Virus record (IMG/VR): IMGVR_UViG_3300047560_000914
Coordinates: 1-36,460 of that record
DNA from: a virus
Direction: 5' to 3' (one strand)
DNA length: 36,460 nt
Shown: positions 1-36,460 of the stretch, piece after piece
Numbering within the stretch: position 1 is the first letter of the stretch
How the letters are laid out: the number at the start of each line of letters is the position of its first letter
Position numbers and translations under genes: made by a program
The notes under the pieces: model-generated
Databases searched by the model: none
Seen by the model: only the letters and a program-made list of their open reading frames with translations
Told to the model about the DNA's origin: nothing

Positions 1-156
1 CATAAAGCCCGGGCTAGGAGGTGGTCCGTCATTACAGTTACTTGTCCAACGTTACGTATTTTTTGCTAGGGTATTGCGCCCCCCGTTGCTTTACCTCCTC
101 TTTGGCTGGCCAGCTACTCGAATCGGTGACTTTCACTTACTAACACTTACAAAACT
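1..156. other. Non-coding start of window, nothing recognised
   Basis: I see no ORF with a plausible ribosome-binding site and no complete tRNA in these 156 bases. A perfect palindrome, GCTGGCCAGC, lies at about 105-114 and a C-rich run near 79-85. It directly follows, in the minus-strand reading direction, the tRNA-Asp gene, so it may be the 3' tail of the tRNA transcript. Confidence 0.4.
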
Positions 157-231
157 TGGCGGTCCCAGGGGGTAACGATCCCCCTCCTCAGCAGTGACAG
201 TGCTGTGTGCGTCCATGAACACCTTGAGACC
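157..231 (-). tRNA. tRNA-Asp (GTC)
   Basis: The minus strand folds as a 75-nt cloverleaf. The acceptor pairs GGTCTCA with TGGGACC, followed by discriminator G and an encoded CCA (157-159). The anticodon arm is CAGCA-CTGTCAC-TGCTG, giving anticodon GTC. The T stem is a perfect GGGGG/CCCCC, but its loop reads ATCGTTA instead of the usual TTCRANN, which is odd for an elongator tRNA. Confidence 0.85.
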
Positions 232-314
232 AAATTGGGGTTAGTTTCTATAGCACCCATTGAAACTAACAAACGTTGAGCAGTCATGCATCAAAACACT
301 ACTGCTATTTGCTC

Positions 315-389
315 TGGTTGCCACGGACAATTTCGAAATGTCGACCTATCGCTTATCAAGCGAGTGCTCTTCCTCTGAGCTACGCGGCA
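315..389 (-). tRNA. tRNA-Ile (GAT)
   Basis: Cloverleaf on the minus strand: acceptor TGCCGCG pairs with CGTGGCA, then discriminator A and an encoded CCA. The D arm GCTCAGAGGAAGAGC is canonical. Anticodon loop TTGATAA gives GAT. The T loop TTCGAAA is canonical, although the T stem ends in a T-T mismatch and the anticodon stem has one C-T mismatch. Confidence 0.85.
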
Positions 390-393
390 AAAA

Positions 394-478
394 TGGTGGA
401 TGTGACTTGAGTCGAACAAGTAGTGCCAGGGGCGCCGGATTTACAGTCCAGTGGGGTTACCAATTTTCCTACACATCC
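394..478 (-). tRNA. tRNA-Tyr (GTA)
   Basis: An 85-nt class II tRNA with a long variable arm. Acceptor GGATGTG pairs with CACATCC, discriminator A, encoded CCA at 394-396. Anticodon loop CTGTAAA gives GTA. T arm loop TTCGACT is canonical. Confidence 0.93.
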
Positions 479-480
479 AA

Positions 481-548
481 AAAAAAAATACACATTGTTA
501 GTTTCGCCTTCATCCGACTTTAAAATCAGCCGCGGTTTAAACAATGTG
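481..548 (-). ncRNA. Structured RNA or terminator in the tRNA array
   Basis: On the minus strand a perfect 9-bp terminal stem, CACATTGTT (548-540) with AACAATGTG (499-491), encloses about 40 nt holding a smaller G-U-rich hairpin near CTGAT/GTCGG. It is followed at 488-481 by eight Ts. The size is tRNA-like, but no D arm, T loop or CCA is present. The T tract suggests an intrinsic terminator with an unusually large loop, or a small stable RNA processed out of the array. Confidence 0.45.
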
Positions 549-554
549 AAAACT

Positions 555-630
555 TGGTACTGCGTATGGGAGTCGAACCCATCTTACTAACGTGAAAGGC
601 TAGTGTCCTAAACCGATAGACGAACGCAGC
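555..630 (-). tRNA. tRNA-Glu (TTC)
   Basis: 76-nt cloverleaf: acceptor GCTGCGT pairs with ACGCAGT (first pair G-U), discriminator A, encoded CCA. The D arm GTCTATCGGTTTAGGAC is Glu-like. Anticodon stem-loop CTAGC-CTTTCAC-GTTAG gives TTC. T loop TTCGACT. Confidence 0.92.
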
Positions 631-638
631 AAAAACTT

Positions 639-728
639 TGGCGGAATGACTGAGACTCGAACTCAGAAGCCCTCTTTCGAGAGCCGACGGATTAGCAATC
701 CGCTCCAATACCATTATGGGACCATTCC
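639..728 (-). tRNA. tRNA-Ser (GCT)
   Basis: 90-nt class II tRNA with a long variable arm. Acceptor GGAATGG pairs with TCATTCC, discriminator G and encoded CCA (639-641). Anticodon loop TTGCTAA gives GCT, reading AGC/AGT. T arm CTGAG-TTCGAGT-CTCAG is perfect. Confidence 0.93.
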
Positions 729-736
729 ATTAAACT

Positions 737-813
737 TGGTGCGGATGGTGAGACTCGAACTCACAAAATTTGGCTTCTAAGACCAACACGTATACCAATT
801 CCATCACATCCGC
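737..813 (-). tRNA. tRNA-Leu (TAG), short variable arm
   Basis: Acceptor GCGGATG pairs with CATCCGC, discriminator A, encoded CCA. The 5' half (D arm with AATTGGTA) looks like a leucine tRNA, and the anticodon loop CTTAGAA gives TAG. The variable region is only about 5 nt, whereas bacterial tRNA-Leu normally has a long class II arm, so aminoacylation identity is less certain than the anticodon. Confidence 0.8.
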
Positions 814-819
814 AAAATA

Positions 820-905
820 TGGTGCGACTGGCCGGAATCGAACCGGCACGCCATTACAGCGTCAGATTTTAAGTCTGATGTGGCTACCAATTACACCACA
901 GTCGC
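820..905 (-). tRNA. tRNA-Leu (TAA)
   Basis: 86-nt class II tRNA. Acceptor GCGACTG pairs perfectly with CAGTCGC, discriminator A, encoded CCA at 820-822. Anticodon stem-loop TCAGA-CTTAAAA-TCTGA gives TAA. It has a proper long variable arm and T loop TTCGATT. Confidence 0.94.
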
Positions 906-906
906 A

Positions 907-942
907 TTATACAAAGGCACTGCAAGCAATGCACTTGTATAA
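907..942 (-). terminator. Long inverted repeat between tRNA-Leu and tRNA-Trp
   Basis: TTATACAA (907-914) and TTGTATAA (935-942) form an 8-bp outer stem. Inside it GCATTGC/GCAGTGC pairs on the minus strand with one G-U. There is no T tract, so it may be a processing or transcript-stabilising hairpin rather than an intrinsic terminator. Confidence 0.4.
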
Positions 943-991
943 ATCTATTTAACTTTTTAAAGAACGTTTGTTAATTTCTTAACATGTATCT

Positions 992-1022
992 ATTGTAGCA
1001 GCTTTTTCTTTATTTCCTACAA
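992..1022 (-). promoter_or_regulatory. Possible sigma70-type promoter for tRNA array 1
   Basis: On the minus strand a perfect -10 box TACAAT (997-992) is preceded, at a long 19-bp spacing, by TTGTAG (1022-1017). It lies between tRNA-Trp and tRNA-Leu(TAA) and would read into the array. The spacing is suboptimal. Confidence 0.35.
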
Positions 1023-1047
1023 CTATTAAAAAAAGTTTTCAACTATT

Positions 1048-1121
1048 TGGCGACCCCCCAGGGACTCGAACCCCGACGAACAGTTTTGGAGACTGTCATG
1101 CTGCCATTACATTAGAGAGCC
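1048..1121 (-). tRNA. tRNA-Trp (CCA)
   Basis: 74-nt cloverleaf: acceptor GGCTCTC pairs with GGGGGTC through several G-U pairs, discriminator G, encoded CCA. Anticodon stem-loop ACAGT-CTCCAAA-ACTGT gives CCA. T loop TTCGAGT. Confidence 0.92.
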
Positions 1122-1143
1122 ATGTTGTTCAGTTAAATACACA

Positions 1144-1914
1144 ATGAATACTAAACTCAAAGAGCTGTACTCAGCAATCAATCATCAAATACACGGTTTC
1201 TACGCATGTGCTGTGTTATCAGTTTATGCGCTAGGATGGATTGCGTACAATTATAACAATCCGTTGCTACTATTCCTGCTGTTTTTAGCAGTAGAAATTG
1301 CAGGCATACACATTAGTATTTTTGTACACAGAGCATGGACCCACAAAGCGTGGAAACCAACTCGTATATTAAATTTGTATGGATTGTTTATGTACACAAT
1401 CTTCTTTGTTGCTTCTTCGTTATGCTTTGCAGCAATTCACCGAAAGCATCATAGATATGCTGATACTCCACAAGATCCACACAGCCCTTACTTTATGAGC
1501 TTTTACCAAGTTGTTATTAAACCGATGTACAAATTAGATTTAAGTTACATCCCGGACTTGTTAAAAGACAAGGACCAACTATTTTTCCACAAGTACTATT
1601 GGCAAGTTAACATCTTAGTATGGACTATACTATGTTTGTTAGGACCAAGCTACGTTGCTTTTTGGTTTGCGTTTTTAGGTGCAGTAAACTTTAAGTTAAG
1701 ACTTATTAATTACACTGCACACCAGCACCCATCAAAGAAAGGTGCATCAAATAGTCTACCATGGGCTTTCTTTTTCTTAGAAGGCGAAGCATGGCATGCT
1801 AATCATCACGAGTCTCCTAGTAGCTGGAACTTTAGTCGAGCATGGTGGCAATTTGACCCCGGTGCTTGGACTATCAAGTTACTTGTTGCGCTAAGACTAG
1901 GCAAACTTAAATAG
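1144..1914 (+). CDS. Fatty-acid desaturase (acyl-CoA delta-9 type)
   Basis: A 256-aa membrane di-iron desaturase. The three histidine boxes are visible in order: HRAWTH (62-67), HRKHH (99-103) and HANHH (218-222). Hydrophobic stretches at about 20-60, 77-98 and 155-180 fit the usual four transmembrane helices. The family inserts a cis double bond into acyl chains at the membrane using O2 and an electron donor. No donor gene is seen nearby, so it would borrow host ferredoxin or cytochrome. It is shorter than many bacterial homologues (about 300 aa) but all ligand boxes are intact. It is one of only three plus-strand genes and sits between two minus-strand tRNA arrays, as expected for a mobile auxiliary metabolic gene. 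Lipid desaturases are known from cyanophages. Its exact regiospecificity cannot be told from sequence. Confidence 0.92.
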   Translation: MNTKLKELYSAINHQIHGFYACAVLSVYALGWIAYNYNNPLLLFLLFLAVEIAGIHISIFVHRAWTHKAWKPTRILNLYGLFMYTIFFVASSLCFAAIHRKHHRYADTPQDPHSPYFMSFYQVVIKPMYKLDLSYIPDLLKDKDQLFFHKYYWQVNILVWTILCLLGPSYVAFWFAFLGAVNFKLRLINYTAHQHPSKKGASNSLPWAFFFLEGEAWHANHHESPSSWNFSRAWWQFDPGAWTIKLLVALRLGKLK

Positions 1915-1919
1915 GTTTT

Positions 1920-2066
1920 TGGGAGCCCGACTATCCTTTTGTGGGACTCGCCGGATTGTCTCGAATAGGCAAGTTTAAACTACCACTTGAGCAATCTGGC
2001 GTTGTCATGTAGCTGCCTGCTACACTATGCTAAGTGGGACTCAAACCTATCGTCTATCCCAAAACT
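1920..2066 (-). other. Degenerate tRNA-like sequences
   Basis: No ORF is seen. The minus strand contains GAGTCCCAC twice (1950-1942 and 2043-2035), which resembles the 3' half of tRNA T arms. A tRNA-like 5' piece near 2000 could pair as an acceptor, GCCAGAT with GTCGGGC, with one mismatch, but no convincing anticodon or T arm follows and CCA is not encoded. A TGTAGC/GCTACA hairpin lies at about 2009-2025. It is probably decayed tRNA genes. Confidence 0.35.
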
Positions 2067-2141
2067 TGGTCAGGGTGGCAAGAATCGAACTTGCTCTACA
2101 AGGTTCCAAACCTAGGCGGCTTACCATTACCATACACCCTG
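2067..2141 (-). tRNA. tRNA-Pro (TGG)
   Basis: Acceptor CAGGGTG pairs perfectly with CACCCTG; the 5' C is typical of proline tRNAs. Discriminator A, encoded CCA. Anticodon stem-loop CTAGG-TTTGGAA-CCTTG gives TGG. T loop TTCGATT. Confidence 0.93.
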
Positions 2142-2147
2142 AAAAAT

Positions 2148-2224
2148 TGGCTGGCTAGGCTGGGGTCGAACCAGCGACATCTTGATTAACAGTCAAGCGC
2201 AACTACCAACTGTGCTACTAGCCA
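2148..2224 (-). tRNA. tRNA-Asn (GTT)
   Basis: Acceptor TGGCTAG pairs perfectly with CTAGCCA, discriminator G, encoded CCA. Anticodon stem-loop CTTGA-CTGTTAA-TCAAG gives GTT. T arm GCTGG-TTCGACC-CCAGC is perfect. Confidence 0.95.
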
Positions 2225-2231
2225 ATAAAAG

Positions 2232-2305
2232 TGGTGCCCCACGACAGAATCGAACTGCCGATGCCTGATTACAAAACAGGAGTTATGCCATTTAACTAGT
2301 AGGGC
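2232..2305 (-). tRNA. tRNA-Thr (TGT)
   Basis: Acceptor GCCCTAC pairs with GTGGGGC, discriminator A, encoded CCA. The anticodon arm CCTGT-TTTGTAA-TCAGG has one T-T mismatch at its loop end and gives TGT. T loop TTCGATT. Confidence 0.9.
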
Positions 2306-2311
2306 AAATTT

Positions 2312-2387
2312 TGGTGCAACCTGCAGGGATCGAACCTGCTTCCACGATGCTTCAAACCGTTGCTATGACCACATCAGCTAAAGTTGC
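2312..2387 (-). tRNA. tRNA-Phe (GAA)
   Basis: Acceptor GCAACTT pairs with AGGTTGC, discriminator A, encoded CCA. D arm GCTGATGTGGTCATAGC. Anticodon stem-loop ACGGT-TTGAAGC-ATCGT gives GAA. T arm GCAGG-TTCGATC-CCTGC is perfect. Confidence 0.92.
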
Positions 2388-2393
2388 ATTGTT

Positions 2394-2482
2394 TGGAGGA
2401 GGGATGGTAGAATCGAACTCCAACCGCTTTCGCAGTCCATCTGTTTTCAAGACAGTGCAGGGCCCAGCCCTGATAACCCTCC
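2394..2482 (-). tRNA. tRNA-Ser (TGA)
   Basis: 89-nt class II tRNA. Acceptor GGAGGGT pairs with TCCCTCC in six of seven positions; CCA is encoded but the discriminator is T rather than the usual serine G. Anticodon loop CTTGAAA gives TGA. The T stem TGGAG/CTACC carries two mismatches, so the gene may be slightly decayed. Confidence 0.8.
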
Positions 2483-2800
2483 GATAATATATAGCAGTGG
2501 CACAATGGCTGGCCTCACGTCAGAAGTTATAGCCGGTTCGTCTGCTGTATTATAAAGCACATTAGTGTTCTGTCGCCCCTTTAGGTGGGGCCGCCTACAA
2601 CAGTTTATCTTTCTGCCGGCCACTTGTTGCGTCTAATATGCTTTAGAATACCCCCTATTGCTAGGGGATATGTTAGGGTCGATACCCTAACCAGGAGTCT
2701 TACTAATGCGTTCTCACCACACGTTCATGTATCCTGTCCGCCCGTTTGCTACTTATTATAGTGTGTAGCGCAGTCCTCGTTACTGCATTTTAACACTTCA
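2483..2800. other. Structured non-coding region upstream of tRNA array 2
   Basis: I see no ORF with a ribosome-binding site over about 310 bases, but several hairpins. An 8-bp stem (TATAGCAG near 2490 with CTGCTGTA near 2545, better paired on the plus strand) encloses a tRNA-like 65-nt segment. GCCCC-TTTAGGT-GGGGC lies near 2575-2591. CCCCTA-TTGC-TAGGGG is at 2652-2667, followed by GTTAGGGT-CGAT-ACCCTAAC at 2672-2691. The two adjacent perfect hairpins suggest a folded RNA, but I cannot name it. Confidence 0.4.
2549..2576 (-). promoter_or_regulatory. Possible sigma70-type promoter for tRNA array 2
   Basis: Minus strand: perfect -10 TATAAT (2554-2549) preceded at 16 bp by GCGACA, a 4/6 match to the -35 consensus. 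Transcription would start about 60 nt before tRNA-Ser(TGA). A second isolated TATAAT lies at 2760-2755 with no good -35 box. Confidence 0.35.
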
Positions 2801-2983
2801 TCAAGCTCGATCTTCGGAAACTTGTCTTGCTATCTTAGCGTGTAACGCCTTAATAGAAGCCAACTCCCGCTCGGCTCGTTCCAACTTGTCTCTGATTAAC
2901 GCATTGCGTTGTTCAGTACTCATTGTATGAGCTGTTGTAAATTGAACTTGACGAAAATTTTTCATTAGATCAATTTTCTTCAT
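2801..2983 (-). CDS. Small hypothetical protein, helical
   Basis: 60 aa, rich in Arg, Lys, Glu and Ala, with a likely amphipathic helix or coiled coil from about residue 22 to the end (heptad-like spacing in the RDKLERAERELASIKAL stretch). The start is supported by AAAGGAAA four bases before the ATG. It begins 26 bases beyond a strong terminator on the same strand, so its expression probably depends on read-through or on a promoter I cannot see. I do not recognise a family. Confidence 0.6.
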   Translation of the reverse strand: MKKIDLMKNFRQVQFTTAHTMSTEQRNALIRDKLERAERELASIKALHAKIARQVSEDRA

Positions 2984-3009
2984 AATTTCCTTTACATAAC
3001 TTACAAAAC

Positions 3010-3039
3010 AAAAAACCCTGGAGTTTTTAGTTCCAGGGT
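3010..3039 (-). terminator. Strong intrinsic terminator
   Basis: On the minus strand ACCCTGGA (3039-3032) and TCCAGGGT (3022-3015) form a perfect 8-bp GC-rich stem with a 9-nt loop, followed by six Ts (3015-3010, the first shared with the stem). It closes the short transcription unit that begins near 3213. Confidence 0.9.
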
Positions 3040-3066
3040 CCTTCAGTTTGTTAGTTACATTTGCCG

Positions 3067-3213
3067 TTAAGCGTAACCATCTCCCTCTCGGACCCCGATC
3101 GTAATCTCTGGTGTGCGATCACTATTTGAGTTCGCAAACAAAGACCAATAGGCGTTCATGCCTAAACCGGGCTGTTGTTGTTTTAGCGAATGACTTAAAA
3201 AGTGTTGCATCAT
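3067..3213 (-). CDS. 48-aa ORF inside a short strong transcript (peptide or ncRNA)
   Basis: A 48-codon ORF starts at tandem ATGs (3213 and 3210); another in-frame Met is at residue 19. The second half contains NAYWSLFANSNSDRTPEIT and ends in GYA. No family is recognised. The predicted transcription start of the consensus promoter just upstream falls at about the first ATG, so the only Shine-Dalgarno-like AGGAAC would lie upstream of the transcript and translation would be leaderless unless the mRNA starts at the distal promoter. The DNA also holds hairpins (TAGGC/GCCTA; TGCGAACT with AGT and TCGCA; GTTAC/GTAAC), so the product may be a roughly 200-nt non-coding RNA instead. Neighbouring PP-loop genes make a modified peptide conceivable, but nothing shows it. 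Confidence 0.4.
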   Translation of the reverse strand: MMQHFLSHSLKQQQPGLGMNAYWSLFANSNSDRTPEITIGVREGDGYA

Positions 3214-3219
3214 GTTCCT

Positions 3220-3248
3220 ATTGTATTTTATTTATCATTCAATGTCAA
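3220..3248 (-). promoter_or_regulatory. Consensus sigma70-type promoter, proximal
   Basis: Minus strand: -35 TTGACA (3248-3243), spacer of exactly 17 bp, -10 TACAAT (3225-3220). Eleven of twelve positions match the host housekeeping consensus. The predicted start is around 3213. Confidence 0.85.
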
Positions 3249-3321
3249 GCACTGATTGATAATTTTATTTATCTTTTTCTTTTAAAACTTTGGTTTTAGC
3301 ATTTCTGCTGTGTAAGTGTGT

Positions 3322-3350
3322 ATTGTATGAGTTGTATCTTTAAGTGTCAA
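3322..3350 (-). promoter_or_regulatory. Consensus sigma70-type promoter, distal
   Basis: A second identical pair: TTGACA (3350-3345), 17-bp spacer, TACAAT (3327-3322). It sits immediately after the stop codon of the third PP-loop gene. The predicted start near 3315 would give a transcript carrying the AGGAAC site before the 48-aa ORF. Confidence 0.83.
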
Positions 3351-3354
3351 CACC

Positions 3355-4515
3355 TTAGATGCCCAAATCATACATTTTACTTGTCATTGCTTTGAACCCA
3401 CTAGCTATGTTACTTGGATCTCTTTTCCAAGCATCTGGCCAGCTGCGCCACATTTCTTCTAAACCAACTCTCCACGAATACTTTGCAGGATCATCATCGG
3501 GTAACTTGAAGAACCATTCATCACGCGGTGTAAAAAATACACTGGGCGCTTTTACTTGGAACGGCGCACGTACCCACCATGGGTAAATCAATTCGTGTAC
3601 TTTAGACATAGTTAGCTGTCTTGTCAAGCCCCCATTTTCAAATTTTACTAAACCATGCGGTTCACCAGTTGCATCAGGGTGCCCGGCATGTAGTGTTTTA
3701 ATGAAATTTTTAATAATGTGCCCTTGTTTGATAGCAATCAACGGCGCATCCGGACTCCAGTAAAACAACTCATCAAACTCCCAGGGCCTGTTTTCCATTT
3801 GTTGATAAGGGCTGTGAGCCGTGTCAACAAAGTCAACAAAGTAAAAATAGTAATGGTCTTTAACTTGATGCATCCTAGGTTTGTCAATGCCCTGAATAAA
3901 CCCAACTTTCTTCCCAGTATCAAACATGTTAGTCCACTCTGGTACCGTAAGTTTAATGTCGTTCTTAGATGCATTGTTCGGGTTCATGTACCCATTCATG
4001 CGGTACCCCCAATTGAACTTTGTGTCTTCCTTGCTAAAGTAATCCATTACTAGCTTACTAACATCGATTACACGGTGCTTTAGGTTTGGGTTCTTCTCGC
4101 GGGCTTTTTCGATCAGCGGCATAGCAACGTGGAAGATTTCCCCGTTCATAAAACTTGTGCGATCCTTGGTTGCTTCGTAGTTTACATAGCTAACTACTTC
4201 ATCTAAATGTATGTCGTTTTCTATAAAACTATGAAAAATGTTTAAACTGTCTGCGCCACCGCTGAGCCAAAGTACCAGGTAATCGTATTTCTCACGTAAC
4301 TGTTGCGCCCTGCGTTTGTATAGTTCGGTAATGCTTTCTTGTGGTTCAGTTTTCCAATCAAGCGCACTATATGCATCTTCGTTAAAATTCCAACGAAGTG
4401 GCAAGCCTGTACGTTGATGCTCGTAAATTGTTTCTAGCTTGCTATAAGATCTAAAGTTACCGCATTGATAAAAACCAAACTGATCCTGCCTACTAGATAG
4501 AATTAAAGATTCCAT
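3355..4515 (-). CDS. PP-loop ATPase-like protein, paralogue C
   Basis: 386 aa. The N-terminal half carries a PP-loop pyrophosphatase motif, SGGADS at 85-90, after a beta strand (YLVLWL), as in asparagine synthetase, QueC and other N-type ATP pyrophosphatases that adenylate a substrate. Other blocks shared with the two upstream paralogues are WNFN (42-45), LDWKTEP (52-58), the ELYKRRAQQLREKYD helix, GIDKPR, ELFYWSPD and the C-terminal YDLG. There is no glutaminase domain, so it is not a complete asparagine synthetase. The ATG overlaps the previous stop as TAATG, with AGGA upstream, implying translational coupling. It is last of three tandem copies. The substrate is unknown. Confidence 0.8.
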   Translation of the reverse strand: MESLILSSRQDQFGFYQCGNFRSYSKLETIYEHQRTGLPLRWNFNEDAYSALDWKTEPQESITELYKRRAQQLREKYDYLVLWLSGGADSLNIFHSFIENDIHLDEVVSYVNYEATKDRTSFMNGEIFHVAMPLIEKAREKNPNLKHRVIDVSKLVMDYFSKEDTKFNWGYRMNGYMNPNNASKNDIKLTVPEWTNMFDTGKKVGFIQGIDKPRMHQVKDHYYFYFVDFVDTAHSPYQQMENRPWEFDELFYWSPDAPLIAIKQGHIIKNFIKTLHAGHPDATGEPHGLVKFENGGLTRQLTMSKVHELIYPWWVRAPFQVKAPSVFFTPRDEWFFKLPDDDPAKYSWRVGLEEMWRSWPDAWKRDPSNIASGFKAMTSKMYDLGI

Positions 4516-5663
4516 TATGTTCCTAAATCGTAAATCTTGCTGCTCATTGGTACTAGCCCTTTACTAATATCTTTAGGGTCTTTCTTCCATGAGTCTGGCC
4601 ACTGGCTCCACAAATAATCCAATCCTGTGCGCCATGCGTAACGGGCAGCATCGTTTTCGGGTAATTTGAAAAACCATTCATCACGCTGTGTAAAGATTAA
4701 ACTTGGTGCTTTAGCTTGGTATGGCACAGGGTACCAACCCGGGTAAATCAAACGATGCATAGTGTCAAGTGGAACACCGTACTTTTGATTGTTAATAGTT
4801 ACTTGTACTGTGCTAGCTTTTGCATCAGTCCATAAGTCACTGGCATTTGCCAATTTAATATACTTCTTTAAGACGTGTGATTGTTTAATTGCAATCTTAG
4901 GACTATCAGGACTCCAGTAAAACAATTCATCAAAGTCCCAAGGACGGTTAAGCATCTGTGCTTGTGCTGATACTGCTTGGTCTACCATGTCAACAAATGA
5001 AAAGTAGTAGTGATCCTTAACTTGGTGGATGCGTGGCTTATCAATACCCTGTATAAAGACAACTTTCTTACCAGCGTCAATCATATCACGCCAATGTTTT
5101 TGAGTTAGCTTAATGTTAATTTTGGATGAGTTGTTAGGGTTTAAGTAACCATTCATATGGTACACCCAATCAAACTTACTTTCGCGTTGCGAATAGTTGT
5201 CCATAATTAAAGAGGACAAATCTAGTAATGTGTGCTTTAGCCAGGGCTGCTTTAGTTTAGCTTGCTCAATCTTAGGGATCGATACATTGTAGATCTCCCC
5301 ATTCAAAAAATTAAACTTATCCCCTGTTGCTTCATAATTAACCATGCCCACACACTCATCAATGCGTATGTCATTATTAATAAAACTGTTTAGCACATTA
5401 CTAGAGTCGGCGCCGCCGCTAAACCAAAGCACAACGTAATCATACTTGTCTCGTATTTGCTGTGCTCGTATACGGTAGAGCTCCTCCAGTGTTTCTGTGG
5501 GCTCTACTTTCCAGTCGTAGCTAGAAAAGACTGGCTCATTAAAATTCCATTTAACTCTACCGCCAGTTTTGTTTGCGTTAAGTGCTTCTAACTTGCTGTA
5601 GTACTTACAGTCATTGACTTCGTAGAAGCCAAATTGGTCCATGTTAAAATTTAAAATGTTCAT
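4515..5663 (-). CDS. PP-loop ATPase-like protein, paralogue B
   Basis: 382 aa, clearly the closest relative of the next gene downstream: both share the FSGGADS/LSGGADS loop (82-87 here), VNYEAT, GYxNPNN, GIDKPRxHQVKDHYYF, the RPWxFDELFYWSPD block and the DEWFFKLP block. The first ATG overlaps the end of the upstream paralogue by about 20 bases; an alternative ATG at 5642 (residue 8, MDQFGF) would give no overlap. Known PP-loop enzymes activate a carboxylate or carbonyl with ATP for amidation, thiolation or ring closure; which one applies here cannot be told. Confidence 0.8.
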   Translation of the reverse strand: MNILNFNMDQFGFYEVNDCKYYSKLEALNANKTGGRVKWNFNEPVFSSYDWKVEPTETLEELYRIRAQQIRDKYDYVVLWFSGGADSSNVLNSFINNDIRIDECVGMVNYEATGDKFNFLNGEIYNVSIPKIEQAKLKQPWLKHTLLDLSSLIMDNYSQRESKFDWVYHMNGYLNPNNSSKINIKLTQKHWRDMIDAGKKVVFIQGIDKPRIHQVKDHYYFSFVDMVDQAVSAQAQMLNRPWDFDELFYWSPDSPKIAIKQSHVLKKYIKLANASDLWTDAKASTVQVTINNQKYGVPLDTMHRLIYPGWYPVPYQAKAPSLIFTQRDEWFFKLPENDAARYAWRTGLDYLWSQWPDSWKKDPKDISKGLVPMSSKIYDLGT

Positions 5664-6828
5664 TGATACCAGTACTTATATATTCTGCTGGACCAAGATC
5701 ATAAAAGGGGCTCAAGAATCCAACAAACCCAACAGGTCTGCCTAGCTCAGTGTTGAAGTATTTGAGGTCAATGTTTTTAACTAGGTAAGCTAGACCAGCT
5801 TCCCACCGTCTGTACGCATCTGTGTCTTTAAAGTTAGTGTAGAACCAAAAGTCCATCTCGTTATAGAAACTGTTAGATGGTTTAGATGTTTGGAACGTTG
5901 CAGGATTGTAGTCCGGATAGATTAAAGGCTTTACGACTTGTTCATATGTTGTTCGTTGGGCAACACTATAATTAGGCCATCGTACAAGAAATTGCAGGAA
6001 CTGATTTTGCGGAAGACTAAACCAACTCTTGATGGTATGCGCTTGAGCGAGTACAAGTTCAGGTAAGTCGGGTGTCCAGTAAAAGTACTCGTTTGTGATG
6101 TTAGTGTATTCGTACACAACAGAATTAGAATGATTTGCTTGCAAATCCATAAAGTATGCATACCAGCGCCCGTCCTTAATACACATCTTAGGCTTGTCTA
6201 CTCCGTACAATACGCAAATACTTTTGCCGGTATCTGCATCCCTGCGATGGTCAATTAAACTAATATTGTCATGCTTAAACGCATGTCCAGGCTGAAAGTA
6301 GTCTTTTGTTTTTAATACCCACGACTCATCTGCTTCGCCCTTTAACATATCCTCACTATAGTCATGTATCGTAACTTTGGTCTTAGGATAGTTAGTAGAG
6401 ATCCATTGTAGCAATGGCTTGGCCGCAAACTCCCATTCGCTTAGTGTGTTCTCACATTTAGTATTAAACGGATCGTTGCTTACATTCTTCTCGCCTGTTT
6501 TGGGATAACGAAACACAACTTCATCTAAGTGGATGCCGTTGTGCAAGAAACTATAAATTGCAGTAGTACTGTCTCCCCCACCGCTAGCTTCTACACGAAT
6601 CCAATCATACTTGTCGCGCAGTTGTTGCGCTCTCATACGATACAGTTCTTTTAAAGGAATGTTAGGTGGCGTTGCCCAATCTAACTTAGCGTACACATCT
6701 CGATTAAAGTTCCACTCGGGAAAGATACCTGTGCGGGTAGCTTCTATTAAGGCTTCCACTTTGCCATAACAGACTTTGTCACCTAGTTTGTAGTATCCTA
6801 ACTTAGGATTGTTATCGAGTTTATACAT
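5644..6828 (-). CDS. PP-loop ATPase-like protein, paralogue A (divergent)
   Basis: 394 aa, first and most divergent of the three. It keeps the PP-loop as SGGGDS (82-87), the WNFN and LDWATPP blocks, ELYRMRAQQLRDKYD, GVDKPK, EYFYWTPDLPE, PLIYPDY and the terminal YDLG. Where the other two have VNYEAT it has an unrelated stretch, and the DEWFF block reads DFWFY. These differences suggest a distinct substrate or a heteromeric partner role. The ATG follows tRNA-Arg by only 8 bases and has no clear Shine-Dalgarno site, so the gene is probably co-transcribed with the tRNA. Confidence 0.78.
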   Translation of the reverse strand: MYKLDNNPKLGYYKLGDKVCYGKVEALIEATRTGIFPEWNFNRDVYAKLDWATPPNIPLKELYRMRAQQLRDKYDWIRVEASGGGDSTTAIYSFLHNGIHLDEVVFRYPKTGEKNVSNDPFNTKCENTLSEWEFAAKPLLQWISTNYPKTKVTIHDYSEDMLKGEADESWVLKTKDYFQPGHAFKHDNISLIDHRRDADTGKSICVLYGVDKPKMCIKDGRWYAYFMDLQANHSNSVVYEYTNITNEYFYWTPDLPELVLAQAHTIKSWFSLPQNQFLQFLVRWPNYSVAQRTTYEQVVKPLIYPDYNPATFQTSKPSNSFYNEMDFWFYTNFKDTDAYRRWEAGLAYLVKNIDLKYFNTELGRPVGFVGFLSPFYDLGPAEYISTGINEHFKF

Positions 6829-6835
6829 TTAATTT

Positions 6836-6910
6836 TGGTCCAGCGTGCAGGAATCGAACCCACATTCGCGAGGTAGAAGCTCGCTGTATTATCCATTATA
6901 CTAACGCCAG
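6836..6910 (-). tRNA. tRNA-Arg (TCT)
   Basis: Acceptor CTGGCGT pairs with ACGCTGG (two G-U pairs), discriminator A, encoded CCA. Anticodon stem-loop GCGAG-CTTCTAC-CTCGC is perfect and gives TCT, reading AGA. T loop TTCGATT. It lies between the GGQ protein and the PP-loop genes. Confidence 0.92.
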
Positions 6911-6914
6911 AAAT

Positions 6915-7289
6915 TTATCTAACCGCTTTTGCTCTAGCAACTAGCACATCTTCAATGTTACCCTTAATAATAACATTGGTGTACGAATCTGTCAAGCCAC
7001 TAGCGTGATCCGTTACCCTATTGTCAGGTTCGTGATACGTTCTAATACGTTCAGTGCCTGCTTGGTTACGATCTTTGTCTTTGTGAAAGTGTGCAACTAC
7101 ACGGTTACGGCAAACATTATACGCCGCAGCTTTGTTATCTTCGCGGCTACGACTGTTTGTTCCGTTGGCTTGTATTCCAGTGGGTTCGTGAATACAGCGG
7201 CAACAATTTTGATGCTTGTTGCGATGCTGTCCTCCCTTACCTGTACCGGAGAACCATTCAAAACGGAATTGATCTTCTGTGAGTTTCAT
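6915..7289 (-). CDS. Stand-alone class I release-factor (GGQ) domain protein
   Basis: About 124 aa consisting of the catalytic domain of bacterial RF1/RF2. The motif GTGKGGQHRNKHQN contains the universal GGQ (19-21) that triggers peptidyl-tRNA hydrolysis, and the end carries RIRTYHEPDNRVTDHASGLT, matching the RTYxxPxxRVTDHRxxxT signature of RF1/RF2. The stop-codon recognition domain is missing, as in the rescue factors ArfB and PrfH, but there is no clearly basic ArfB-type tail. Starts at 7307 (ATG) and 7313 (TTG) are also possible; none has a strong Shine-Dalgarno site. It sits between two tRNA genes, fitting a role in translation such as ribosome rescue or release during infection; this role is inferred. 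Confidence 0.82.
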   Translation of the reverse strand: MKLTEDQFRFEWFSGTGKGGQHRNKHQNCCRCIHEPTGIQANGTNSRSREDNKAAAYNVCRNRVVAHFHKDKDRNQAGTERIRTYHEPDNRVTDHASGLTDSYTNVIIKGNIEDVLVARAKAVR

Positions 7290-7322
7290 AACTGTATTTT
7301 GGTGCATTACCAAGATGCTTTG

Positions 7323-7394
7323 TGCGACCTACTGGATTCGAACCAGTCCCGTAAGAATTATGAGTTCTCGGCACTACCTCTATGCTAAAGTCGC
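7323..7394 (-). tRNA. tRNA-Met (CAT)
   Basis: 72-nt cloverleaf: acceptor GCGACTT pairs with AGGTCGC, discriminator A; unlike the other tRNAs here the 3' CCA is not encoded (CAA follows). Anticodon stem-loop GAGAA-CTCATAA-TTCTT gives CAT. T arm ACTGG-TTCGAAT-CCAGT is perfect. CAT could also be an Ile2 tRNA with lysidine. Its first 10 bases overlap the 3' end of the homing endonuclease gene. Confidence 0.88.
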
Positions 7395-7987
7395 TCAAAA
7401 CACCCTTGTCTAATTTGTTTTATTTCTACTTCTTTAATTATACGCAGATTACCTTTAAATTGCGACCACTTGGCTCGATCCCTGTCCGTTTCGTACCCTT
7501 TAACTTCAATGTACATGTCTAAACTTTCTATGTAGAAATCCGGAAAATATGTTCTTTCACCATTCCAAATATACTTGAATCCAGTTGTTGGTCTAATAGG
7601 ATTCAATCCGGCGTTTTTTGCCCATGTATAAAAATCTACTTCCCATTGCCCTTGAAACTTCATGCCGTCGAGCATGATTTGCTTTGTCCTCCCCCTATTA
7701 GATGAGGTATACGATTCTGGATTATTTTCAACTGCTTTTTTCATTGCATCTGACAGATTTTTACGCCTGCTATCATCCCACACTTGTTTCTTACTAGCCT
7801 CACTTAATTTCTTACGAGTTTCATCAGAACAAGTTGCACCGTAACTATATTGATTTGCTCCTTTTTTGCCAAGCATACCGTAAGATGGTTTTACTATAAC
7901 CCCCCCGGGGTTACTCTTACAACGTATTTCGTGCTGTTGGTTTGATCTAAGGCTTTTAGCCGGCTTGTTGCAAAATTTACAAAACAT
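7385..7987 (-). CDS. Free-standing homing endonuclease (zinc finger + NUMOD3 + PD-(D/E)xK-like)
   Basis: 200 aa. The N terminus has a zinc-finger pattern C3-C6-H19-C23. Residues 54-86 hold two NUMOD3-like helices (DETRKKLSEASKK and RRKNLSDAMKKAV), DNA-binding modules common in phage homing endonucleases. The C-terminal domain shows a restriction-type active site: E116, PD at 149-150, then EVK at 161-163. The start is ATG with TAGGAG five bases upstream. That ribosome-binding site is sequestered by an upstream complement and a late promoter lies in the loop between the two arms (see separate features), the arrangement described for T4 I-TevI. The gene ends inside tRNA-Met and begins beside a tRNA remnant, suggesting it inserted into the tRNA cluster. 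Confidence 0.82.
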   Translation of the reverse strand: MFCKFCNKPAKSLRSNQQHEIRCKSNPGGVIVKPSYGMLGKKGANQYSYGATCSDETRKKLSEASKKQVWDDSRRKNLSDAMKKAVENNPESYTSSNRGRTKQIMLDGMKFQGQWEVDFYTWAKNAGLNPIRPTTGFKYIWNGERTYFPDFYIESLDMYIEVKGYETDRDRAKWSQFKGNLRIIKEVEIKQIRQGCFERL

Positions 7988-7990
7988 AAT

Positions 7991-8021
7991 AACTCCTATA
8001 GTTATTTATGCCGTAGGAGTT
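7991..8021 (-). promoter_or_regulatory. RBS-sequestering hairpin of the homing endonuclease
   Basis: On the minus strand AACTCCTA (8021-8014) is perfectly complementary to TAGGAGTT (7998-7991), which contains the Shine-Dalgarno site. The 15-nt loop (8013-7999) contains the late promoter CATAAATA. Early or read-through mRNA would fold and hide the RBS; late mRNA starting inside the loop would lack the 5' arm and be translatable. Confidence 0.8.
8003..8010 (-). promoter_or_regulatory. Late promoter CATAAATA (homing endonuclease)
   Basis: Matches the T4-type late consensus TATAAATA at 7 of 8 positions. The expected start, about 6 nt downstream, falls just before the TAGGAG ribosome-binding site. 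Confidence 0.75.
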
Positions 8022-8059
8022 AAATGCTCTACCAATTAAATGCTAGGAGCCTTTTACAG

Positions 8060-8818
8060 TCAAGTTGGTTTGCGCTCTATGTCACTTTCGTCACATGCGC
8101 TACCATACTGTATTTCCACAATACGACATGGCGTATTATACGGATTATGCAGTCTATGCCAAGCCATAGTTGGTATATGTGTGTTGTTGTGTTCGCTTAA
8201 CTCTATATTGGGCAGCATAAATCCATTTTCTAATTGCTGCTCTACAATACATTGCCCTTCGCTAACGTGCCAGTACTCAGCACGAAATTGATGGCGTTGC
8301 ATACTTAAACTTTTCCCTGGGTTAATTGTTAGTTCTTTAACTTTGGTGCCTGGCACATCATGTAGGACTCGATAGTAACCCCATGGGCGCTCGGTCTTGG
8401 GCGCTTTCCACTCTTGTAGAATCCAGCTGCTACTGTTGGCTTTGTCTTCTCCACCAACACCAAACACAAACTCTACTCCTGTTACTGACATTTCGGGAAT
8501 ATTGTCTTGTGTGCGATCTCCGCCATTTGCAAAGATGATTACATCGTTAGGATATTGTGCTTTAAGATCTTCTAGCAACTTAATGGCACTACCGTCACTG
8601 TCGTTCCAGTAGGTGGTTTGATCAACATACTTGATCTTGCTTACAACAGCATAGCGTTCGTTCCATGGCATAAATGCTGCACCCTTTTTGCGTTCAAGCC
8701 AGGCATCACTGTTTAGGCCAACGATTAGGATATCACCAAGTTGCTTTGCTGCTTTAAGGTAGGCGATGTGCCCACTGTGGATAGGATCAAACCCACCGGT
8801 TGCGATTACAATTTTCAT
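8060..8818 (-). CDS. Nucleotidyltransferase-cupin fusion (RfaE/TagD-like + mannose-6-P isomerase-like)
   Basis: About 252 aa. Residues 1-125 form a cytidylyltransferase fold with the signature GGFDPIHSGH (8-17) and, near the end of the domain, the SSS(W) element, as in HldE/RfaE, TagD and GlyCT. From about 138 a cupin follows with the ManC/PMI type II pattern: ERPWGYY, KVKELTINPGKSLSMQRHQF with the metal-binding His, then IP...HRLHNP and IEIQYG-like VEIQYG. The two activities suggest making or activating a sugar-phosphate nucleotide. The ATG at 8818 overlaps the upstream stop as ATGA; an upstream in-frame start at 8851 is less likely. It follows a methyltransferase gene, fitting surface sugar modification of host or virion, which is inferred. 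Confidence 0.82.
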   Translation of the reverse strand: MKIVIATGGFDPIHSGHIAYLKAAKQLGDILIVGLNSDAWLERKKGAAFMPWNERYAVVSKIKYVDQTTYWNDSDGSAIKLLEDLKAQYPNDVIIFANGGDRTQDNIPEMSVTGVEFVFGVGGEDKANSSSWILQEWKAPKTERPWGYYRVLHDVPGTKVKELTINPGKSLSMQRHQFRAEYWHVSEGQCIVEQQLENGFMLPNIELSEHNNTHIPTMAWHRLHNPYNTPCRIVEIQYGSACDESDIERKPT

Positions 8819-9564
8819 GTCTTTGCTTGATAGAAGTCTTTGTCTAACCAAGAGTAAACAATATCTTCTTGGCGAATGTGTCCGTGTTTGTTTAAACTCG
8901 ATACTGTGCTGTCGTTTAATAAACCCATGTCAGCTAAATCGTGCAAACTAGTTTTAGTCGGGTCCATGGGCTCTGCACTCTTGTATACTGCTAAGTTAAT
9001 CCAGTTACTTTGAATGTTTTTGTAAAAGTACGCATCACGGCAATCAAACCCATTCACGGCCAGCATGTAAATTAAACTTGGGATTGTAAAGTTGAAGTAA
9101 CTATAATCATGAACTTTAAATTGTAACTTGTTATACACGTAATTAATATTCTGCGGTAAACTCATTACTAACATACCGTCCATGTTCATTTGACTATTCC
9201 ACTGTGCTAGCGTCTGGATTGGACTAATAGAATACTGAAACGAATCATGGCTCCAAATCAAATCAGCACGTTCGGGGATTTCCATACTATGGAAGTCTCG
9301 CTCAAGCCAGCGAATGTTTGGGATCAATTTAACATCGGGTTCAACCTTAGATAGGTCACGATCAATTGCATACACACGATAGTTACGTTGTTCCGGTGGG
9401 TCATCACGTGTTTCTAATGTTGCCCACCATTGTGCATCTAGACCGGCGCCACACCCAACATCGTAAATTACAGTTAAACTATCAAGGAAACTATCATAGC
9501 CATACAACAAGTTTAGTATCTCTAAACTATGCTCATGACTATAATAAGGATTACTAAAGCTCAT
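8815..9564 (-). CDS. Class I SAM-dependent methyltransferase
   Basis: 249 aa. SAM-binding motif I is clear: VIYDVGCGAGLDAQWWA at about 32-48, followed by YAIDRD (motif II acidic residue) and RADLIWSHDSFQYS (motif IV). The C-terminal half may give substrate specificity. It is coupled by ATGA overlaps both to the UvsY-like gene upstream and to the nucleotidyltransferase-cupin gene downstream. The substrate is not evident; a sugar or small molecule is likelier than DNA because no DNA target-recognition or NPPY motif is seen. Confidence 0.82.
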   Translation of the reverse strand: MSFSNPYYSHEHSLEILNLLYGYDSFLDSLTVIYDVGCGAGLDAQWWATLETRDDPPEQRNYRVYAIDRDLSKVEPDVKLIPNIRWLERDFHSMEIPERADLIWSHDSFQYSISPIQTLAQWNSQMNMDGMLVMSLPQNINYVYNKLQFKVHDYSYFNFTIPSLIYMLAVNGFDCRDAYFYKNIQSNWINLAVYKSAEPMDPTKTSLHDLADMGLLNDSTVSSLNKHGHIRQEDIVYSWLDKDFYQAKT

Positions 9565-10013
9565 AGTGTGATATCTTCCATGCCTGCGGTGCGTAGTCTA
9601 GCTACGTGCCCTAGCATAAAATTCTTGCTCTCAATGCCTTTAAGTATACCAAGCCATTTGTTACGCAACAACGCAACTTCGTTAATGATAGTTTCGAAGT
9701 CGATAACTTCATCTTCGGCTTCTGCATACTTTTCTGCATCTCGACTAGTTAACGCTCGTGCATACGATTCTAAGTACTTCTTATAATGCTTCTGCTTAAT
9801 CTTTCTTAGTTGAATACCTAAGTAATTTAACACAGCTTCAATTTCTTGCAATTGATTAAAGCGATACTCAGTAACACCTGGCAAGTCAGATACGTTACGT
9901 TCCAAGTTACCTTTGATGCTACATTCGCGACGAGCGTTTAGCAGTTCATTTTCGTAATGAACAATAAAATTAGGAATTTCACCTAGGTCGCTAACTACTC
10001 GGTTATACCACAT
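9561..10013 (-). CDS. uvsY: UvsY-like recombination mediator
   Basis: 150 aa, all-helical, charged. The C-terminal third (LRNKWLGILKGIESKNFMLG followed by HVARLRTAG) resembles the UvsY pattern in which an aromatic-hydrophobic helix is followed by a basic IKSRxFxI-like segment. UvsY helps UvsX load on gp32-coated ssDNA. Length is close to T4 UvsY (137 aa). The assignment is supported by sharing an operon with uvsX and by gp32 upstream, but similarity by eye is modest. Confidence 0.55.
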   Translation of the reverse strand: MWYNRVVSDLGEIPNFIVHYENELLNARRECSIKGNLERNVSDLPGVTEYRFNQLQEIEAVLNYLGIQLRKIKQKHYKKYLESYARALTSRDAEKYAEAEDEVIDFETIINEVALLRNKWLGILKGIESKNFMLGHVARLRTAGMEDITL

Positions 10014-10015
10014 GC

Positions 10016-10246
10016 TTAGTCTTCGTAACGGTCGTCGTCGTATTCTTCTTCGAATTCGCTAGCGTATTCTTTAAACGCTCTGCCTAACGCAGCGTCGGTG
10101 CCACCAAACTCTTTTAGTTCATCGTCGCTAAGTAAGTCAACCATTACACTCATCAAGTTATCCGCAGCTTCTTGTCTATCCTTTTGAGGGATATATTGTT
10201 TTAAAATTGTATAGACTTCGCTAACTACATCAATTTCAACGCTCAT
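10016..10246 (-). CDS. Small acidic hypothetical protein
   Basis: 76 aa, strongly acidic, ending in a run of Glu and Asp (EFEEEYDDDRYED). Short acidic proteins next to recombination genes occur in T4-like phages but I cannot name this one. Its start overlaps the end of the upstream ORF and its stop lies 2 bases before the UvsY-like gene, so it is translationally coupled in the operon. Confidence 0.65.
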   Translation of the reverse strand: MSVEIDVVSEVYTILKQYIPQKDRQEAADNLMSVMVDLLSDDELKEFGGTDAALGRAFKEYASEFEEEYDDDRYED

Positions 10247-10553
10247 TCTTACCTTCTTTCTTTGCCACTATTAAATCATCTGTACACCCTGTACAGTGTT
10301 GTTGATAGCATGTTGTTGGGTGTTGCAACAACTGCCACTTGCTATTTAGATTACCTAAGTAATCATTTAAGCATTGTCCGCTATACACTTCGTTATCAGT
10401 ATTGATGTACAATCTAGAGTACCCTGCCTCACAAGACCAACCGGTCCAATGATCTAGCCCTTGGTTGTGTAACCAATTGCCATCAATACGATAGTGCCTA
10501 GTGTTGTCTAGCACTACTTCGCAATTATAATACTCATGGGGTTGGAATTTCAA
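10236..10553 (-). CDS. SPASM-like C-terminal part of radical SAM protein, in +1 frame
   Basis: 105 codons opened by a TTG, rich in Cys (GWSCEAG, YSGQCLND, TTCYQQHCTGC), the pattern of the auxiliary iron-sulfur (SPASM/twitch) domain that normally follows a radical SAM barrel. The first plausible residues continue directly from the end of the upstream radical SAM ORF, which it overlaps by 20 bases in the +1 frame, and no Shine-Dalgarno site precedes the TTG. This is probably the tail of the upstream gene, separated by a frameshift (programmed, mutational or a sequencing error) rather than an independent gene. Confidence 0.6.
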   Translation of the reverse strand: MKFQPHEYYNCEVVLDNTRHYRIDGNWLHNQGLDHWTGWSCEAGYSRLYINTDNEVYSGQCLNDYLGNLNSKWQLLQHPTTCYQQHCTGCTDDLIVAKKEGKNER

Positions 10554-11166
10554 GATTTAGTTTACCTTTCATAATCGGAACTTCCCTAGTCTTATAACTG
10601 TATTCGATTTCGTTAACGTTATGACTTATGTTGTTCTGTTTAAGGATATCAACATACGCCGCGATGCGGTCTGTGTTCCAGAACTCATTCATTACGTTAA
10701 CATGTATAAATTTATCTTTCGCAATAGTCTCGCGTAATTTAATTACGGTATTGAAGAACTTCTTTTCGTCAATGTGCTCACTATGCGTACTAAACGAAAT
10801 GTTATCAACTACTTCAAACATTTTCAAATAATAGTTGTATGTAGCACTTCCGTTAGTGGTTAACAAAATTTGTTTAATCTTCGAGCTGTAATTCTCACGC
10901 AACCATTTAACAAACGGGTAGAACGCTTTATTGCCTGTTACTTCTCCGCCAGTAAAACTAATCTTATACTGTAAATTTCTACCCTTTGATTGCTCGTAAA
11001 TTGATAACCAGTTTGCTTTTAACTCATCGAGGGATTTGTGTTTACTTGTACTATCGTGCCACTGCGGGCCGCAGTACATACAATCGTAATTGCAACGGCG
11101 ACCTAATTCCCACGTAATCGAAAAAGTATTTTCAACCGGGAATATCTCTATTACTTTTGGATCCAT
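10534..11166 (-). CDS. Radical SAM protein, core domain (second of pair)
   Basis: 210 aa. The [4Fe-4S]-binding motif CNYDCMYC (25-32) is canonical CxxxCxxC, and the SAM-binding GGE motif FTGGEVTG is at 71-78. The protein stops after the partial TIM barrel, and its missing auxiliary cluster domain is encoded in the +1 frame immediately downstream. It overlaps the preceding radical SAM gene by 16 bases. The family generates a 5'-deoxyadenosyl radical; members with a SPASM domain often modify peptides. The substrate is unknown. Confidence 0.8.
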   Translation of the reverse strand: MDPKVIEIFPVENTFSITWELGRRCNYDCMYCGPQWHDSTSKHKSLDELKANWLSIYEQSKGRNLQYKISFTGGEVTGNKAFYPFVKWLRENYSSKIKQILLTTNGSATYNYYLKMFEVVDNISFSTHSEHIDEKKFFNTVIKLRETIAKDKFIHVNVMNEFWNTDRIAAYVDILKQNNISHNVNEIEYSYKTREVPIMKGKLNLEIPTP

Positions 11167-12299
11167 AGTTTAAACGATTCAGGGTAAATGTCTAACGACA
11201 AGTTGCGGCGCTTTGCAAATTCTAAAATAAATGATTTGCATTGTGCAATATGTTCTTCTGTGTGCGTTGCACTTACTGCTTGGTGTATTTTGTCAGTGTG
11301 ATATTTAAACGTTGTTTCTAGAATTTTGTCTCTGCTTGCAGGGTCTAATAGACTAGGCGCAAGATATAATGGATCAATTAATATGTTAAAGTAATCTTCC
11401 TCTGTACCGAACTCATCCTGAAACTCTTTAAATCCATGCACTGTTAAGTTGCATATTGTATTTGCAAATTTGTACTTTATACCGTACTTACGTATAGTGT
11501 CTAAATTAGTAAGAAGATTGCTATAACTGTTGCCATAACGGTTGAATTCGTACAATTCACCTGTGTTTTCTGCACTAATAACTAGTGTAGTTATGTCTGC
11601 TGGCAATTGTTGCACAATTCTATCAAACCGCTTTGGATTGACGCCTAAGCCTGTTGTAATTTCAATTCGTTCTGCTTCTGTTAAACGAACGATGTCTTCG
11701 AGACCGTTATACAGGAATGGTTCACCGCCCATAAACTTTAACACCTGCAACTTACGCAAGCTTGCGACTTCGTCCAGTATTAGTTTGTAGCGTGGGCTGT
11801 TTTTAATTGCAGCCTGACCTATTTTAATAATAGCGCGGTCATCGATTGTGATGTTAAACCTGTCGTCACCTGCATAGTCCGGTAGGTAAGTACCATTGTC
11901 CGAAATATCTCGAAGCCAAGCGGTGCTATAACGCTTAGTGCAGTACGAACAAGTCATATTGCAATCACTGCCTAATATAACTTCAACAACTTCAGGGGTG
12001 GATTCTAATTGTGTAAACTGCCGATCACTTGCAGCTTGGTGTATTGTTCTACGACTCGGGATACCTTTTGATTCAGGAATCCAACAACCTCGTGAGCAAC
12101 TAGAAACAGGCTTGTTGTCTAGCATATCCTGACGCTCTTGTAAGATTGTAGGATTGTTAAACAACTTGCCGTTGTTGGTTTTAAGCCAAGTAGTATCAAT
12201 TGGTTGTTGGTCTGCTTTACAGCAGGAAGCTAACAGCCGCCTTTCGGGATCAACTGTTAGCCACCACCACTTTTGACTACAATAAAAGTTATTCTGCAT
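11151..12299 (-). CDS. Radical SAM protein with N-terminal twitch-like Cys domain
   Basis: About 382 aa. An N-terminal Cys-rich region (FYCSQKWWWL, LLASCCKAD, SSCSRGCW) precedes the core motif CNMTCSYC (113-120) and GGEP (191-194), so the auxiliary-cluster-like part comes before the barrel, the reverse of the usual SPASM order. The ATG at 12299 overlaps the end of uvsX (GGATGCAGAATAA); an upstream start at 12323 would overlap more. It is translated in the recombination operon just after uvsX. Likely functions are peptide or protein side-chain modification or an unknown metabolite step; no substrate can be named. Confidence 0.8.
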   Translation of the reverse strand: MQNNFYCSQKWWWLTVDPERRLLASCCKADQQPIDTTWLKTNNGKLFNNPTILQERQDMLDNKPVSSCSRGCWIPESKGIPSRRTIHQAASDRQFTQLESTPEVVEVILGSDCNMTCSYCTKRYSTAWLRDISDNGTYLPDYAGDDRFNITIDDRAIIKIGQAAIKNSPRYKLILDEVASLRKLQVLKFMGGEPFLYNGLEDIVRLTEAERIEITTGLGVNPKRFDRIVQQLPADITTLVISAENTGELYEFNRYGNSYSNLLTNLDTIRKYGIKYKFANTICNLTVHGFKEFQDEFGTEEDYFNILIDPLYLAPSLLDPASRDKILETTFKYHTDKIHQAVSATHTEEHIAQCKSFILEFAKRRNLSLDIYPESFKLWIQK

Positions 12300-13368
12300 C
12301 CTCAACCACAGGGGCTTCTTCAAGCGAAGTGTTCTTGTCGAACTTGTGTGGATTAGCAGTAATGTCAGCCATAATTTTATCTAGACTACCGTCTTCGTTA
12401 CGTTCCCATGCTTTGCGGAATTGTTTAATAATTTCGCCGTCAGTTGTAACATACTTTAGACTGTTGCCTTCTTTAGTAAGTAGGCCTTTTGCTTCGCATA
12501 AATCAACCATGCCAGAGTATGGGTTCATACCTGTTTCGTATGGAATCTTAACTTGAACACTTTCAAAAGGTTTAGCATAACGTGTCTTCATGATCTTACA
12601 TGCTGCACGAATACCTTTAACTTCTGAAATCTTGTTACCGTCTTCGTCTTCCTTCAACTTCAACTTACGCATAGCCACAACAATAGAGCTAGCATAGATA
12701 AAGCCTTGACCACCGGAGATCTTGTCGTCAGGATCAAACATATCCTGCGATGCGTATGTATGGTTAGTTGCTACTAGTCCAATGTTTAAATCGCCAAACA
12801 TGTTCACACAGTTACGAACAAGTGCTGTTAGTGCTTTAGGCTTACGACCCAAGTCACCTTTAAGGTCACCTGCTTGGAATTGGTTAACGTCAGTTGGCGT
12901 TAACATCATACCCAGCGAGTCAAGCACAAACAATACCTTGGGACGTTGGTCTTCGGGCAGTGCTTTATATTCTTTAACAAAGTCATTAATTAACTTAGCA
13001 ACGTCATCAATCATTGCCACGTTAAGTTTAAGTAGTTTCTCTTCTGAGGTGTCAACCCCAAGTGCATGTAGCCATTGCTCGTCAAGAGCGTTTTCAGTAT
13101 CAACAAGAATAACGTAGATACCTTGTTCCTGTGCATTTTTAATAATGTTACCGGAACAAATATACGACTTACCTGCACCAGATTCTCCAGCAAAAACTGT
13201 AACCTTGCCCATTGGGATGCCCTTATTGAAATCACCCGAAATGAGGTAGTTAAGCGCAAAGTTGTTGGTGCTGATCCAAGTATCCGGATCACGAAAGCCG
13301 ATACTAAGACCTTCAATACTTTTTGTAATTGTTTTACGAAATTTACTTACGTCAAATGGTTTAGCCAT
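12289..13368 (-). CDS. uvsX: UvsX RecA-like recombinase
   Basis: 359 aa. Walker A GESGAGKS at 61-68 and Walker B VLFVLDS at 145-151 are in place, followed by the L2/ATPase region GLVATNHTYASQDMF. T4 UvsX is 391 aa. It catalyses homologous strand exchange for recombination-dependent replication and repair together with gp32 and UvsY. The start is preceded by AAGGAAA. It follows gp32 after a tetraloop hairpin and heads an operon with radical SAM genes and the UvsY-like gene. Confidence 0.95.
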   Translation of the reverse strand: MAKPFDVSKFRKTITKSIEGLSIGFRDPDTWISTNNFALNYLISGDFNKGIPMGKVTVFAGESGAGKSYICSGNIIKNAQEQGIYVILVDTENALDEQWLHALGVDTSEEKLLKLNVAMIDDVAKLINDFVKEYKALPEDQRPKVLFVLDSLGMMLTPTDVNQFQAGDLKGDLGRKPKALTALVRNCVNMFGDLNIGLVATNHTYASQDMFDPDDKISGGQGFIYASSIVVAMRKLKLKEDEDGNKISEVKGIRAACKIMKTRYAKPFESVQVKIPYETGMNPYSGMVDLCEAKGLLTKEGNSLKYVTTDGEIIKQFRKAWERNEDGSLDKIMADITANPHKFDKNTSLEEAPVVEDAE

Positions 13369-13420
13369 GATGTATTTCCTTATAGATTTATTTTAGTTTG
13401 ATAGGGAATAGATAACCGAG

Positions 13421-13442
13421 AAAGCAGGGTTTCCCCTGCTTT
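13421..13442 (-). terminator. GNRA tetraloop hairpin after gp32
   Basis: Minus strand: AAAGCAGGG-GAAA-CCCTGCTTT, a perfect 9-bp stem capped by a GAAA tetraloop, 6 bases after the gp32 stop. Only a short T run follows, so it may act as a partial terminator or protect the 3' end of gp32 mRNA. Confidence 0.75.
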
Positions 13443-13448
13443 CAACCA

Positions 13449-14432
13449 TTAAGGTTTACGGTTACGAATCATCGCTAGGATGTCTTCTGCCTTTTGTGTA
13501 CTAGCAGGCTTTGCAACCGGGGCAGGTGCTGCTGCTGGTTCTTCAACATCAAAAGGAGCGTCATCGTCGCTTGACGAAGCTACTGGAGCAGGGGCTGGTG
13601 CTGGACGAGCTGCTGGAGCCGACTCAGTACTTGCGCCTTCAACCTTCAAGCCATATGGCTTGTAGTATGCACCCCACTTTTCAGGATCGTATGGTTGACC
13701 ATCAACGGATGCTTCAAACATTTCCTTAATAACTTTCAACTCAACCTCGCTAGGCTTCTTAGGTAAGAAGTCAGACAAGTTGTGAAGACCGTGTTTTTCG
13801 ATTGCTTCGGCTTCTGCCGCAGTCAATGCGCTTTCTTTACGAGCAAATCCGCTTGTGCTGTAATCAGCATAACCACCTTTGCTTGTTTTCTTAATGTTAA
13901 AATCTGAACCACCTTGGTAGTCAGTTGGCATTGACTCCATATCTGGGTCTTTCAATGCGTTAACAACTAAGTTGTAGATCTGTGGGCTAATCACAAATCG
14001 ACGAATTGGGTTTTCTGGTGTCTTGTCGTCGCCAACAGGGTTGTCACGAACAAAGCCTTGGAACAAGTAGGATTTCTTTTTCCAATACTTGCGACCCATT
14101 TCTTCCATACTAGAGTCTTTAAACCAAGTACGCACTTCTGCAAGAACCGGACATGCTTCGCCGTACATTTCTACGCAAGGAACCTGCACGATAACTGGCT
14201 TGCTGTCTGCTTGACCTTTAACGCCAGCAAATGGCAATTTGATCATCAGGCGTTCAACCCAGAAGAATGAGTTTTTAGGATCTGCGTCGGGAAGGAATCG
14301 CACACGGGCTGTAGTGCCCTCAGGGATGTTCCAGTGTGCATAGATAGCGTTGTCGCCACCTGTTTGTGAGTCGCCGCCTTTGCGGTCTTGTGATTGCAGT
14401 TTTGCGCGAATTTCAGCTAAAGTCATGGCCAT
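13449..14432 (-). CDS. 32: gp32 single-stranded DNA-binding protein
   Basis: 327 aa. The N terminus (MTLAEIRAKLQ) matches the cooperativity domain, the central OB-fold region contains FLPDADPKNSFFWVERL and a PCVEMYGEACPVL segment whose cysteines (86, 94) fall where T4 gp32 binds zinc, and the C terminus is a long Ala/Pro linker followed by an acidic patch (SSSDDDAPFDVEEP) and a final AEDILAMIRNRKP helix. It coats ssDNA and organises replication and recombination proteins. The leader has repeated TTAAGG units consistent with autogenous control. Ribosome site AAGGAG. Confidence 0.93.
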   Translation of the reverse strand: MAMTLAEIRAKLQSQDRKGGDSQTGGDNAIYAHWNIPEGTTARVRFLPDADPKNSFFWVERLMIKLPFAGVKGQADSKPVIVQVPCVEMYGEACPVLAEVRTWFKDSSMEEMGRKYWKKKSYLFQGFVRDNPVGDDKTPENPIRRFVISPQIYNLVVNALKDPDMESMPTDYQGGSDFNIKKTSKGGYADYSTSGFARKESALTAAEAEAIEKHGLHNLSDFLPKKPSEVELKVIKEMFEASVDGQPYDPEKWGAYYKPYGLKVEGASTESAPAARPAPAPAPVASSSDDDAPFDVEEPAAAPAPVAKPASTQKAEDILAMIRNRKP

Positions 14433-14435
14433 AAT

Positions 14436-14480
14436 AGTTCTCCTTAATAATATGCCTTAATAATGTGCCTTAATATGTAT
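14436..14480 (-). promoter_or_regulatory. gp32 leader with triple TTAAGG repeat
   Basis: Upstream of the gp32 ATG the minus strand has three near-identical AT-rich units of about 13 nt, each containing (AT)TTAAGG, the last forming the Shine-Dalgarno TAAGGAG. T4 gp32 represses its own mRNA by cooperative binding to an unstructured AU-rich leader with short repeats; this looks like the equivalent operator. Confidence 0.6.
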
Positions 14481-14494
14481 AATGCACTCGTTGC

Positions 14495-14523
14495 ATTGTA
14501 CGTAAGTATTTATGACAAGTCAA
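14495..14523 (-). promoter_or_regulatory. sigma70-type promoter of gp32 overlapping a late box
   Basis: Minus strand: -35 TTGACT (14523-14518), 17-bp spacer, -10 TACAAT (14500-14495). The spacer contains CATAAATA (14514-14507), a T4-type late promoter, so the gene could be transcribed both early by host polymerase and late. Confidence 0.75.
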
Positions 14524-14550
14524 AAGAAAAGGCACAAAAAATGTGCCTTT
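14524..14550 (-). terminator. Intrinsic terminator after the 492-aa gene
   Basis: Minus strand: AAAGGCACA (14550-14542), loop TTTTT, TGTGCCTTT (14536-14528), then TTTTC-rich sequence. It separates the 14569-16047 gene from the gp32 promoter. Confidence 0.85.
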
Positions 14551-14568
14551 GGACAAAGCTGTTTTTGT

Positions 14569-16047
14569 TTACTTGCGTAAGCCAGCTAGAGTTCGAATGA
14601 AGTTTAGTGGATCAACAGATTCAGCTTGTGGTTGTGGTTGTTGCTGATTAGGTTGCACACCAGCAGCTTCTTGTTCAGCTGGTTGCTGTGTGCCCAGTAC
14701 TGGTTCAGCACCAGGCTGTGGTTGTTGAACTGGTTCTGGTTCATTTGATTGTTGAACAATTTGTTCCATTTCCTGACCAATTGCGGGAAAGTGTCTGTGT
14801 AACCATTTTAAGATTTCCGGACGGCAATCATAGTTGGGACCTTTGATGCTAGCCAATTCTAAAATTTCGTCGTTTAACTCATCGTCGCCAATTAAGTCAT
14901 GCAAGATAGAAACTGCGGCTTGACCTTGCTGACCAACTGCAAACGGTTGAGACATTAGCTCACGTAGTTGGTCAACTTCGGACTCTTGATCAGGCACAGC
15001 CCATGTACCTTCTAATACAGAGTCAGCCCAATCTTCAAACTCTTCTGCCATTGGATTATTCATTTCTTGCACCTTTCGAATGTGAGCGCGGTATACGTAT
15101 GGCAACGCTTCGTCAAAGCGGTCATCGTACATCTTTTTAACAAACCGCTCACGCATTGCTCCCACATCAATATCATCTTCAATTGGTGCATCGGGCATGT
15201 AGTTCTCTACGTAGTCTAGATAGTAACGCGGACTTCTTAAACGCTTTAGTTTGTTCTTTAACTCATAGTAACGATCAACAGCATGTGTAGCCATCGAGTT
15301 CGTTTCGTCATCTAAATCACTACGGCGCTTAATACTGCGAGCAAAATGACTTAAGCTAGACATCTCGTCCATCATGTTATTAATAGCTTCGCAAATTTCG
15401 TCACCGTATGTGCCACCGTTGCTGTAGTGTTGAGCAAGTGCTGTAGCACCTGCTAAGTTTTTGTGCTTTAAACGGAAACGCTCGCCTTGTGGGGTTTCAA
15501 TAAAGATAGATTCAATTTTTCTAGTACGGGCACCGCGAACTTCTTCGTCAATGCTATCACTATGTACTACACGAACTGTACATTCCCCAACCTTAGCAAA
15601 ACTATGTTTCTTGGTACCATACATTCTGCTTTCGGTTACGTTAATATCGCCAGTGTTAATTGTGGCGTCCGAATTACTTTGTTGTTTAACGTCTTTGATT
15701 TGCAGATTGCTCTTAGCAATGTCGCGAGTATCAAAGCTTAACATATTACGCTTTGCAAACTTACGCAAAGCTCTTAGGAAATCATACCACTCGTCTTTAC
15801 TAAGACCGTTTTCTTTAATATTGTCTTTAATGTCAGCACCGAAGTAAACCTTCATAGCTTCTTCATCAATTAAGCTGATAGTGACATTGCCTAATTCAAT
15901 TCCATCTTGACTGTATGTGAAATTAAAGAACCTTGCTTTTTCAGGATCTTGTGTGGATTTTGCGCTTTCATCGCCAAGGTTAACTTCATCAAAGCGACTA
16001 CGCACTTTGTCAAATAAGCTGGCGGCAATTTTATCAACTTCTCTCAT
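14569..16047 (-). CDS. Hypothetical phage protein, probable virion-associated
   Basis: 492 aa, no family recognised. Residues 1-120 are mixed alpha/beta with FNFTYSQDGIELGNV and RNMLSFDTRDIAKSNLQ; the middle is helical and charged; the last ~75 residues are Pro/Gln-rich (EPEPVQQPQPGAEP) and disordered, finishing with LNFIRTLAGLRK. The tail resembles short LAGL/LAGI segments in two neighbouring proteins. The start codon lies exactly 5 nt beyond a late promoter box, so the late mRNA would be leaderless. Late expression and position next to packaging genes suggest a structural or assembly role. Confidence 0.6.
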   Translation of the reverse strand: MREVDKIAASLFDKVRSRFDEVNLGDESAKSTQDPEKARFFNFTYSQDGIELGNVTISLIDEEAMKVYFGADIKDNIKENGLSKDEWYDFLRALRKFAKRNMLSFDTRDIAKSNLQIKDVKQQSNSDATINTGDINVTESRMYGTKKHSFAKVGECTVRVVHSDSIDEEVRGARTRKIESIFIETPQGERFRLKHKNLAGATALAQHYSNGGTYGDEICEAINNMMDEMSSLSHFARSIKRRSDLDDETNSMATHAVDRYYELKNKLKRLRSPRYYLDYVENYMPDAPIEDDIDVGAMRERFVKKMYDDRFDEALPYVYRAHIRKVQEMNNPMAEEFEDWADSVLEGTWAVPDQESEVDQLRELMSQPFAVGQQGQAAVSILHDLIGDDELNDEILELASIKGPNYDCRPEILKWLHRHFPAIGQEMEQIVQQSNEPEPVQQPQPGAEPVLGTQQPAEQEAAGVQPNQQQPQPQAESVDPLNFIRTLAGLRK

Positions 16048-16051
16048 ATGC

Positions 16052-16624
16052 TTATTTATGTGAATACGGTGGAAACACTGTATAGCTACATACCCTAAAA
16101 GTATTGTTCGGGACTTTGGTTAACATCGCATGCCACTGTAAAGGCTGCGAGCCGTCCTCGTGTTTGTGGTTTAACATCAAGTAACCTGTATTTTGCTTAA
16201 ATTCAAATTTACGCATCAAATAAGGTTCGCTGTTATGTGTGTAAAAGGATGTGCCTAACTCGGCAGGACCAGTAATGTAAATTTGCATACTCATTGGCAA
16301 CTCACCATCTGTATGCATTGGTACCCAAAACCCCGGTTGATCCACCCACCAATTGGTATTGCCGGCGTTAGTCCCAAAATTAAACTTAATGCCAAAATGC
16401 TCTTCAAACCACGGGGCAAGTGTTGCTATGTAATCACTAGCTTCTTTTAAAAGAGGTATGTCGTACTTCTTTAAACTTTTACGTGCCCACATCTCTTGTT
16501 GATCTTCTCTGCCCCAAGGTTGGTTATTCCAATCTAGTTCCAACAAACGAGCAAACAACTCGTCTGGGAACAAATCCTCAATTGCATACAACCGCCCAAT
16601 GTCATCAACTTGTGTTAGCTTCAT
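16052..16624 (-). CDS. 2OG-Fe(II) oxygenase (prolyl hydroxylase-like)
   Basis: 190 aa. The jelly-roll metal ligands are visible as HTD (H104, D106) in FWVPMHTDGELPMSMQIYI, a distal His in LQWHAML (H165), and Arg in FRVCSYTVF (R177), which binds 2-oxoglutarate. Such small oxygenases are common in marine T4-like phages, but their substrates (protein side chains or small molecules) are mostly unknown. The gene follows gp17 by one base and its stop codon is embedded in the late promoter of the next gene. Confidence 0.85.
   Translation of the reverse strand: MKLTQVDDIGRLYAIEDLFPDELFARLLELDWNNQPWGREDQQEMWARKSLKKYDIPLLKEASDYIATLAPWFEEHFGIKFNFGTNAGNTNWWVDQPGFWVPMHTDGELPMSMQIYITGPAELGTSFYTHNSEPYLMRKFEFKQNTGYLMLNHKHEDGSQPLQWHAMLTKVPNNTFRVCSYTVFPPYSHK
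16053..16060 (-). promoter_or_regulatory. Late promoter CATAAATA, 5 nt before ATG
   Basis: CATAAATA is followed by AGCAT and then the ATG of the 492-aa gene. T4 late transcription starts about 6 nt after the box, which is the A of the ATG. No Shine-Dalgarno site is present. Confidence 0.7.
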
Positions 16625-16625
16625 G

Positions 16626-18191
16626 TTATGTCATCATAATAAATGGCATTGGCTCAATGAAGTCGTCTAAGCTGTCTCGTAGATGCAAATCAAGGTCTGC
16701 GTCAAAGCTCTTAAGCATTTGTACCATACGCACAACAAGAATAGTAGACATAACTAAGTCGTCAGTCTCGCCAATTTTAGCTTCAAAGCTATTACCAACT
16801 GCAACAAAAGTCTTTAACTCGGATATTAAGTTCTTGCTAGCAATATGCAAACGCTTAGTTTCAACTAACGCTTTTAATTTTGCACATGCAGCCAGTTTAC
16901 TCTTGTTAGTAGTTGTGAACCCACGTCTGTAGCCTTTAGTACCAGCTTTCTTAGGTTCAGTTAAGAATGTTCCGCGAATGTTTTCTTCACCAATCTCACT
17001 GATACTTACTAACGCTGCTTCACCTAGTGTGTTGTTTTCTACACTATAATAAATGTCGGTATCGCTGCCTGTAATTTCGTACAAGTAATCGCAAATCTCT
17101 TTCATAATTGCAATTTGTCTTTGTACAGGAGTTTTGTTATGTTGCCACTCGCCAATTTGCATCATCGACGGTAACTCAAAAATTTGTATAGCTGCTGCGT
17201 CACCACCAGTACCCAAGCTAGGGTCTAAACCAACAGCATACTGACATCCTCGCTGCGGTTTCTTGTACCAGCGCACTTGCCCTTGTCGTTCTAGTGGATC
17301 AATACCTGCAAGTTCAATTAGTGTAGACGCATTGATTAGAGTTTCGTCATAAATCAAGAACTCACATCCGTGTTCACGACGGAAACGATCTTCACCAATA
17401 CGACCAATTTCTTCTTTCTTCCATTGCTCGTCACGGTCCGGGTGTTCCCACCAGTTAGCTTGGTAGCCACGGAAACCATTGATGCCTAGTTCTGTTTCGT
17501 TACCAAACTCGTCCACACGCTTATTAGCTTGTTTCCAAATAATAGCAAACTGGTCTTCGTCACTGTTTGGTGTTGATGTAATAATCGCTTTACCACCAGT
17601 TGACAATGTAGGCGAAATAGAAGTCCAGAATTCAGTAGCAATAGTAGGTCTTACGAATGCAAACTCGTCACAGTATAGTAAGGAAATAGACATACCACGA
17701 CCAGTTGTTTCGGTTGTTGTCTGCGAAACAATGCGCGAGCCGTTTTCAAATTCTAGTGAGCCTTTGTTGTAGCTTGTACAACCTGCTCTAATGTGATCAG
17801 GACATAATTCGTATGCATAGCGGATACGTTGCATAATTTCCTGAGCACCTGTGTATTTGTGCGCTGCAATCAAAATAGTTGCATCCGGCACAAACATCGC
17901 ATACCACAACAAATAACCCGCTGCACTAGTAGACTTACCAGTCTGGCGGGGCATCAAACTAATTGAAAAACGATAATTGTGATAAGTATCAATTAGCTTT
18001 TGTTGATATTCGAATGGTTTATACAACATCTTACCTTTAGTAGGATGCTGGATAAAAAAGTAATTACTCATAAAATATTCCGGACCGGTGACAGGGTCTG
18101 CACAGCGAGCAAATTCTAGGATTTGATACTCTGTGTAGGACGCCTTCTGGTGCGGTGTTTTTACAAGTTTGGTTTCGTCAAAAGCTGCCAT
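16626..18191 (-). CDS. 17: gp17 terminase large subunit
   Basis: 521 aa. The N-terminal packaging ATPase has Walker A PRQTGKST (81-88), Walker B SLLYCDEF (170-177) and coupling motif TSTPN (206-210). The C-terminal RNase H-like nuclease starts with GLDPSLGTGGD (321-331), whose first Asp binds metal. Length is a little under T4 gp17 (610 aa). It translocates DNA into the prohead and cuts concatemers, working with gp16 and the portal. An HNH nuclease lies divergently just upstream, a common arrangement beside terminases. Confidence 0.95.
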   Translation of the reverse strand: MAAFDETKLVKTPHQKASYTEYQILEFARCADPVTGPEYFMSNYFFIQHPTKGKMLYKPFEYQQKLIDTYHNYRFSISLMPRQTGKSTSAAGYLLWYAMFVPDATILIAAHKYTGAQEIMQRIRYAYELCPDHIRAGCTSYNKGSLEFENGSRIVSQTTTETTGRGMSISLLYCDEFAFVRPTIATEFWTSISPTLSTGGKAIITSTPNSDEDQFAIIWKQANKRVDEFGNETELGINGFRGYQANWWEHPDRDEQWKKEEIGRIGEDRFRREHGCEFLIYDETLINASTLIELAGIDPLERQGQVRWYKKPQRGCQYAVGLDPSLGTGGDAAAIQIFELPSMMQIGEWQHNKTPVQRQIAIMKEICDYLYEITGSDTDIYYSVENNTLGEAALVSISEIGEENIRGTFLTEPKKAGTKGYRRGFTTTNKSKLAACAKLKALVETKRLHIASKNLISELKTFVAVGNSFEAKIGETDDLVMSTILVVRMVQMLKSFDADLDLHLRDSLDDFIEPMPFIMMT

Positions 18192-18199
18192 AGTATAAT

Positions 18200-18207
18200 T
18201 ATTTAGT
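18200..18207 (-). promoter_or_regulatory. Late promoter ACTAAATA (gp17)
   Basis: ACTAAATA followed by 8 nt (ATTATACT) and the gp17 ATG; the leader would be about 3 nt and no Shine-Dalgarno site is visible. Confidence 0.6.
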
Positions 18208-18212
18208 TATAG

Positions 18213-18241
18213 TTGTACATTATGGATTTTTCGTATATAAT
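18213..18241 (+). promoter_or_regulatory. sigma70-type promoter for the HNH gene
   Basis: Plus strand: TTGTAC, 17-bp spacer, perfect TATAAT, then AAGGAAGG and the ATG at 18271. It is divergent from the gp17 late promoter. Confidence 0.75.
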
Positions 18242-18270
18242 GCAAATACCTTATCAAAGAAGGAAGGAAA

Positions 18271-18801
18271 ATGTCAGATACTTTACTACTCAACAGCGAT
18301 TACCGCCCAATTAGCATCTTGCCGCTAAGTGTTATCCCATGGCAACATGCTATTAAACTAATGTTCCTGAAAAAGGTTAACGTCATCGAGACTTACCCTG
18401 ATTGGATCATTCGTTCCGAGCGTCTAGCGATGAATGTACCAAGTGTCTGTGTAACTACAGATTACTTTAAGTACAAACGCAACGTCAAATTCAGCCGATA
18501 CAACATGTATCTGCGCGACTTATTTGAGTGCCAGTACTGTCATGAAGTATTTGACTTTGACGAACTAACCATTGACCACGTGCTTCCACGTGCCAAGGGC
18601 GGTAAGACTAACTGGGAAAACTGTGTAACTGCATGTAAGCCATGCAATCATGCAAAAGGTGACAAACTAATGAAGCCTAAGCACATGCCGTTTAAACCAG
18701 ACTACTACAGCCTAGTTAGCAAGTGGAAGGAGAACACACCGTTTAAGGTTAAGCACCCAAGCTGGAATCAGTACTTGGGACTTGAATTATTAGCGGCTTG
18801 A
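18271..18801 (+). CDS. HNH endonuclease beside terminase
   Basis: 176 aa. Zinc pairs C87-x2-C90 (CQYC) and C122-x2-C125 (CKPC) flank the HNH core LTIDHVLPRAKGGKTNWENC, with D102-H103 and N117 and H127. The N-terminal ~80 residues (MSDTLLLNSDYRPISILPL) match a class of phage and bacterial HNH proteins that begin with VLNxxYxPL. HNH nucleases next to terminase can assist concatemer cutting; alternatively it is a mobile endonuclease. It is on the opposite strand from its neighbours with its own host-type promoter, and its 3' end overlaps the convergent 153-aa gene by 34 bases. Confidence 0.88.
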   Translation: MSDTLLLNSDYRPISILPLSVIPWQHAIKLMFLKKVNVIETYPDWIIRSERLAMNVPSVCVTTDYFKYKRNVKFSRYNMYLRDLFECQYCHEVFDFDELTIDHVLPRAKGGKTNWENCVTACKPCNHAKGDKLMKPKHMPFKPDYYSLVSKWKENTPFKVKHPSWNQYLGLELLAA

Positions 18802-19229
18802 GACTTTTCGTCTTGCCAACGCTTCTCTAGTTTATCTGCTAGAGTTTCAACTTTGTCAGCATCGGGCAATCCGTTTTTGTCTAATAGATAAGATGGATTT
18901 GGCTCGGTGTCTGGCAATTCGTCGCCTATAGGCTTCTCGCCAGTTAGCTCAGGACGAGCAAAGTATAAACGGAACCACTCGTCGGTTCCTGTTTTGATGT
19001 TTAAATCTTTTTCAATTTGTCTCTTCTGAGACAAATTATTATTCACGGCACCCACTGGACTAAATGGCTCATCGTGATCTTGTTGTACGTTTAAAGACGT
19101 TTCAATTAGATTGTTAATGCCAGCTAGCTTCTTTAACTCAGCTAGGTCTTGTGGGTCCATAAAAGCGTCAGGATTACCAGATTCGCCTTCTTGATAAAAG
19201 TTTGCGCTAGTTACCCTGTACTGTCTCAT
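18768..19229 (-). CDS. Hypothetical phage protein
   Basis: 153 aa, hydrophilic, with no family I recognise. It includes NPDAFMDPQDLAELKKLAGI near residues 19-38, sharing an ELxKLAGI/L segment with the 601-aa protein upstream. The C terminus is charged and probably disordered. It overlaps the start codon region of the preceding gene's stop and, at its 3' end, the convergent HNH gene. The position between gp16-like and gp17 genes suggests a packaging or head role. Confidence 0.6.
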   Translation of the reverse strand: MRQYRVTSANFYQEGESGNPDAFMDPQDLAELKKLAGINNLIETSLNVQQDHDEPFSPVGAVNNNLSQKRQIEKDLNIKTGTDEWFRLYFARPELTGEKPIGDELPDTEPNPSYLLDKNGLPDADKVETLADKLEKRWQDEKSQAANNSSPKY

Positions 19230-19591
19230 TTGCGTTTAAGAGAAATTGGCCCACGTGGAGTAATTGGGCTGTTTGTGTTAGTTCCGTCAACTTCCTTTGA
19301 CCCACGGCCAGTGTTAGTTGTTGGACGAACACCCATTTGTTTTTCTGCGCCACGACGAATTTCTTCGTCGGCATCGCTAAAGTCAATCATAGTAAACTTA
19401 CTACCCATTGGGGCTTCAGTGTCATTATCATTGTCTCGCGGACTTGCTGCTAACGCAATACCAAAGCGATATGCAGAATACGGGCTGTTGTTATTGTCTA
19501 ATGCCGAATAAGTGATTAGTCCCGGAGTAGCGCCGTTAAACGCTACTGGTAACTTACCCTTTCCTTCGGAGATTATTTCATTGCATTTCAT
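19226..19591 (-). CDS. Hypothetical phage protein
   Basis: 121 aa, rich in Asn, Gly and Pro in its C-terminal half and probably disordered there. The N-terminal half has an alternating pattern (LPVAFNGATPGLITYSAL) suggesting beta strands. Its stop overlaps the next start (ATGA) and its start overlaps the 601-aa gene, so these are co-translated. Function not recognised. Confidence 0.6.
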   Translation of the reverse strand: MKCNEIISEGKGKLPVAFNGATPGLITYSALDNNNSPYSAYRFGIALAASPRDNDNDTEAPMGSKFTMIDFSDADEEIRRGAEKQMGVRPTTNTGRGSKEVDGTNTNSPITPRGPISLKRK

Positions 19592-21393
19592 TTTTGTAAC
19601 TTAATGCTTTGATACTCTGCCATTAGTTGTGCGCCAAGTGATTCAATTGGATTGAAATCCTCAACTGCTTTTTCCTTTTTAGTTAAAGGATTGTCACCTT
19701 TAGCTGCTGCTGTTGGGTGTTGCGATTTCTGCTTGTGTAGATCATCACTGGTGTTAGCTTCGCCAGTTGTTTCAGAACGGTGCATACCACGTACATCCGG
19801 GCGAGGAGTATTTAATACTTCGGGAGCATCTTCAACTTCAGTATCGCCATATTCTTTTGCTTCTTGTGCAACAACAATAGCGGCTTGCTCATGCGCTTGT
19901 GGCTGCTGACTACCCATGCCAGCTAGAGTTAATAGCTGTGCTAGTTTCTCAGCTTCTTCGCCGTCTGCTGTAATTGTAACAGTCTTGTTGCCTTCGCTGT
20001 CTGCACTTGTGTTAACACTCATGCGGCCTTTTTGTTGCTCTGCTTGTTGCATCTCTTGTGCCATAGCGCCCATTTGGCACATCGACTCATCAACTTGCTC
20101 AATGCTTTCTTCAACTTGCAAACCAGCTAACTTAGCTAGTTCGTTTAGTTCTGCATCTTCGTTGTAACGATTAGGGGCTTTGCCAGGCAACTTAGCTAGA
20201 AGATCTTCATCGCTACCGTGACCTAATGTGTTTAACGTTGCACCTACTGCTCTCTTACCAAAGTCTTTAGCTTTGTCTAAAAAGCTAGGACGAGGTGCAG
20301 GAGTTGCTGGATGTTGCGGGGCAAAGCTATCGCCACGAACTGGGTGAACTGCGTCTTGCAGTTGACGCTTACCATAACCGTGTACTTCCATTGCATCACG
20401 CAAGAAGTCACTTACAGATCCTGTTTCTTTAAACGATTTAATATCAGCTTGCAATTCAGCTAGCAATTCGTCAATGCCGCGGCCACGTTCCTTCATCATT
20501 TCTGTGAAGTTAATACCCTCTGAAAGCATAGTCATGAACTGCTTACGGCTTTCGTTTGTTTGACCTTTAATAACATCGGCAATGTGATGGCCACGCTTTT
20601 CAACTTTTTTACTTACGTGAGTCTTAGCACGACCCAAGCCAACTTCCTTCTTAGCTTGTGCCATACCAACTGCATATGGGTTCATTGCGGTTTCTGCTAC
20701 ATCATCTTTGGCAAATGCATCGTCTGCGGATTTGTTGCGAGATGTATCGTCGTTACCTTTACCTTTAACTAGCTTACCTTTAGCGCCAGCATGTGCTGAT
20801 GCACCAGTACGACCAAACGGGTCATGCGACTTGTTGCTAGAGAACGGAGCATCTGCGCTACGGTCTTTTGGCTTGCGACCTTTAACACCAGTACGCGGTA
20901 CATGCTTTGGTTTAGCCGGAGCATCGTCACCATCATATTCTGTACCGTATGAGCCTTTGTGAACTCTACCAGTCTTAGTAGCAACTGTTTCGCCTTCGGC
21001 AAATGGGTCTCTTTTCTTCTTTACTTTGGCACTATCAGGAATTACCCCAGTTGTGCGACCAAACGGGTCAGCTGGCAACTTACTTTTAGACTTGTCTAAG
21101 GTCTTTGGACGACCAGAATGTTCGCCCGGCGTTCCGTGATACGATGCCGAACGTGTGCCTTGTACGCCTATTGCGCGGCTTTGGCCACCACCTGTATAGT
21201 CATCGACATCATAATGACCTTCTTTCATCGCTTCAAATTGTTCGCGCAACTTTTGCTCTACATCTTTAACACCAGCAACAATGCTACCGCGAGCATCAAC
21301 GCTTTCGTAAATAGCCTGGGCTGATTTTTGTTCTTGTTGTTTTGGTGTTAGGCTGTTTAGCTTGCCCAAAATATCGTACATGTTATTGCTCAT
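19588..21393 (-). CDS. Long disordered hypothetical protein with DPFGRT repeats
   Basis: 601 aa, highly charged and low in aromatic residues. Between about 95 and 225 the motif DPFGRT or DPF/DDAF recurs, spaced by Lys/Gly/Ser-rich linkers (ADPFGRTTG, RDPFAEGE, HDPFGRTGA, DDAFAKDD). Helical segments follow (FTEMMKERGRGIDELLAEL; DAELNELAKLAGL). The composition is that of a scaffold or tether with short linear binding motifs. The start ATG has AGGAAAA upstream. It lies in the late packaging cluster; a role as scaffold, internal or packaging-associated protein is only inferred. Confidence 0.6.
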   Translation of the reverse strand: MSNNMYDILGKLNSLTPKQQEQKSAQAIYESVDARGSIVAGVKDVEQKLREQFEAMKEGHYDVDDYTGGGQSRAIGVQGTRSASYHGTPGEHSGRPKTLDKSKSKLPADPFGRTTGVIPDSAKVKKKRDPFAEGETVATKTGRVHKGSYGTEYDGDDAPAKPKHVPRTGVKGRKPKDRSADAPFSSNKSHDPFGRTGASAHAGAKGKLVKGKGNDDTSRNKSADDAFAKDDVAETAMNPYAVGMAQAKKEVGLGRAKTHVSKKVEKRGHHIADVIKGQTNESRKQFMTMLSEGINFTEMMKERGRGIDELLAELQADIKSFKETGSVSDFLRDAMEVHGYGKRQLQDAVHPVRGDSFAPQHPATPAPRPSFLDKAKDFGKRAVGATLNTLGHGSDEDLLAKLPGKAPNRYNEDAELNELAKLAGLQVEESIEQVDESMCQMGAMAQEMQQAEQQKGRMSVNTSADSEGNKTVTITADGEEAEKLAQLLTLAGMGSQQPQAHEQAAIVVAQEAKEYGDTEVEDAPEVLNTPRPDVRGMHRSETTGEANTSDDLHKQKSQHPTAAAKGDNPLTKKEKAVEDFNPIESLGAQLMAEYQSIKLQK

Positions 21394-21394
21394 T

Positions 21395-21991
21395 TTATTT
21401 TCCTAAGGGACTCTTATTATTGCCGGTAGTATCGTTTGTAGTCTTACCGTACGATGGATCTTTTTCACCACCAATTGTTGTATCATTGCCTGCGATATCA
21501 AACTTACGTGTGTTACCGCTTAGTTCTTTAATTAAGTCTGTGAAGCGGTTGTTGCCAACATACTTCTGTGCTTCGTTAGACGGAATGCTGCCCAATTCTT
21601 CTGTGTTTAGTAATGCAACTTTTGCTGCTGCATTATCGTCAGCTTGGTCAAACGACAATTCTTCATTTAACGCTTCTGCCATTGTTCTAACACAAACCCA
21701 ATTTGCGTTAATACCAGCACGTTCACCAATTAGTTGGCGTAATTGTCCGGGGATAGTTGGATAGCGTAGTGTTACATCAAACACATAGCACTCACAAGCA
21801 CCTTCATTTGCAAACTCCCAATGTTCAGTAATTGGTAGACGTTTAGCAGTAGTAACTGACTCAACTTTAAATGCATTTAGCGCACTTTTAATTCTGTCTA
21901 GCACTTCGCCTTTTGGCTCAACGTGTGCCATCTTAATACGAAACTCGTACAGTTTGTTAGTTTCGTGAAAATAAGCTGATAATGTTTTCAT
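21395..21991 (-). CDS. Hypothetical phage protein
   Basis: 198 aa. The first ~110 residues look like a compact alpha/beta domain (YEFRIKMAHVE, CECYVFDVTLRYP), the remainder is Asn/Gly/Thr-rich and probably disordered. No family is recognised. A late promoter CATAAATA lies 21 nt upstream with an AGGAT ribosome site between, so this gene opens the late unit containing the 601-, 121- and 153-aa genes. Confidence 0.6.
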   Translation of the reverse strand: MKTLSAYFHETNKLYEFRIKMAHVEPKGEVLDRIKSALNAFKVESVTTAKRLPITEHWEFANEGACECYVFDVTLRYPTIPGQLRQLIGERAGINANWVCVRTMAEALNEELSFDQADDNAAAKVALLNTEELGSIPSNEAQKYVGNNRFTDLIKELSGNTRKFDIAGNDTTIGGEKDPSYGKTTNDTTGNNKSPLGK

Positions 21992-22012
21992 CGCGATTAA
22001 TCCTATATGCTA

Positions 22013-22020
22013 TATTTATG
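22013..22020 (-). promoter_or_regulatory. Late promoter CATAAATA
   Basis: CATAAATA 21 nt before the ATG at 21991, with an AGGAT Shine-Dalgarno site in the leader. Confidence 0.7.
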
Positions 22021-22025
22021 TCCGT

Positions 22026-22538
22026 TTACTTCTTTTCGTCTTTGCTTTGGGCTAAGATTTGAGCTAATAATGCATTGCGATCTAACACCATACCCTTACC
22101 ATCTACTGCATCTTCTTCCTCGTCTTTTGCTTTACCTGCATCCTTTTTAATCTGCTGGTCTAGCCTAGCTTTTTGCAACTGCAAGCTAATCATACGTAGC
22201 TTCTTGTCCATTTTAGCTGTTTTAGCTGTAATGCTGTGTCCCAGTAATTGGCTAGCTGTTTGGAAAATCACGCCGCCAAAACGTGGATCGACGTTCATCC
22301 CTAAGTCTAGTAAATCCTCGGCTTTGTCCTTGGCTAACTTTGCTAGCTCATCTAGTTCAGCATCCGTTGTTACATCTAAGTCTCTGATCATTGGCAATGC
22401 TGCGTCAATTTTATCAATTGCCTCATCAACTTCGGTGATAATATCTTTATTATCCGCAATAACTTTTTGCACATCAATATCTGCTGCTCCGTCGCCAAGC
22501 GGCGGTAAGTTAAAAGTTTCTTCTAATTTTTTTGTCAT
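22026..22538 (-). CDS. 16: gp16-like terminase small subunit
   Basis: 170 aa, almost entirely helical. The arrangement of an N-terminal acidic region, a central helix pair around AEDLLDLGMNVDPRFGGVIFQTASQLL and a following long charged coiled helix (KMDKKLRMISLQLQKARLDQQ) matches T4 gp16 (164 aa), whose core is HPRAxEVxxxLxxxMxxxNxxLLxLxKxxK. gp16 forms a ring that recognises concatemeric DNA and regulates gp17. It overlaps the upstream hydrolase gene by 4 bases. The assignment rests on size, helical pattern and location. Confidence 0.65.
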   Translation of the reverse strand: MTKKLEETFNLPPLGDGAADIDVQKVIADNKDIITEVDEAIDKIDAALPMIRDLDVTTDAELDELAKLAKDKAEDLLDLGMNVDPRFGGVIFQTASQLLGHSITAKTAKMDKKLRMISLQLQKARLDQQIKKDAGKAKDEEEDAVDGKGMVLDRNALLAQILAQSKDEKK

Positions 22539-23371
22539 GGTATTTCTCTCGGGAAGTCATTTCCCCTGATCCAGTCACAAATGGCTGCAACTACTCTTAT
22601 TTGTCGACGTCTAAAGTAATGACCGTCCGACGAAGTACTGGAGTTTGTAACTAGTATAGAGTCTGTTTTGGCCATTTCTTCTTTGGCTTTATCAAACACT
22701 TCTGTTTTATGGTGTGCAATTAGCACCGGAACTTTGGCTTGACTTACATCGTATTTGTCTAGTCTAGCCCCTTGATGATATTCGTCCCACCCCTCTAATA
22801 TATGAAATGGCCCACTAGTTAAAACTACTTTTTCAACTTTAGTTTCTAGTAAGCTAATACGTGATGCTTCAATGCATCCGTAACTCATTCCGTGCCATGC
22901 AATCTTTGCATGTGGGAAACGGGCAGCAACACAATCAATTGCTTGCAAACACTCGCGCAGTCTATCGGGAGTATTGCGATAAGAACTCGGAAGAGACGAA
23001 TTTATTCTAAAATATGTAGGTACATCCAATATTGCTATAGCAACATTATTTGATAACCATTTGTCCATCCACTCCCAAGTAAATTGCAGCTTACATTCTT
23101 CTGCAATTTCCCCTTGCTCATTGTAATGAAATATGTGTGGGTTAGTGCCGCCGTATGTGTATATTACCACATAGTCTGGATTTTTAACTCTGCTCAAATA
23201 GTAGATTGCTGTTCTATGGACAGGGTATTCCATAAACTCTAGCTCATTGATTACTAGATTATTAGTCGCTTCTTTCCTGTTCTTCTCTTTAACTTTTTCA
23301 AAAATAAAGAGTTGACGGGGAGAATACGCCAATGCATTGCTTGTAAGGAATCTCTCTTGTCCAACTTTCAT
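22535..23371 (-). CDS. Alpha/beta hydrolase
   Basis: About 278 aa. The nucleophile elbow GMSYG (161-165, Ser163) follows a beta strand (AKIAWH), and a later DGHYF supplies a likely catalytic His with Asp. There is no signal peptide. The ATG at 23371 lies 5 nt after GTTAAATA, a late-type box; a GTG start at 23398 would lie inside the upstream terminator and is rejected. It follows the binding-protein genes and precedes gp16. An esterase or peptidase-like role on a host substrate is plausible; the substrate is unknown. Confidence 0.78.
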   Translation of the reverse strand: MKVGQERFLTSNALAYSPRQLFIFEKVKEKNRKEATNNLVINELEFMEYPVHRTAIYYLSRVKNPDYVVIYTYGGTNPHIFHYNEQGEIAEECKLQFTWEWMDKWLSNNVAIAILDVPTYFRINSSLPSSYRNTPDRLRECLQAIDCVAARFPHAKIAWHGMSYGCIEASRISLLETKVEKVVLTSGPFHILEGWDEYHQGARLDKYDVSQAKVPVLIAHHKTEVFDKAKEEMAKTDSILVTNSSTSSDGHYFRRRQIRVVAAICDWIRGNDFPREIP

Positions 23372-23376
23372 AGTTG

Positions 23377-23384
23377 TATTTAAC
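23377..23384 (-). promoter_or_regulatory. Late promoter-like GTTAAATA, 5 nt before ATG
   Basis: GTTAAATA, then CAACT, then the hydrolase ATG. No Shine-Dalgarno site; predicted late mRNA would begin at the start codon. Confidence 0.5.
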
Positions 23385-23389
23385 AAAGG

Positions 23390-23411
23390 AAAAGGCACCG
23401 AAGTGCCTTTT
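23390..23411 (-). terminator. UUCG-tetraloop intrinsic terminator after the TRAP-like gene
   Basis: Minus strand: AAAAGGCAC-TTCG-GTGCCTTTT, a perfect 9-bp stem with the extra-stable C(UUCG)G loop ending in Ts. It would also work on the plus strand, where the loop is CGAA and six Ts follow. Confidence 0.85.
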
Positions 23412-23427
23412 TTGGGGTGCTTACAAA

Positions 23428-24369
23428 TTAAGCCTTTTGGATGCTTTCAACTAGTCCAGCTTGGAAGTAGTCAGCATACATGTCGTATACTTGACCAACA
23501 ACTTCTTGGAACTTAACTAGCTCTTTGTCGTCCATACGAACAACTTCAACACCTTGCGCTTCGCATTCAGCTAAAATGTTAGGAATGTCAGCAACGCTTG
23601 TTGTACGCTCAGTTAAGGCAGCTTCTGCGGCTGCTTGGCTGAATACGGCTTGATCGTGCATATCTAAACCAGCAAAGAAGTCTTTGTTAGTAATGATACT
23701 TGTTAAGAACAAGCTGTGAGCTGTGTCGTTAACTACATCAAAGCTCTTGTGTTGATCCAATGGGAAAACACGAACGTATGTAGATTCGCCAGCTTCAATG
23801 ATGCCTTGATCGGCTGCGGCATTCATTTCTTCTAGAGCAATACCGTCAAAAGGTTGTGCGCCTAGTAGTTTGAATGTGTCAACTGCAACTGGGCTACGGC
23901 TTGTACGAACCTTCTTGCCTTGCCATGCTTCGACTGTATCGGCACGGAAGTTAGCAGGAACAATACGGAAACCGCCTGAATATGTGTAGCTCATAGCGTG
24001 AATGTTGCTGTTGTTGCTTACTGTGTTTAGAAGACTACGACCAATGTCGCCATCTAGTACACGAGTTGCGTGATCGTGGTCCTTAAATAGGAACGGTAGA
24101 TCAAGAGCGTGTAGGTCCCTGTTGTAATCAGCCAACCATGTTGTATAGATGTGGCTCATTTCAATAGCACCAGAGTTAATTAGATCCATTAGATCATTCT
24201 TAGTAACACGGACACCATTGTTGTACTTGTTAGAATAGTCTGTTAGGCTTAGAACTTCGATGAAGTACTTGCCTTTAGCTTTAGCGTTAACTTTAGCTGC
24301 AAAGTCTTCAGCTACTTTCAAGAACAAACCGATAGGTTCGTGCGCGATTACCCACTTAATGTGTTTCAT
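23428..24369 (-). CDS. TRAP-type (DctP-like) solute-binding protein without signal peptide
   Basis: 313 aa. The middle carries the DctP-family hallmark GKKVRTSRSPVAVDTFKLLGAQPFDGI (Arg in RTSRSP binds the carboxylate ligand in this family), followed by NAAADQGIIEAGESTY. Known members are periplasmic receptors delivering C4-dicarboxylates, sialic acid or related acids to DctQM membrane proteins. This one begins MKHIKWVIAHEP with no hydrophobic leader, whereas the two neighbouring binding proteins have clear signal peptides. It therefore may be cytoplasmic and have been repurposed, or its true start was lost. No DctQ or DctM is in the window. AAGGAAA precedes the ATG. Confidence 0.85.
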   Translation of the reverse strand: MKHIKWVIAHEPIGLFLKVAEDFAAKVNAKAKGKYFIEVLSLTDYSNKYNNGVRVTKNDLMDLINSGAIEMSHIYTTWLADYNRDLHALDLPFLFKDHDHATRVLDGDIGRSLLNTVSNNSNIHAMSYTYSGGFRIVPANFRADTVEAWQGKKVRTSRSPVAVDTFKLLGAQPFDGIALEEMNAAADQGIIEAGESTYVRVFPLDQHKSFDVVNDTAHSLFLTSIITNKDFFAGLDMHDQAVFSQAAAEAALTERTTSVADIPNILAECEAQGVEVVRMDDKELVKFQEVVGQVYDMYADYFQAGLVESIQKA

Positions 24370-24527
24370 TTAAAATTTCCTTTTGCAAAAGATTTTTATG
24401 TAATGCTTGTGGGAGTGCCCACTTACGGTTTTCGGCGTTATACGTGTATCACAGTAGTAAAGGGGTTTGTACTACCCCAAGCGTCGATTTTCATTTCCGA
24501 CGTCGGCATTGCACCGGCGTTGCAATT
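24370..24527 (-). promoter_or_regulatory. Structured leader between two binding-protein genes
   Basis: 158 bases without an ORF. Minus strand pieces: GGGGT-AGTACAA-ACCCC (24478-24462) and, overlapping it, GTAGTA with TACTAC (24475-24470 with 24459-24454), which cannot form together; then GTGGG-CACT-CCCAC near 24415-24402 and TTTTGCAAAA just before the AAGGAAA ribosome site. It could be an attenuator or riboswitch-like leader, though I match no known class. Confidence 0.4.
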
Positions 24528-25460
24528 TTATTTAGTCCGAGCTTCGTCAATTTTGTCCTTATACTTGGTTGTCAAATAATGCATCTGACTAACTCGTTTG
24601 TTAAAGAACTCTTCTACTGACATCGGTGGGTTAAAGAATACTGGAGGGTTCATGTCAGAACTATCCAAAATCGCTTTCTCGCCAATTGACTCTTGTGCTG
24701 ACTCTAGGATCTTTGAAATTTCTTTTCGGCGTTGCTCGTTCATTGCTTTATTTGCAACTGTAGAAATAAAAACGCTAGGGACGTTAAACCCTTGCTCTGC
24801 TAAAGTTTTTACGTTTGGCATTGTACGATTTCGTTTAGAGCAATCAATTCCCAATACTTGTAATTTAGGATTTTTGTCTTTAAACATTTGGTAACTTGCT
24901 ACACGCTCAAGTACCATGTTAGGCCCGTTGTTGCCCACCATTGCTACTAACCCATCAAAGTTTGATTTGTAAACAACATACCTAAGTTTGAACTTGTATT
25001 TTTCACTTAGGGCAATTGCTACCATGTGCGCCACGTTGCCAAATCCTGTTCCGCCAACAACCAGCTCATCAATCCCACGCAGGCTATCTGTACCTAGTTT
25101 AGTGTCACCAACGTTAGTGATAACTGCCCAGCAAGCATCCCCTTGGGTTGACACCGGTATGTAATCCGCTTCGTTAATGTAGCCTTGTTTGGCATTTTCA
25201 ACAAATGCTGCTGCAACAGTGGATAAGCGATTTGATGGGCTAGCATCCATTGCTTTAAGTGCAAGTACGCCATTGGCACCTGGCTTAAACTCAGGCACAA
25301 ACTCGTACTTAGTTTGCATTTTATTAGCATTTTCTAGAGTACGCAAATACACTGAGGTGTTAGACTGTGTTGGCGACGAGCCAATCTGAACAGTAATAAG
25401 CTCTTTGGCGCTAACCAAAGAGCTCACTAATACTAACATTGTTGCTAGTATATGTTTCAT
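24528..25460 (-). CDS. TctC/Bug-family solute-binding protein
   Basis: 310 aa. A Sec signal peptide (MKHILATMLVLVSSLVSA, cleavage after residue 18) directs it to the periplasm. The family signatures are KPGANGVLALKAM and GGTGFGNVAHMVAIAL, and the C terminus ends with the usual helix. TctC/Bug proteins bind carboxylates such as citrate, tricarballylate or amino acids for tripartite tricarboxylate transporters. No TctA/B gene is present here, so it would supply a host transporter or scavenge solutes. Translation is coupled to the upstream paralogue (1 base between stop and ATG). Confidence 0.88.
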   Translation of the reverse strand: MKHILATMLVLVSSLVSAKELITVQIGSSPTQSNTSVYLRTLENANKMQTKYEFVPEFKPGANGVLALKAMDASPSNRLSTVAAAFVENAKQGYINEADYIPVSTQGDACWAVITNVGDTKLGTDSLRGIDELVVGGTGFGNVAHMVAIALSEKYKFKLRYVVYKSNFDGLVAMVGNNGPNMVLERVASYQMFKDKNPKLQVLGIDCSKRNRTMPNVKTLAEQGFNVPSVFISTVANKAMNEQRRKEISKILESAQESIGEKAILDSSDMNPPVFFNPPMSVEEFFNKRVSQMHYLTTKYKDKIDEARTK

Positions 25461-25461
25461 G

Positions 25462-26367
25462 TTAGTTTACCTTAACTTGGCTTGCAAGCTTTTTCCAGTA
25501 GTTAGTATGGAACTCAAAGAACTTGTCTAGCCCAGTAACTGGAACCGACTGTGGCTCACAGTAATCAACTGCGTATGCTGCACGTACTGATTCAGTCTTT
25601 GCTGCTTTAGCTAAGATTGCATGAATTTCTTTACGCTGGTCTTCGCTTACTGTTGTTGGGAGTAACATATGGTGGCCAACATTCATGTCAGCAAAGCTCT
25701 TGTCAAATCCTTGTTTAACTAGTGGCGTGTAACCGTTAATAACTTTAGTACCAGTAATACCAAGAACTGTTACTTTACGGTCACTGTTAGCATTTTCCTT
25801 GCTCCATTGTTCTGCTTCAGAGATAAAGCCAATGTGCAAGTCTGTTTGACCCGATACCATGCTTAACATAGAATCGTTTGTAGACTTAAACGGAACAATG
25901 TTTAACTGTGGATATTTCTTTTGCAATTCAATTGCAGCCAAGTGAGTAGTAACACCCAAACCACTAATACCAACGCTTGCATTTGCAGGAACGTCTTTAA
26001 CTGACTTGTACTTGGTACTTGTTACAGCCATTGGTGCCATACAGTGAACATACTGTTCTTTGAATTTGCTTAGATCATAGCTTTCATTTGGGTACACAAC
26101 CGGACGAACAAAGAACGCTGTACTGTGTGCTAAAATGCTGTTTGGGGTAGCAAGTACGTGATTGGATGCAATAGCACCACCTGCGCCTGGCTTTGTGTCA
26201 AATACAAAATTGTACTTGTCTTGAATCTTGTTTGCTTCGTTTGCAATAGTACGATGATAATTAGCTACCGAGTCGCCCGGTCCCCAAGCATAAAAGATTG
26301 TAATATTTTCTTTGGCTGTTGCAGCCAAAGCGAATGTAGCCATAAGAATGGCAATAAGTTTCTTCAT
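25462..26367 (-). CDS. TctC/Bug-family solute-binding protein
   Basis: About 301 aa. Signal peptide MKKLIAILMATFALAATA then KENITI. Bug signatures include DTKPGAGGAIASNHVL near 57-73 and VGISGLGVTTHLAAIEL in the ligand loop. It is only distantly similar to the next gene, so they are not a recent duplication. Start chosen at 26367, which has GGAGATTCTC upstream; the TTG at 26379 lies inside that Shine-Dalgarno region. First gene of the binding-protein cassette, following the gp4 terminator. Confidence 0.88.
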   Translation of the reverse strand: MKKLIAILMATFALAATAKENITIFYAWGPGDSVANYHRTIANEANKIQDKYNFVFDTKPGAGGAIASNHVLATPNSILAHSTAFFVRPVVYPNESYDLSKFKEQYVHCMAPMAVTSTKYKSVKDVPANASVGISGLGVTTHLAAIELQKKYPQLNIVPFKSTNDSMLSMVSGQTDLHIGFISEAEQWSKENANSDRKVTVLGITGTKVINGYTPLVKQGFDKSFADMNVGHHMLLPTTVSEDQRKEIHAILAKAAKTESVRAAYAVDYCEPQSVPVTGLDKFFEFHTNYWKKLASQVKVN

Positions 26368-26406
26368 GAGAATCTCCAAAAATAGTATTTTATACTTTTA
26401 GAAAAC

Positions 26407-26427
26407 AAAAAGCAAATTATTTTTTGC
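26407..26427 (-). terminator. Weak intrinsic terminator after gene 4
   Basis: Minus strand: GCAAA-AAATAA-TTTGC followed by TTTTT; the loop contains the gene 4 stop codon. The stem is short (5 bp). Confidence 0.5.
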
Positions 26428-26851
26428 CTTGATGGAAAATTTCATTTTCGGTAATAATCCGAAATTTAAGTCCTTGGGACTTGCACCATGCCTTTGCAGC
26501 TTCCCATTTTGCTGCATTAAGGATAGCTGCGGCTTGTGCTCGTGGGCTACGGCCTGCCGCTTCTAAAGTAGTTTCTTTAGTAGGTTTAACTTCAATCACT
26601 TCGGCATGCTTTTGTCCGGTAGCATCAGTATAAACAATTAAGAAGTCCGGAACATAAATGGTATTGCGCCCAGTAAATGGATTGCGATAGTTAACATGTA
26701 TTGCTTCACTGGCCCATTGTAATATGTTTGGATTGTTGTCACAGAACGTCATAAACGTGTGTTCCCACCCCGAACGGTATGTTGGAGTTTTGTTACCCAC
26801 ATATTTCTCTGGGTTCTTAATTTGATACTTGCCGTTGGCGTACTTGCTCAT
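26417..26851 (-). CDS. 4: gp4-like head-completion nuclease
   Basis: 144 aa. The TnsA/PD-(D/E)xK-like active site is visible: E30 in YRSGWE, PD at 68-69 (IYVPDF) and EVK at 87-89 (VIEVKP), together with the family N terminus GKYQIKNPEKYVGN and TFMTFCDNNPNILQWASE. T4 gp4 (also called 50/65 region head completion) trims or seals packaged DNA before tail joining. Its ATG overlaps the preceding stop (ATGA). Confidence 0.88.
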   Translation of the reverse strand: MSKYANGKYQIKNPEKYVGNKTPTYRSGWEHTFMTFCDNNPNILQWASEAIHVNYRNPFTGRNTIYVPDFLIVYTDATGQKHAEVIEVKPTKETTLEAAGRSPRAQAAAILNAAKWEAAKAWCKSQGLKFRIITENEIFHQGKK

Positions 26852-27258
26852 TGAATTATTGTGCGTGAAACGTATTTGTTTTTAGGTGACTTAGTTTTTA
26901 CGCCTAGTAGACTTGTGCTAACTCTGTTTAGATTTAGAAGTTGGCATAGGTATGTGTTTAATACGCCCTTGTCAAGCTTTTTAAATTCGTCAAGGACAGC
27001 CATTACATCAACCCCTAGAGAGTTACTAGTGTATATAACTGCGCTAGCCAATGTTAACGCACTGGTGCTATCGCCAGTTACACCCTCAAAGTACGTAACA
27101 ACTGCATCGTTCTTTGCTGTACTAACGGTAATGTGTTTGCTAAAATAGTTGTTAAAAAACTTCGTACCATCACCAATAACCGTTTGCAGATTAACTGCAT
27201 TTACGTTACTTGGATTATTCTTCAATGATGTTAAATCAAATCTATTAACTACTGCCAT
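26848..27258 (-). CDS. Hypothetical virion protein preceding gp4
   Basis: 136 aa. No firm family; the N terminus (VNRFDLTSLKNNPSNVNAVN) is followed by a central hydrophobic segment and a basic, conserved-looking end (LLGVKTKSPKNKYVSRTI). The position between a tail-tube-fold gene and gp4 is that of small baseplate or head-completion genes in T4-like phages. AAGGTACATT precedes the ATG. Confidence 0.6.
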   Translation of the reverse strand: MAVVNRFDLTSLKNNPSNVNAVNLQTVIGDGTKFFNNYFSKHITVSTAKNDAVVTYFEGVTGDSTSALTLASAVIYTSNSLGVDVMAVLDEFKKLDKGVLNTYLCQLLNLNRVSTSLLGVKTKSPKNKYVSRTIIQ

Positions 27259-27266
27259 AATGTACC

Positions 27267-28847
27267 TTAAGCTCTAAAGTTGCTTGGATTACTAGTTTCC
27301 GAAAGTTTAAATACCGGCACCTTTTGGTTAGTAGATGCGTTCGGGTTATCAACTGGATTAGCTTGCGGAGTTGTGAATATATTACCAAGAGGATCAACTG
27401 ATGTTGTGCTTCCGTCTGGGTTAGTTGTTGTAGACGAACCGTCTTCGGAGAATTCAGTAACTGAGCCTGCGCCGGCTCCGCCCTCTTCTTCACTGTTCCC
27501 GCTTGGGTTTTGTGCTTCTTGTAAACGATCCATTTCAGCTAAGTCGTCATTGATTGACGCTGTTAACTCATTAATAGACGATTCAAGCTCGTCGGATTTA
27601 GATGTAAGGTCATCAAGTCTAGATTGGTTTTCGTCAATTAAACTTTGTAACGCCGACAAGTCTTCACTTGACAAATCGGGATTTAACAACTGCTCGGTGT
27701 CAGATTCAATCTGCGCCATTAGTTGTTCTGTTTCGCTTAACACATCGCCTAATTCGCTTTCAGCCGTTTCAAGGTCTTGTTGATTGCCGGCAATTCGTAC
27801 CTGCAGGGTATCAATACGATCCTGAACGTCTACTACGCTAATAATTCTTTGCGAATCATTTGGTAAACCATCCTGTGATATACCTAGCTTGTCTTTTAAT
27901 GCCGAAGCGCCTGCTTTAAGCTTATCTGCTGCTGCTCCTGCTGCTGCGGAGATTTTACCACCAAGTGTACCATTTAATGCACTAGAAATTAAGCCGCTGC
28001 CAGCTACGCTTAGTGCGCCACCAATAATAGCGCCACCTTTTAAATTCTTAAAGTTATTCATGATACCACCAAGGCCAGATGCGCCTTCGCTTAAGTCATG
28101 GACTGTTGTATCTCTAGCCGGAGTTGTTCCCATCGGGCTCGGGCGGCTGTCGTATTGCAATGATGCAAAGCCCGACACAGTGTCAGGGGACACATCGCCA
28201 TATTGATACTTAACTGCTTGGTACTGAATAGTCATTGAGTTTTCTAATGTACCAGCATCACCGCCTTGTGCATGTTCGCCATGTTGGAAACTCGTAATAA
28301 TCGGGTTAATGATTGTGTATTCAGCAAAACGTTTATTGTGCAAACTGTAGATTCTAATTGCGCTTATATACTGCTGTGTAGCTGGGCTGCTAGCAGGAAA
28401 CTGTCTTGGAGCATAACCCCACGATTGGTTCTGGCGTTCGTTGTACTTGCTAGCTGCTTGATAAATGTTTAAATTCCAATCGGCATCACGATAGTAATAG
28501 CTGTAGTAGTCATACCAAAAGTTTCTAACAACGTCTAGATTGTCATCGTGAAACTTAATAGTAATAGTATCGTACTTTACTTTTGACTGCACAACATCAA
28601 CGCGGTTATATGCGTTTAGTACTTTAGTATCGACTGAGAATTTTGGTAACGAAGTTGACTTAACCACAAATCCCATACGTAATAAGTCATCGTTGCTTAC
28701 TCGCGAAATTTCAGGATTGAGATCAAATGCAACGTGAAACAGCCAACCATACTTTGGACTAAGTCCGTAGTTGTTAGCTACAAATATTTTCGATGCGTGG
28801 TTGCGATCGAACATTTTGTCATTGTATGAGATTGAACCGTTTGCCAT
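27267..28847 (-). CDS. Tail-tube-fold structural protein with C-terminal coiled coil (gp19/gp54-like)
   Basis: 526 aa. Residues 1-240 resemble the tail tube fold shared by gp19, gp48 and gp54: VKSTSLPKFSVDTKVLNAYN, then VQSKVKYDTITIKFHDD and VRNFWYDYYSYYYRD. A hydrophobic Gly/Ala-rich stretch (GGAIIGGALSVAGSGLISSAL, about residues 275-295) follows, then a long coiled coil (about 345-465) and a Ser/Gly/Thr-rich tail. It is longer than T4 gp54 (320 aa). A baseplate tube-initiator or tube-associated role is likely; which T4 counterpart is uncertain. Its late promoter leaves at most a 1-nt leader. Confidence 0.7.
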   Translation of the reverse strand: MANGSISYNDKMFDRNHASKIFVANNYGLSPKYGWLFHVAFDLNPEISRVSNDDLLRMGFVVKSTSLPKFSVDTKVLNAYNRVDVVQSKVKYDTITIKFHDDNLDVVRNFWYDYYSYYYRDADWNLNIYQAASKYNERQNQSWGYAPRQFPASSPATQQYISAIRIYSLHNKRFAEYTIINPIITSFQHGEHAQGGDAGTLENSMTIQYQAVKYQYGDVSPDTVSGFASLQYDSRPSPMGTTPARDTTVHDLSEGASGLGGIMNNFKNLKGGAIIGGALSVAGSGLISSALNGTLGGKISAAAGAAADKLKAGASALKDKLGISQDGLPNDSQRIISVVDVQDRIDTLQVRIAGNQQDLETAESELGDVLSETEQLMAQIESDTEQLLNPDLSSEDLSALQSLIDENQSRLDDLTSKSDELESSINELTASINDDLAEMDRLQEAQNPSGNSEEEGGAGAGSVTEFSEDGSSTTTNPDGSTTSVDPLGNIFTTPQANPVDNPNASTNQKVPVFKLSETSNPSNFRA

Positions 28848-28853
28848 ATAACT

Positions 28854-28861
28854 TATTTATG
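28854..28861 (-). promoter_or_regulatory. Late promoter CATAAATA, 6 nt before ATG
   Basis: CATAAATA then AGTTAT then ATG of the 526-aa gene; no Shine-Dalgarno site. Confidence 0.7.
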
Positions 28862-28867
28862 GTAAAG

Positions 28868-28894
28868 AAAAAGCTCGGTCTAGCCGAGCTTTTT
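28868..28894 (-). terminator. Intrinsic terminator after gp19
   Basis: Perfect 11-bp stem AAAAAGCTCGG/CCGAGCTTTTT with a 5-nt loop and flanking A/T runs; functional in both orientations. It separates gp19 from the next late promoter. Confidence 0.9.
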
Positions 28895-28910
28895 GTGAGT
28901 GCGTAGTATA

Positions 28911-29531
28911 TTAAACTACTGTAGTTGTACCTGAACCAAATGTCTGGTGTGGTAAGTTTTCGGGCTTACTCAATGGTACTAACACTGCATTGTCAAATCG
29001 TACAGTTAATGCGATTTGTGCAGCTTCGCTAGTGCCATAGTTCATGTCACCCCAGTCAGCTTGACTGATTTGACAACCTTCCATTTCCCAAGTTTCTAAG
29101 ACGTTTGCGTCGCCAGCTGTAGTGCCGTTTGCGCCATCTAGTACTTCATATCGTAGACCGAATTTGTAGTCACCAGCTGTTGCTGCACTGCTTTGCTCTG
29201 CAAAGTCAAATTGCTTTTGGATTTGTTCAGCAACTAACTTAGCAACCATGCCTGTAGCATCGTCACGCAAGTTAATTGAAGTTTCTTGCCACTCAGGTTT
29301 ACCTTGTAACCAAACTTTGCTGTTATAAACTTCAAGAGCAAATGGGTTGAAGTTAACGTTTGGACGTTTGATATCAACAACTTGCTTTGTTAGTTCAACG
29401 ACATCACCTTTGCCAGAACCAAAATTAATAAAGATCGCACGGAAACGATACTTCAATTTTGGCATTAGCAATGTACCAGATGATCCACCTGTCGGTACCG
29501 TAAAGTTTGCTAATGATGCTGTAATTGCCAT
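28911..29531 (-). CDS. 19: gp19 tail tube protein
   Basis: 206 aa versus 163 in T4. The family pattern is clear: KYRFRAIFINFG, VELTKQVVDIKRPNVNFNPF, SKVWLQGKPEWQETSINLRDD, and the later LRYEVLDGAN and WEMEGCQISQADWGDMNY segments. Hexameric rings of gp19 stack to form the DNA-conducting tube inside the sheath. Extra length is mainly at the N terminus and the C-terminal Gly/Thr tail. AGGAGAA precedes the ATG and GGTAAATA (29562-29555) is a possible late promoter. Confidence 0.93.
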   Translation of the reverse strand: MAITASLANFTVPTGGSSGTLLMPKLKYRFRAIFINFGSGKGDVVELTKQVVDIKRPNVNFNPFALEVYNSKVWLQGKPEWQETSINLRDDATGMVAKLVAEQIQKQFDFAEQSSAATAGDYKFGLRYEVLDGANGTTAGDANVLETWEMEGCQISQADWGDMNYGTSEAAQIALTVRFDNAVLVPLSKPENLPHQTFGSGTTTVV

Positions 29532-29576
29532 TTTAAATATTCTCCTGTTACTGTTATTTACCTAATCACGTTACCA

Positions 29577-29604
29577 AATAATGCGGGGTTTAGCCCGCAT
29601 TATT
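29577..29604 (-). terminator. Hairpin terminator after the tail sheath gene
   Basis: Perfect 11-bp inverted repeat AATAATGCGGG/CCCGCATTATT with a 6-nt loop, 12 bases beyond the gp18 stop. Confidence 0.8.
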
Positions 29605-29615
29605 CAAGTAGTTAA

Positions 29616-32600
29616 TTAGCCCATAGTTGCAATAGCACCTGGGTTCATCAAGCGGATTGGGATGTAAATAAACTCAACATCTTTCATTGGCTCGATAGCG
29701 ATATCAACGTATAGTTCGTTGTTTGCCACACGATTTGGTGTGTTGTTGCTTGTGTCACAAACTACTAGGTAGTCAGTGATACCGCGTTTAGCAACCAAGT
29801 CGTTTAGCGCACCTTCGATGATACGCTTAATTTGGTCACGTGTAATCTTGTCATTTGGTTCAAACAAGAAAGCGTTACCGGTCTTAGCAAAGATTGTACG
29901 TAAGTAATTTACTAAACGTGCAACGTTTACACGATCCATTGCGCTTGTAACTGGGTTACGTGTCTTTTGTCCCCAAACAACTAAACCAACACCAGGTAAA
30001 ATAGTGATTGGGTTAACGTTGTTTGCGTACATTACATCACGCATACCTTGACTAATACCGTTGCGTTGGAATTCGCCAGTGTTTTCGTCAATGTAACCAA
30101 TATCTGTAGCGTTGTCAACTAGACCACGACGTACACCAGCTGGTGCAAACCATGGATAGCTTACATTGTCGTTACGGATAAATGTGCGTAACATAACGTG
30201 ACTTGGTGGAACTACTACTGTATTACCTGCAACATCGCTAGATACTGCGGATGGGTAGTAAACGCCCAAGTATGGGTCAGCAGTACTTAGGCCGTCACCG
30301 TTAGAGTTGTTTGCCCAGTTAACAATTTCAACTGCGTTTGCAGGTAATGTTAGTGGTGTGTCACCGATAACAAATGCTGTGTTAGCACGGTCGTTGTTTA
30401 GGCCAACCATATCGCTAATTAGCTCTGGATAACCAGGAGCACAAATCAAGTTGAACGCAAATTGATCTTCACGGATTTGAGAGTTTGCAGCAATTGCAGA
30501 CTTCATAGCCTTAATGATCATGTGACGTTGTGCAGCTTTACCAGCATACATGCTACCATCATCTTTTAGTCCGCTAACTGTTTGCCATGTAGATGCTACA
30601 GTTGGCAAAGATTCGTTAGGGAAGCTTAGAGAGTTAAAGTAATCGCCTACATACTGCTTAACGTTGTAGCCACCGCGGCGTGTGTTAAACAACAATGTAC
30701 CACGTGGATATAAACGATAGTCAGGGGCATCAAGATCTAGGTAGTTGCTTGACAACATAGTAGCTGTGTCTGGCAAGCTGCCTGTAATGATATCAGTAGT
30801 ACCATCTGTGTCCCAACGTGCATCAGCAAATACAATACCGTTTTGGCTTGTTTGGTCTGCTTTGTTAATTGCAACAAACTTAGCACCGTTATAACGGTAT
30901 AATGCTGGGTAGTTAACTAGGTCGCTAGTGTCTAACCATAAGTCACCAGCTGCAAGAGCTGTACGACCGTCTTGTTGTGTTGTTGGTTGGCTTGCGCTAA
31001 CAATAACACCCATAGAGTCTGTTTCACTTAGGTTGTAACCACGTGCATCGCTAGCAACATTGCGGTAACCTTTCCAGCCACCATCGTTGACCATAATATC
31101 AACCGTTGATGGGTCACCGTAATACCACAATGTTCCATCAGCCGGAGCTTGGTATGGAGCATAGAAGCTGTATGTGTATGGTTGTTGTCCTGTGCTGCCG
31201 CCACCTGGAATCCAGTTGCTCAACAACAAGCTACTAGAAACAGTAGCATCAGAAATAACACCAGGAGTTCCACTTGTGAAACCAGCTGTTGTTAGTGGGT
31301 TACCACCAACTGTTGTGTTTGTTAACACAATATCACCACCCAATTGGTGTGTAATTGTGATATAACCAGCACTAGTTACGCTTGCTGTTACATACGGAAT
31401 GTTTGCAGCTAAGATCGCTGCAACAAATTGGCTTGCGCCGCCGTTTGCAGGGATCGAGCAAGTTGCTGTAGTGAAAGCGTTTGTGCCCAAGTTTGTTGCT
31501 TGGATAGTAAACGATTGACCAGCTGTAAACGAGCTACCTGTAAACGAGTTTGCAGTACCAGTTACGTTAGTTCCGGTTGCATCCTGGCGGAAGAACAAGC
31601 GGAAGCCAGCTAAATCTGTGTTTGTAGATGTTACATAACGAGCATATACGCTGCCTGCTGCAATACCATTGCCACCACCAGCTGCATCTAAGCCGTAAAT
31701 AGCGTCTCTTGCAGAAGCATAAGCAGGAACTGCTAATGTTGTCCAGCTTGCAGACGAAGCATTGTACTTCTTAACTGCTAGATTTAAACCGTTGCCCTGT
31801 ACACTAGTCTTAACATACACAGAACCAGTAGGTGCTGCAACTGTGTCGCTAGATAACCAGCTTGGGATACCAACATAAGAAGCAAATGTAATACGTGGGC
31901 TGTAATATGTACCAGCAGTAATGCCAGCAACTGCTAATGGAGTGTTTGTACCGTCGGCAAGCAATACCTTACCGTCAGCTACAGAACCATTGCTGCAACT
32001 TGCATTAGTTACATAGAATGTTAACTGGTTATTAACTGCTGCAACTGTAACACCAGGAATTGCTGCTGCGTTAATTGCGCTTACAACACCTGCTAAACTG
32101 CGGGCGCTGCCTAAGTTAATAGGATACGAAGTGTTAATTGTTAGTGTTGAGTTAGCTGCAAACGCTGTTGAGCTAGTAAGCGAGTTTGCACCCGTTAAGG
32201 TTGCCCAACTATTTTGCCAATCAGCACTGCCTACACGGACCCAAGTGTTGCTAGAGTTCTTGTAGAACATTGTGTTATCAGTAACTGATACGTTTACTGC
32301 ATAAGAACCAATGGTACCAATACTTGAGTTTGGTACGCCGGAGGTTGTTTGAGTCGCATCAGTGATGATAATAGGAGTCTTAGAAGTAAACGAACCAGTT
32401 GTTGCGTTCCACTCGTTAACACCCCATGCAGAGTTTGCCAAATCTAACCAGAATGTACCGTTAGCTGGAGGGCTATCAGGACGTACTGTTGTAGATTCAA
32501 GTTGATTTAAGTCAATGTCGGCACGAATTGCATAAACATTGTTTGCTGCACCTAACGCACTGTATGCTGCTAGCAAACCGTATTCGTTTAATTCGCTACC

Positions 32601-32855
32601 ATGCAACGGTGTACCGCTAGCACTTAATTGGAACGATGCGTATCCAAGTGCTGCAGAAATGTCACGTTGACTTGTAAATGCTTGTAATAGGCCTGCATTG
32701 GCTTTAGTTGTTCCACTTGCCAAAGATCCGTCAGGCGCTGTTTTATCCTGTGCTGTAGCAAGCACCACTAGAGGAACTGTACCAACTGCTGACGAAACGT
32801 ATGCGCTTTCGTCACTAACTGTGATACTAGAACCTGGAGAAACTAAAATTGCCAT
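29616..32855 (-). CDS. 18: gp18 tail sheath protein, enlarged
   Basis: 1079 aa, far longer than T4 gp18 (659 aa). The N-terminal MAILVSPGSSITVSDESAYV and the C-terminal sheath core (VWGQKTR, VNVARLVNYLRTIFAKTG, KDVEFIYIPIRLMNPGA) are typical of contractile sheaths. The extra mass lies between about 125 and 640 in Thr/Ser/Ala-rich beta-repeat regions (for example repeated FTAGQSF, TINTSYPINLG, tandem TFxLDL/TLWYYGD-type GTFW/GTLW modules), probably surface domains projecting from the sheath. It has an AAGGAAA ribosome site, with AATAAATA (32898-32891) upstream as a possible late promoter. Confidence 0.93.
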   Translation of the reverse strand: MAILVSPGSSITVSDESAYVSSAVGTVPLVVLATAQDKTAPDGSLASGTTKANAGLLQAFTSQRDISAALGYASFQLSASGTPLHGSELNEYGLLAAYSALGAANNVYAIRADIDLNQLESTTVRPDSPPANGTFWLDLANSAWGVNEWNATTGSFTSKTPIIITDATQTTSGVPNSSIGTIGSYAVNVSVTDNTMFYKNSSNTWVRVGSADWQNSWATLTGANSLTSSTAFAANSTLTINTSYPINLGSARSLAGVVSAINAAAIPGVTVAAVNNQLTFYVTNASCSNGSVADGKVLLADGTNTPLAVAGITAGTYYSPRITFASYVGIPSWLSSDTVAAPTGSVYVKTSVQGNGLNLAVKKYNASSASWTTLAVPAYASARDAIYGLDAAGGGNGIAAGSVYARYVTSTNTDLAGFRLFFRQDATGTNVTGTANSFTGSSFTAGQSFTIQATNLGTNAFTTATCSIPANGGASQFVAAILAANIPYVTASVTSAGYITITHQLGGDIVLTNTTVGGNPLTTAGFTSGTPGVISDATVSSSLLLSNWIPGGGSTGQQPYTYSFYAPYQAPADGTLWYYGDPSTVDIMVNDGGWKGYRNVASDARGYNLSETDSMGVIVSASQPTTQQDGRTALAAGDLWLDTSDLVNYPALYRYNGAKFVAINKADQTSQNGIVFADARWDTDGTTDIITGSLPDTATMLSSNYLDLDAPDYRLYPRGTLLFNTRRGGYNVKQYVGDYFNSLSFPNESLPTVASTWQTVSGLKDDGSMYAGKAAQRHMIIKAMKSAIAANSQIREDQFAFNLICAPGYPELISDMVGLNNDRANTAFVIGDTPLTLPANAVEIVNWANNSNGDGLSTADPYLGVYYPSAVSSDVAGNTVVVPPSHVMLRTFIRNDNVSYPWFAPAGVRRGLVDNATDIGYIDENTGEFQRNGISQGMRDVMYANNVNPITILPGVGLVVWGQKTRNPVTSAMDRVNVARLVNYLRTIFAKTGNAFLFEPNDKITRDQIKRIIEGALNDLVAKRGITDYLVVCDTSNNTPNRVANNELYVDIAIEPMKDVEFIYIPIRLMNPGAIATMG

Positions 32856-32890
32856 GTTATTTTCCTTTACATAATAAGTTATGTTATTGA

Positions 32891-32898
32891 TATTTATT
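32891..32898 (-). promoter_or_regulatory. Late promoter-like AATAAATA (gp18)
   Basis: AATAAATA in the region upstream of the sheath ATG, followed by a 35-nt leader containing AAGGAAAA. Confidence 0.5.
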
Positions 32899-32953
32899 CA
32901 TAAGTAGCGATTTTGGGCGTATAGTGTGCCCTTTGCAAAGGTTTGCTAGGACG

Positions 32954-33322
32954 ATGCCCCATAAATACTATATGACTCAACGACCTTTATGCCCAGTTTG
33001 CAATGATAAACCAGTAGCAGTGAACTATATCAAAGAAGATGTACCACACTATCGCAAGATGTGCGACAGTTGTATCCGTAAAGGAAAGAAATTAAAGCCA
33101 TTGCCACCATTATGGGTTAAGCGCGGCTATAGAAAAAAGCCACAATGTGACCAGTGTGGCTTTAAGTTTAAGTTTGTAGAGCAGAGCTTAGTTTATCACG
33201 TTGACGGTAACCTTAGTAACTGCGACCATAACAATTTAAAAACTGTTTGTCGCAATTGCTCAATTGAATTAAGCAAAAGTAGACTGCCGTGGAAGCCTGC
33301 TAAGGTTGTACCAGATTTTTAA
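32954..33322 (+). CDS. Zinc-ribbon / degenerate HNH protein
   Basis: About 122 aa on the plus strand. Two CxxC pairs (CPVC, CDSC) form one zinc ribbon, and CDQC with CRNC a second. The segment VYHVDGNLSNCDHNNLKTVC resembles the HNH finger (xHxDGNxxNNxxxNLxTVCxNC) but lacks the canonical second catalytic His, so nuclease activity is doubtful. ATG at 32954 follows CTAGGA closely; an ATG at 32972 lies 4 nt after the late box CATAAATA and is equally plausible. Its 3' end overlaps the convergent dNMP kinase gene by 23 bases. Confidence 0.72.
   Translation: MPHKYYMTQRPLCPVCNDKPVAVNYIKEDVPHYRKMCDSCIRKGKKLKPLPPLWVKRGYRKKPQCDQCGFKFKFVEQSLVYHVDGNLSNCDHNNLKTVCRNCSIELSKSRLPWKPAKVVPDF
32960..32967 (+). 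promoter_or_regulatory. Late promoter CATAAATA on the plus strand
   Basis: CATAAATA then CTAT then an in-frame ATG (32972) of the zinc protein; no Shine-Dalgarno site for that start. Confidence 0.6.
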
Positions 33323-33914
33323 TTTGTTCTGCTAAGTGGTCCAGAGACTTGTTATTGTCAATAATAGCATCAAACTGCGATCCTGCCCACGAATACTCGC
33401 TAGCATGAATACCATTTAATCCTAACCATTCCCTAGCTTTACTATCACCGCGGTTTGCTTGCTCTGCAATGCTGTACCAATGCGGTGTAATACCGCGCTG
33501 CACCCAAACAACTTTAGCGCCCTGCTCTTTAAGTCCAGTAATTTCGTTAGGGAAACGACAATCTGTAATAACAATGTTGTCTTTAGATGTACGCAACTGG
33601 TTTTCTAAGCTAGCAATCCAAATATCATCGTGAAAGTGTTCACGCAAAACGTTTGTGCCCCATTGCTGTAGCACAAATCGCGGAGTGATGTCCATCCCCA
33701 ATCGCTTGCTCCACCATTCGTCCTTTTGCTCACGCCAATCTCTGCTGGCTTGAGTGCGCCCTTCTAGCATTTCTCGGTCCCATCCAAACACATTAGAAAC
33801 TGCATCTTTAAGAGTAGCTGCAAAACTTAGACGTTTAAAGTTGTGTAAGTTACACAAAAAGTCTGCGGCCGTATCTTTGCCGCTTCCAATAAAACCACAA
33901 ATCCCAATAATCAT
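33300..33914 (-). CDS. 1: Deoxynucleoside monophosphate kinase (gp1-like)
   Basis: About 204 aa. P-loop GFIGSGKD (7-14), then the substrate region WDREMLEGRTQASRDWRE and FVLQQWGTNVLREHF, and DCRFPNE, all typical of T4 gp1 dNMP kinase (241 aa). It phosphorylates dNMPs from host DNA breakdown to dNDPs. The ATG at 33914 is preferred because an upstream candidate (33938) starts inside a hairpin-plus-T6 terminator; the ribosome site is poor (GGGG 8-11 nt upstream, within that hairpin), so translation may be regulated. Confidence 0.87.
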   Translation of the reverse strand: MIIGICGFIGSGKDTAADFLCNLHNFKRLSFAATLKDAVSNVFGWDREMLEGRTQASRDWREQKDEWWSKRLGMDITPRFVLQQWGTNVLREHFHDDIWIASLENQLRTSKDNIVITDCRFPNEITGLKEQGAKVVWVQRGITPHWYSIAEQANRGDSKAREWLGLNGIHASEYSWAGSQFDAIIDNNKSLDHLAEQIKNLVQP

Positions 33915-33938
33915 AAAAAATGCCCCATATAGGGGCAT
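33915..33938 (-). terminator. Intrinsic terminator overlapping the dNMP kinase leader
   Basis: Minus strand: ATGCCCC-TATA(T)-GGGGCAT region forming a 6-7-bp stem with a short loop, followed by six Ts and then immediately ATG of the kinase gene. Confidence 0.75.
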
Positions 33939-33961
33939 TGTTGCATATTTTTACACAAAGG

Positions 33962-35125
33962 TCAACGGCGCATTGTGCCCGTAAAGAACGGATCGTTAAT
34001 CACAATTTCACCATCACTGCCTAGCATAAAGTTTCCAGAGTGTAGATCTAACCCATATCCGCGCTTGCGACCTAAATTGGACAATTCCTTAACAGTTTGT
34101 GCAAACAACATGAGTTTTTGTTCACCACCAATCATAGTAATTAACTTTCCGGCACGGTCAGGATTACTATCGTTATCAACTTCCCAGTGCATAAACTTCT
34201 CTATTGCTTGTTTTGGATTAAAGATGTCAATTCTATCAACTAAATCCGACAACAAGTCACTTAACTCGTATGGCGCTTCAAACAATCGCTCGCATTTGAT
34301 TTGCAAATACCCTTGGCCTTTAAAAGTAAACTTCTGCCATCCACCGAACTGTGGCAAGAATGGGTTGTTAGGATTTGCCATGCAGAAATTAGCAAAGTCG
34401 ATAAAGCTACGTTGCCCTTCAGATGTTCCTCTGCTATCGGTTTCGTAACCAAATATCTTTAAGATAGTGCCGTCTGGTGCCAGATAAACGTCTTGGTCCT
34501 CACCGTCCCCCAGAAACTCGTACCCTTGCTTAGTCATTTCTTTCTTAATACCACTGTCCATTTGAGCTTCGTCAACTATGGATTCGTTGCGTAATTGCCC
34601 ACTGTATTGTTGCTCTGCTCTGTTGCGCTCGCCCTGTGCTTGGCGAACAGATGGTAACATCCCAAATTGCCTACGAGCATCGCGGGCAATAACAAAATCT
34701 ACATAGCCCAATGGCATATTATCTGGGAAATTATCTTTACTCAACCATTGATAGCCAGTTTTCCCTAGACCATGGCCGCCAATTAGTTTGTTAACTAACT
34801 TGGCGTAGATGCGGAATCGGTTTGGTTCCTTCGCGGAAAATGTAACGTACTCGGGCTTCTTGGTTTTTAAATAAGTTTCAAATGCTTGAATTACTGTGTT
34901 AAAGATTGCGTATTGGTCACCACCACCACTAATACCTTTTGTTTTGCCTACTTCAAATTCAAAGTCAACAACTTGGGGCTCAACACTCATTTCTTGAAAT
35001 AATATTTTACCCATGCGCCCATCACTGGTCGTGAAAGTTCCATATGCTTCTACATCGTCGGCGCTGCCCCATTTCCAAGCTACTTGGTATATTTCGCTGG
35101 ATCCAAATATTTCGTTAATTTTCAT
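33962..35125 (-). CDS. Two-domain protein with C-terminal kinase-like domain
   Basis: About 387 aa. The C-terminal half resembles a bacterial kinase/aminoglycoside phosphotransferase fold: VYLAPDGTILKIFG suggests the nucleotide-binding Lys strand, and GLDLHSGNFMLGSDGEIVINDP (about 358-379) matches the catalytic loop (HxxN) and metal-binding Asp. The N-terminal ~170 residues (VDFEFEVGK, GGGDQYAIFNTVIQAFETYL, FSAKEPNRFRIYAKLVNKL) form a separate alpha/beta domain I cannot name. ATG at 35125 overlaps the gp13 stop (TAATG), implying coupled late expression. It may be a virion or late protein that phosphorylates a host or phage target. Confidence 0.68.
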   Translation of the reverse strand: MKINEIFGSSEIYQVAWKWGSADDVEAYGTFTTSDGRMGKILFQEMSVEPQVVDFEFEVGKTKGISGGGDQYAIFNTVIQAFETYLKTKKPEYVTFSAKEPNRFRIYAKLVNKLIGGHGLGKTGYQWLSKDNFPDNMPLGYVDFVIARDARRQFGMLPSVRQAQGERNRAEQQYSGQLRNESIVDEAQMDSGIKKEMTKQGYEFLGDGEDQDVYLAPDGTILKIFGYETDSRGTSEGQRSFIDFANFCMANPNNPFLPQFGGWQKFTFKGQGYLQIKCERLFEAPYELSDLLSDLVDRIDIFNPKQAIEKFMHWEVDNDSNPDRAGKLITMIGGEQKLMLFAQTVKELSNLGRKRGYGLDLHSGNFMLGSDGEIVINDPFFTGTMRR

Positions 35126-36258
35126 TATCCAATTACCCAAGTCATTGGCATATTGCCTTCAACGTTGTCCTTTAGCTGTTGCTCAAGTGCAGCCATTTCT
35201 TCTTTGGCTTCAGACTTTAGCGCATCGCCGTTTAGTGTCGCGCCACCTTGTGGACCAGCAATCTGACTAAACTTACTACGGCCTTCACCAAGTGTAAACT
35301 TAGCAAACGAATACGCATACTCCTGCAACCAAGGGTAGGCATAAGGATCGTTTAAAAGCATTTGATCGGGCTTTGCATTGTAAACCCATAGCAATACACT
35401 TTCAGCAATTGAATCAACTGCTGTGCTGTATACTTGGGTGCGACTCAAATCAAATCCAGTAACAGAAGTAACCGTTAACTCATTGTAACTTGTTATGCTA
35501 ATTGTTAAGTGATCCCCACTTACTGCCTGGATGCTGTACATTCCGTTAAACTCGCCGCGTGGACAATTGTTAATAATCAACGTATCGCCCGGATTAACAA
35601 AATACGGCTGACTCAATGTAACTGTAATTGTACTACCAACTGCTGTGCCATTTGCTGTTAGAGTCTGCATCCTTGCAAAACTGTGTCCTGCATCGGGAAT
35701 CTTACGTGCAAGTGTAAGTTTCTTTGTAACTGGGTTAAAGGTGTACATAATGTGTCCACCAAACATAGTCATAGCTAGCTTTTGATAGCTAGCAAACAAT
35801 TCGTAGTTAGTAAGACCACCAACACGCCCTGCAACTAACATGTATGTGTTTAAGTATCCGCTTGCAAACGGTTCAAATTGGCTTGCTGTTGTGCCTGTAA
35901 CACTACCAATACCACGACGAAACACTTGACGCACTGTCATAATCTCTCTAGGGAGAATGTACTCTTGTGTTTCTGGCAGTAAGTCCAAGAACGCATAGCT
36001 TTCTTCTACGGCGTTAGCACTACGTTGACGGTATTTAATTAGAGATTGCTTGATAGCCATCTCATAGTGTTCTTTTTCTAATTCAACATCAACTAGGCCA
36101 TCGCCTAAACGCATACGAATGTAATCTGTAATTTCAGCACGTTTTAAGTCTGCTGAATCGTACAGTGTAGAATCGTATGCAATTGGACCCGGGCCAGCCA
36201 AACTTTGTGTTTGTAAACTGCCTTGTCCTGTTAAACCTGTTTTGATAGTTACGCTCAT
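35125..36258 (-). CDS. 13: gp13-like neck protein
   Basis: 377 aa (T4 gp13 is 309). The N-terminal helical region (ADLKRAEITDYIRMRLGDG followed by ELEKEHYEMAIKQSLIKYRQRSAN) and the C-terminal PYAYPWLQEYAYSFAKFTLGEGRSKF and GPQGGATLNGDALKSEA segments are hallmarks of the T4-like neck protein family. A Thr/Val-rich beta insertion sits at about 195-270. Neck proteins close the head after packaging and prepare tail attachment. The leader is a long hairpin with the late promoter at its tip. Confidence 0.8.
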   Translation of the reverse strand: MSVTIKTGLTGQGSLQTQSLAGPGPIAYDSTLYDSADLKRAEITDYIRMRLGDGLVDVELEKEHYEMAIKQSLIKYRQRSANAVEESYAFLDLLPETQEYILPREIMTVRQVFRRGIGSVTGTTASQFEPFASGYLNTYMLVAGRVGGLTNYELFASYQKLAMTMFGGHIMYTFNPVTKKLTLARKIPDAGHSFARMQTLTANGTAVGSTITVTLSQPYFVNPGDTLIINNCPRGEFNGMYSIQAVSGDHLTISITSYNELTVTSVTGFDLSRTQVYSTAVDSIAESVLLWVYNAKPDQMLLNDPYAYPWLQEYAYSFAKFTLGEGRSKFSQIAGPQGGATLNGDALKSEAKEEMAALEQQLKDNVEGNMPMTWVIG

Positions 36259-36263
36259 GAGAA

Positions 36264-36297
36264 ATCCCGTTTACAGTATTTAGTACTGTAACGGGAT
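36264..36297 (-). promoter_or_regulatory. gp13 leader hairpin with late promoter at its apex
   Basis: Minus strand: a 14-bp stem pairs ATCCCGTTACAGTA (36297-36284) with TACTGTAAACGGGAT (36278-36264), with one bulged A. The loop CTAAA belongs to the late box ACTAAATA (36284-36277). The 3' arm contains GGGA, the likely Shine-Dalgarno site six bases before the ATG, so longer transcripts would hide it. Confidence 0.65.
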
Positions 36298-36301
36298 CTA
36301 C

Positions 36302-36460
36302 TTACTCAGTTAACATTTCCCAGAGTCCGTATTTTTCGTACTTGGTCCACTCGGGCCCTTTGAAGGCTAGCTCAAGTTCGCGATGCCGAATTTGCCGTTG
36401 CAAATCCTGAATTTCCTTAATAGCGCCGGGCTTCTTACGCAACTTATTTGCAGTAAGCTC
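36302..36460 (-). CDS. Partial CDS, C-terminal 52 residues
   Basis: An open reading frame runs off the window edge and stops at 36302 after 52 codons (LRKKPGAIKEIQDLQRQIRH, then FKGPEWTKYEKYGLWEMLTE). It is highly charged and helical. Too little remains to assign a family; the neighbours suggest a virion or neck-region protein. Confidence 0.65.
   Translation of the reverse strand, partial: ELTANKLRKKPGAIKEIQDLQRQIRHRELELAFKGPEWTKYEKYGLWEMLTE

Follow-up and report, generated by a model that had tools for sequence, protein, structure and literature searches.

A putative ribosome-mediated transcription attenuator in front of phage tRNA arrays

A compact locus in front of a phage tRNA array is very probably (we would put it at roughly 0.87) a ribosome-mediated transcription attenuator that controls the array, as judged from its own sequence and from those of its relatives. 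It lies in a virus record of IMG/VR, a stretch of 36,460 bases that was analysed over its whole length and is called the window below. The analysis revealed a conserved module with a coevolving antiterminator, a leader peptide of broad amino-acid coverage and a constant position before tRNA genes; in Salicola phage SCTP-2, moreover, leaders match the tRNA genes that they precede.

The locus and its phage

Judged by its genes, the window comes from a contractile-tailed jumbo-type phage; its tail sheath is 42–46% identical to those of Agrobacterium phage Atu_ph07, Pseudomonas phage PA5oct and Sinorhizobium phage Phosso, and terminase and UvsX-like genes are present. ARAGORN called 14 tRNA genes in the window, 12 of which form a single minus-strand array (Table 1). 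The serine-type tRNA between this array and the locus was not called by ARAGORN and has a weak match to tRNA-Sec in Rfam (46 bits, against a cut-off of 47).

Table 1. Features of the locus and of the genes behind it, by position in the window
Feature	Position	Strand	Remarks
Distal promoter P1, TTGACA-17-TACAAT	3322–3350	−	Not part of the conserved module
Proximal promoter P2, TTGACA-17-TACAAT, with TAAATAAA in the spacer	3220–3248	−	Conserved in the family
Leader ORF, 48 codons, MMQHFLSHSLKQQQPGLGMNAYWSLFANSNSDRTPEITIGVREGDGYA	3067–3213	−	19 of 20 amino acids, 37 different codons
Antiterminator 5′ strand, in the last ORF codons (GGGGUCC 3096–3090; UGGUUAC 3079–3073)	3073–3096	−	From pairing and folding
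Antiterminator 3′ strand (GUAACUA 3058–3052; GGACCC 3041–3036, shared with the terminator 5′ arm)	3036–3059	−	
Intrinsic terminator, hairpin and U-run	3011–3042	−	Sequence-conserved in the family; excludes the antiterminator
60-aa ORF just 3′ of the terminator	2801–2983	−	Homologues after the leader in several relatives
Structured RNA of ~240 nt, before the first tRNA	2547–2795	−	Conserved, with compensatory changes
Serine-type tRNA, UGA anticodon (read by eye)	2398–2482	−	First tRNA 3′ of the attenuator
tRNA array (Phe, Thr, Asn, Pro, Trp, Leu x2, Ser, Glu, Tyr, Ile, Asp)	157–2387	−	Presumed regulated genes

A preliminary description of the locus, made from the sequence alone, was accurate on its outline. 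The two sigma70 promoters that it reported were recovered at the same coordinates to the base, and they are as rare as it supposed: exact TTGACA-N16-18-TACAAT has only two matches in the window, where dinucleotide shuffles lead one to expect 0.04 and none reaches two. The proximal start does coincide with the ATG of the leader ORF, which lies 7 nt past the last base of the −10 element, i.e. at the expected +1. The transcript, given before as ~200 nt, is predicted to run from 3213 to ~3011 (~203 nt; fold of −56.7 kcal/mol, z −2.6 against shuffles), and its GC-rich terminator is indeed strong (hairpin at ~3042–3011, −18.6 kcal/mol in its local context, z −3.9). An intrinsic terminator is thereby placed between leader ORF and structural genes, as in an attenuator.

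The P2 spacer includes ATAAATA, which resembles the T4-type late motif, and P2 may be a dual early/late promoter by its sequence. ATAAATA is found in the window about as often as by chance (nine copies, 9.2 expected), and several relatives carry GGTAAATA at the P2 spacer, which breaks the motif.

Behind the terminator, the 60-aa ORF is matched by homologues directly past the terminator of other loci (e.g. in L005–L008, L014 and L015), and it has no family above cut-off in PHROGs, Pfam or NCBIfam. The structured RNA that follows was found nearly full length in 34 related-locus sequences and shows compensatory changes in 30 out of 40 predicted pairs; a Rfam search gave no match for it, and it is possibly a new RNA family and the first product of readthrough.

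A family of loci in front of tRNA arrays

A search with the 48-aa peptide collected six related virus contigs and one near-identical contig. Later searches added two loci by profile, about 12 by a pattern of promoter plus ATGATG, and dozens more by a promoter-only pattern; with three chance promoter matches removed, there are 60 distinct members, mostly metagenomic virus contigs and many of them found by the promoter pattern. Depending on the identity measure, 22–28 of the 60 have a peptide identity below 60%. The conservation of the promoter is partly by construction, as the later searches used it, yet not solely, since P2 is present in the loci found via the peptide alone (L004–L008, L014). 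Tests over all 60 members overstate independence because the members are related; tests on representatives only also hold.

The module shared by these ~60 loci consists of a sigma70 promoter, a leaderless or near-leaderless ORF of 38–51 codons, a conserved terminator and a tRNA array. The ORF is uninterrupted in all 60 members, its changes in length are whole codons and its ATG is conserved. In 56 out of 60 members the distance from −10 to AUG is 6–10 nt, which places the start codon at, or a few bases from, the expected 5′ end of the RNA. On every contig that extends far enough, the ORF is followed at ~60 nt or less by a terminator whose sequence is conserved. P2, ORF, antiterminator and terminator are conserved; P1 has a counterpart only in L008 among the homologous loci read closely. 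The homologues therefore retain the promoter, the RNA pairing and the reading frame, the three features by whose loss the preliminary description proposed to judge itself.

In 38 out of the 41 members with at least 1.5 kb after the ORF, a same-strand tRNA gene lies no more than 1.5 kb downstream (in 37 no more than 800 nt). All loci together have 565 downstream tRNA genes on the same strand and none antisense, which places the element in cis to tRNA arrays. Neither the site nor the peptide, searched as DNA and as protein, has a match among 50,697 named phage genomes, and the peptide matches no PHROGs, Pfam or NCBIfam family.

A few members are built differently at the start: in L009, L015, L112 and L133 the −10 element is 25 to ~58 nt from the ATG, in some of them with a Shine–Dalgarno-like sequence.

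Coevolution of the ORF end with the terminator region

The final ORF codons are complementary both to the segment in front of the terminator and to the terminator 5′ arm itself. In the window the resulting antiterminator hairpin (3100–3036; −19.8 kcal/mol, z −3.2) is near-equal in energy to the terminator (−18.6 kcal/mol), and the two are mutually exclusive, as both use GGACCC; a second helix, UGGUUAC:GUAACUA, encloses the stop codon. This complementarity is conserved: against dinucleotide shuffles of the ORF end, its mean z is −4.3 over the 58 testable members, and z is below −2 in 56 of them.

The two strands change in concert. As the MAFFT alignment of the attenuators shifts the register of GGGTCC, we used a swap test in place of a column-based count of covariation: among divergent members, own pairs have −22.4 kcal/mol and swapped pairs −16.2 kcal/mol, and none of 10,000 permutations is as good. 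Concerted changes include GGGUCC:GGACCC, GGGUUCC:GGAACCC and GGGUUC:GAACCC, and (in DNA letters) GGGTTTAAG:CTTAAACCC; further pairs are GGGUUUAAG:CUUAAACCC and GGGUCUUAG:UUAAGACCC, and one variant has an antiterminator in two parts, UAUAGAA:UUCUAUA plus GGGG:CCCC. An antiterminator that takes in the ORF end and shares the 5′ arm of the terminator is thus backed by conserved complementarity as well as by coevolution.

Leader peptides sample nearly all amino acids

Each peptide of the family, with ~44 residues on average, contains 17–20 of the 20 amino acids. The mean number of different amino acids per leader is 19.3, compared with 16.9 in windows of the same length from proteins of the same phages, and all 20 are present in 53% of the members but in only 2.3% of the null windows. 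When residues were shuffled among members within alignment columns, coverage dropped to 17.7–18.0 (z 6.3 for members below 50% identity, 11 for all members), so that a residue lost at one position tends to reappear at another. The excess is also seen in the part upstream of the antiterminator (17.6 versus 15.3 amino acids; Stouffer 6.9), which is where stalling of a ribosome would count. In the window the leader's amino-acid count alone (19) is unremarkable (P 0.19), and the claim of coverage therefore rests on the family.

Codon diversity exceeds what is expected from peptide and codon usage (Stouffer 4.2–5.9 for representatives; control coding windows have a mean z of −0.3). The window leader has 37 different codons versus 28.3 ± 2.8 in the null (P 0.00025). 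Rarer codons, which are the sensitive ones in attenuators, are over-used in the leaders (GCG, GGG, GAG, CCC and GTG); near the end of the ORF, base pairing may account for some of this bias.

Leaders without a given amino acid more often belong to arrays without that tRNA (odds ratio 4.9, Fisher P 0.002, for family loci with many tRNAs, whose members are related and whose arrays are often truncated). Several arrays of the family have no Lys or His tRNA for residues that their leaders sample; many of the arrays are truncated.

Similar layouts in named phages

As named genomes gave no match by similarity, cases among them were found by layout: the neighbourhood of the tRNA genes of sequenced phages was scanned for a short ORF, antiterminator, terminator and tRNA, irrespective of sequence. 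Atu_ph07, Phosso and SCTP-2, which are relatives by tail sheath, have, like the window, a leader ORF, antiterminator and terminator directly before tRNA genes, but the sequences of their leaders show no recognisable kinship to the window leader.

SCTP-2 differs from the window in having four cluster-specific attenuators, one before each of its four tRNA sub-clusters, instead of a single pan-amino-acid leader. Leader 1 (MNSNTMNNNVNTSINEMNISVDHNIAMHNDHINNDIDMSWRVLI) precedes tRNAs Asp, His, Met, Ile and Asn (from this cluster we excluded a questionable tRNA with anticodon AUA); leader 2 (MINASTTNIAKSMIGKAAKVSFKGGFVWAFSFKKASGQRGFLE) precedes Lys, Phe, Trp, Val, Ser(GCU) and Gly; leader 3 (MNALTRTFTLTITTRSSERTSEVRSTERETVGERKGV) precedes Ser(UGA), Glu and Thr; and leader 4 (MRTNTTVNQYQLQQLPLVLYPYNGGKGC) precedes Leu(UAG), Pro, Leu(GAG), Tyr and Gln, with an uncertain Gly call. 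Leaders 1–4 are enriched for the amino acids of their own clusters by factors of 2.3, 1.9, 2.6 and 2.5 (P 2e-7, 3e-4, 3e-5 and 7e-5), and in the 4x4 matrix no leader is enriched for the amino-acid set of another cluster. The match extends to codon boxes: all five Ser codons of leader 2 are AGY, with tRNA-Ser(GCU) downstream, three out of four in leader 3 are UCN, with tRNA-Ser(UGA) downstream, and all four Leu codons of leader 4 are CUN, with tRNA-Leu(UAG/GAG) downstream. Taken singly, the SCTP-2 antiterminators are moderate (z −1.7 to −2.6 against mononucleotide shuffles).

In front of their arrays, Atu_ph07 and Phosso each carry a single leader, with 18 and 19 amino acids respectively, and a strong antiterminator (−31.1 and −37.9 kcal/mol; z −5.8 and −5.6). 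In the SCTP-2 matrix the control codons agree with what the operon encodes, and so they do, as pan-coverage, before near-complete arrays; the correspondence is imperfect in Atu_ph07, whose leader has two Asn and four Thr residues although the phage was reported to have no tRNA-Asn and tRNA-Thr (PMC6102473). The arrays of the window family supply most isotypes behind a leader that samples nearly everything; SCTP-2 pairs each sub-cluster with its own codon set.

With the same criteria the layout was not found before the tRNA genes of T4, KVP40, SP15, CcrColossus, G, RaK2, SD-2, PA5oct, Vibrio 2.275.O and XacN1, which argues that the scan is not triggered by chance; weaker or differently built attenuators may occur in these ten phages.

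Proposed mechanism

From the above we infer that the locus switches, in which direction it does so, that leader translation settles the result, that the start is leaderless and what the physiological trigger is. Host RNA polymerase would start at P2, at or next to the leader AUG, with a ribosome following; the leader contains almost every amino acid, in many different, often rarer, codons. With all aminoacyl-tRNAs available, the ribosome would reach the end of the ORF and cover the 5′ strand of the antiterminator; GGACCC would then pair downstream, the terminator would form and the ~200-nt RNA would be released. With any sampled aminoacyl-tRNA scarce, the ribosome would stall upstream, the ORF end would pair with GGACCC, and with the terminator precluded, transcription would continue into the tRNA genes. 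That stalling leads to readthrough is read from the geometry: only an unoccupied ORF end can block the terminator.

Such a shortage could result from cleavage of host tRNAs, from a mismatch between host and phage codons or from a degraded host tRNA supply, and a mismatch in codon usage late in infection would work the same switch. An array opened by shortage would supply phage tRNAs only when needed; it may be transcribed from other promoters too. In the window the core segment of the antiterminator is just 5′ of the footprint of a ribosome on the stop codon, and occlusion there would thus depend on timing. The preliminary description had offered a leaderless peptide or a structured small RNA; there is support for a leaderless or near-leaderless ORF as well as for RNA structure, and it was only the choice between them that was false, because ORF and RNA fold would act jointly.

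Alternative explanations

An improbable but not negligible alternative is that the locus responds to translation activity in general, i.e. to whether initiation and elongation occur at all (for example after host shut-off), and not to individual tRNAs. The antiterminator logic works with any slow or absent ribosome, and the near-leaderless start found in 56 out of 60 members (6–10 nt) could confer sensitivity to the state of the ribosome. Such a switch, however, would not yield near-full amino-acid coverage with compensating positions, nor an excess of codon diversity, nor the matching of leaders to tRNAs in SCTP-2.

That the 48-aa product is a functional phage peptide, such as an early regulator of host takeover, and the hairpin an ordinary terminator, is very unlikely. 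The frame kept in all members and the strong promoter would suit it. But the comparison of substitution rates, which the preliminary description had proposed for this ORF, gives a mean pN/pS of 0.55, with near-even changes at codon positions 1, 2 and 3 (100/87/112); the frame is thus kept open while the peptide sequence is weakly constrained, and little of that sequence is conserved family-wide. The conserved complementarity of ORF end and terminator and the absence of a protein family match also speak against this reading, which we rejected on pN/pS and composition.

An equally slim chance is left to a free-standing small RNA of ~200 nt, a decoy or a trans-acting regulator. The unit is compact, with strong promoter and terminator and a structured RNA, and the terminated 200-nt RNA is itself the product predicted for the repressed state of the attenuator. 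But the ORF is unbroken in 60 members, the position before tRNA genes is constant, and no conserved structure independent of the reading frame was seen, the conserved pairing being that of antiterminator and terminator; Rfam searches of the window and the site gave tRNAs only and no known regulator. Conservation of frame and position led us to discard the plain interpretation as a small RNA or decoy. The early, abundant regulator or decoy RNA of the preliminary description is likewise unsupported, as what is conserved is an antiterminator/terminator switch with broad coverage of amino acids and codons, in cis before tRNA genes, and the peptide sequence is poorly conserved.

Least credible is that the terminator merely insulates the array from upstream transcription and that the complementarity arises since ORF end and terminator 3′ arm both carry GGG: the 3′ arm (GGGUUUUUU) necessarily resembles the ORF segment (GGGUCC), but the complementarity reaches past the terminator arm into the spacer (e.g. 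CUCC:GGAG, UACAC:GUGUA) and covaries with it, and the amino-acid coverage would be left unexplained.

Comparison with known systems

Ribosome-mediated attenuation is a textbook mechanism. The trp, his, leu, ilv, thr and pheST leaders likewise have a short leader ORF with control codons, sensitive codons among them, and mutually exclusive antiterminator and terminator; there, too, a stalled ribosome leads to readthrough, the logic proposed here. These attenuators of biosynthetic operons, however, control enzymes and sense one to three amino acids, whereas the element described here would control phage tRNA genes and sense nearly all amino acids or, in SCTP-2, those that belong to the tRNAs of the sub-cluster behind it. 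It further differs from them in its start at or near the RNA 5′ end and in that a trp-type 1:2 pause hairpin is only a candidate (CCCGGU:AUCGGGG in the minimum-free-energy fold of the window; by eye absent in several relatives). The sensitivity of attenuators to codon choice has been modelled, with theory in PMC1183508.

T-box leaders likewise sense tRNA charging and control transcription through a terminator and antiterminator, but they bind uncharged tRNA directly and without a leader ORF, which the present element has; no T-box was matched in Rfam at the gathering or a relaxed threshold.

As a counter-defence, phage tRNAs are believed to stand in for host tRNAs that anticodon nucleases or retron effectors have destroyed (PMC10264068, PMC11555353); neither an attenuator nor a leader peptide turned up in a search of these papers. 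The genes presumably controlled here are phage tRNAs as well, in an array that would be inducible by the very shortage it relieves. In the open-access papers searched, neither tRNA-gene attenuation nor a leader with pan-amino-acid content is described, and no leader of this type is reported for these phages.

We lean, by a small margin only, towards the wider view that many jumbo phages carry a universal sensor of charged tRNA and that their tRNAs are an inducible kit for counter-defence or repair and not a constant supplement to codon usage. The leader of such a sensor would be selected for every amino acid and for maximal codon variety, and the array would be turned on only once any one of the host tRNAs runs low, as it might under antiphage defences that cleave tRNAs. 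The purpose and timing of phage tRNAs is a decades-old question, to which an attenuator would answer that the phage measures tRNA supply and responds to it. Depletion of one tRNA is predicted to turn on the whole array, in SCTP-2 only the sub-cluster encoding that tRNA. Attenuation, with its one to three amino acids so far, would be widened to nearly twenty and would also take in tRNA genes; whichever tRNA runs short, the element would offer a sensor ready for use. Confirmation would tie phage tRNA arrays to tRNA-targeting defence and provide a sequence signature for inducible arrays elsewhere.

Neighbouring genes and other observations

Upstream of the attenuator, on the minus strand, are three adjacent large ORFs (3355–6828; 382–394 aa). 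The PP-loop genes that the preliminary description placed there are borne out as far as an SGGxDS (PP-loop-like) motif, seen by eye in the ORF adjoining the attenuator, but not by any match in Pfam, PHROGs or NCBIfam. A similar gene end lies upstream of the leader of L014.

ATAAATA, the core of T4-type late promoters, is found on the minus strand at 32891, 28854, 22013, 16053, 14507, 8003, 3266 and 3229. Eight of the nine copies in the window are on the coding strand, shortly 5′ of the tail sheath, tail tube and other genes, and two are within the promoter region of the attenuator.

Two further genes on the minus strand were noted. One (6915–7313), adjoining tRNA-Arg and tRNA-Met genes, encodes a short protein with an RF-1 peptide-release domain (Pfam PF00472, 59.8 bits) and may be a ribosome-rescue factor of the phage. 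The other (11151–12323) encodes a radical SAM protein that resembles the twitch-domain subfamily (NF033640, 145 bits, below the cut-off of 170).

What the first reader, a model, noticed from the sequence alone, without database searches (positions are those of the whole stretch)
3355..6828. Three tandem PP-loop ATPase paralogues of unknown function
Three coupled genes of 382-394 aa share SGGADS/SGGGDS PP-loops and about ten further conserved blocks ending in YDLG, but carry no glutaminase or other known partner domain. Two copies are close, the first is divergent, suggesting duplication followed by specialisation or a heteromeric enzyme. PP-loop enzymes adenylate substrates (asparagine synthetase, QueC, lasso cyclases). 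A phage spending 3.5 kb on three of them implies a dedicated modification pathway not explained by T4 biology.
Basis: partly seen in the sequence, partly recalled or inferred. Interest (0 to 1): 0.78.

Follow-up and report, generated by a model that had tools for sequence, protein, structure and literature searches.

The report
Phage asparagine-synthetase-like enzymes beside acid-binding proteins
Three neighbouring genes of an uncultivated T4-like phage encode active-looking relatives of asparagine synthetase from an abundant family unseen in cultured phages, and in related phages these genes usually sit beside genes for exported proteins that bind organic acids, hinting at a phage module that captures an acid and turns it into an amide.

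Summary
Window 3355-6828 (minus strand) carries three overlapping genes of 394, 382 and 386 aa with SGGxDS PP-loops and no glutaminase domain. PP2/PP1 are 56% identical; PP3 is about 31% identical to both. No Pfam, PHROG, NCBIfam or PADLOC model claims them, and none of 50,697 deposited phage records has a relative, but at least 541 IMG/VR stretches do. Confident AlphaFold models of PP3 and PP2 both match asparagine synthetase B and beta-lactam synthetase best (Z 9.3-11.8 over 248-292 residues, against 7-9 over 150-190 for most other PP-loop enzymes). Purifying selection is strong, and PP-loop, Lys212, Lys316, Glu131 and Asp228 are (nearly) invariant in 61 diverse members.

New clue: in related phages the commonest neighbour is a TctC/'Bug' carboxylate-binding protein with a signal peptide (41 of 92 non-redundant genes). 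By an independent Pfam model, 17 of 31 TctC genes lie within 500 bp of a PP gene (about 1 expected). Best reading: AMP-forming carboxylate-amine ligases in a carboxylate capture-and-amidation module. The fold is well supported, the substrate inferred. The main rival is nucleobase hypermodification, since FolE-QueD-QueE often co-occurs; the DNA-glycinylation pathway (CmoAXY) was tested and not found.

The parts
5644..6828 (-). PP3: 394 aa asparagine-synthetase-like PP-loop enzyme, SGGGDS; dominant subfamily of the family
   Evidence: AF2 pLDDT 87.6, pTM 0.89; AsnB Z 11.1 over 286 residues; orthologues mostly at 62% identity or more in IMG/VR
4515..5663 (-). PP2: 382 aa paralogue, SGGADS; overlaps PP3 by 20 nt
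   Evidence: AF2 pLDDT 89.3, pTM 0.90; AsnB Z 11.8 over 281 residues
3355..4515 (-). PP1: 386 aa paralogue, SGGADS; of the PP2 type, overlaps PP2 by 1 nt
   Evidence: same clade as PP2 in the tree
25462..26379 (-). TctC/'Bug'-type periplasmic carboxylate-binding protein with signal peptide; the family is usually next to PP genes in related phages but about 18 kb away here
   Evidence: Pfam TctC E 3e-4, below cut-off; N-terminal hydrophobic stretch
24528..25460 (-). second TctC/'Bug'-type binding protein with signal peptide
   Evidence: Pfam TctC E 1.9e-7, above cut-off; hydrophobic N-terminus
23428..24369 (-). DctP (TRAP-type) dicarboxylate-binding homologue without a signal peptide
   Evidence: Pfam DctP E 2.3e-39; no hydrophobic N-terminus

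Best explanation
The three genes encode paralogous ATP-pyrophosphatases of the asparagine synthetase / beta-lactam synthetase fold that have no glutaminase domain. By analogy each adenylates a carboxylate with ATP (releasing PPi) and passes the acyl group to ammonia or an amine, forming an amide. The family works mainly as a module with phage-encoded solute-binding proteins: an exported TctC/Bug-type carboxylate-binding protein would load a carboxylate onto the host's tripartite tricarboxylate permease, and the cytosolic PP enzyme(s) would use it. Copies have diverged, each probably for its own acid. Shown: gene structure, purifying selection, fold (predicted), conserved catalytic-type residues, physical linkage to TctC genes. 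Inferred: ligase chemistry, the carboxylate substrate, use of host permeases.
For: Fold: two separately predicted models rank AsnB, human ASNS and beta-lactam synthetase first, Z 9.3-11.8 with 248-292 aligned residues spanning residues 1-372. Active site: S82, G83, G84, D86, D102, G209, K212 invariant and S87, E103, E131, D156, D228, E247, Q262, H264, K316 at 92-98% in 61 members. Selection. Linkage: 41 of 92 non-redundant PP genes have a TctC gene next to them, the commonest neighbour, mostly same strand with overlaps or short gaps. 20 of 34 Bug genes within 1.5 kb of a PP gene versus 1.2 expected, and 12 of 21 DctP genes within 3 kb versus 1.3. With the independent Pfam TctC model, 17 of 31 within 500 bp versus 1.0. 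Linkage occurs in several genomic contexts and with deep PP paralogues; Mantel r 0.57, p 2e-4. Close relatives of this phage (terminase 84-86%) have PP3-PP2-TctC in a row: L074, L076, L085. TctC and DctP families are assigned tri- and dicarboxylates (PMC9602780), and AsnB-fold enzymes activate carboxylates (established knowledge).
Against: No sequence-level relation to AsnB beyond the PP-loop (hhalign 13-25 columns, probability 7-9%), and Pfam Asn_synthase is not among the hits. In this window the TctC/DctP genes are about 18 kb from the PP genes. Many PP genes lack a direct TctC neighbour (51 of 92). Four Bacteriovoracaceae homologues have no obvious SBP beside them. DctP genes closest to the window's copy rarely have PP nearby (7 of 80). 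The DctP homologues lack a signal peptide, which does not fit a simple uptake role. Adjacency could partly reflect a shared auxiliary-gene hot spot; the null model places genes at random, and the phages are related to one another.
Confidence: 0.4

Rival explanations
1. Nucleobase hypermodification: the PP enzymes adenylate a carboxylate on a modified base, for example 7-carboxy-7-deazaguanine made by phage FolE-QueD-QueE (replacing QueC), and convert it to an amide or conjugate that ends up in DNA or tRNA.
For: QueD and QueE occur in 17 of 20 records with the family and 2 of 11 without (Fisher p 5e-4). FolE and a phosphoribosyltransferase sit in the same clusters. True QueC is largely absent. 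Ten of 61 members hit Pfam QueC weakly, best E 0.02. A phage AsnB-like ligase, CmoY, modifies DNA (PMC12783734).
Against: G003, G011 and G028 have the family without QueD/QueE; G015 and G016 have QueD/QueE without it. The records are related, so the p value is inflated. QueE lies several kb from PP genes, not adjacent. No conserved Cys, so no QueC-type zinc site. Another 287-299 aa PP-loop protein sits next to QueD. No TGT match. CmoX absent from 20 records.
Confidence: 0.22
2. Sugar amidation: the enzymes amidate uronic-acid sugars or other glycan building blocks for surface or DNA glycosylation, like AsnB-type sugar amidotransferases of O-antigen clusters.
For: The phages carry epimerase-, DegT-aminotransferase- and glycosyltransferase-like genes elsewhere in the same genomes (read by eye); the window has a fused nucleotidyltransferase/mannose-isomerase-type protein.
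Against: Sugar genes are not the direct neighbours of PP genes; TctC, PP itself and DctP are. Known sugar amidotransferases of this type keep the glutaminase (own knowledge).
Confidence: 0.1
3. Peptide or protein modification (lasso-cyclase-like isopeptide formation, or amide ligation on a small phage or host protein), with SBPs nearby by coincidence.
For: The beta-lactam synthetase fold relatives include lasso cyclases (established knowledge), and two radical SAM genes lie upstream in the window.
Against: Direct neighbours are SBPs; a conserved short precursor ORF was not looked for systematically.
Confidence: 0.06
4. Defence or counter-defence enzymes, with a PP-loop nucleotide-consuming or -restoring role (DndC-like or NAD-synthetase-like).
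For: NAD synthetases are among the top Foldseek matches of PP2.
Against: No PADLOC hit; a NadE-type enzyme is a separate gene in one such phage; AsnB-type structures match over more residues.
Confidence: 0.05

Closest known systems
Asparagine synthetase B (E. coli, PDB 1ct9) / beta-lactam synthetase (1jgt, 1mbz) / carbapenam synthetase (1q15)
   Same: Predicted fold: PP-loop domain plus helical C-terminal region, Z 9.3-11.8 for AsnB, ASNS and beta-lactam synthetase and 8.6-8.9 for carbapenam synthetase; SGGxDS motif.
   Different: No N-terminal glutaminase; no detectable sequence relation beyond the PP-loop; 382-394 aa against about 500.
CmoY, ATP-dependent amide ligase of Synechococcus phage S-B43 (PMC12783734)
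   Same: Phage-encoded AsnB-like ligase without glutaminase in a T4-like phage.
   Different: No similarity beyond the PP-loop; 271 aa; acts with CmoA/CmoX, which are not beside PP genes, and CmoX is absent from 20 records, nearly all PP-positive.
QueC, 7-cyano-7-deazaguanine synthase
   Same: PP-loop enzyme that adenylates a carboxylate; weak Pfam hits in 10 of 61 members; the phages often carry QueD/QueE.
   Different: Hits below cut-off; no conserved cysteines.
Uncharacterised proteins of 'uncultured Caudovirales phage' (UniProt A0A6J5TD96, A0A6J5LU00, A0A6J7WGK7)
   Same: Same fold and probably same family: TM-score up to 0.89, 28-32% identity.
   Different: Only database entries, no function assigned.

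Membership tests
PP-loop ATP-pyrophosphatase superfamily | SGGxDS PP-loop motif | tested here: met
   S82, G83, G84, D86 in 61/61, S87 in 98%
PP-loop ATP-pyrophosphatase superfamily | PP-loop Rossmann-type fold | tested here: met
   Two confident models; the listed PDB matches are almost all PP-loop enzymes
Asparagine synthetase B / beta-lactam synthetase group | Synthetase-domain fold extending beyond the PP-loop core | tested here: met
   Predicted models only: Z 9.3-11.8, 248-292 residues aligned
Asparagine synthetase B / beta-lactam synthetase group | Sequence-profile membership (Pfam Asn_synthase PF00733) | tested here: not met
   Not among Pfam hits of 61 members up to E 0.5; hhalign aligns only the PP-loop
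Glutamine-dependent asparagine synthetase | N-terminal Cys glutaminase domain | tested here: not met
   Only about 80 residues precede the PP-loop; no conserved Cys; no Pfam domain
QueC | Pfam QueC above cut-off | tested here: not met
   10 of 61 members at best E 0.02
QueC | C-terminal zinc-binding cysteines | tested here: not met
   No Cys column above 69%
CmoY-type phage DNA amide ligase | Sequence homology to SpCmoY | tested here: not met
   hmmsearch --max score 0.1 bits; no tblastn hit in loci held
CmoY-type phage DNA amide ligase | CmoX carboxymethyltransferase in the same genome | tested here: not met
   0 of 20 IMG/VR records; control S-B43 positive
DndC or other known defence PP-loop protein | Match to PADLOC models | tested here: not met
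   No hit up to E 1
AMP-forming carboxylate-amine ligase | ATP-PPi exchange and amide formation | not testable with these tools
   Needs an enzyme assay
Lasso peptide cyclase (McjC) | Precursor peptide and McjB-type protease beside it | not tested
   -

The most novel reading that the evidence does not exclude
A new family of phage amide ligases that has diversified together with phage-encoded carboxylate-binding proteins into matched import-and-amidate cassettes, giving these T4-like phages a private metabolic route in which acids captured outside the cell are converted to amides needed for infection.
Probability: 0.25. Interest if true: 0.85.

Novelty: new variant of a known kind. Interest (0 to 1): 0.6.

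Why it matters
The family is common in uncultivated phages (at least 541 IMG/VR stretches in one capped scan), absent from 50,697 deposited phage records as far as the four members searched show, and unnamed in Pfam, PHROGs and NCBIfam. The fold plus the TctC linkage gives a concrete, assayable prediction (which carboxylate, which amine) and would link phage transport genes to a phage biosynthetic enzyme. If the rival is right, it would be another route to hypermodified phage nucleobases.

Tried and rejected
T4-known functions: no convincing PHROG or Pfam match and no tblastn match in deposited phages. CmoY/CmoX DNA glycinylation: tested and absent. TGT/DpdA by Pfam TGT: none in 31 records, though a divergent phage DpdA could be missed. 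Sequence-level AsnB relation by profile-profile comparison, with 30 and 61 sequences: only the PP-loop aligns. The idea that the N-terminal hairpin and helix (GYYxVGDxxFYSKxEAL) is a remnant of the AsnB glutaminase domain: suggestive by eye and by the aligned range, but not supported by hhalign, so not claimed. PDB sequence search: only chance hits. A general DctP-PP association: strong when anchored on PP genes, but only 7 of 80 when anchored on DctP genes like the window's, so the firm link is TctC-PP. Cellular origin: only 4 of 291 sampled genomes from the phylum of the Bacteriovoracaceae hits match, and these are the same four MAGs; one Methylococcaceae MAG fragment groups with phage copies. 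Literature searches found no paper on phage TctC/PP cassettes in the held library.
Full report
OBSERVATION. The three ORFs are real and exactly where described. In transcription order they are PP3 (5644-6828, 394 aa), PP2 (4515-5663, 382 aa) and PP1 (3355-4515, 386 aa), all on the minus strand, overlapping by 20 nt and 1 nt. Pairwise identities are 56% (PP1/PP2) and 31% (either with PP3). Synonymous sites are near saturation while pN is 0.08-0.11 against the two closest PP3 orthologues and 0.23-0.30 for PP2/PP1-type comparisons, so the genes are under purifying selection. The window is part of a T4-like phage: UvsY, a gp32-like protein and the large terminase are recognised, a UvsX/RecA-like ORF and tail genes were read from the sequence, and there are 14 tRNAs.

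A FAMILY KNOWN ONLY FROM UNCULTIVATED VIRUSES. No PHROG, Pfam, NCBIfam or PADLOC model claims the proteins. tblastn with four different members finds nothing in 50,697 deposited phage records. In bacterial genomes only five loci appear: four Bacteriovoracaceae/Bacteriovoracales MAGs, and a Methylococcaceae MAG fragment whose copy groups with phage copies. Among 291 sampled genomes of the same phylum as those MAGs, only the same four match. BFVD holds six structural relatives, all 'uncharacterized' proteins of uncultured Caudovirales phages. Among 31 large records, 20 carry clear members, 1-5 matched places each; one further record has only a marginal match.

STRUCTURE. AlphaFold2 models of PP3 (pLDDT 87.6, pTM 0.89) and PP2 (89.3, 0.90) were made from alignments of 30 and 34 members. 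For both, asparagine synthetase B, human ASNS and beta-lactam synthetase rank first after structural re-alignment (Z 9.3-11.8, rmsd about 5-7.6 A, 248-292 residues over model residues 1-372); most other PP-loop enzymes (NAD synthetase, GMP synthetase, LarE, TilS/MesJ) reach Z 7-9 over 150-190 residues. Foldseek alone gives carbapenam synthetase for PP3 and NAD synthetases for PP2 at the top, with modest E-values. Profile-profile comparison with true AsnB sequences aligns only the PP-loop. So the fold is AsnB-like, but membership of the AsnB sequence family is not shown. Sixty-one diverse members share an invariant or near-invariant set (PP-loop, D102, E103, E131, D156, G209, K212, D228, E247, Q262, H264, K316; a Lys at position 261 in 90%, though not in PP3 itself), consistent with active enzymes sharing one chemistry. 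There is no conserved cysteine.

EVOLUTION. The tree puts PP3 in a large clade of 36 (support 100/99) and PP1/PP2 in another with single copies from related phages; the order of PP1 and PP2 within it is unresolved. A PP3-type gene followed by a PP2-type gene recurs in relatives (L003, L004, L036, L074, L076, L077, L085), and L056 has the two types adjacent in the opposite order. Joint function of the two types is therefore plausible, but a heteromer was not tested.

NEIGHBOURHOOD. The commonest direct neighbour of PP genes is a TctC/Bug-type solute-binding protein: 41 of 92 non-redundant PP genes, against 28 for another PP gene and 16 for DctP. Most are on the same strand with overlaps or short gaps. 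In 20 large PP-positive records, after dropping two near-duplicates, 20 of 34 Bug genes lie within 1.5 kb of a PP gene (1.2 expected by random placement) and 12 of 21 DctP genes within 3 kb (1.3 expected). Those profiles were partly built from PP-neighbouring genes, so the test was repeated with Pfam's own TctC model: 17 of 31 genes within 500 bp, 1.0 expected. The linkage appears in at least three different gene contexts and for deep paralogues such as L019:13008, L066:12263, L078:3057, L082:13537 and L088:12223. PP and Bug distances correlate (Mantel r 0.57, p 2e-4; not corrected for phage phylogeny). Phages with a terminase 84-86% identical to the window's (L074, L076, L085) have PP3-PP2-Bug in a row. 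In the window itself two Bug genes and a DctP gene are roughly 17-20 kb away. Bug proteins have signal peptides and DctP homologues do not. TctC and DctP families are assigned tri- and dicarboxylates (PMC9602780).

MECHANISM. Best reading: cytosolic AMP-forming carboxylate-amine ligases (ATP + acid + amine -> amide + AMP + PPi) working with an exported carboxylate-binding protein. Step confidences: PP-loop fold about 0.97; AsnB-type synthetase fold about 0.8; ligase chemistry about 0.65; partnership with the TctC protein on a shared small acid about 0.4. The random-placement null ignores gene clustering, so an auxiliary-gene hot spot could explain part of the linkage.

MAIN RIVAL. FolE, QueD and QueE form clusters in these phages. 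QueD and QueE are present in 17 of 20 records with the family and 2 of 11 without, and canonical QueC is largely missing. 7-carboxy-7-deazaguanine is a carboxylate that a PP-loop enzyme normally activates, so a base-modification role is possible. Against it: exceptions in both directions, shared ancestry of the records, no direct adjacency, and a separate 287-299 aa PP-loop protein next to QueD. The recently described phage ligase CmoY (PMC12783734) shows that AsnB-like phage ligases can act on DNA, but CmoY is not a relative beyond the PP-loop, and its partner CmoX is absent from all 20 records tested while the control genome was positive.

VERDICT. This is a real, abundant, uncharacterised phage family with an AsnB-like fold and an unexpected genomic partnership; the reaction is inferred, not shown.

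Noticed in passing
window 23428-24369; L012, L031, L034, L048, L055, L059, L060, L064, L065, L067, L090: Phage DctP-type binding-protein homologues start at the mature N-terminus with no signal peptide, and in the listed loci the gene is split into two adjacent ORFs (about 157 + 162 aa).
   Followed up: partly
L288-L293 (regions of G020, G018, G030, G031, G002, G022): Phage clusters with GTP cyclohydrolase I, QueD, QueE and often a phosphoribosyltransferase but no clear QueC or TGT: a possible deazaguanine nucleotide pathway.
   Followed up: partly
L288:2732-3595: A second, shorter (287-299 aa) PP-loop family in the same phages, sometimes next to QueD; only a weak PP-loop Pfam match.
   Followed up: partly
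window 6915-7313: Small RF-1-domain protein with a GGQ motif (release-factor or ribosome-rescue-like) between tRNA-Arg and tRNA-Met genes, just upstream of PP3.
   Followed up: no
window 8060-8851: Fused nucleotidyltransferase (RfaE-like) and mannose-6-phosphate-isomerase-type cupin.
   Followed up: no
window 1144-1914: 256 aa plus-strand ORF with histidine boxes (HRAWTHK, HRKHHRYADTPQDPH, HANHH) typical of fatty-acid desaturases, lying among tRNA genes; no Pfam hit at E 0.01.
   Followed up: no
window 10534-12323: Two adjacent radical SAM proteins, the larger with extra N-terminal cysteines, next to UvsY; the larger type recurs upstream of PP genes in related phages.
   Followed up: partly
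L098-L101: Four Bacteriovoracaceae/Bacteriovoracales MAGs carry the only clearly cellular homologues; several have spermidine-synthase-like membrane proteins or small methyltransferase-like genes nearby (read by eye).
   Followed up: partly

Follow-up and report, generated by a model that had tools for sequence, protein, structure and literature searches.

A homing endonuclease cassette splitting the anticodon of a tRNA(CAU) gene in a T4-like phage, with a candidate hairpin/late-promoter switch in its leader

The window, that is, the whole stretch of 36,460 nucleotides analysed here, is a metagenome fragment of a T4-like phage (it belongs to a virus record and encodes a T4-type terminase, UvsX and UvsY) that carries 14 tRNA genes, and no near-identical record was found in the phage collection searched. 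Its minus strand contains a free-standing homing endonuclease gene (HEG), and the explanation of this locus as a whole that we hold to be probable is that the HEG belongs to a tRNA-splitting cassette governed by a switch consisting of a hairpin over the ribosome binding site (RBS) and a late promoter. The leader sequence itself is best read as a timing control of the I-TevI/segB type. The endonuclease ORF (7987-7385, minus strand, 200 aa) lies directly 3' of the leader hairpin, and the features of the locus are:

8017..8051, minus strand: 5'-half remnant of the resident tRNA(CAU), which stops at C34 (...TTGGTAGAGCATTTAACTC); from the conservation profile and empty sites
8017-8036, minus strand: 20-bp block conserved in the family (0.7-1.4 bits vs. 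0.1-0.2 upstream), a putative homing half-site/operator
8014..8022, minus strand: 5' (anti-RBS) arm of the hairpin, TAACTCCTA, whose TAACTC portion is tRNA-derived; from sequence, folding, family stems and co-variation
8003..8010, minus strand: loop octamer CATAAATA, a candidate T4-type late promoter; from the motif scan, family leaders and placement test
7990..7998, minus strand: 3' arm TAGGAGTTA, which includes the Shine-Dalgarno sequence; from sequence, folding and predicted RBS exposure
7385..7987, minus strand: homing endonuclease ORF, 200 aa, with zinc finger, NUMOD3 and PD-(D/E)XK domains
7395..7409, minus strand: left arm of an inverted repeat, within the 3' end of the ORF, which lengthens the acceptor stem of the tRNA that follows
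7322..7394, minus strand: complete tRNA-Met(CAT) at the 3' end of the element, with a D-arm diverged from the target half-site
7309..7322, minus strand: right arm of the inverted repeat, CAAAGCATCTTGGT
7300..7305, minus strand: GCACCA, perhaps left over from the 3' end of the resident tRNA (6 nt, weak), by comparison with the empty-site relative L030

The minus strand from 8022 to 7985 reads TAACTCCTA CGGCATAAATAACTA TAGGAGTTA TT ATG. An initial annotation of this DNA had described the RBS as perfectly complementary to an upstream 8-mer, with a late-promoter motif in the intervening loop, and both statements are exact: AACTCCTA (8021-8014) is the precise reverse complement of the RBS-bearing TAGGAGTT (7998-7991), the pairing grows to 9 bp with T8022-A7990, and the 15-nt loop holds CATAAATA (8010-8003). 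The 75-nt leader folds with a predicted energy of -19.3 kcal/mol (z -3.2), a value equalled by one of 200 shuffles, vs. -1.3 kcal/mol for an RNA starting at 8001, which is nearly unstructured. In terms of probability, the RBS of the window leader is predicted to be unpaired at 0.00 in read-through RNA and at 0.67 in the late transcript. When only the upstream part was shuffled, an RBS-covering stem as good as the natural one appeared in 0.5% of the shuffles; it should be noted that a second CTCCTA at 8049-8044 could pair with the same RBS.

A hairpin in a tRNA operon might instead serve as a signal for RNA processing or attenuation, for instance as an RNase target or through folding of a tRNA 5' leader, and the tRNA context and the unusual extended acceptor stem of the downstream tRNA (z -4.6) would suit such a role. 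We regard this as very unlikely, as the leader hairpin has no terminator-like U tract and the features that are conserved are the RBS and the placement of the promoter.

The view that the octamer is a promoter does not rest on abundance: an enrichment of ATAAATA across the window was rejected (9 occurrences vs. 9.5 expected), and only its placement before genes is enriched. In the case of [AC]TAAATA, 7 of the 13 sites lie at most 45 nt upstream of a gene start, vs. 0.3 expected (P=6e-9). Since these sites are tied to gene starts, the window phage likely uses T4-type late promoters, CATAAATA among them. The gap between the motif and AGGAG is only 5 nt in the window, so a start 6-7 nt past the motif would place the 5' end at or inside the RBS, and this short distance would make the exact late 5' end critical. 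Sigma-70 promoters and terminators near the endonuclease gene occur at chance level, for which reason a TTGGCA-16-TATAAT match at 8162-8135 was not taken as evidence.

Relatives of the endonuclease were collected from IMG/VR and from named phages, which include Acinetobacter Lazarusvirus, Aeromonas phages, Dhakavirus IME341, Kuttervirus PhaxI and Vibrio phage Kuja; in the bacterial genome collection, members of the family were not found. The late motif, scored as N[AC]TAAATA 12-40 nt before the start codon, is present in 25 of 31 family leaders vs. 23 of 152 other genes from the same loci (P=2e-12), and a strong RBS-covering stem with the motif in its loop or 5' arm in 13 of 31 vs. 1 of 152 (P=1e-10); these P values overstate independence, because the loci are related by descent. 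The late promoter motif stands immediately upstream of the endonuclease ORF both in the window and in most of the family leaders. The arms co-vary: 124 of 182 paired cells are complementary, vs. 111 +/- 4.6 when arms were swapped among loci (26 of 5000 swaps reach 124), and the true register gives 68% pairing vs. 40-46% in slid registers. Pairing is kept in stems as different as GTCTCTTAGAT/ATCTAGGAGAC, TTCTCCATGAAT/ATTCATGGAGAA and TTCCATTATAAA/TTTATAATGGAA. The median predicted probability that the RBS is unpaired is 0.02 for read-through and 0.48 for late RNA in the family (P=0.003); for T4 segB, used as a positive control, the probability goes from 0.00 to 0.20. The predicted fold and the co-variation together point to sequestration of the RBS by the upstream arm in read-through RNA.

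Not every member conforms. Leaders of L008, L009 and L125 are without the combination of hairpin and late promoter, those of L006, L014, L117 and L121 have weak stems, and in the folding test RBS exposure was not raised in L006, L014, L016 and L120. In L015, L018, L021 and L119 the late motif lies 12-15 nt before the start codon and there is no sequestering stem, which suggests that their late mRNAs may be leaderless. Among the background genes, the sole one combining motif and stem as the HEG leaders do is gene 36258-35125 of the window, with CTAAATA 19 nt before its start (36258-36283, minus strand) and a strong stem at the RBS region (score 22.5).

The pairing could be a by-product without a regulatory role, if the likeness between the CUC of the tRNA(CAU) anticodon region and an anti-Shine-Dalgarno sequence is a mere coincidence. 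The CTC at the core of the 5' arm does come from the tRNA, so that CTC/GAG alone is no evidence of selection. This account is nevertheless quite unlikely, given that the stems reach well past the CTC with co-varying pairs, that equivalent stems are re-formed at other tRNA targets or in shifted registers (L022, L023, L024, L025 and L026), and that the late motif is found in the loop or 5' arm much more often than in the background genes. To judge from the relatives, the features of the leader switch are under selection. The I-TevI-like switch proposed by the initial annotation, with a late promoter within an RBS hairpin, recurs across the family with co-varying arms; the annotation had overlooked that the upstream arm originates from a tRNA half and that the cassette carries a replacement tRNA.

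The sequence that precedes the hairpin corresponds to the 5' half of a tRNA with a CAU anticodon and ends at C34. Alignment of 22 loci reveals a conserved block of about 20 nt (GGTTAGAGCA....ACTC) with 0.7-1.4 bits per position, vs. 0.1-0.2 bits further upstream. The insertion point is visible in close relatives: in the Acinetobacter phage Apostate, an insertion of 666 bp separates C34 from A35, which adjoin at the empty site of Konradin, the flanks being identical at 146/151 and 182/183 positions and the break falling at GTGGACTC|ATAATCC. Likewise, SPHG3 and BSP101 have an intact tRNA of which Kuttervirus PhaxI retains the 5' half (left flanks identical at 253/257 and 220/223 positions), and PhaxI has a different complete tRNA-Met downstream. 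At the corresponding position of L030, a relative of the window without the HEG, the tRNA(CAU) is intact. Other tRNAs are involved as well; in IME341 both the remnant and the regenerated gene are tRNA-Arg(TCT), the anticodon loop of the latter containing the ORF stop, and the family member of L022 adjoins a tRNA-Ile(GAT).

It could be argued that two tRNA genes simply flank the gene and that the upstream tRNA-like sequence belongs to a truncated neighbour, there by coincidence, and not to the target, since the window retains only D-arm and anticodon-arm sequence there and L030 has an additional 521-aa ORF at the site. The clean pairs of filled and empty sites in named phages, with the break within the anticodon, and the same C34-ending remnant in 22 aligned loci leave this idea with hardly any probability. 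Based on these comparisons, insertion in this family falls between C34 and A35 of the anticodon, and the upstream hairpin arm is what is left of a tRNA that was split there.

In close relatives (Apostate/Konradin), the element is either there or missing at a single precise site, with no surrounding intron. A HEG encoded by a mobile group I intron, of the I-Ssp6803I type, was rejected for the window, as RF00028 had no match in the window, nor around the ORF at E<=10. Group I introns do occur next to other members: in L010-L012 one interrupts the anticodon loop, between CAT and AA, of the tRNA that follows the HEG directly (L010:2324-2596 matches RF00028 with 74.9 bits; likewise L011 and L012). 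Further RF00028 introns near family members are found at L020:2577-2772 and L018:3990-4184. A separate observation concerns the tRNA-Met/tRNA-Arg junction, at which T4 segB (GIY-YIG) and the PD-(D/E)XK HEG of IME341/HEMP5 occupy the same position (L115:303-1160 vs. L025 and L114), which suggests mutual replacement of two unrelated endonucleases.

At its 3' end, the element of the window has a carried tRNA-Met (7394-7322) that contains the ORF stop codon (7385-7387), and most family loci have a complete tRNA(CAT) at the 3' end of the gene with the ORF stop inside or beside it. In the window, the extended acceptor stem joins the carried tRNA and the 3' end of the ORF in one extended helix (z -4.6). 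Of the 20 positions of the consensus target half-site, carried tRNAs agree with 12.3 on average (best 16); the tRNAs of empty sites match the half-site at 19 (Konradin), 18 (SPHG3/BSP101) and 17 (L030) of 20. Lazarus, a close relative of Konradin, has 13 of 20, so resident tRNAs vary too. The values fit, and do not prove, a carried tRNA that would resist the enzyme.

Several neighbouring genes deserve mention in their own right. A release-factor-like gene with an RF-1 domain (window 6915-7286, minus strand) adjoins the tRNA/HEG site, and an annotated gene of this kind lies near the tRNA/HEG site of an Acinetobacter Lazarusvirus (L023:3786-4022). On the phage contig L009, a permuted tmRNA gene (3848-4134; RF04321, 78.7 bits) comes right after the HEG-associated tRNA-Met. 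Judged by eye, window 3355-6828 (minus strand) encodes three consecutive related proteins of about 385 aa whose SGG(A/G)DS motifs are reminiscent of PP-loop ATPases, and three ORFs at 23428-26379 (minus strand) resemble periplasmic solute-binding proteins of tripartite or TRAP transporters, an unusual content for a phage amid structural genes. Opposite-strand ORFs at 18271-18801 and 32924-33322 (both plus strand) resemble, again by eye, fragments of HNH-type nucleases and are possible mobile genes.

The endonuclease contains a CxxC...H...C zinc finger (residues 3-23), a NUMOD3 domain (41-62) and a T7-endonuclease-I-like PD-(D/E)XK domain (about residues 100-200). The 30 members have in common the CxxC...H zinc finger and E116...PD150...E161xK163, and part of them have NUMOD3; E116, D150 and K163 are invariant, and E161 is present in at least 90%. 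With a family profile, T7 endonuclease I was matched over residues 112-180 (E=4.6e-5), and 7 of the 30 members match Pfam Phage_endo_I. AlphaFold2 structure prediction was run on the metagenome loci, and residues 100-200 of the model (mean pLDDT 84) fall near TnsA, I-Bth0305I and Vsr (Z about 7). The resemblance to I-Bth0305I (EDxHD/Vsr-like; Z 7.1) is one of fold, the motif here being PD-(D/E)xK. Foldseek returned no match to the PDB below E=0.01, and the fold assignment comes from a second structure comparison together with the T7 endonuclease I profile match. Based on these matches, the enzyme is a T7-endonuclease-I-like PD-(D/E)XK nuclease with a zinc finger and NUMOD3; the domain matches, the model and the profile agree with the domains previously read from the sequence, and the combination of a nuclease with modular DNA-binding domains is that of a free-standing homing endonuclease.

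These observations can be combined into the following mechanism. The free-standing cassette would sit in a tRNA(CAU) gene split between C34 and A35, leaving the resident 5' half upstream and carrying at the 3' end a complete and diverged tRNA-Met of its own; since a complete tRNA-Met is supplied, tRNA function would be kept. Read-through RNA from upstream early/middle genes (UvsX/UvsY-type, same strand) would include the tRNA half, whose ...TAACTC, together with three cassette bases, would pair with the RBS and block translation. Late RNA polymerase would start at CATAAATA in the loop and yield a transcript that lacks the 5' arm, so that the RBS would be free and translation restricted to mRNAs initiated late. 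The endonuclease would then be made, and could cleave intact tRNA genes, when replicating genomes are available for homing.

The tRNA half-site beside the promoter may have a further function. The operator of I-TevI is similar to the homing site of the enzyme and overlaps the late promoter of its gene (PMC2988022) and, by this analogy, the conserved half-site is probably an operator too, through which the enzyme would repress its own synthesis; a 20-bp half-site kept beside the promoter is as expected for an autorepressor. One may go further and suppose that transcriptional control is the main one, that is, that the endonuclease represses its late promoter at the 20-bp half-site operator, with the hairpin in a secondary role. 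The conservation of the half-site contrasts with the decay of the rest of the tRNA half, and the half-site abuts the late promoter much as the I-TevI operator overlaps its own (PMC2988022). Yet the arms co-vary, stems persist in members with different half-sites, and the half-site may persist because recombination ends in the conserved D-arm. We consider primacy of the operator unlikely, and operator function as such is compatible with the combined hairpin/late-promoter switch, the two not being exclusive.

Control by an RBS hairpin and a late promoter has been described for I-TevI, I-TevII, I-TevIII, T4 segB and Aeh1 mobE (PMC2988022, PMC3014915), and the switch is therefore not new in principle. 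As predicted for the window leader, the RBS of the three I-Tev genes is sequestered in read-through RNA, and their late transcripts lack the inhibitory arm. In I-TevI the promoter octamer itself forms the 5' arm, whereas the octamer of the window leader is in the loop and the 5' arm comes from a tRNA; moreover, I-TevI is a GIY-YIG enzyme of the td intron, and here there is no intron and a different nuclease. T4 segB is closer in being free-standing, in lying in a tRNA cluster, with a late motif and an RBS-sequestering hairpin, and in sharing the tRNA-Met/tRNA-Arg junction with the family relative in IME341 and HEMP5, but it encodes a GIY-YIG enzyme, has its promoter in the 5' arm, and the upstream tRNA half is absent in the T4 record examined. 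Aeh1 mobE, likewise a free-standing HEG with an RBS hairpin and late promoter (PMC2988022), differs in encoding an HNH nuclease and in being inserted in nrdA.

The initial annotation had also considered that the regulatory cassette was either convergent or borrowed. Borrowing was not supported: in local alignments, 245 of 500 shuffles matched I-TevI as well as the leader did, and 31 of 500 did so for segB, which is marginal. Common descent of the leader with I-TevI or segB found no support, as the resemblance is limited to the promoter and RBS and the promoter is placed differently. Convergence fits better than borrowing from I-TevI. The leader of Apostate (L023) is nearer to the T4 arrangement.

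With respect to the target, the description of an endonuclease that homes on the anticodon region of a tRNA(CAU) gene goes back to Bonocora and Shub (2001), as cited in PMC3984707. The collaborative homing of F-CphI and psbA introns in cyanophages offers another comparison, in that a free-standing HEG and a group I intron may have a target in common, cf. L010-L012; nuclease and target differ, and the likeness of L010-L012 is one of co-location only. The enzyme aimed at the tRNA(CAU) anticodon region is, we presume, the PD-(D/E)XK enzyme I-Ssp6803I. Compared by description, I-Ssp6803I is likewise a PD-(D/E)XK enzyme aimed at this region, but it is encoded by a group I intron in a cyanobacterial tRNA-fMet gene, whereas the enzyme described here is free-standing and combines a zinc finger and NUMOD3 with a T7-endonuclease-I-like domain. 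In the literature that we searched, with subscription papers mostly outside the search, we found neither an earlier intron-less HEG that splits tRNA anticodons nor a free-standing anticodon-splitting family that supplies its own tRNA. The occurrence of the late switch with a PD-(D/E)XK enzyme is a new instance.

A broader proposal, which we advance tentatively and at somewhat less than even chance, is that the endonuclease and a resistant tRNA define a cassette family in which the target half combines the functions of homing half-site, operator and anti-RBS arm. Insertion itself would complete the switch, and new target tRNAs would drive compensatory change in the RBS arm. In the mechanism set out above, the timing control is tied to the target, as the silencing arm is the very tRNA half that the element has split. 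This gives a simple account of how a selfish free-standing gene may enter a highly constrained anticodon with the tRNA kept and its regulation in place. It also provides a directly testable case of an enzyme that would avoid cutting its own replacement tRNA and, through L010-L012, of free-standing endonucleases that may share anticodon sites with group I introns.

Follow-up and report, generated by a model that had tools for sequence, protein, structure and literature searches.

Genomic context and status as phage cargo

The stretch analyzed here, referred to as the window, comprises all 36,460 nucleotides of the viral record IMGVR_UViG_3300047560_000914, which is itself only a fragment. As the first-pass annotation had reported, it contains three genes for solute-binding proteins, one DctP-like and two Bug/TctC-like, and all three open reading frames are intact on the minus strand. 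The cassette and its surroundings are as follows:

22026-22538, minus strand: gene at the downstream border of the slot; match to phrog_16202 (1.3e-12), for which no function is given.
22535-23398, minus strand: alpha/beta-hydrolase-like protein, an optional slot member; GMSYG corresponding to GxSxG, invariant H260.
23428-24369, minus strand: signal-less protein with DctP/TRAP-receptor fold, predicted cytosolic; 313 amino acids; PF03480, E 2.3e-39.
24528-25460, minus strand: Bug2; 310 amino acids; PF03401, E 1.9e-7; Sec signal peptide MKHILATMLVLVSSLVSA-K...
25462-26367, minus strand: Bug1; Sec signal peptide MKKLIAILMATFALAATA-K...; TctC, E 3e-4; a 33-sequence profile matches TTT/Bug structures.
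26417-26851, minus strand: gp4-like head-closure protein with a TnsA-like nuclease fold, the upstream border of the slot; phrog_218, E 4e-42; PF08722, 1.7e-21.

For Bug1, the open reading frame from TTG spans 25462-26379; the ATG preceded by a GGAG site gives the coordinates listed. The cassette had been placed between gp4 and gp16. The gp4 assignment is borne out by the PHROG match; the neighboring gene, on the far side of the hydrolase-like gene, is probably a gp16-like small terminase. The cassette had also been described as devoid of membrane components, and indeed neither DctM nor TctA was found in the 36 kb record. The hydrolase-like protein gave no family match. Its homologues in L002, L032, and L079 share invariant G170, S172, G174, and H260, and its gene occupies the same slot in L147.

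Scans of viral contigs returned 109 DctP stretches, 4 Bug2 loci, and 19 Bug1 loci. In a gp4-centered scan, gp4 directly abutted the homologue of the 22026-22538 gene in about 60 related T4-like contigs, which thus represent the empty site. The slot was filled in at least 8 other contigs with subsets of PP-loop, Bug, DctP, and hydrolase genes. Specifically, L146, L147, L148, and L149 carry a PP-loop gene together with Bug and/or DctP, with or without the hydrolase; L163, L166, and L170 carry a PP-loop gene (L163 runs off the contig), and further combinations were found in L002, L054, L056, L065, and L080. The cassette is real phage cargo and occupies a variable, swappable position bordered by gp4 and the following virion gene. 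Since the same slot and gene types recur in independent contigs, and omega values lie between 0.04 and 0.10, this observation is more than chance.

A host contaminant or a chimeric join at 22535 or 26400, the danger raised by the first-pass annotation, might be suspected because the Pfam families concerned are cellular transporter families. It was ruled out by the empty sites and by identical junctions that recur across independent contigs; moreover, phage genes flank the cassette on both sides and its nearest relatives sit in viral contigs, so that we regard the chance of such an artifact as negligible.

The location among virion genes, and the proximity of DctP to fibre-like genes in L005-like contigs, would fit DctP and/or the Bug proteins being virion or surface proteins that serve tail adsorption or surface modification. 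However, most relatives have an empty slot, and the cassette is therefore not needed for assembly. The neighbors of DctP are highly varied and include enzymes, and the signal peptides of the Bug proteins would export them from the cytosol, where virions are assembled. A virion role is thus considered very unlikely.

The T4 late promoter TATAAATA was not found in the window; upstream of some late genes there are CATAAATA-like boxes. A promoter search for Bug1 revealed only TATAAAATA, no more than expected by chance. Among the isolate phages in INPHARED, neither the Bug proteins nor the hydrolase had a match, and the weak matches to DctP (21-31% identity) came from two Salmonella whole-genome-shotgun records and otherwise from short records lacking annotation.

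Exported Bug proteins and permeases

Bug2 scored above the Pfam cutoff for TctC. Bug1 scored below it and belongs to the family through a profile built from both Bug types (33 phage proteins), which matched 7ndr (6.5e-35) and BugD 2f5x (6.5e-31). Classic Sec leaders were recognized in about 50 phage Bug proteins by sequence inspection and hydrophobicity, no dedicated predictor being used; the maximal N-terminal hydrophobicity averaged 2.58 for the Bugs versus 1.21 for DctP. The first-pass annotation was right that, within the cassette, only the two Bugs keep Sec signal peptides, a contrast weightier than was realized then.

With the Bug/TctC receptors of TTT transporters (BugD 2f5x, 7ndr, and the terephthalate-binding protein 8hka), the window proteins share the profile match, the Sec signal, and a KPGAGG-type motif. 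They differ in forming a phage-specific lineage and in that TctA accompanies them in only 2 of 47 related phage records. Bug1 is under strong purifying selection, as compared with its L080 counterpart (omega 0.042). Its best identities were 25-32% in 200 genomes of the Burkholderiales, the order of a Giesbergeria genome, versus 45-94% among phages, and no recent host donor of Bug1 was present among these 200 genomes. A hint at a betaproteobacterial host, drawn earlier from the expansion of Bug proteins in that group, is therefore weak, all the more as the nearest bacterial relatives of DctP include Bdellovibrionota.

Permease genes were found in a few related phage records. The two TctA loci (L031, 3808-5940; L225, 568-2733) lie in records with terminase matches, and directly after each TctA gene comes a Bug-like gene with a signal peptide, while no TctB is obvious. 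DctM was also detected in 2 of the 47 records. L046 (G024, 1251-8412; also L043 and L045) encodes a DctQ-like protein of 165 amino acids, a DctM of 464 amino acids, and a signal-bearing DctP of 376 amino acids. A signal-less DctP gene flanks this complete-looking TRAP gene set on either side, a ring-hydroxylating oxygenase-like gene comes next, and the contig carries a T4-like terminase. Such TctA and TRAP genes extend the known gene cargo of phages; they indicate that some phages invest in carboxylate-type uptake, which supports an uptake role for the Bug proteins.

A TRAP receptor fold without an export signal

The DctP-like protein matched PF03480 with 135.9 bits against a cutoff of 23.4. 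Its AlphaFold model (pLDDT 96.3) superimposed on 4xeq_B with a Z-score of 36.3 and an rmsd of 1.8 Å over 297 residues. The complete fold is thus shared with the TRAP receptors DctP/SiaP (PF03480; 4xeq, 4nq8, 7bbr), and the pocket motifs align as well. R155 coincides with the ligand-binding arginine of the K-I-R motif in TRAP structures, presumably the position of R147 in SiaP, and is kept in 38 of 41 phage members; R135, E195, R200, and H218 are invariant (41/41). These conserved pocket residues suggest a carboxylate as the ligand. An omega of 0.093 shows strong purifying selection and rules out a decaying gene. The phage proteins are set apart from known TRAP receptors by an identity of only about 20%, by Y198 and R200 throughout the clade, by the lack of DctM in most records, and by the lack of a signal peptide.

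TRAP solute-binding proteins carry an export signal, being periplasmic or lipid-anchored, and have DctQ/DctM partners nearby; the window protein lacks the signal, and its 36 kb fragment has no DctM. An in-frame TAA directly precedes its ATG, so that a signal peptide is impossible. A missed upstream start yielding a signal peptide was ruled out for the window and likewise for 34 of 43 non-redundant phage homologues. Of these 43, 38 show a site resembling a ribosome-binding site; open stretches with hydrophobic residues lie upstream of DctP in L047 and L078. All phage DctPs begin with ...(K/R)WV(I/L)AHEP without a hydrophobic leader, and a Sec leader was absent from 94 phage copies.

In a tree of 76 sequences, one clade (support 99/94) united all 43 phage rows with 8 rows from bacterial metagenome-assembled genomes (MAGs), seven of which were labeled signal-less. 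The eighth, L105, was labeled signal-bearing by the script due only to an extended start call; its internal start yields MNVVKKIRWVLAHEP. Bdellovibrionota proteins with a signal peptide lie immediately outside the clade. Bdellovibrionota are not common carriers (3 of 144 genomes). The tree, which has a midpoint root and several long branches, is most simply explained by one loss of export, an inference rather than a demonstration.

Lacking a signal peptide, DctP has no standard route to a periplasmic TRAP permease, and as the signal is missing clade-wide, the protein should act inside the cell. Judged from these sequences, the phage DctP family is predicted to be cytosolic and seems to function within the infected cell. 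Binding proteins encoded by phages are commonly interpreted as enhancing uptake, and the first-pass annotation proposed that the cassette boosts the uptake of organic acids through host permeases. For the Bugs this proposal is supported by their Sec signals and by the two phage records with TctA beside a Bug-like gene; for DctP it is not supported. That all three proteins feed host TRAP and TTT permeases would be consistent with those Bug features and with L043 and L046, where DctQ-like, DctM, and signal-bearing DctP genes occur beside signal-less ones. However, no phage member of the signal-less family has a signal peptide, alternative starts are mostly unavailable, and the presence of signal-bearing and signal-less DctPs together in L046 suggests that the latter do something else. 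We therefore consider uptake by all three proteins unlikely.

Linkage of DctP to PP-loop proteins

Three further genes in the window, arranged in tandem, encode PP-loop proteins of one family (A3), members of which adjoin Bug or DctP genes in other phages:

3355-4515, minus strand: PP-loop protein with SGGADS motif.
4515-5663, minus strand: PP-loop protein with SGGADS motif.
5644-6828, minus strand: PP-loop protein with SGGGDS motif; 77% identical to the PP-loop protein adjoining Bug in L097.

Genes of this SGGxDS type encode about 340-480 amino acids. The motif S-G-G-x-D-S is invariant and places the proteins in the PP-loop ATP pyrophosphatase group (AsnB/GMPS superfamily), with weak fold matches. 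None of the three gave a Pfam, PHROG, or PADLOC match that would assign it to a named enzyme family such as AsnB, GMPS, or QueC, and the PDB matches obtained were weak. For the 5644-6828 protein (model pLDDT 87), carbapenam synthetase and GMP synthase were the top matches, both with a TM-score below 0.35. Many members of the PP-loop superfamily adenylate a carboxylate or comparable group and thereby activate it.

Of the 43 DctP genes, 22 had a PP-loop gene no more than two genes away, and 29 had one no more than five genes away. Among all genes within two positions of DctP, 24 of 167 were PP-loop genes, versus 3 of 729 in DctP-free gp4 loci. Counted by record, PP-loop genes occurred in 24 of 30 DctP-carrying records and in 3 of 22 DctP-free T4-like records (p 3e-6), and for records of at least 70 kb in 19 of 21 versus 3 of 9 (p 0.003); these p-values are indicative, since the record sets differ in lineage. 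The controls without DctP are exclusively T4-like and for the most part shorter. PP-loop genes adjoin DctP also in the bacterial MAG contigs L105 and L110. Against a linked function counts that the PP-loop genes of the window lie about 17 kb from DctP. Additionally, six of the 30 records with DctP show no PP-loop gene (several of these six are fragments), and some large DctP-free T4-like records do have them.

Other recurrent neighbors of DctP are DUF2061 proteins (14/43), a 252-amino-acid protein paired with one type of PP-loop protein, and radical SAM proteins. Several bacterial loci instead combine signal-less DctP with an MFS transporter and an unassigned small protein. In L108, L109, and L123 (and L104), all MAG loci, an MFS transporter, a protein of about 200 amino acids, and a signal-less DctP follow in a row; the small protein appeared 2OG dioxygenase-like by eye and had no Pfam match.

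A ligand-binding fold that is under purifying selection in the cytosol, and that occurs in a variable slot of many unrelated phages, could also act as a sponge removing a host signal or immune ligand, similar to anti-CBASS and anti-Thoeris sponges. The sponge folds known to us are, however, unrelated to the DctP fold. DctP had no match in PADLOC, a library of defence rather than counter-defence proteins; the defence search as a whole yielded a single insignificant match. Furthermore, the PP-loop linkage points toward metabolism, and the nearest relatives of DctP are bacterial genes, some of them beside transporters. A sponge function appears quite improbable.

Proposed function and relation to known systems

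We favor, with moderate confidence, a module acting in two compartments, in which the Bugs serve uptake and the cytosolic DctP handles a ligand together with PP-loop enzymes. The phage would produce the two Bugs, Sec would export them, and in the periplasm they would capture an organic acid or comparable ligand to supply a TTT permease, usually the host's. DctP would stay in the cytosol, bind a carboxylate-bearing small molecule, and either hand it to phage enzymes or withhold it from them, most likely the accompanying PP-loop ATP-pyrophosphatase-type proteins. The wider proposal, that phages have co-opted a TRAP receptor to handle ligands in the cytosol together with PP-loop enzymes, in a recurrent small-molecule module paired with exported Bugs that import the precursor, is put forward as a tentative and rather doubtful one. 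A large phage family retains both fold and pocket of TRAP receptors, lacks the export signal clade-wide, and is expected to act intracellularly; the PP-loop linkage makes its role testable via ligand and reaction.

Cyanophage PstS is not known to come with a permease of its own. Like the cassette proteins, PstS of T4-like cyanophages is a phage-encoded solute-binding protein (PMC6359870). The ligand class differs, and PstS is a periplasmic ABC receptor, whereas the window DctP is predicted to be cytosolic and is linked to PP-loop genes. TRAP receptor-like open reading frames have been described in the Ralstonia phages RP12 and RP31 (PMC5468394), and database entries for uncultured Caudovirales phages bear the same annotations as the cassette (TRAP receptor DctP/TeaA and PBP2_Bug_TTT proteins). 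In the open-licence literature searched, we found neither a comparable cassette nor an analysis of signal loss, slot, or PP-loop linkage of phage TRAP receptors, nor, as far as searched, a description of an intracellular role for TRAP receptors. Phage-encoded solute-binding proteins are thus of a known kind, and the cytosolic TRAP-receptor family with its linkage appears new within that literature.

Additional observations

Fourteen tRNA genes lie at 157-7394 of the window. The region 8060-12323 encodes a cytidylyltransferase-cupin fusion, a methyltransferase, and two radical SAM proteins, a possible nucleotide-sugar or modification cluster. Radical SAM genes were also seen in L005 (2322-5711) and L012 (2658-3026) near proteins, fibre-like or small, that contain Cys-rich stretches (NCNCNC; CACNACNSACNCNCGNC), possibly a modified virion protein. 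In G003, the contig of L004, the terminase match at 173547-175169 reads through 10 stop codons (1 TGA, 5 TAG, and 4 TAA), which may reflect an insertion, an intron, or recoding.
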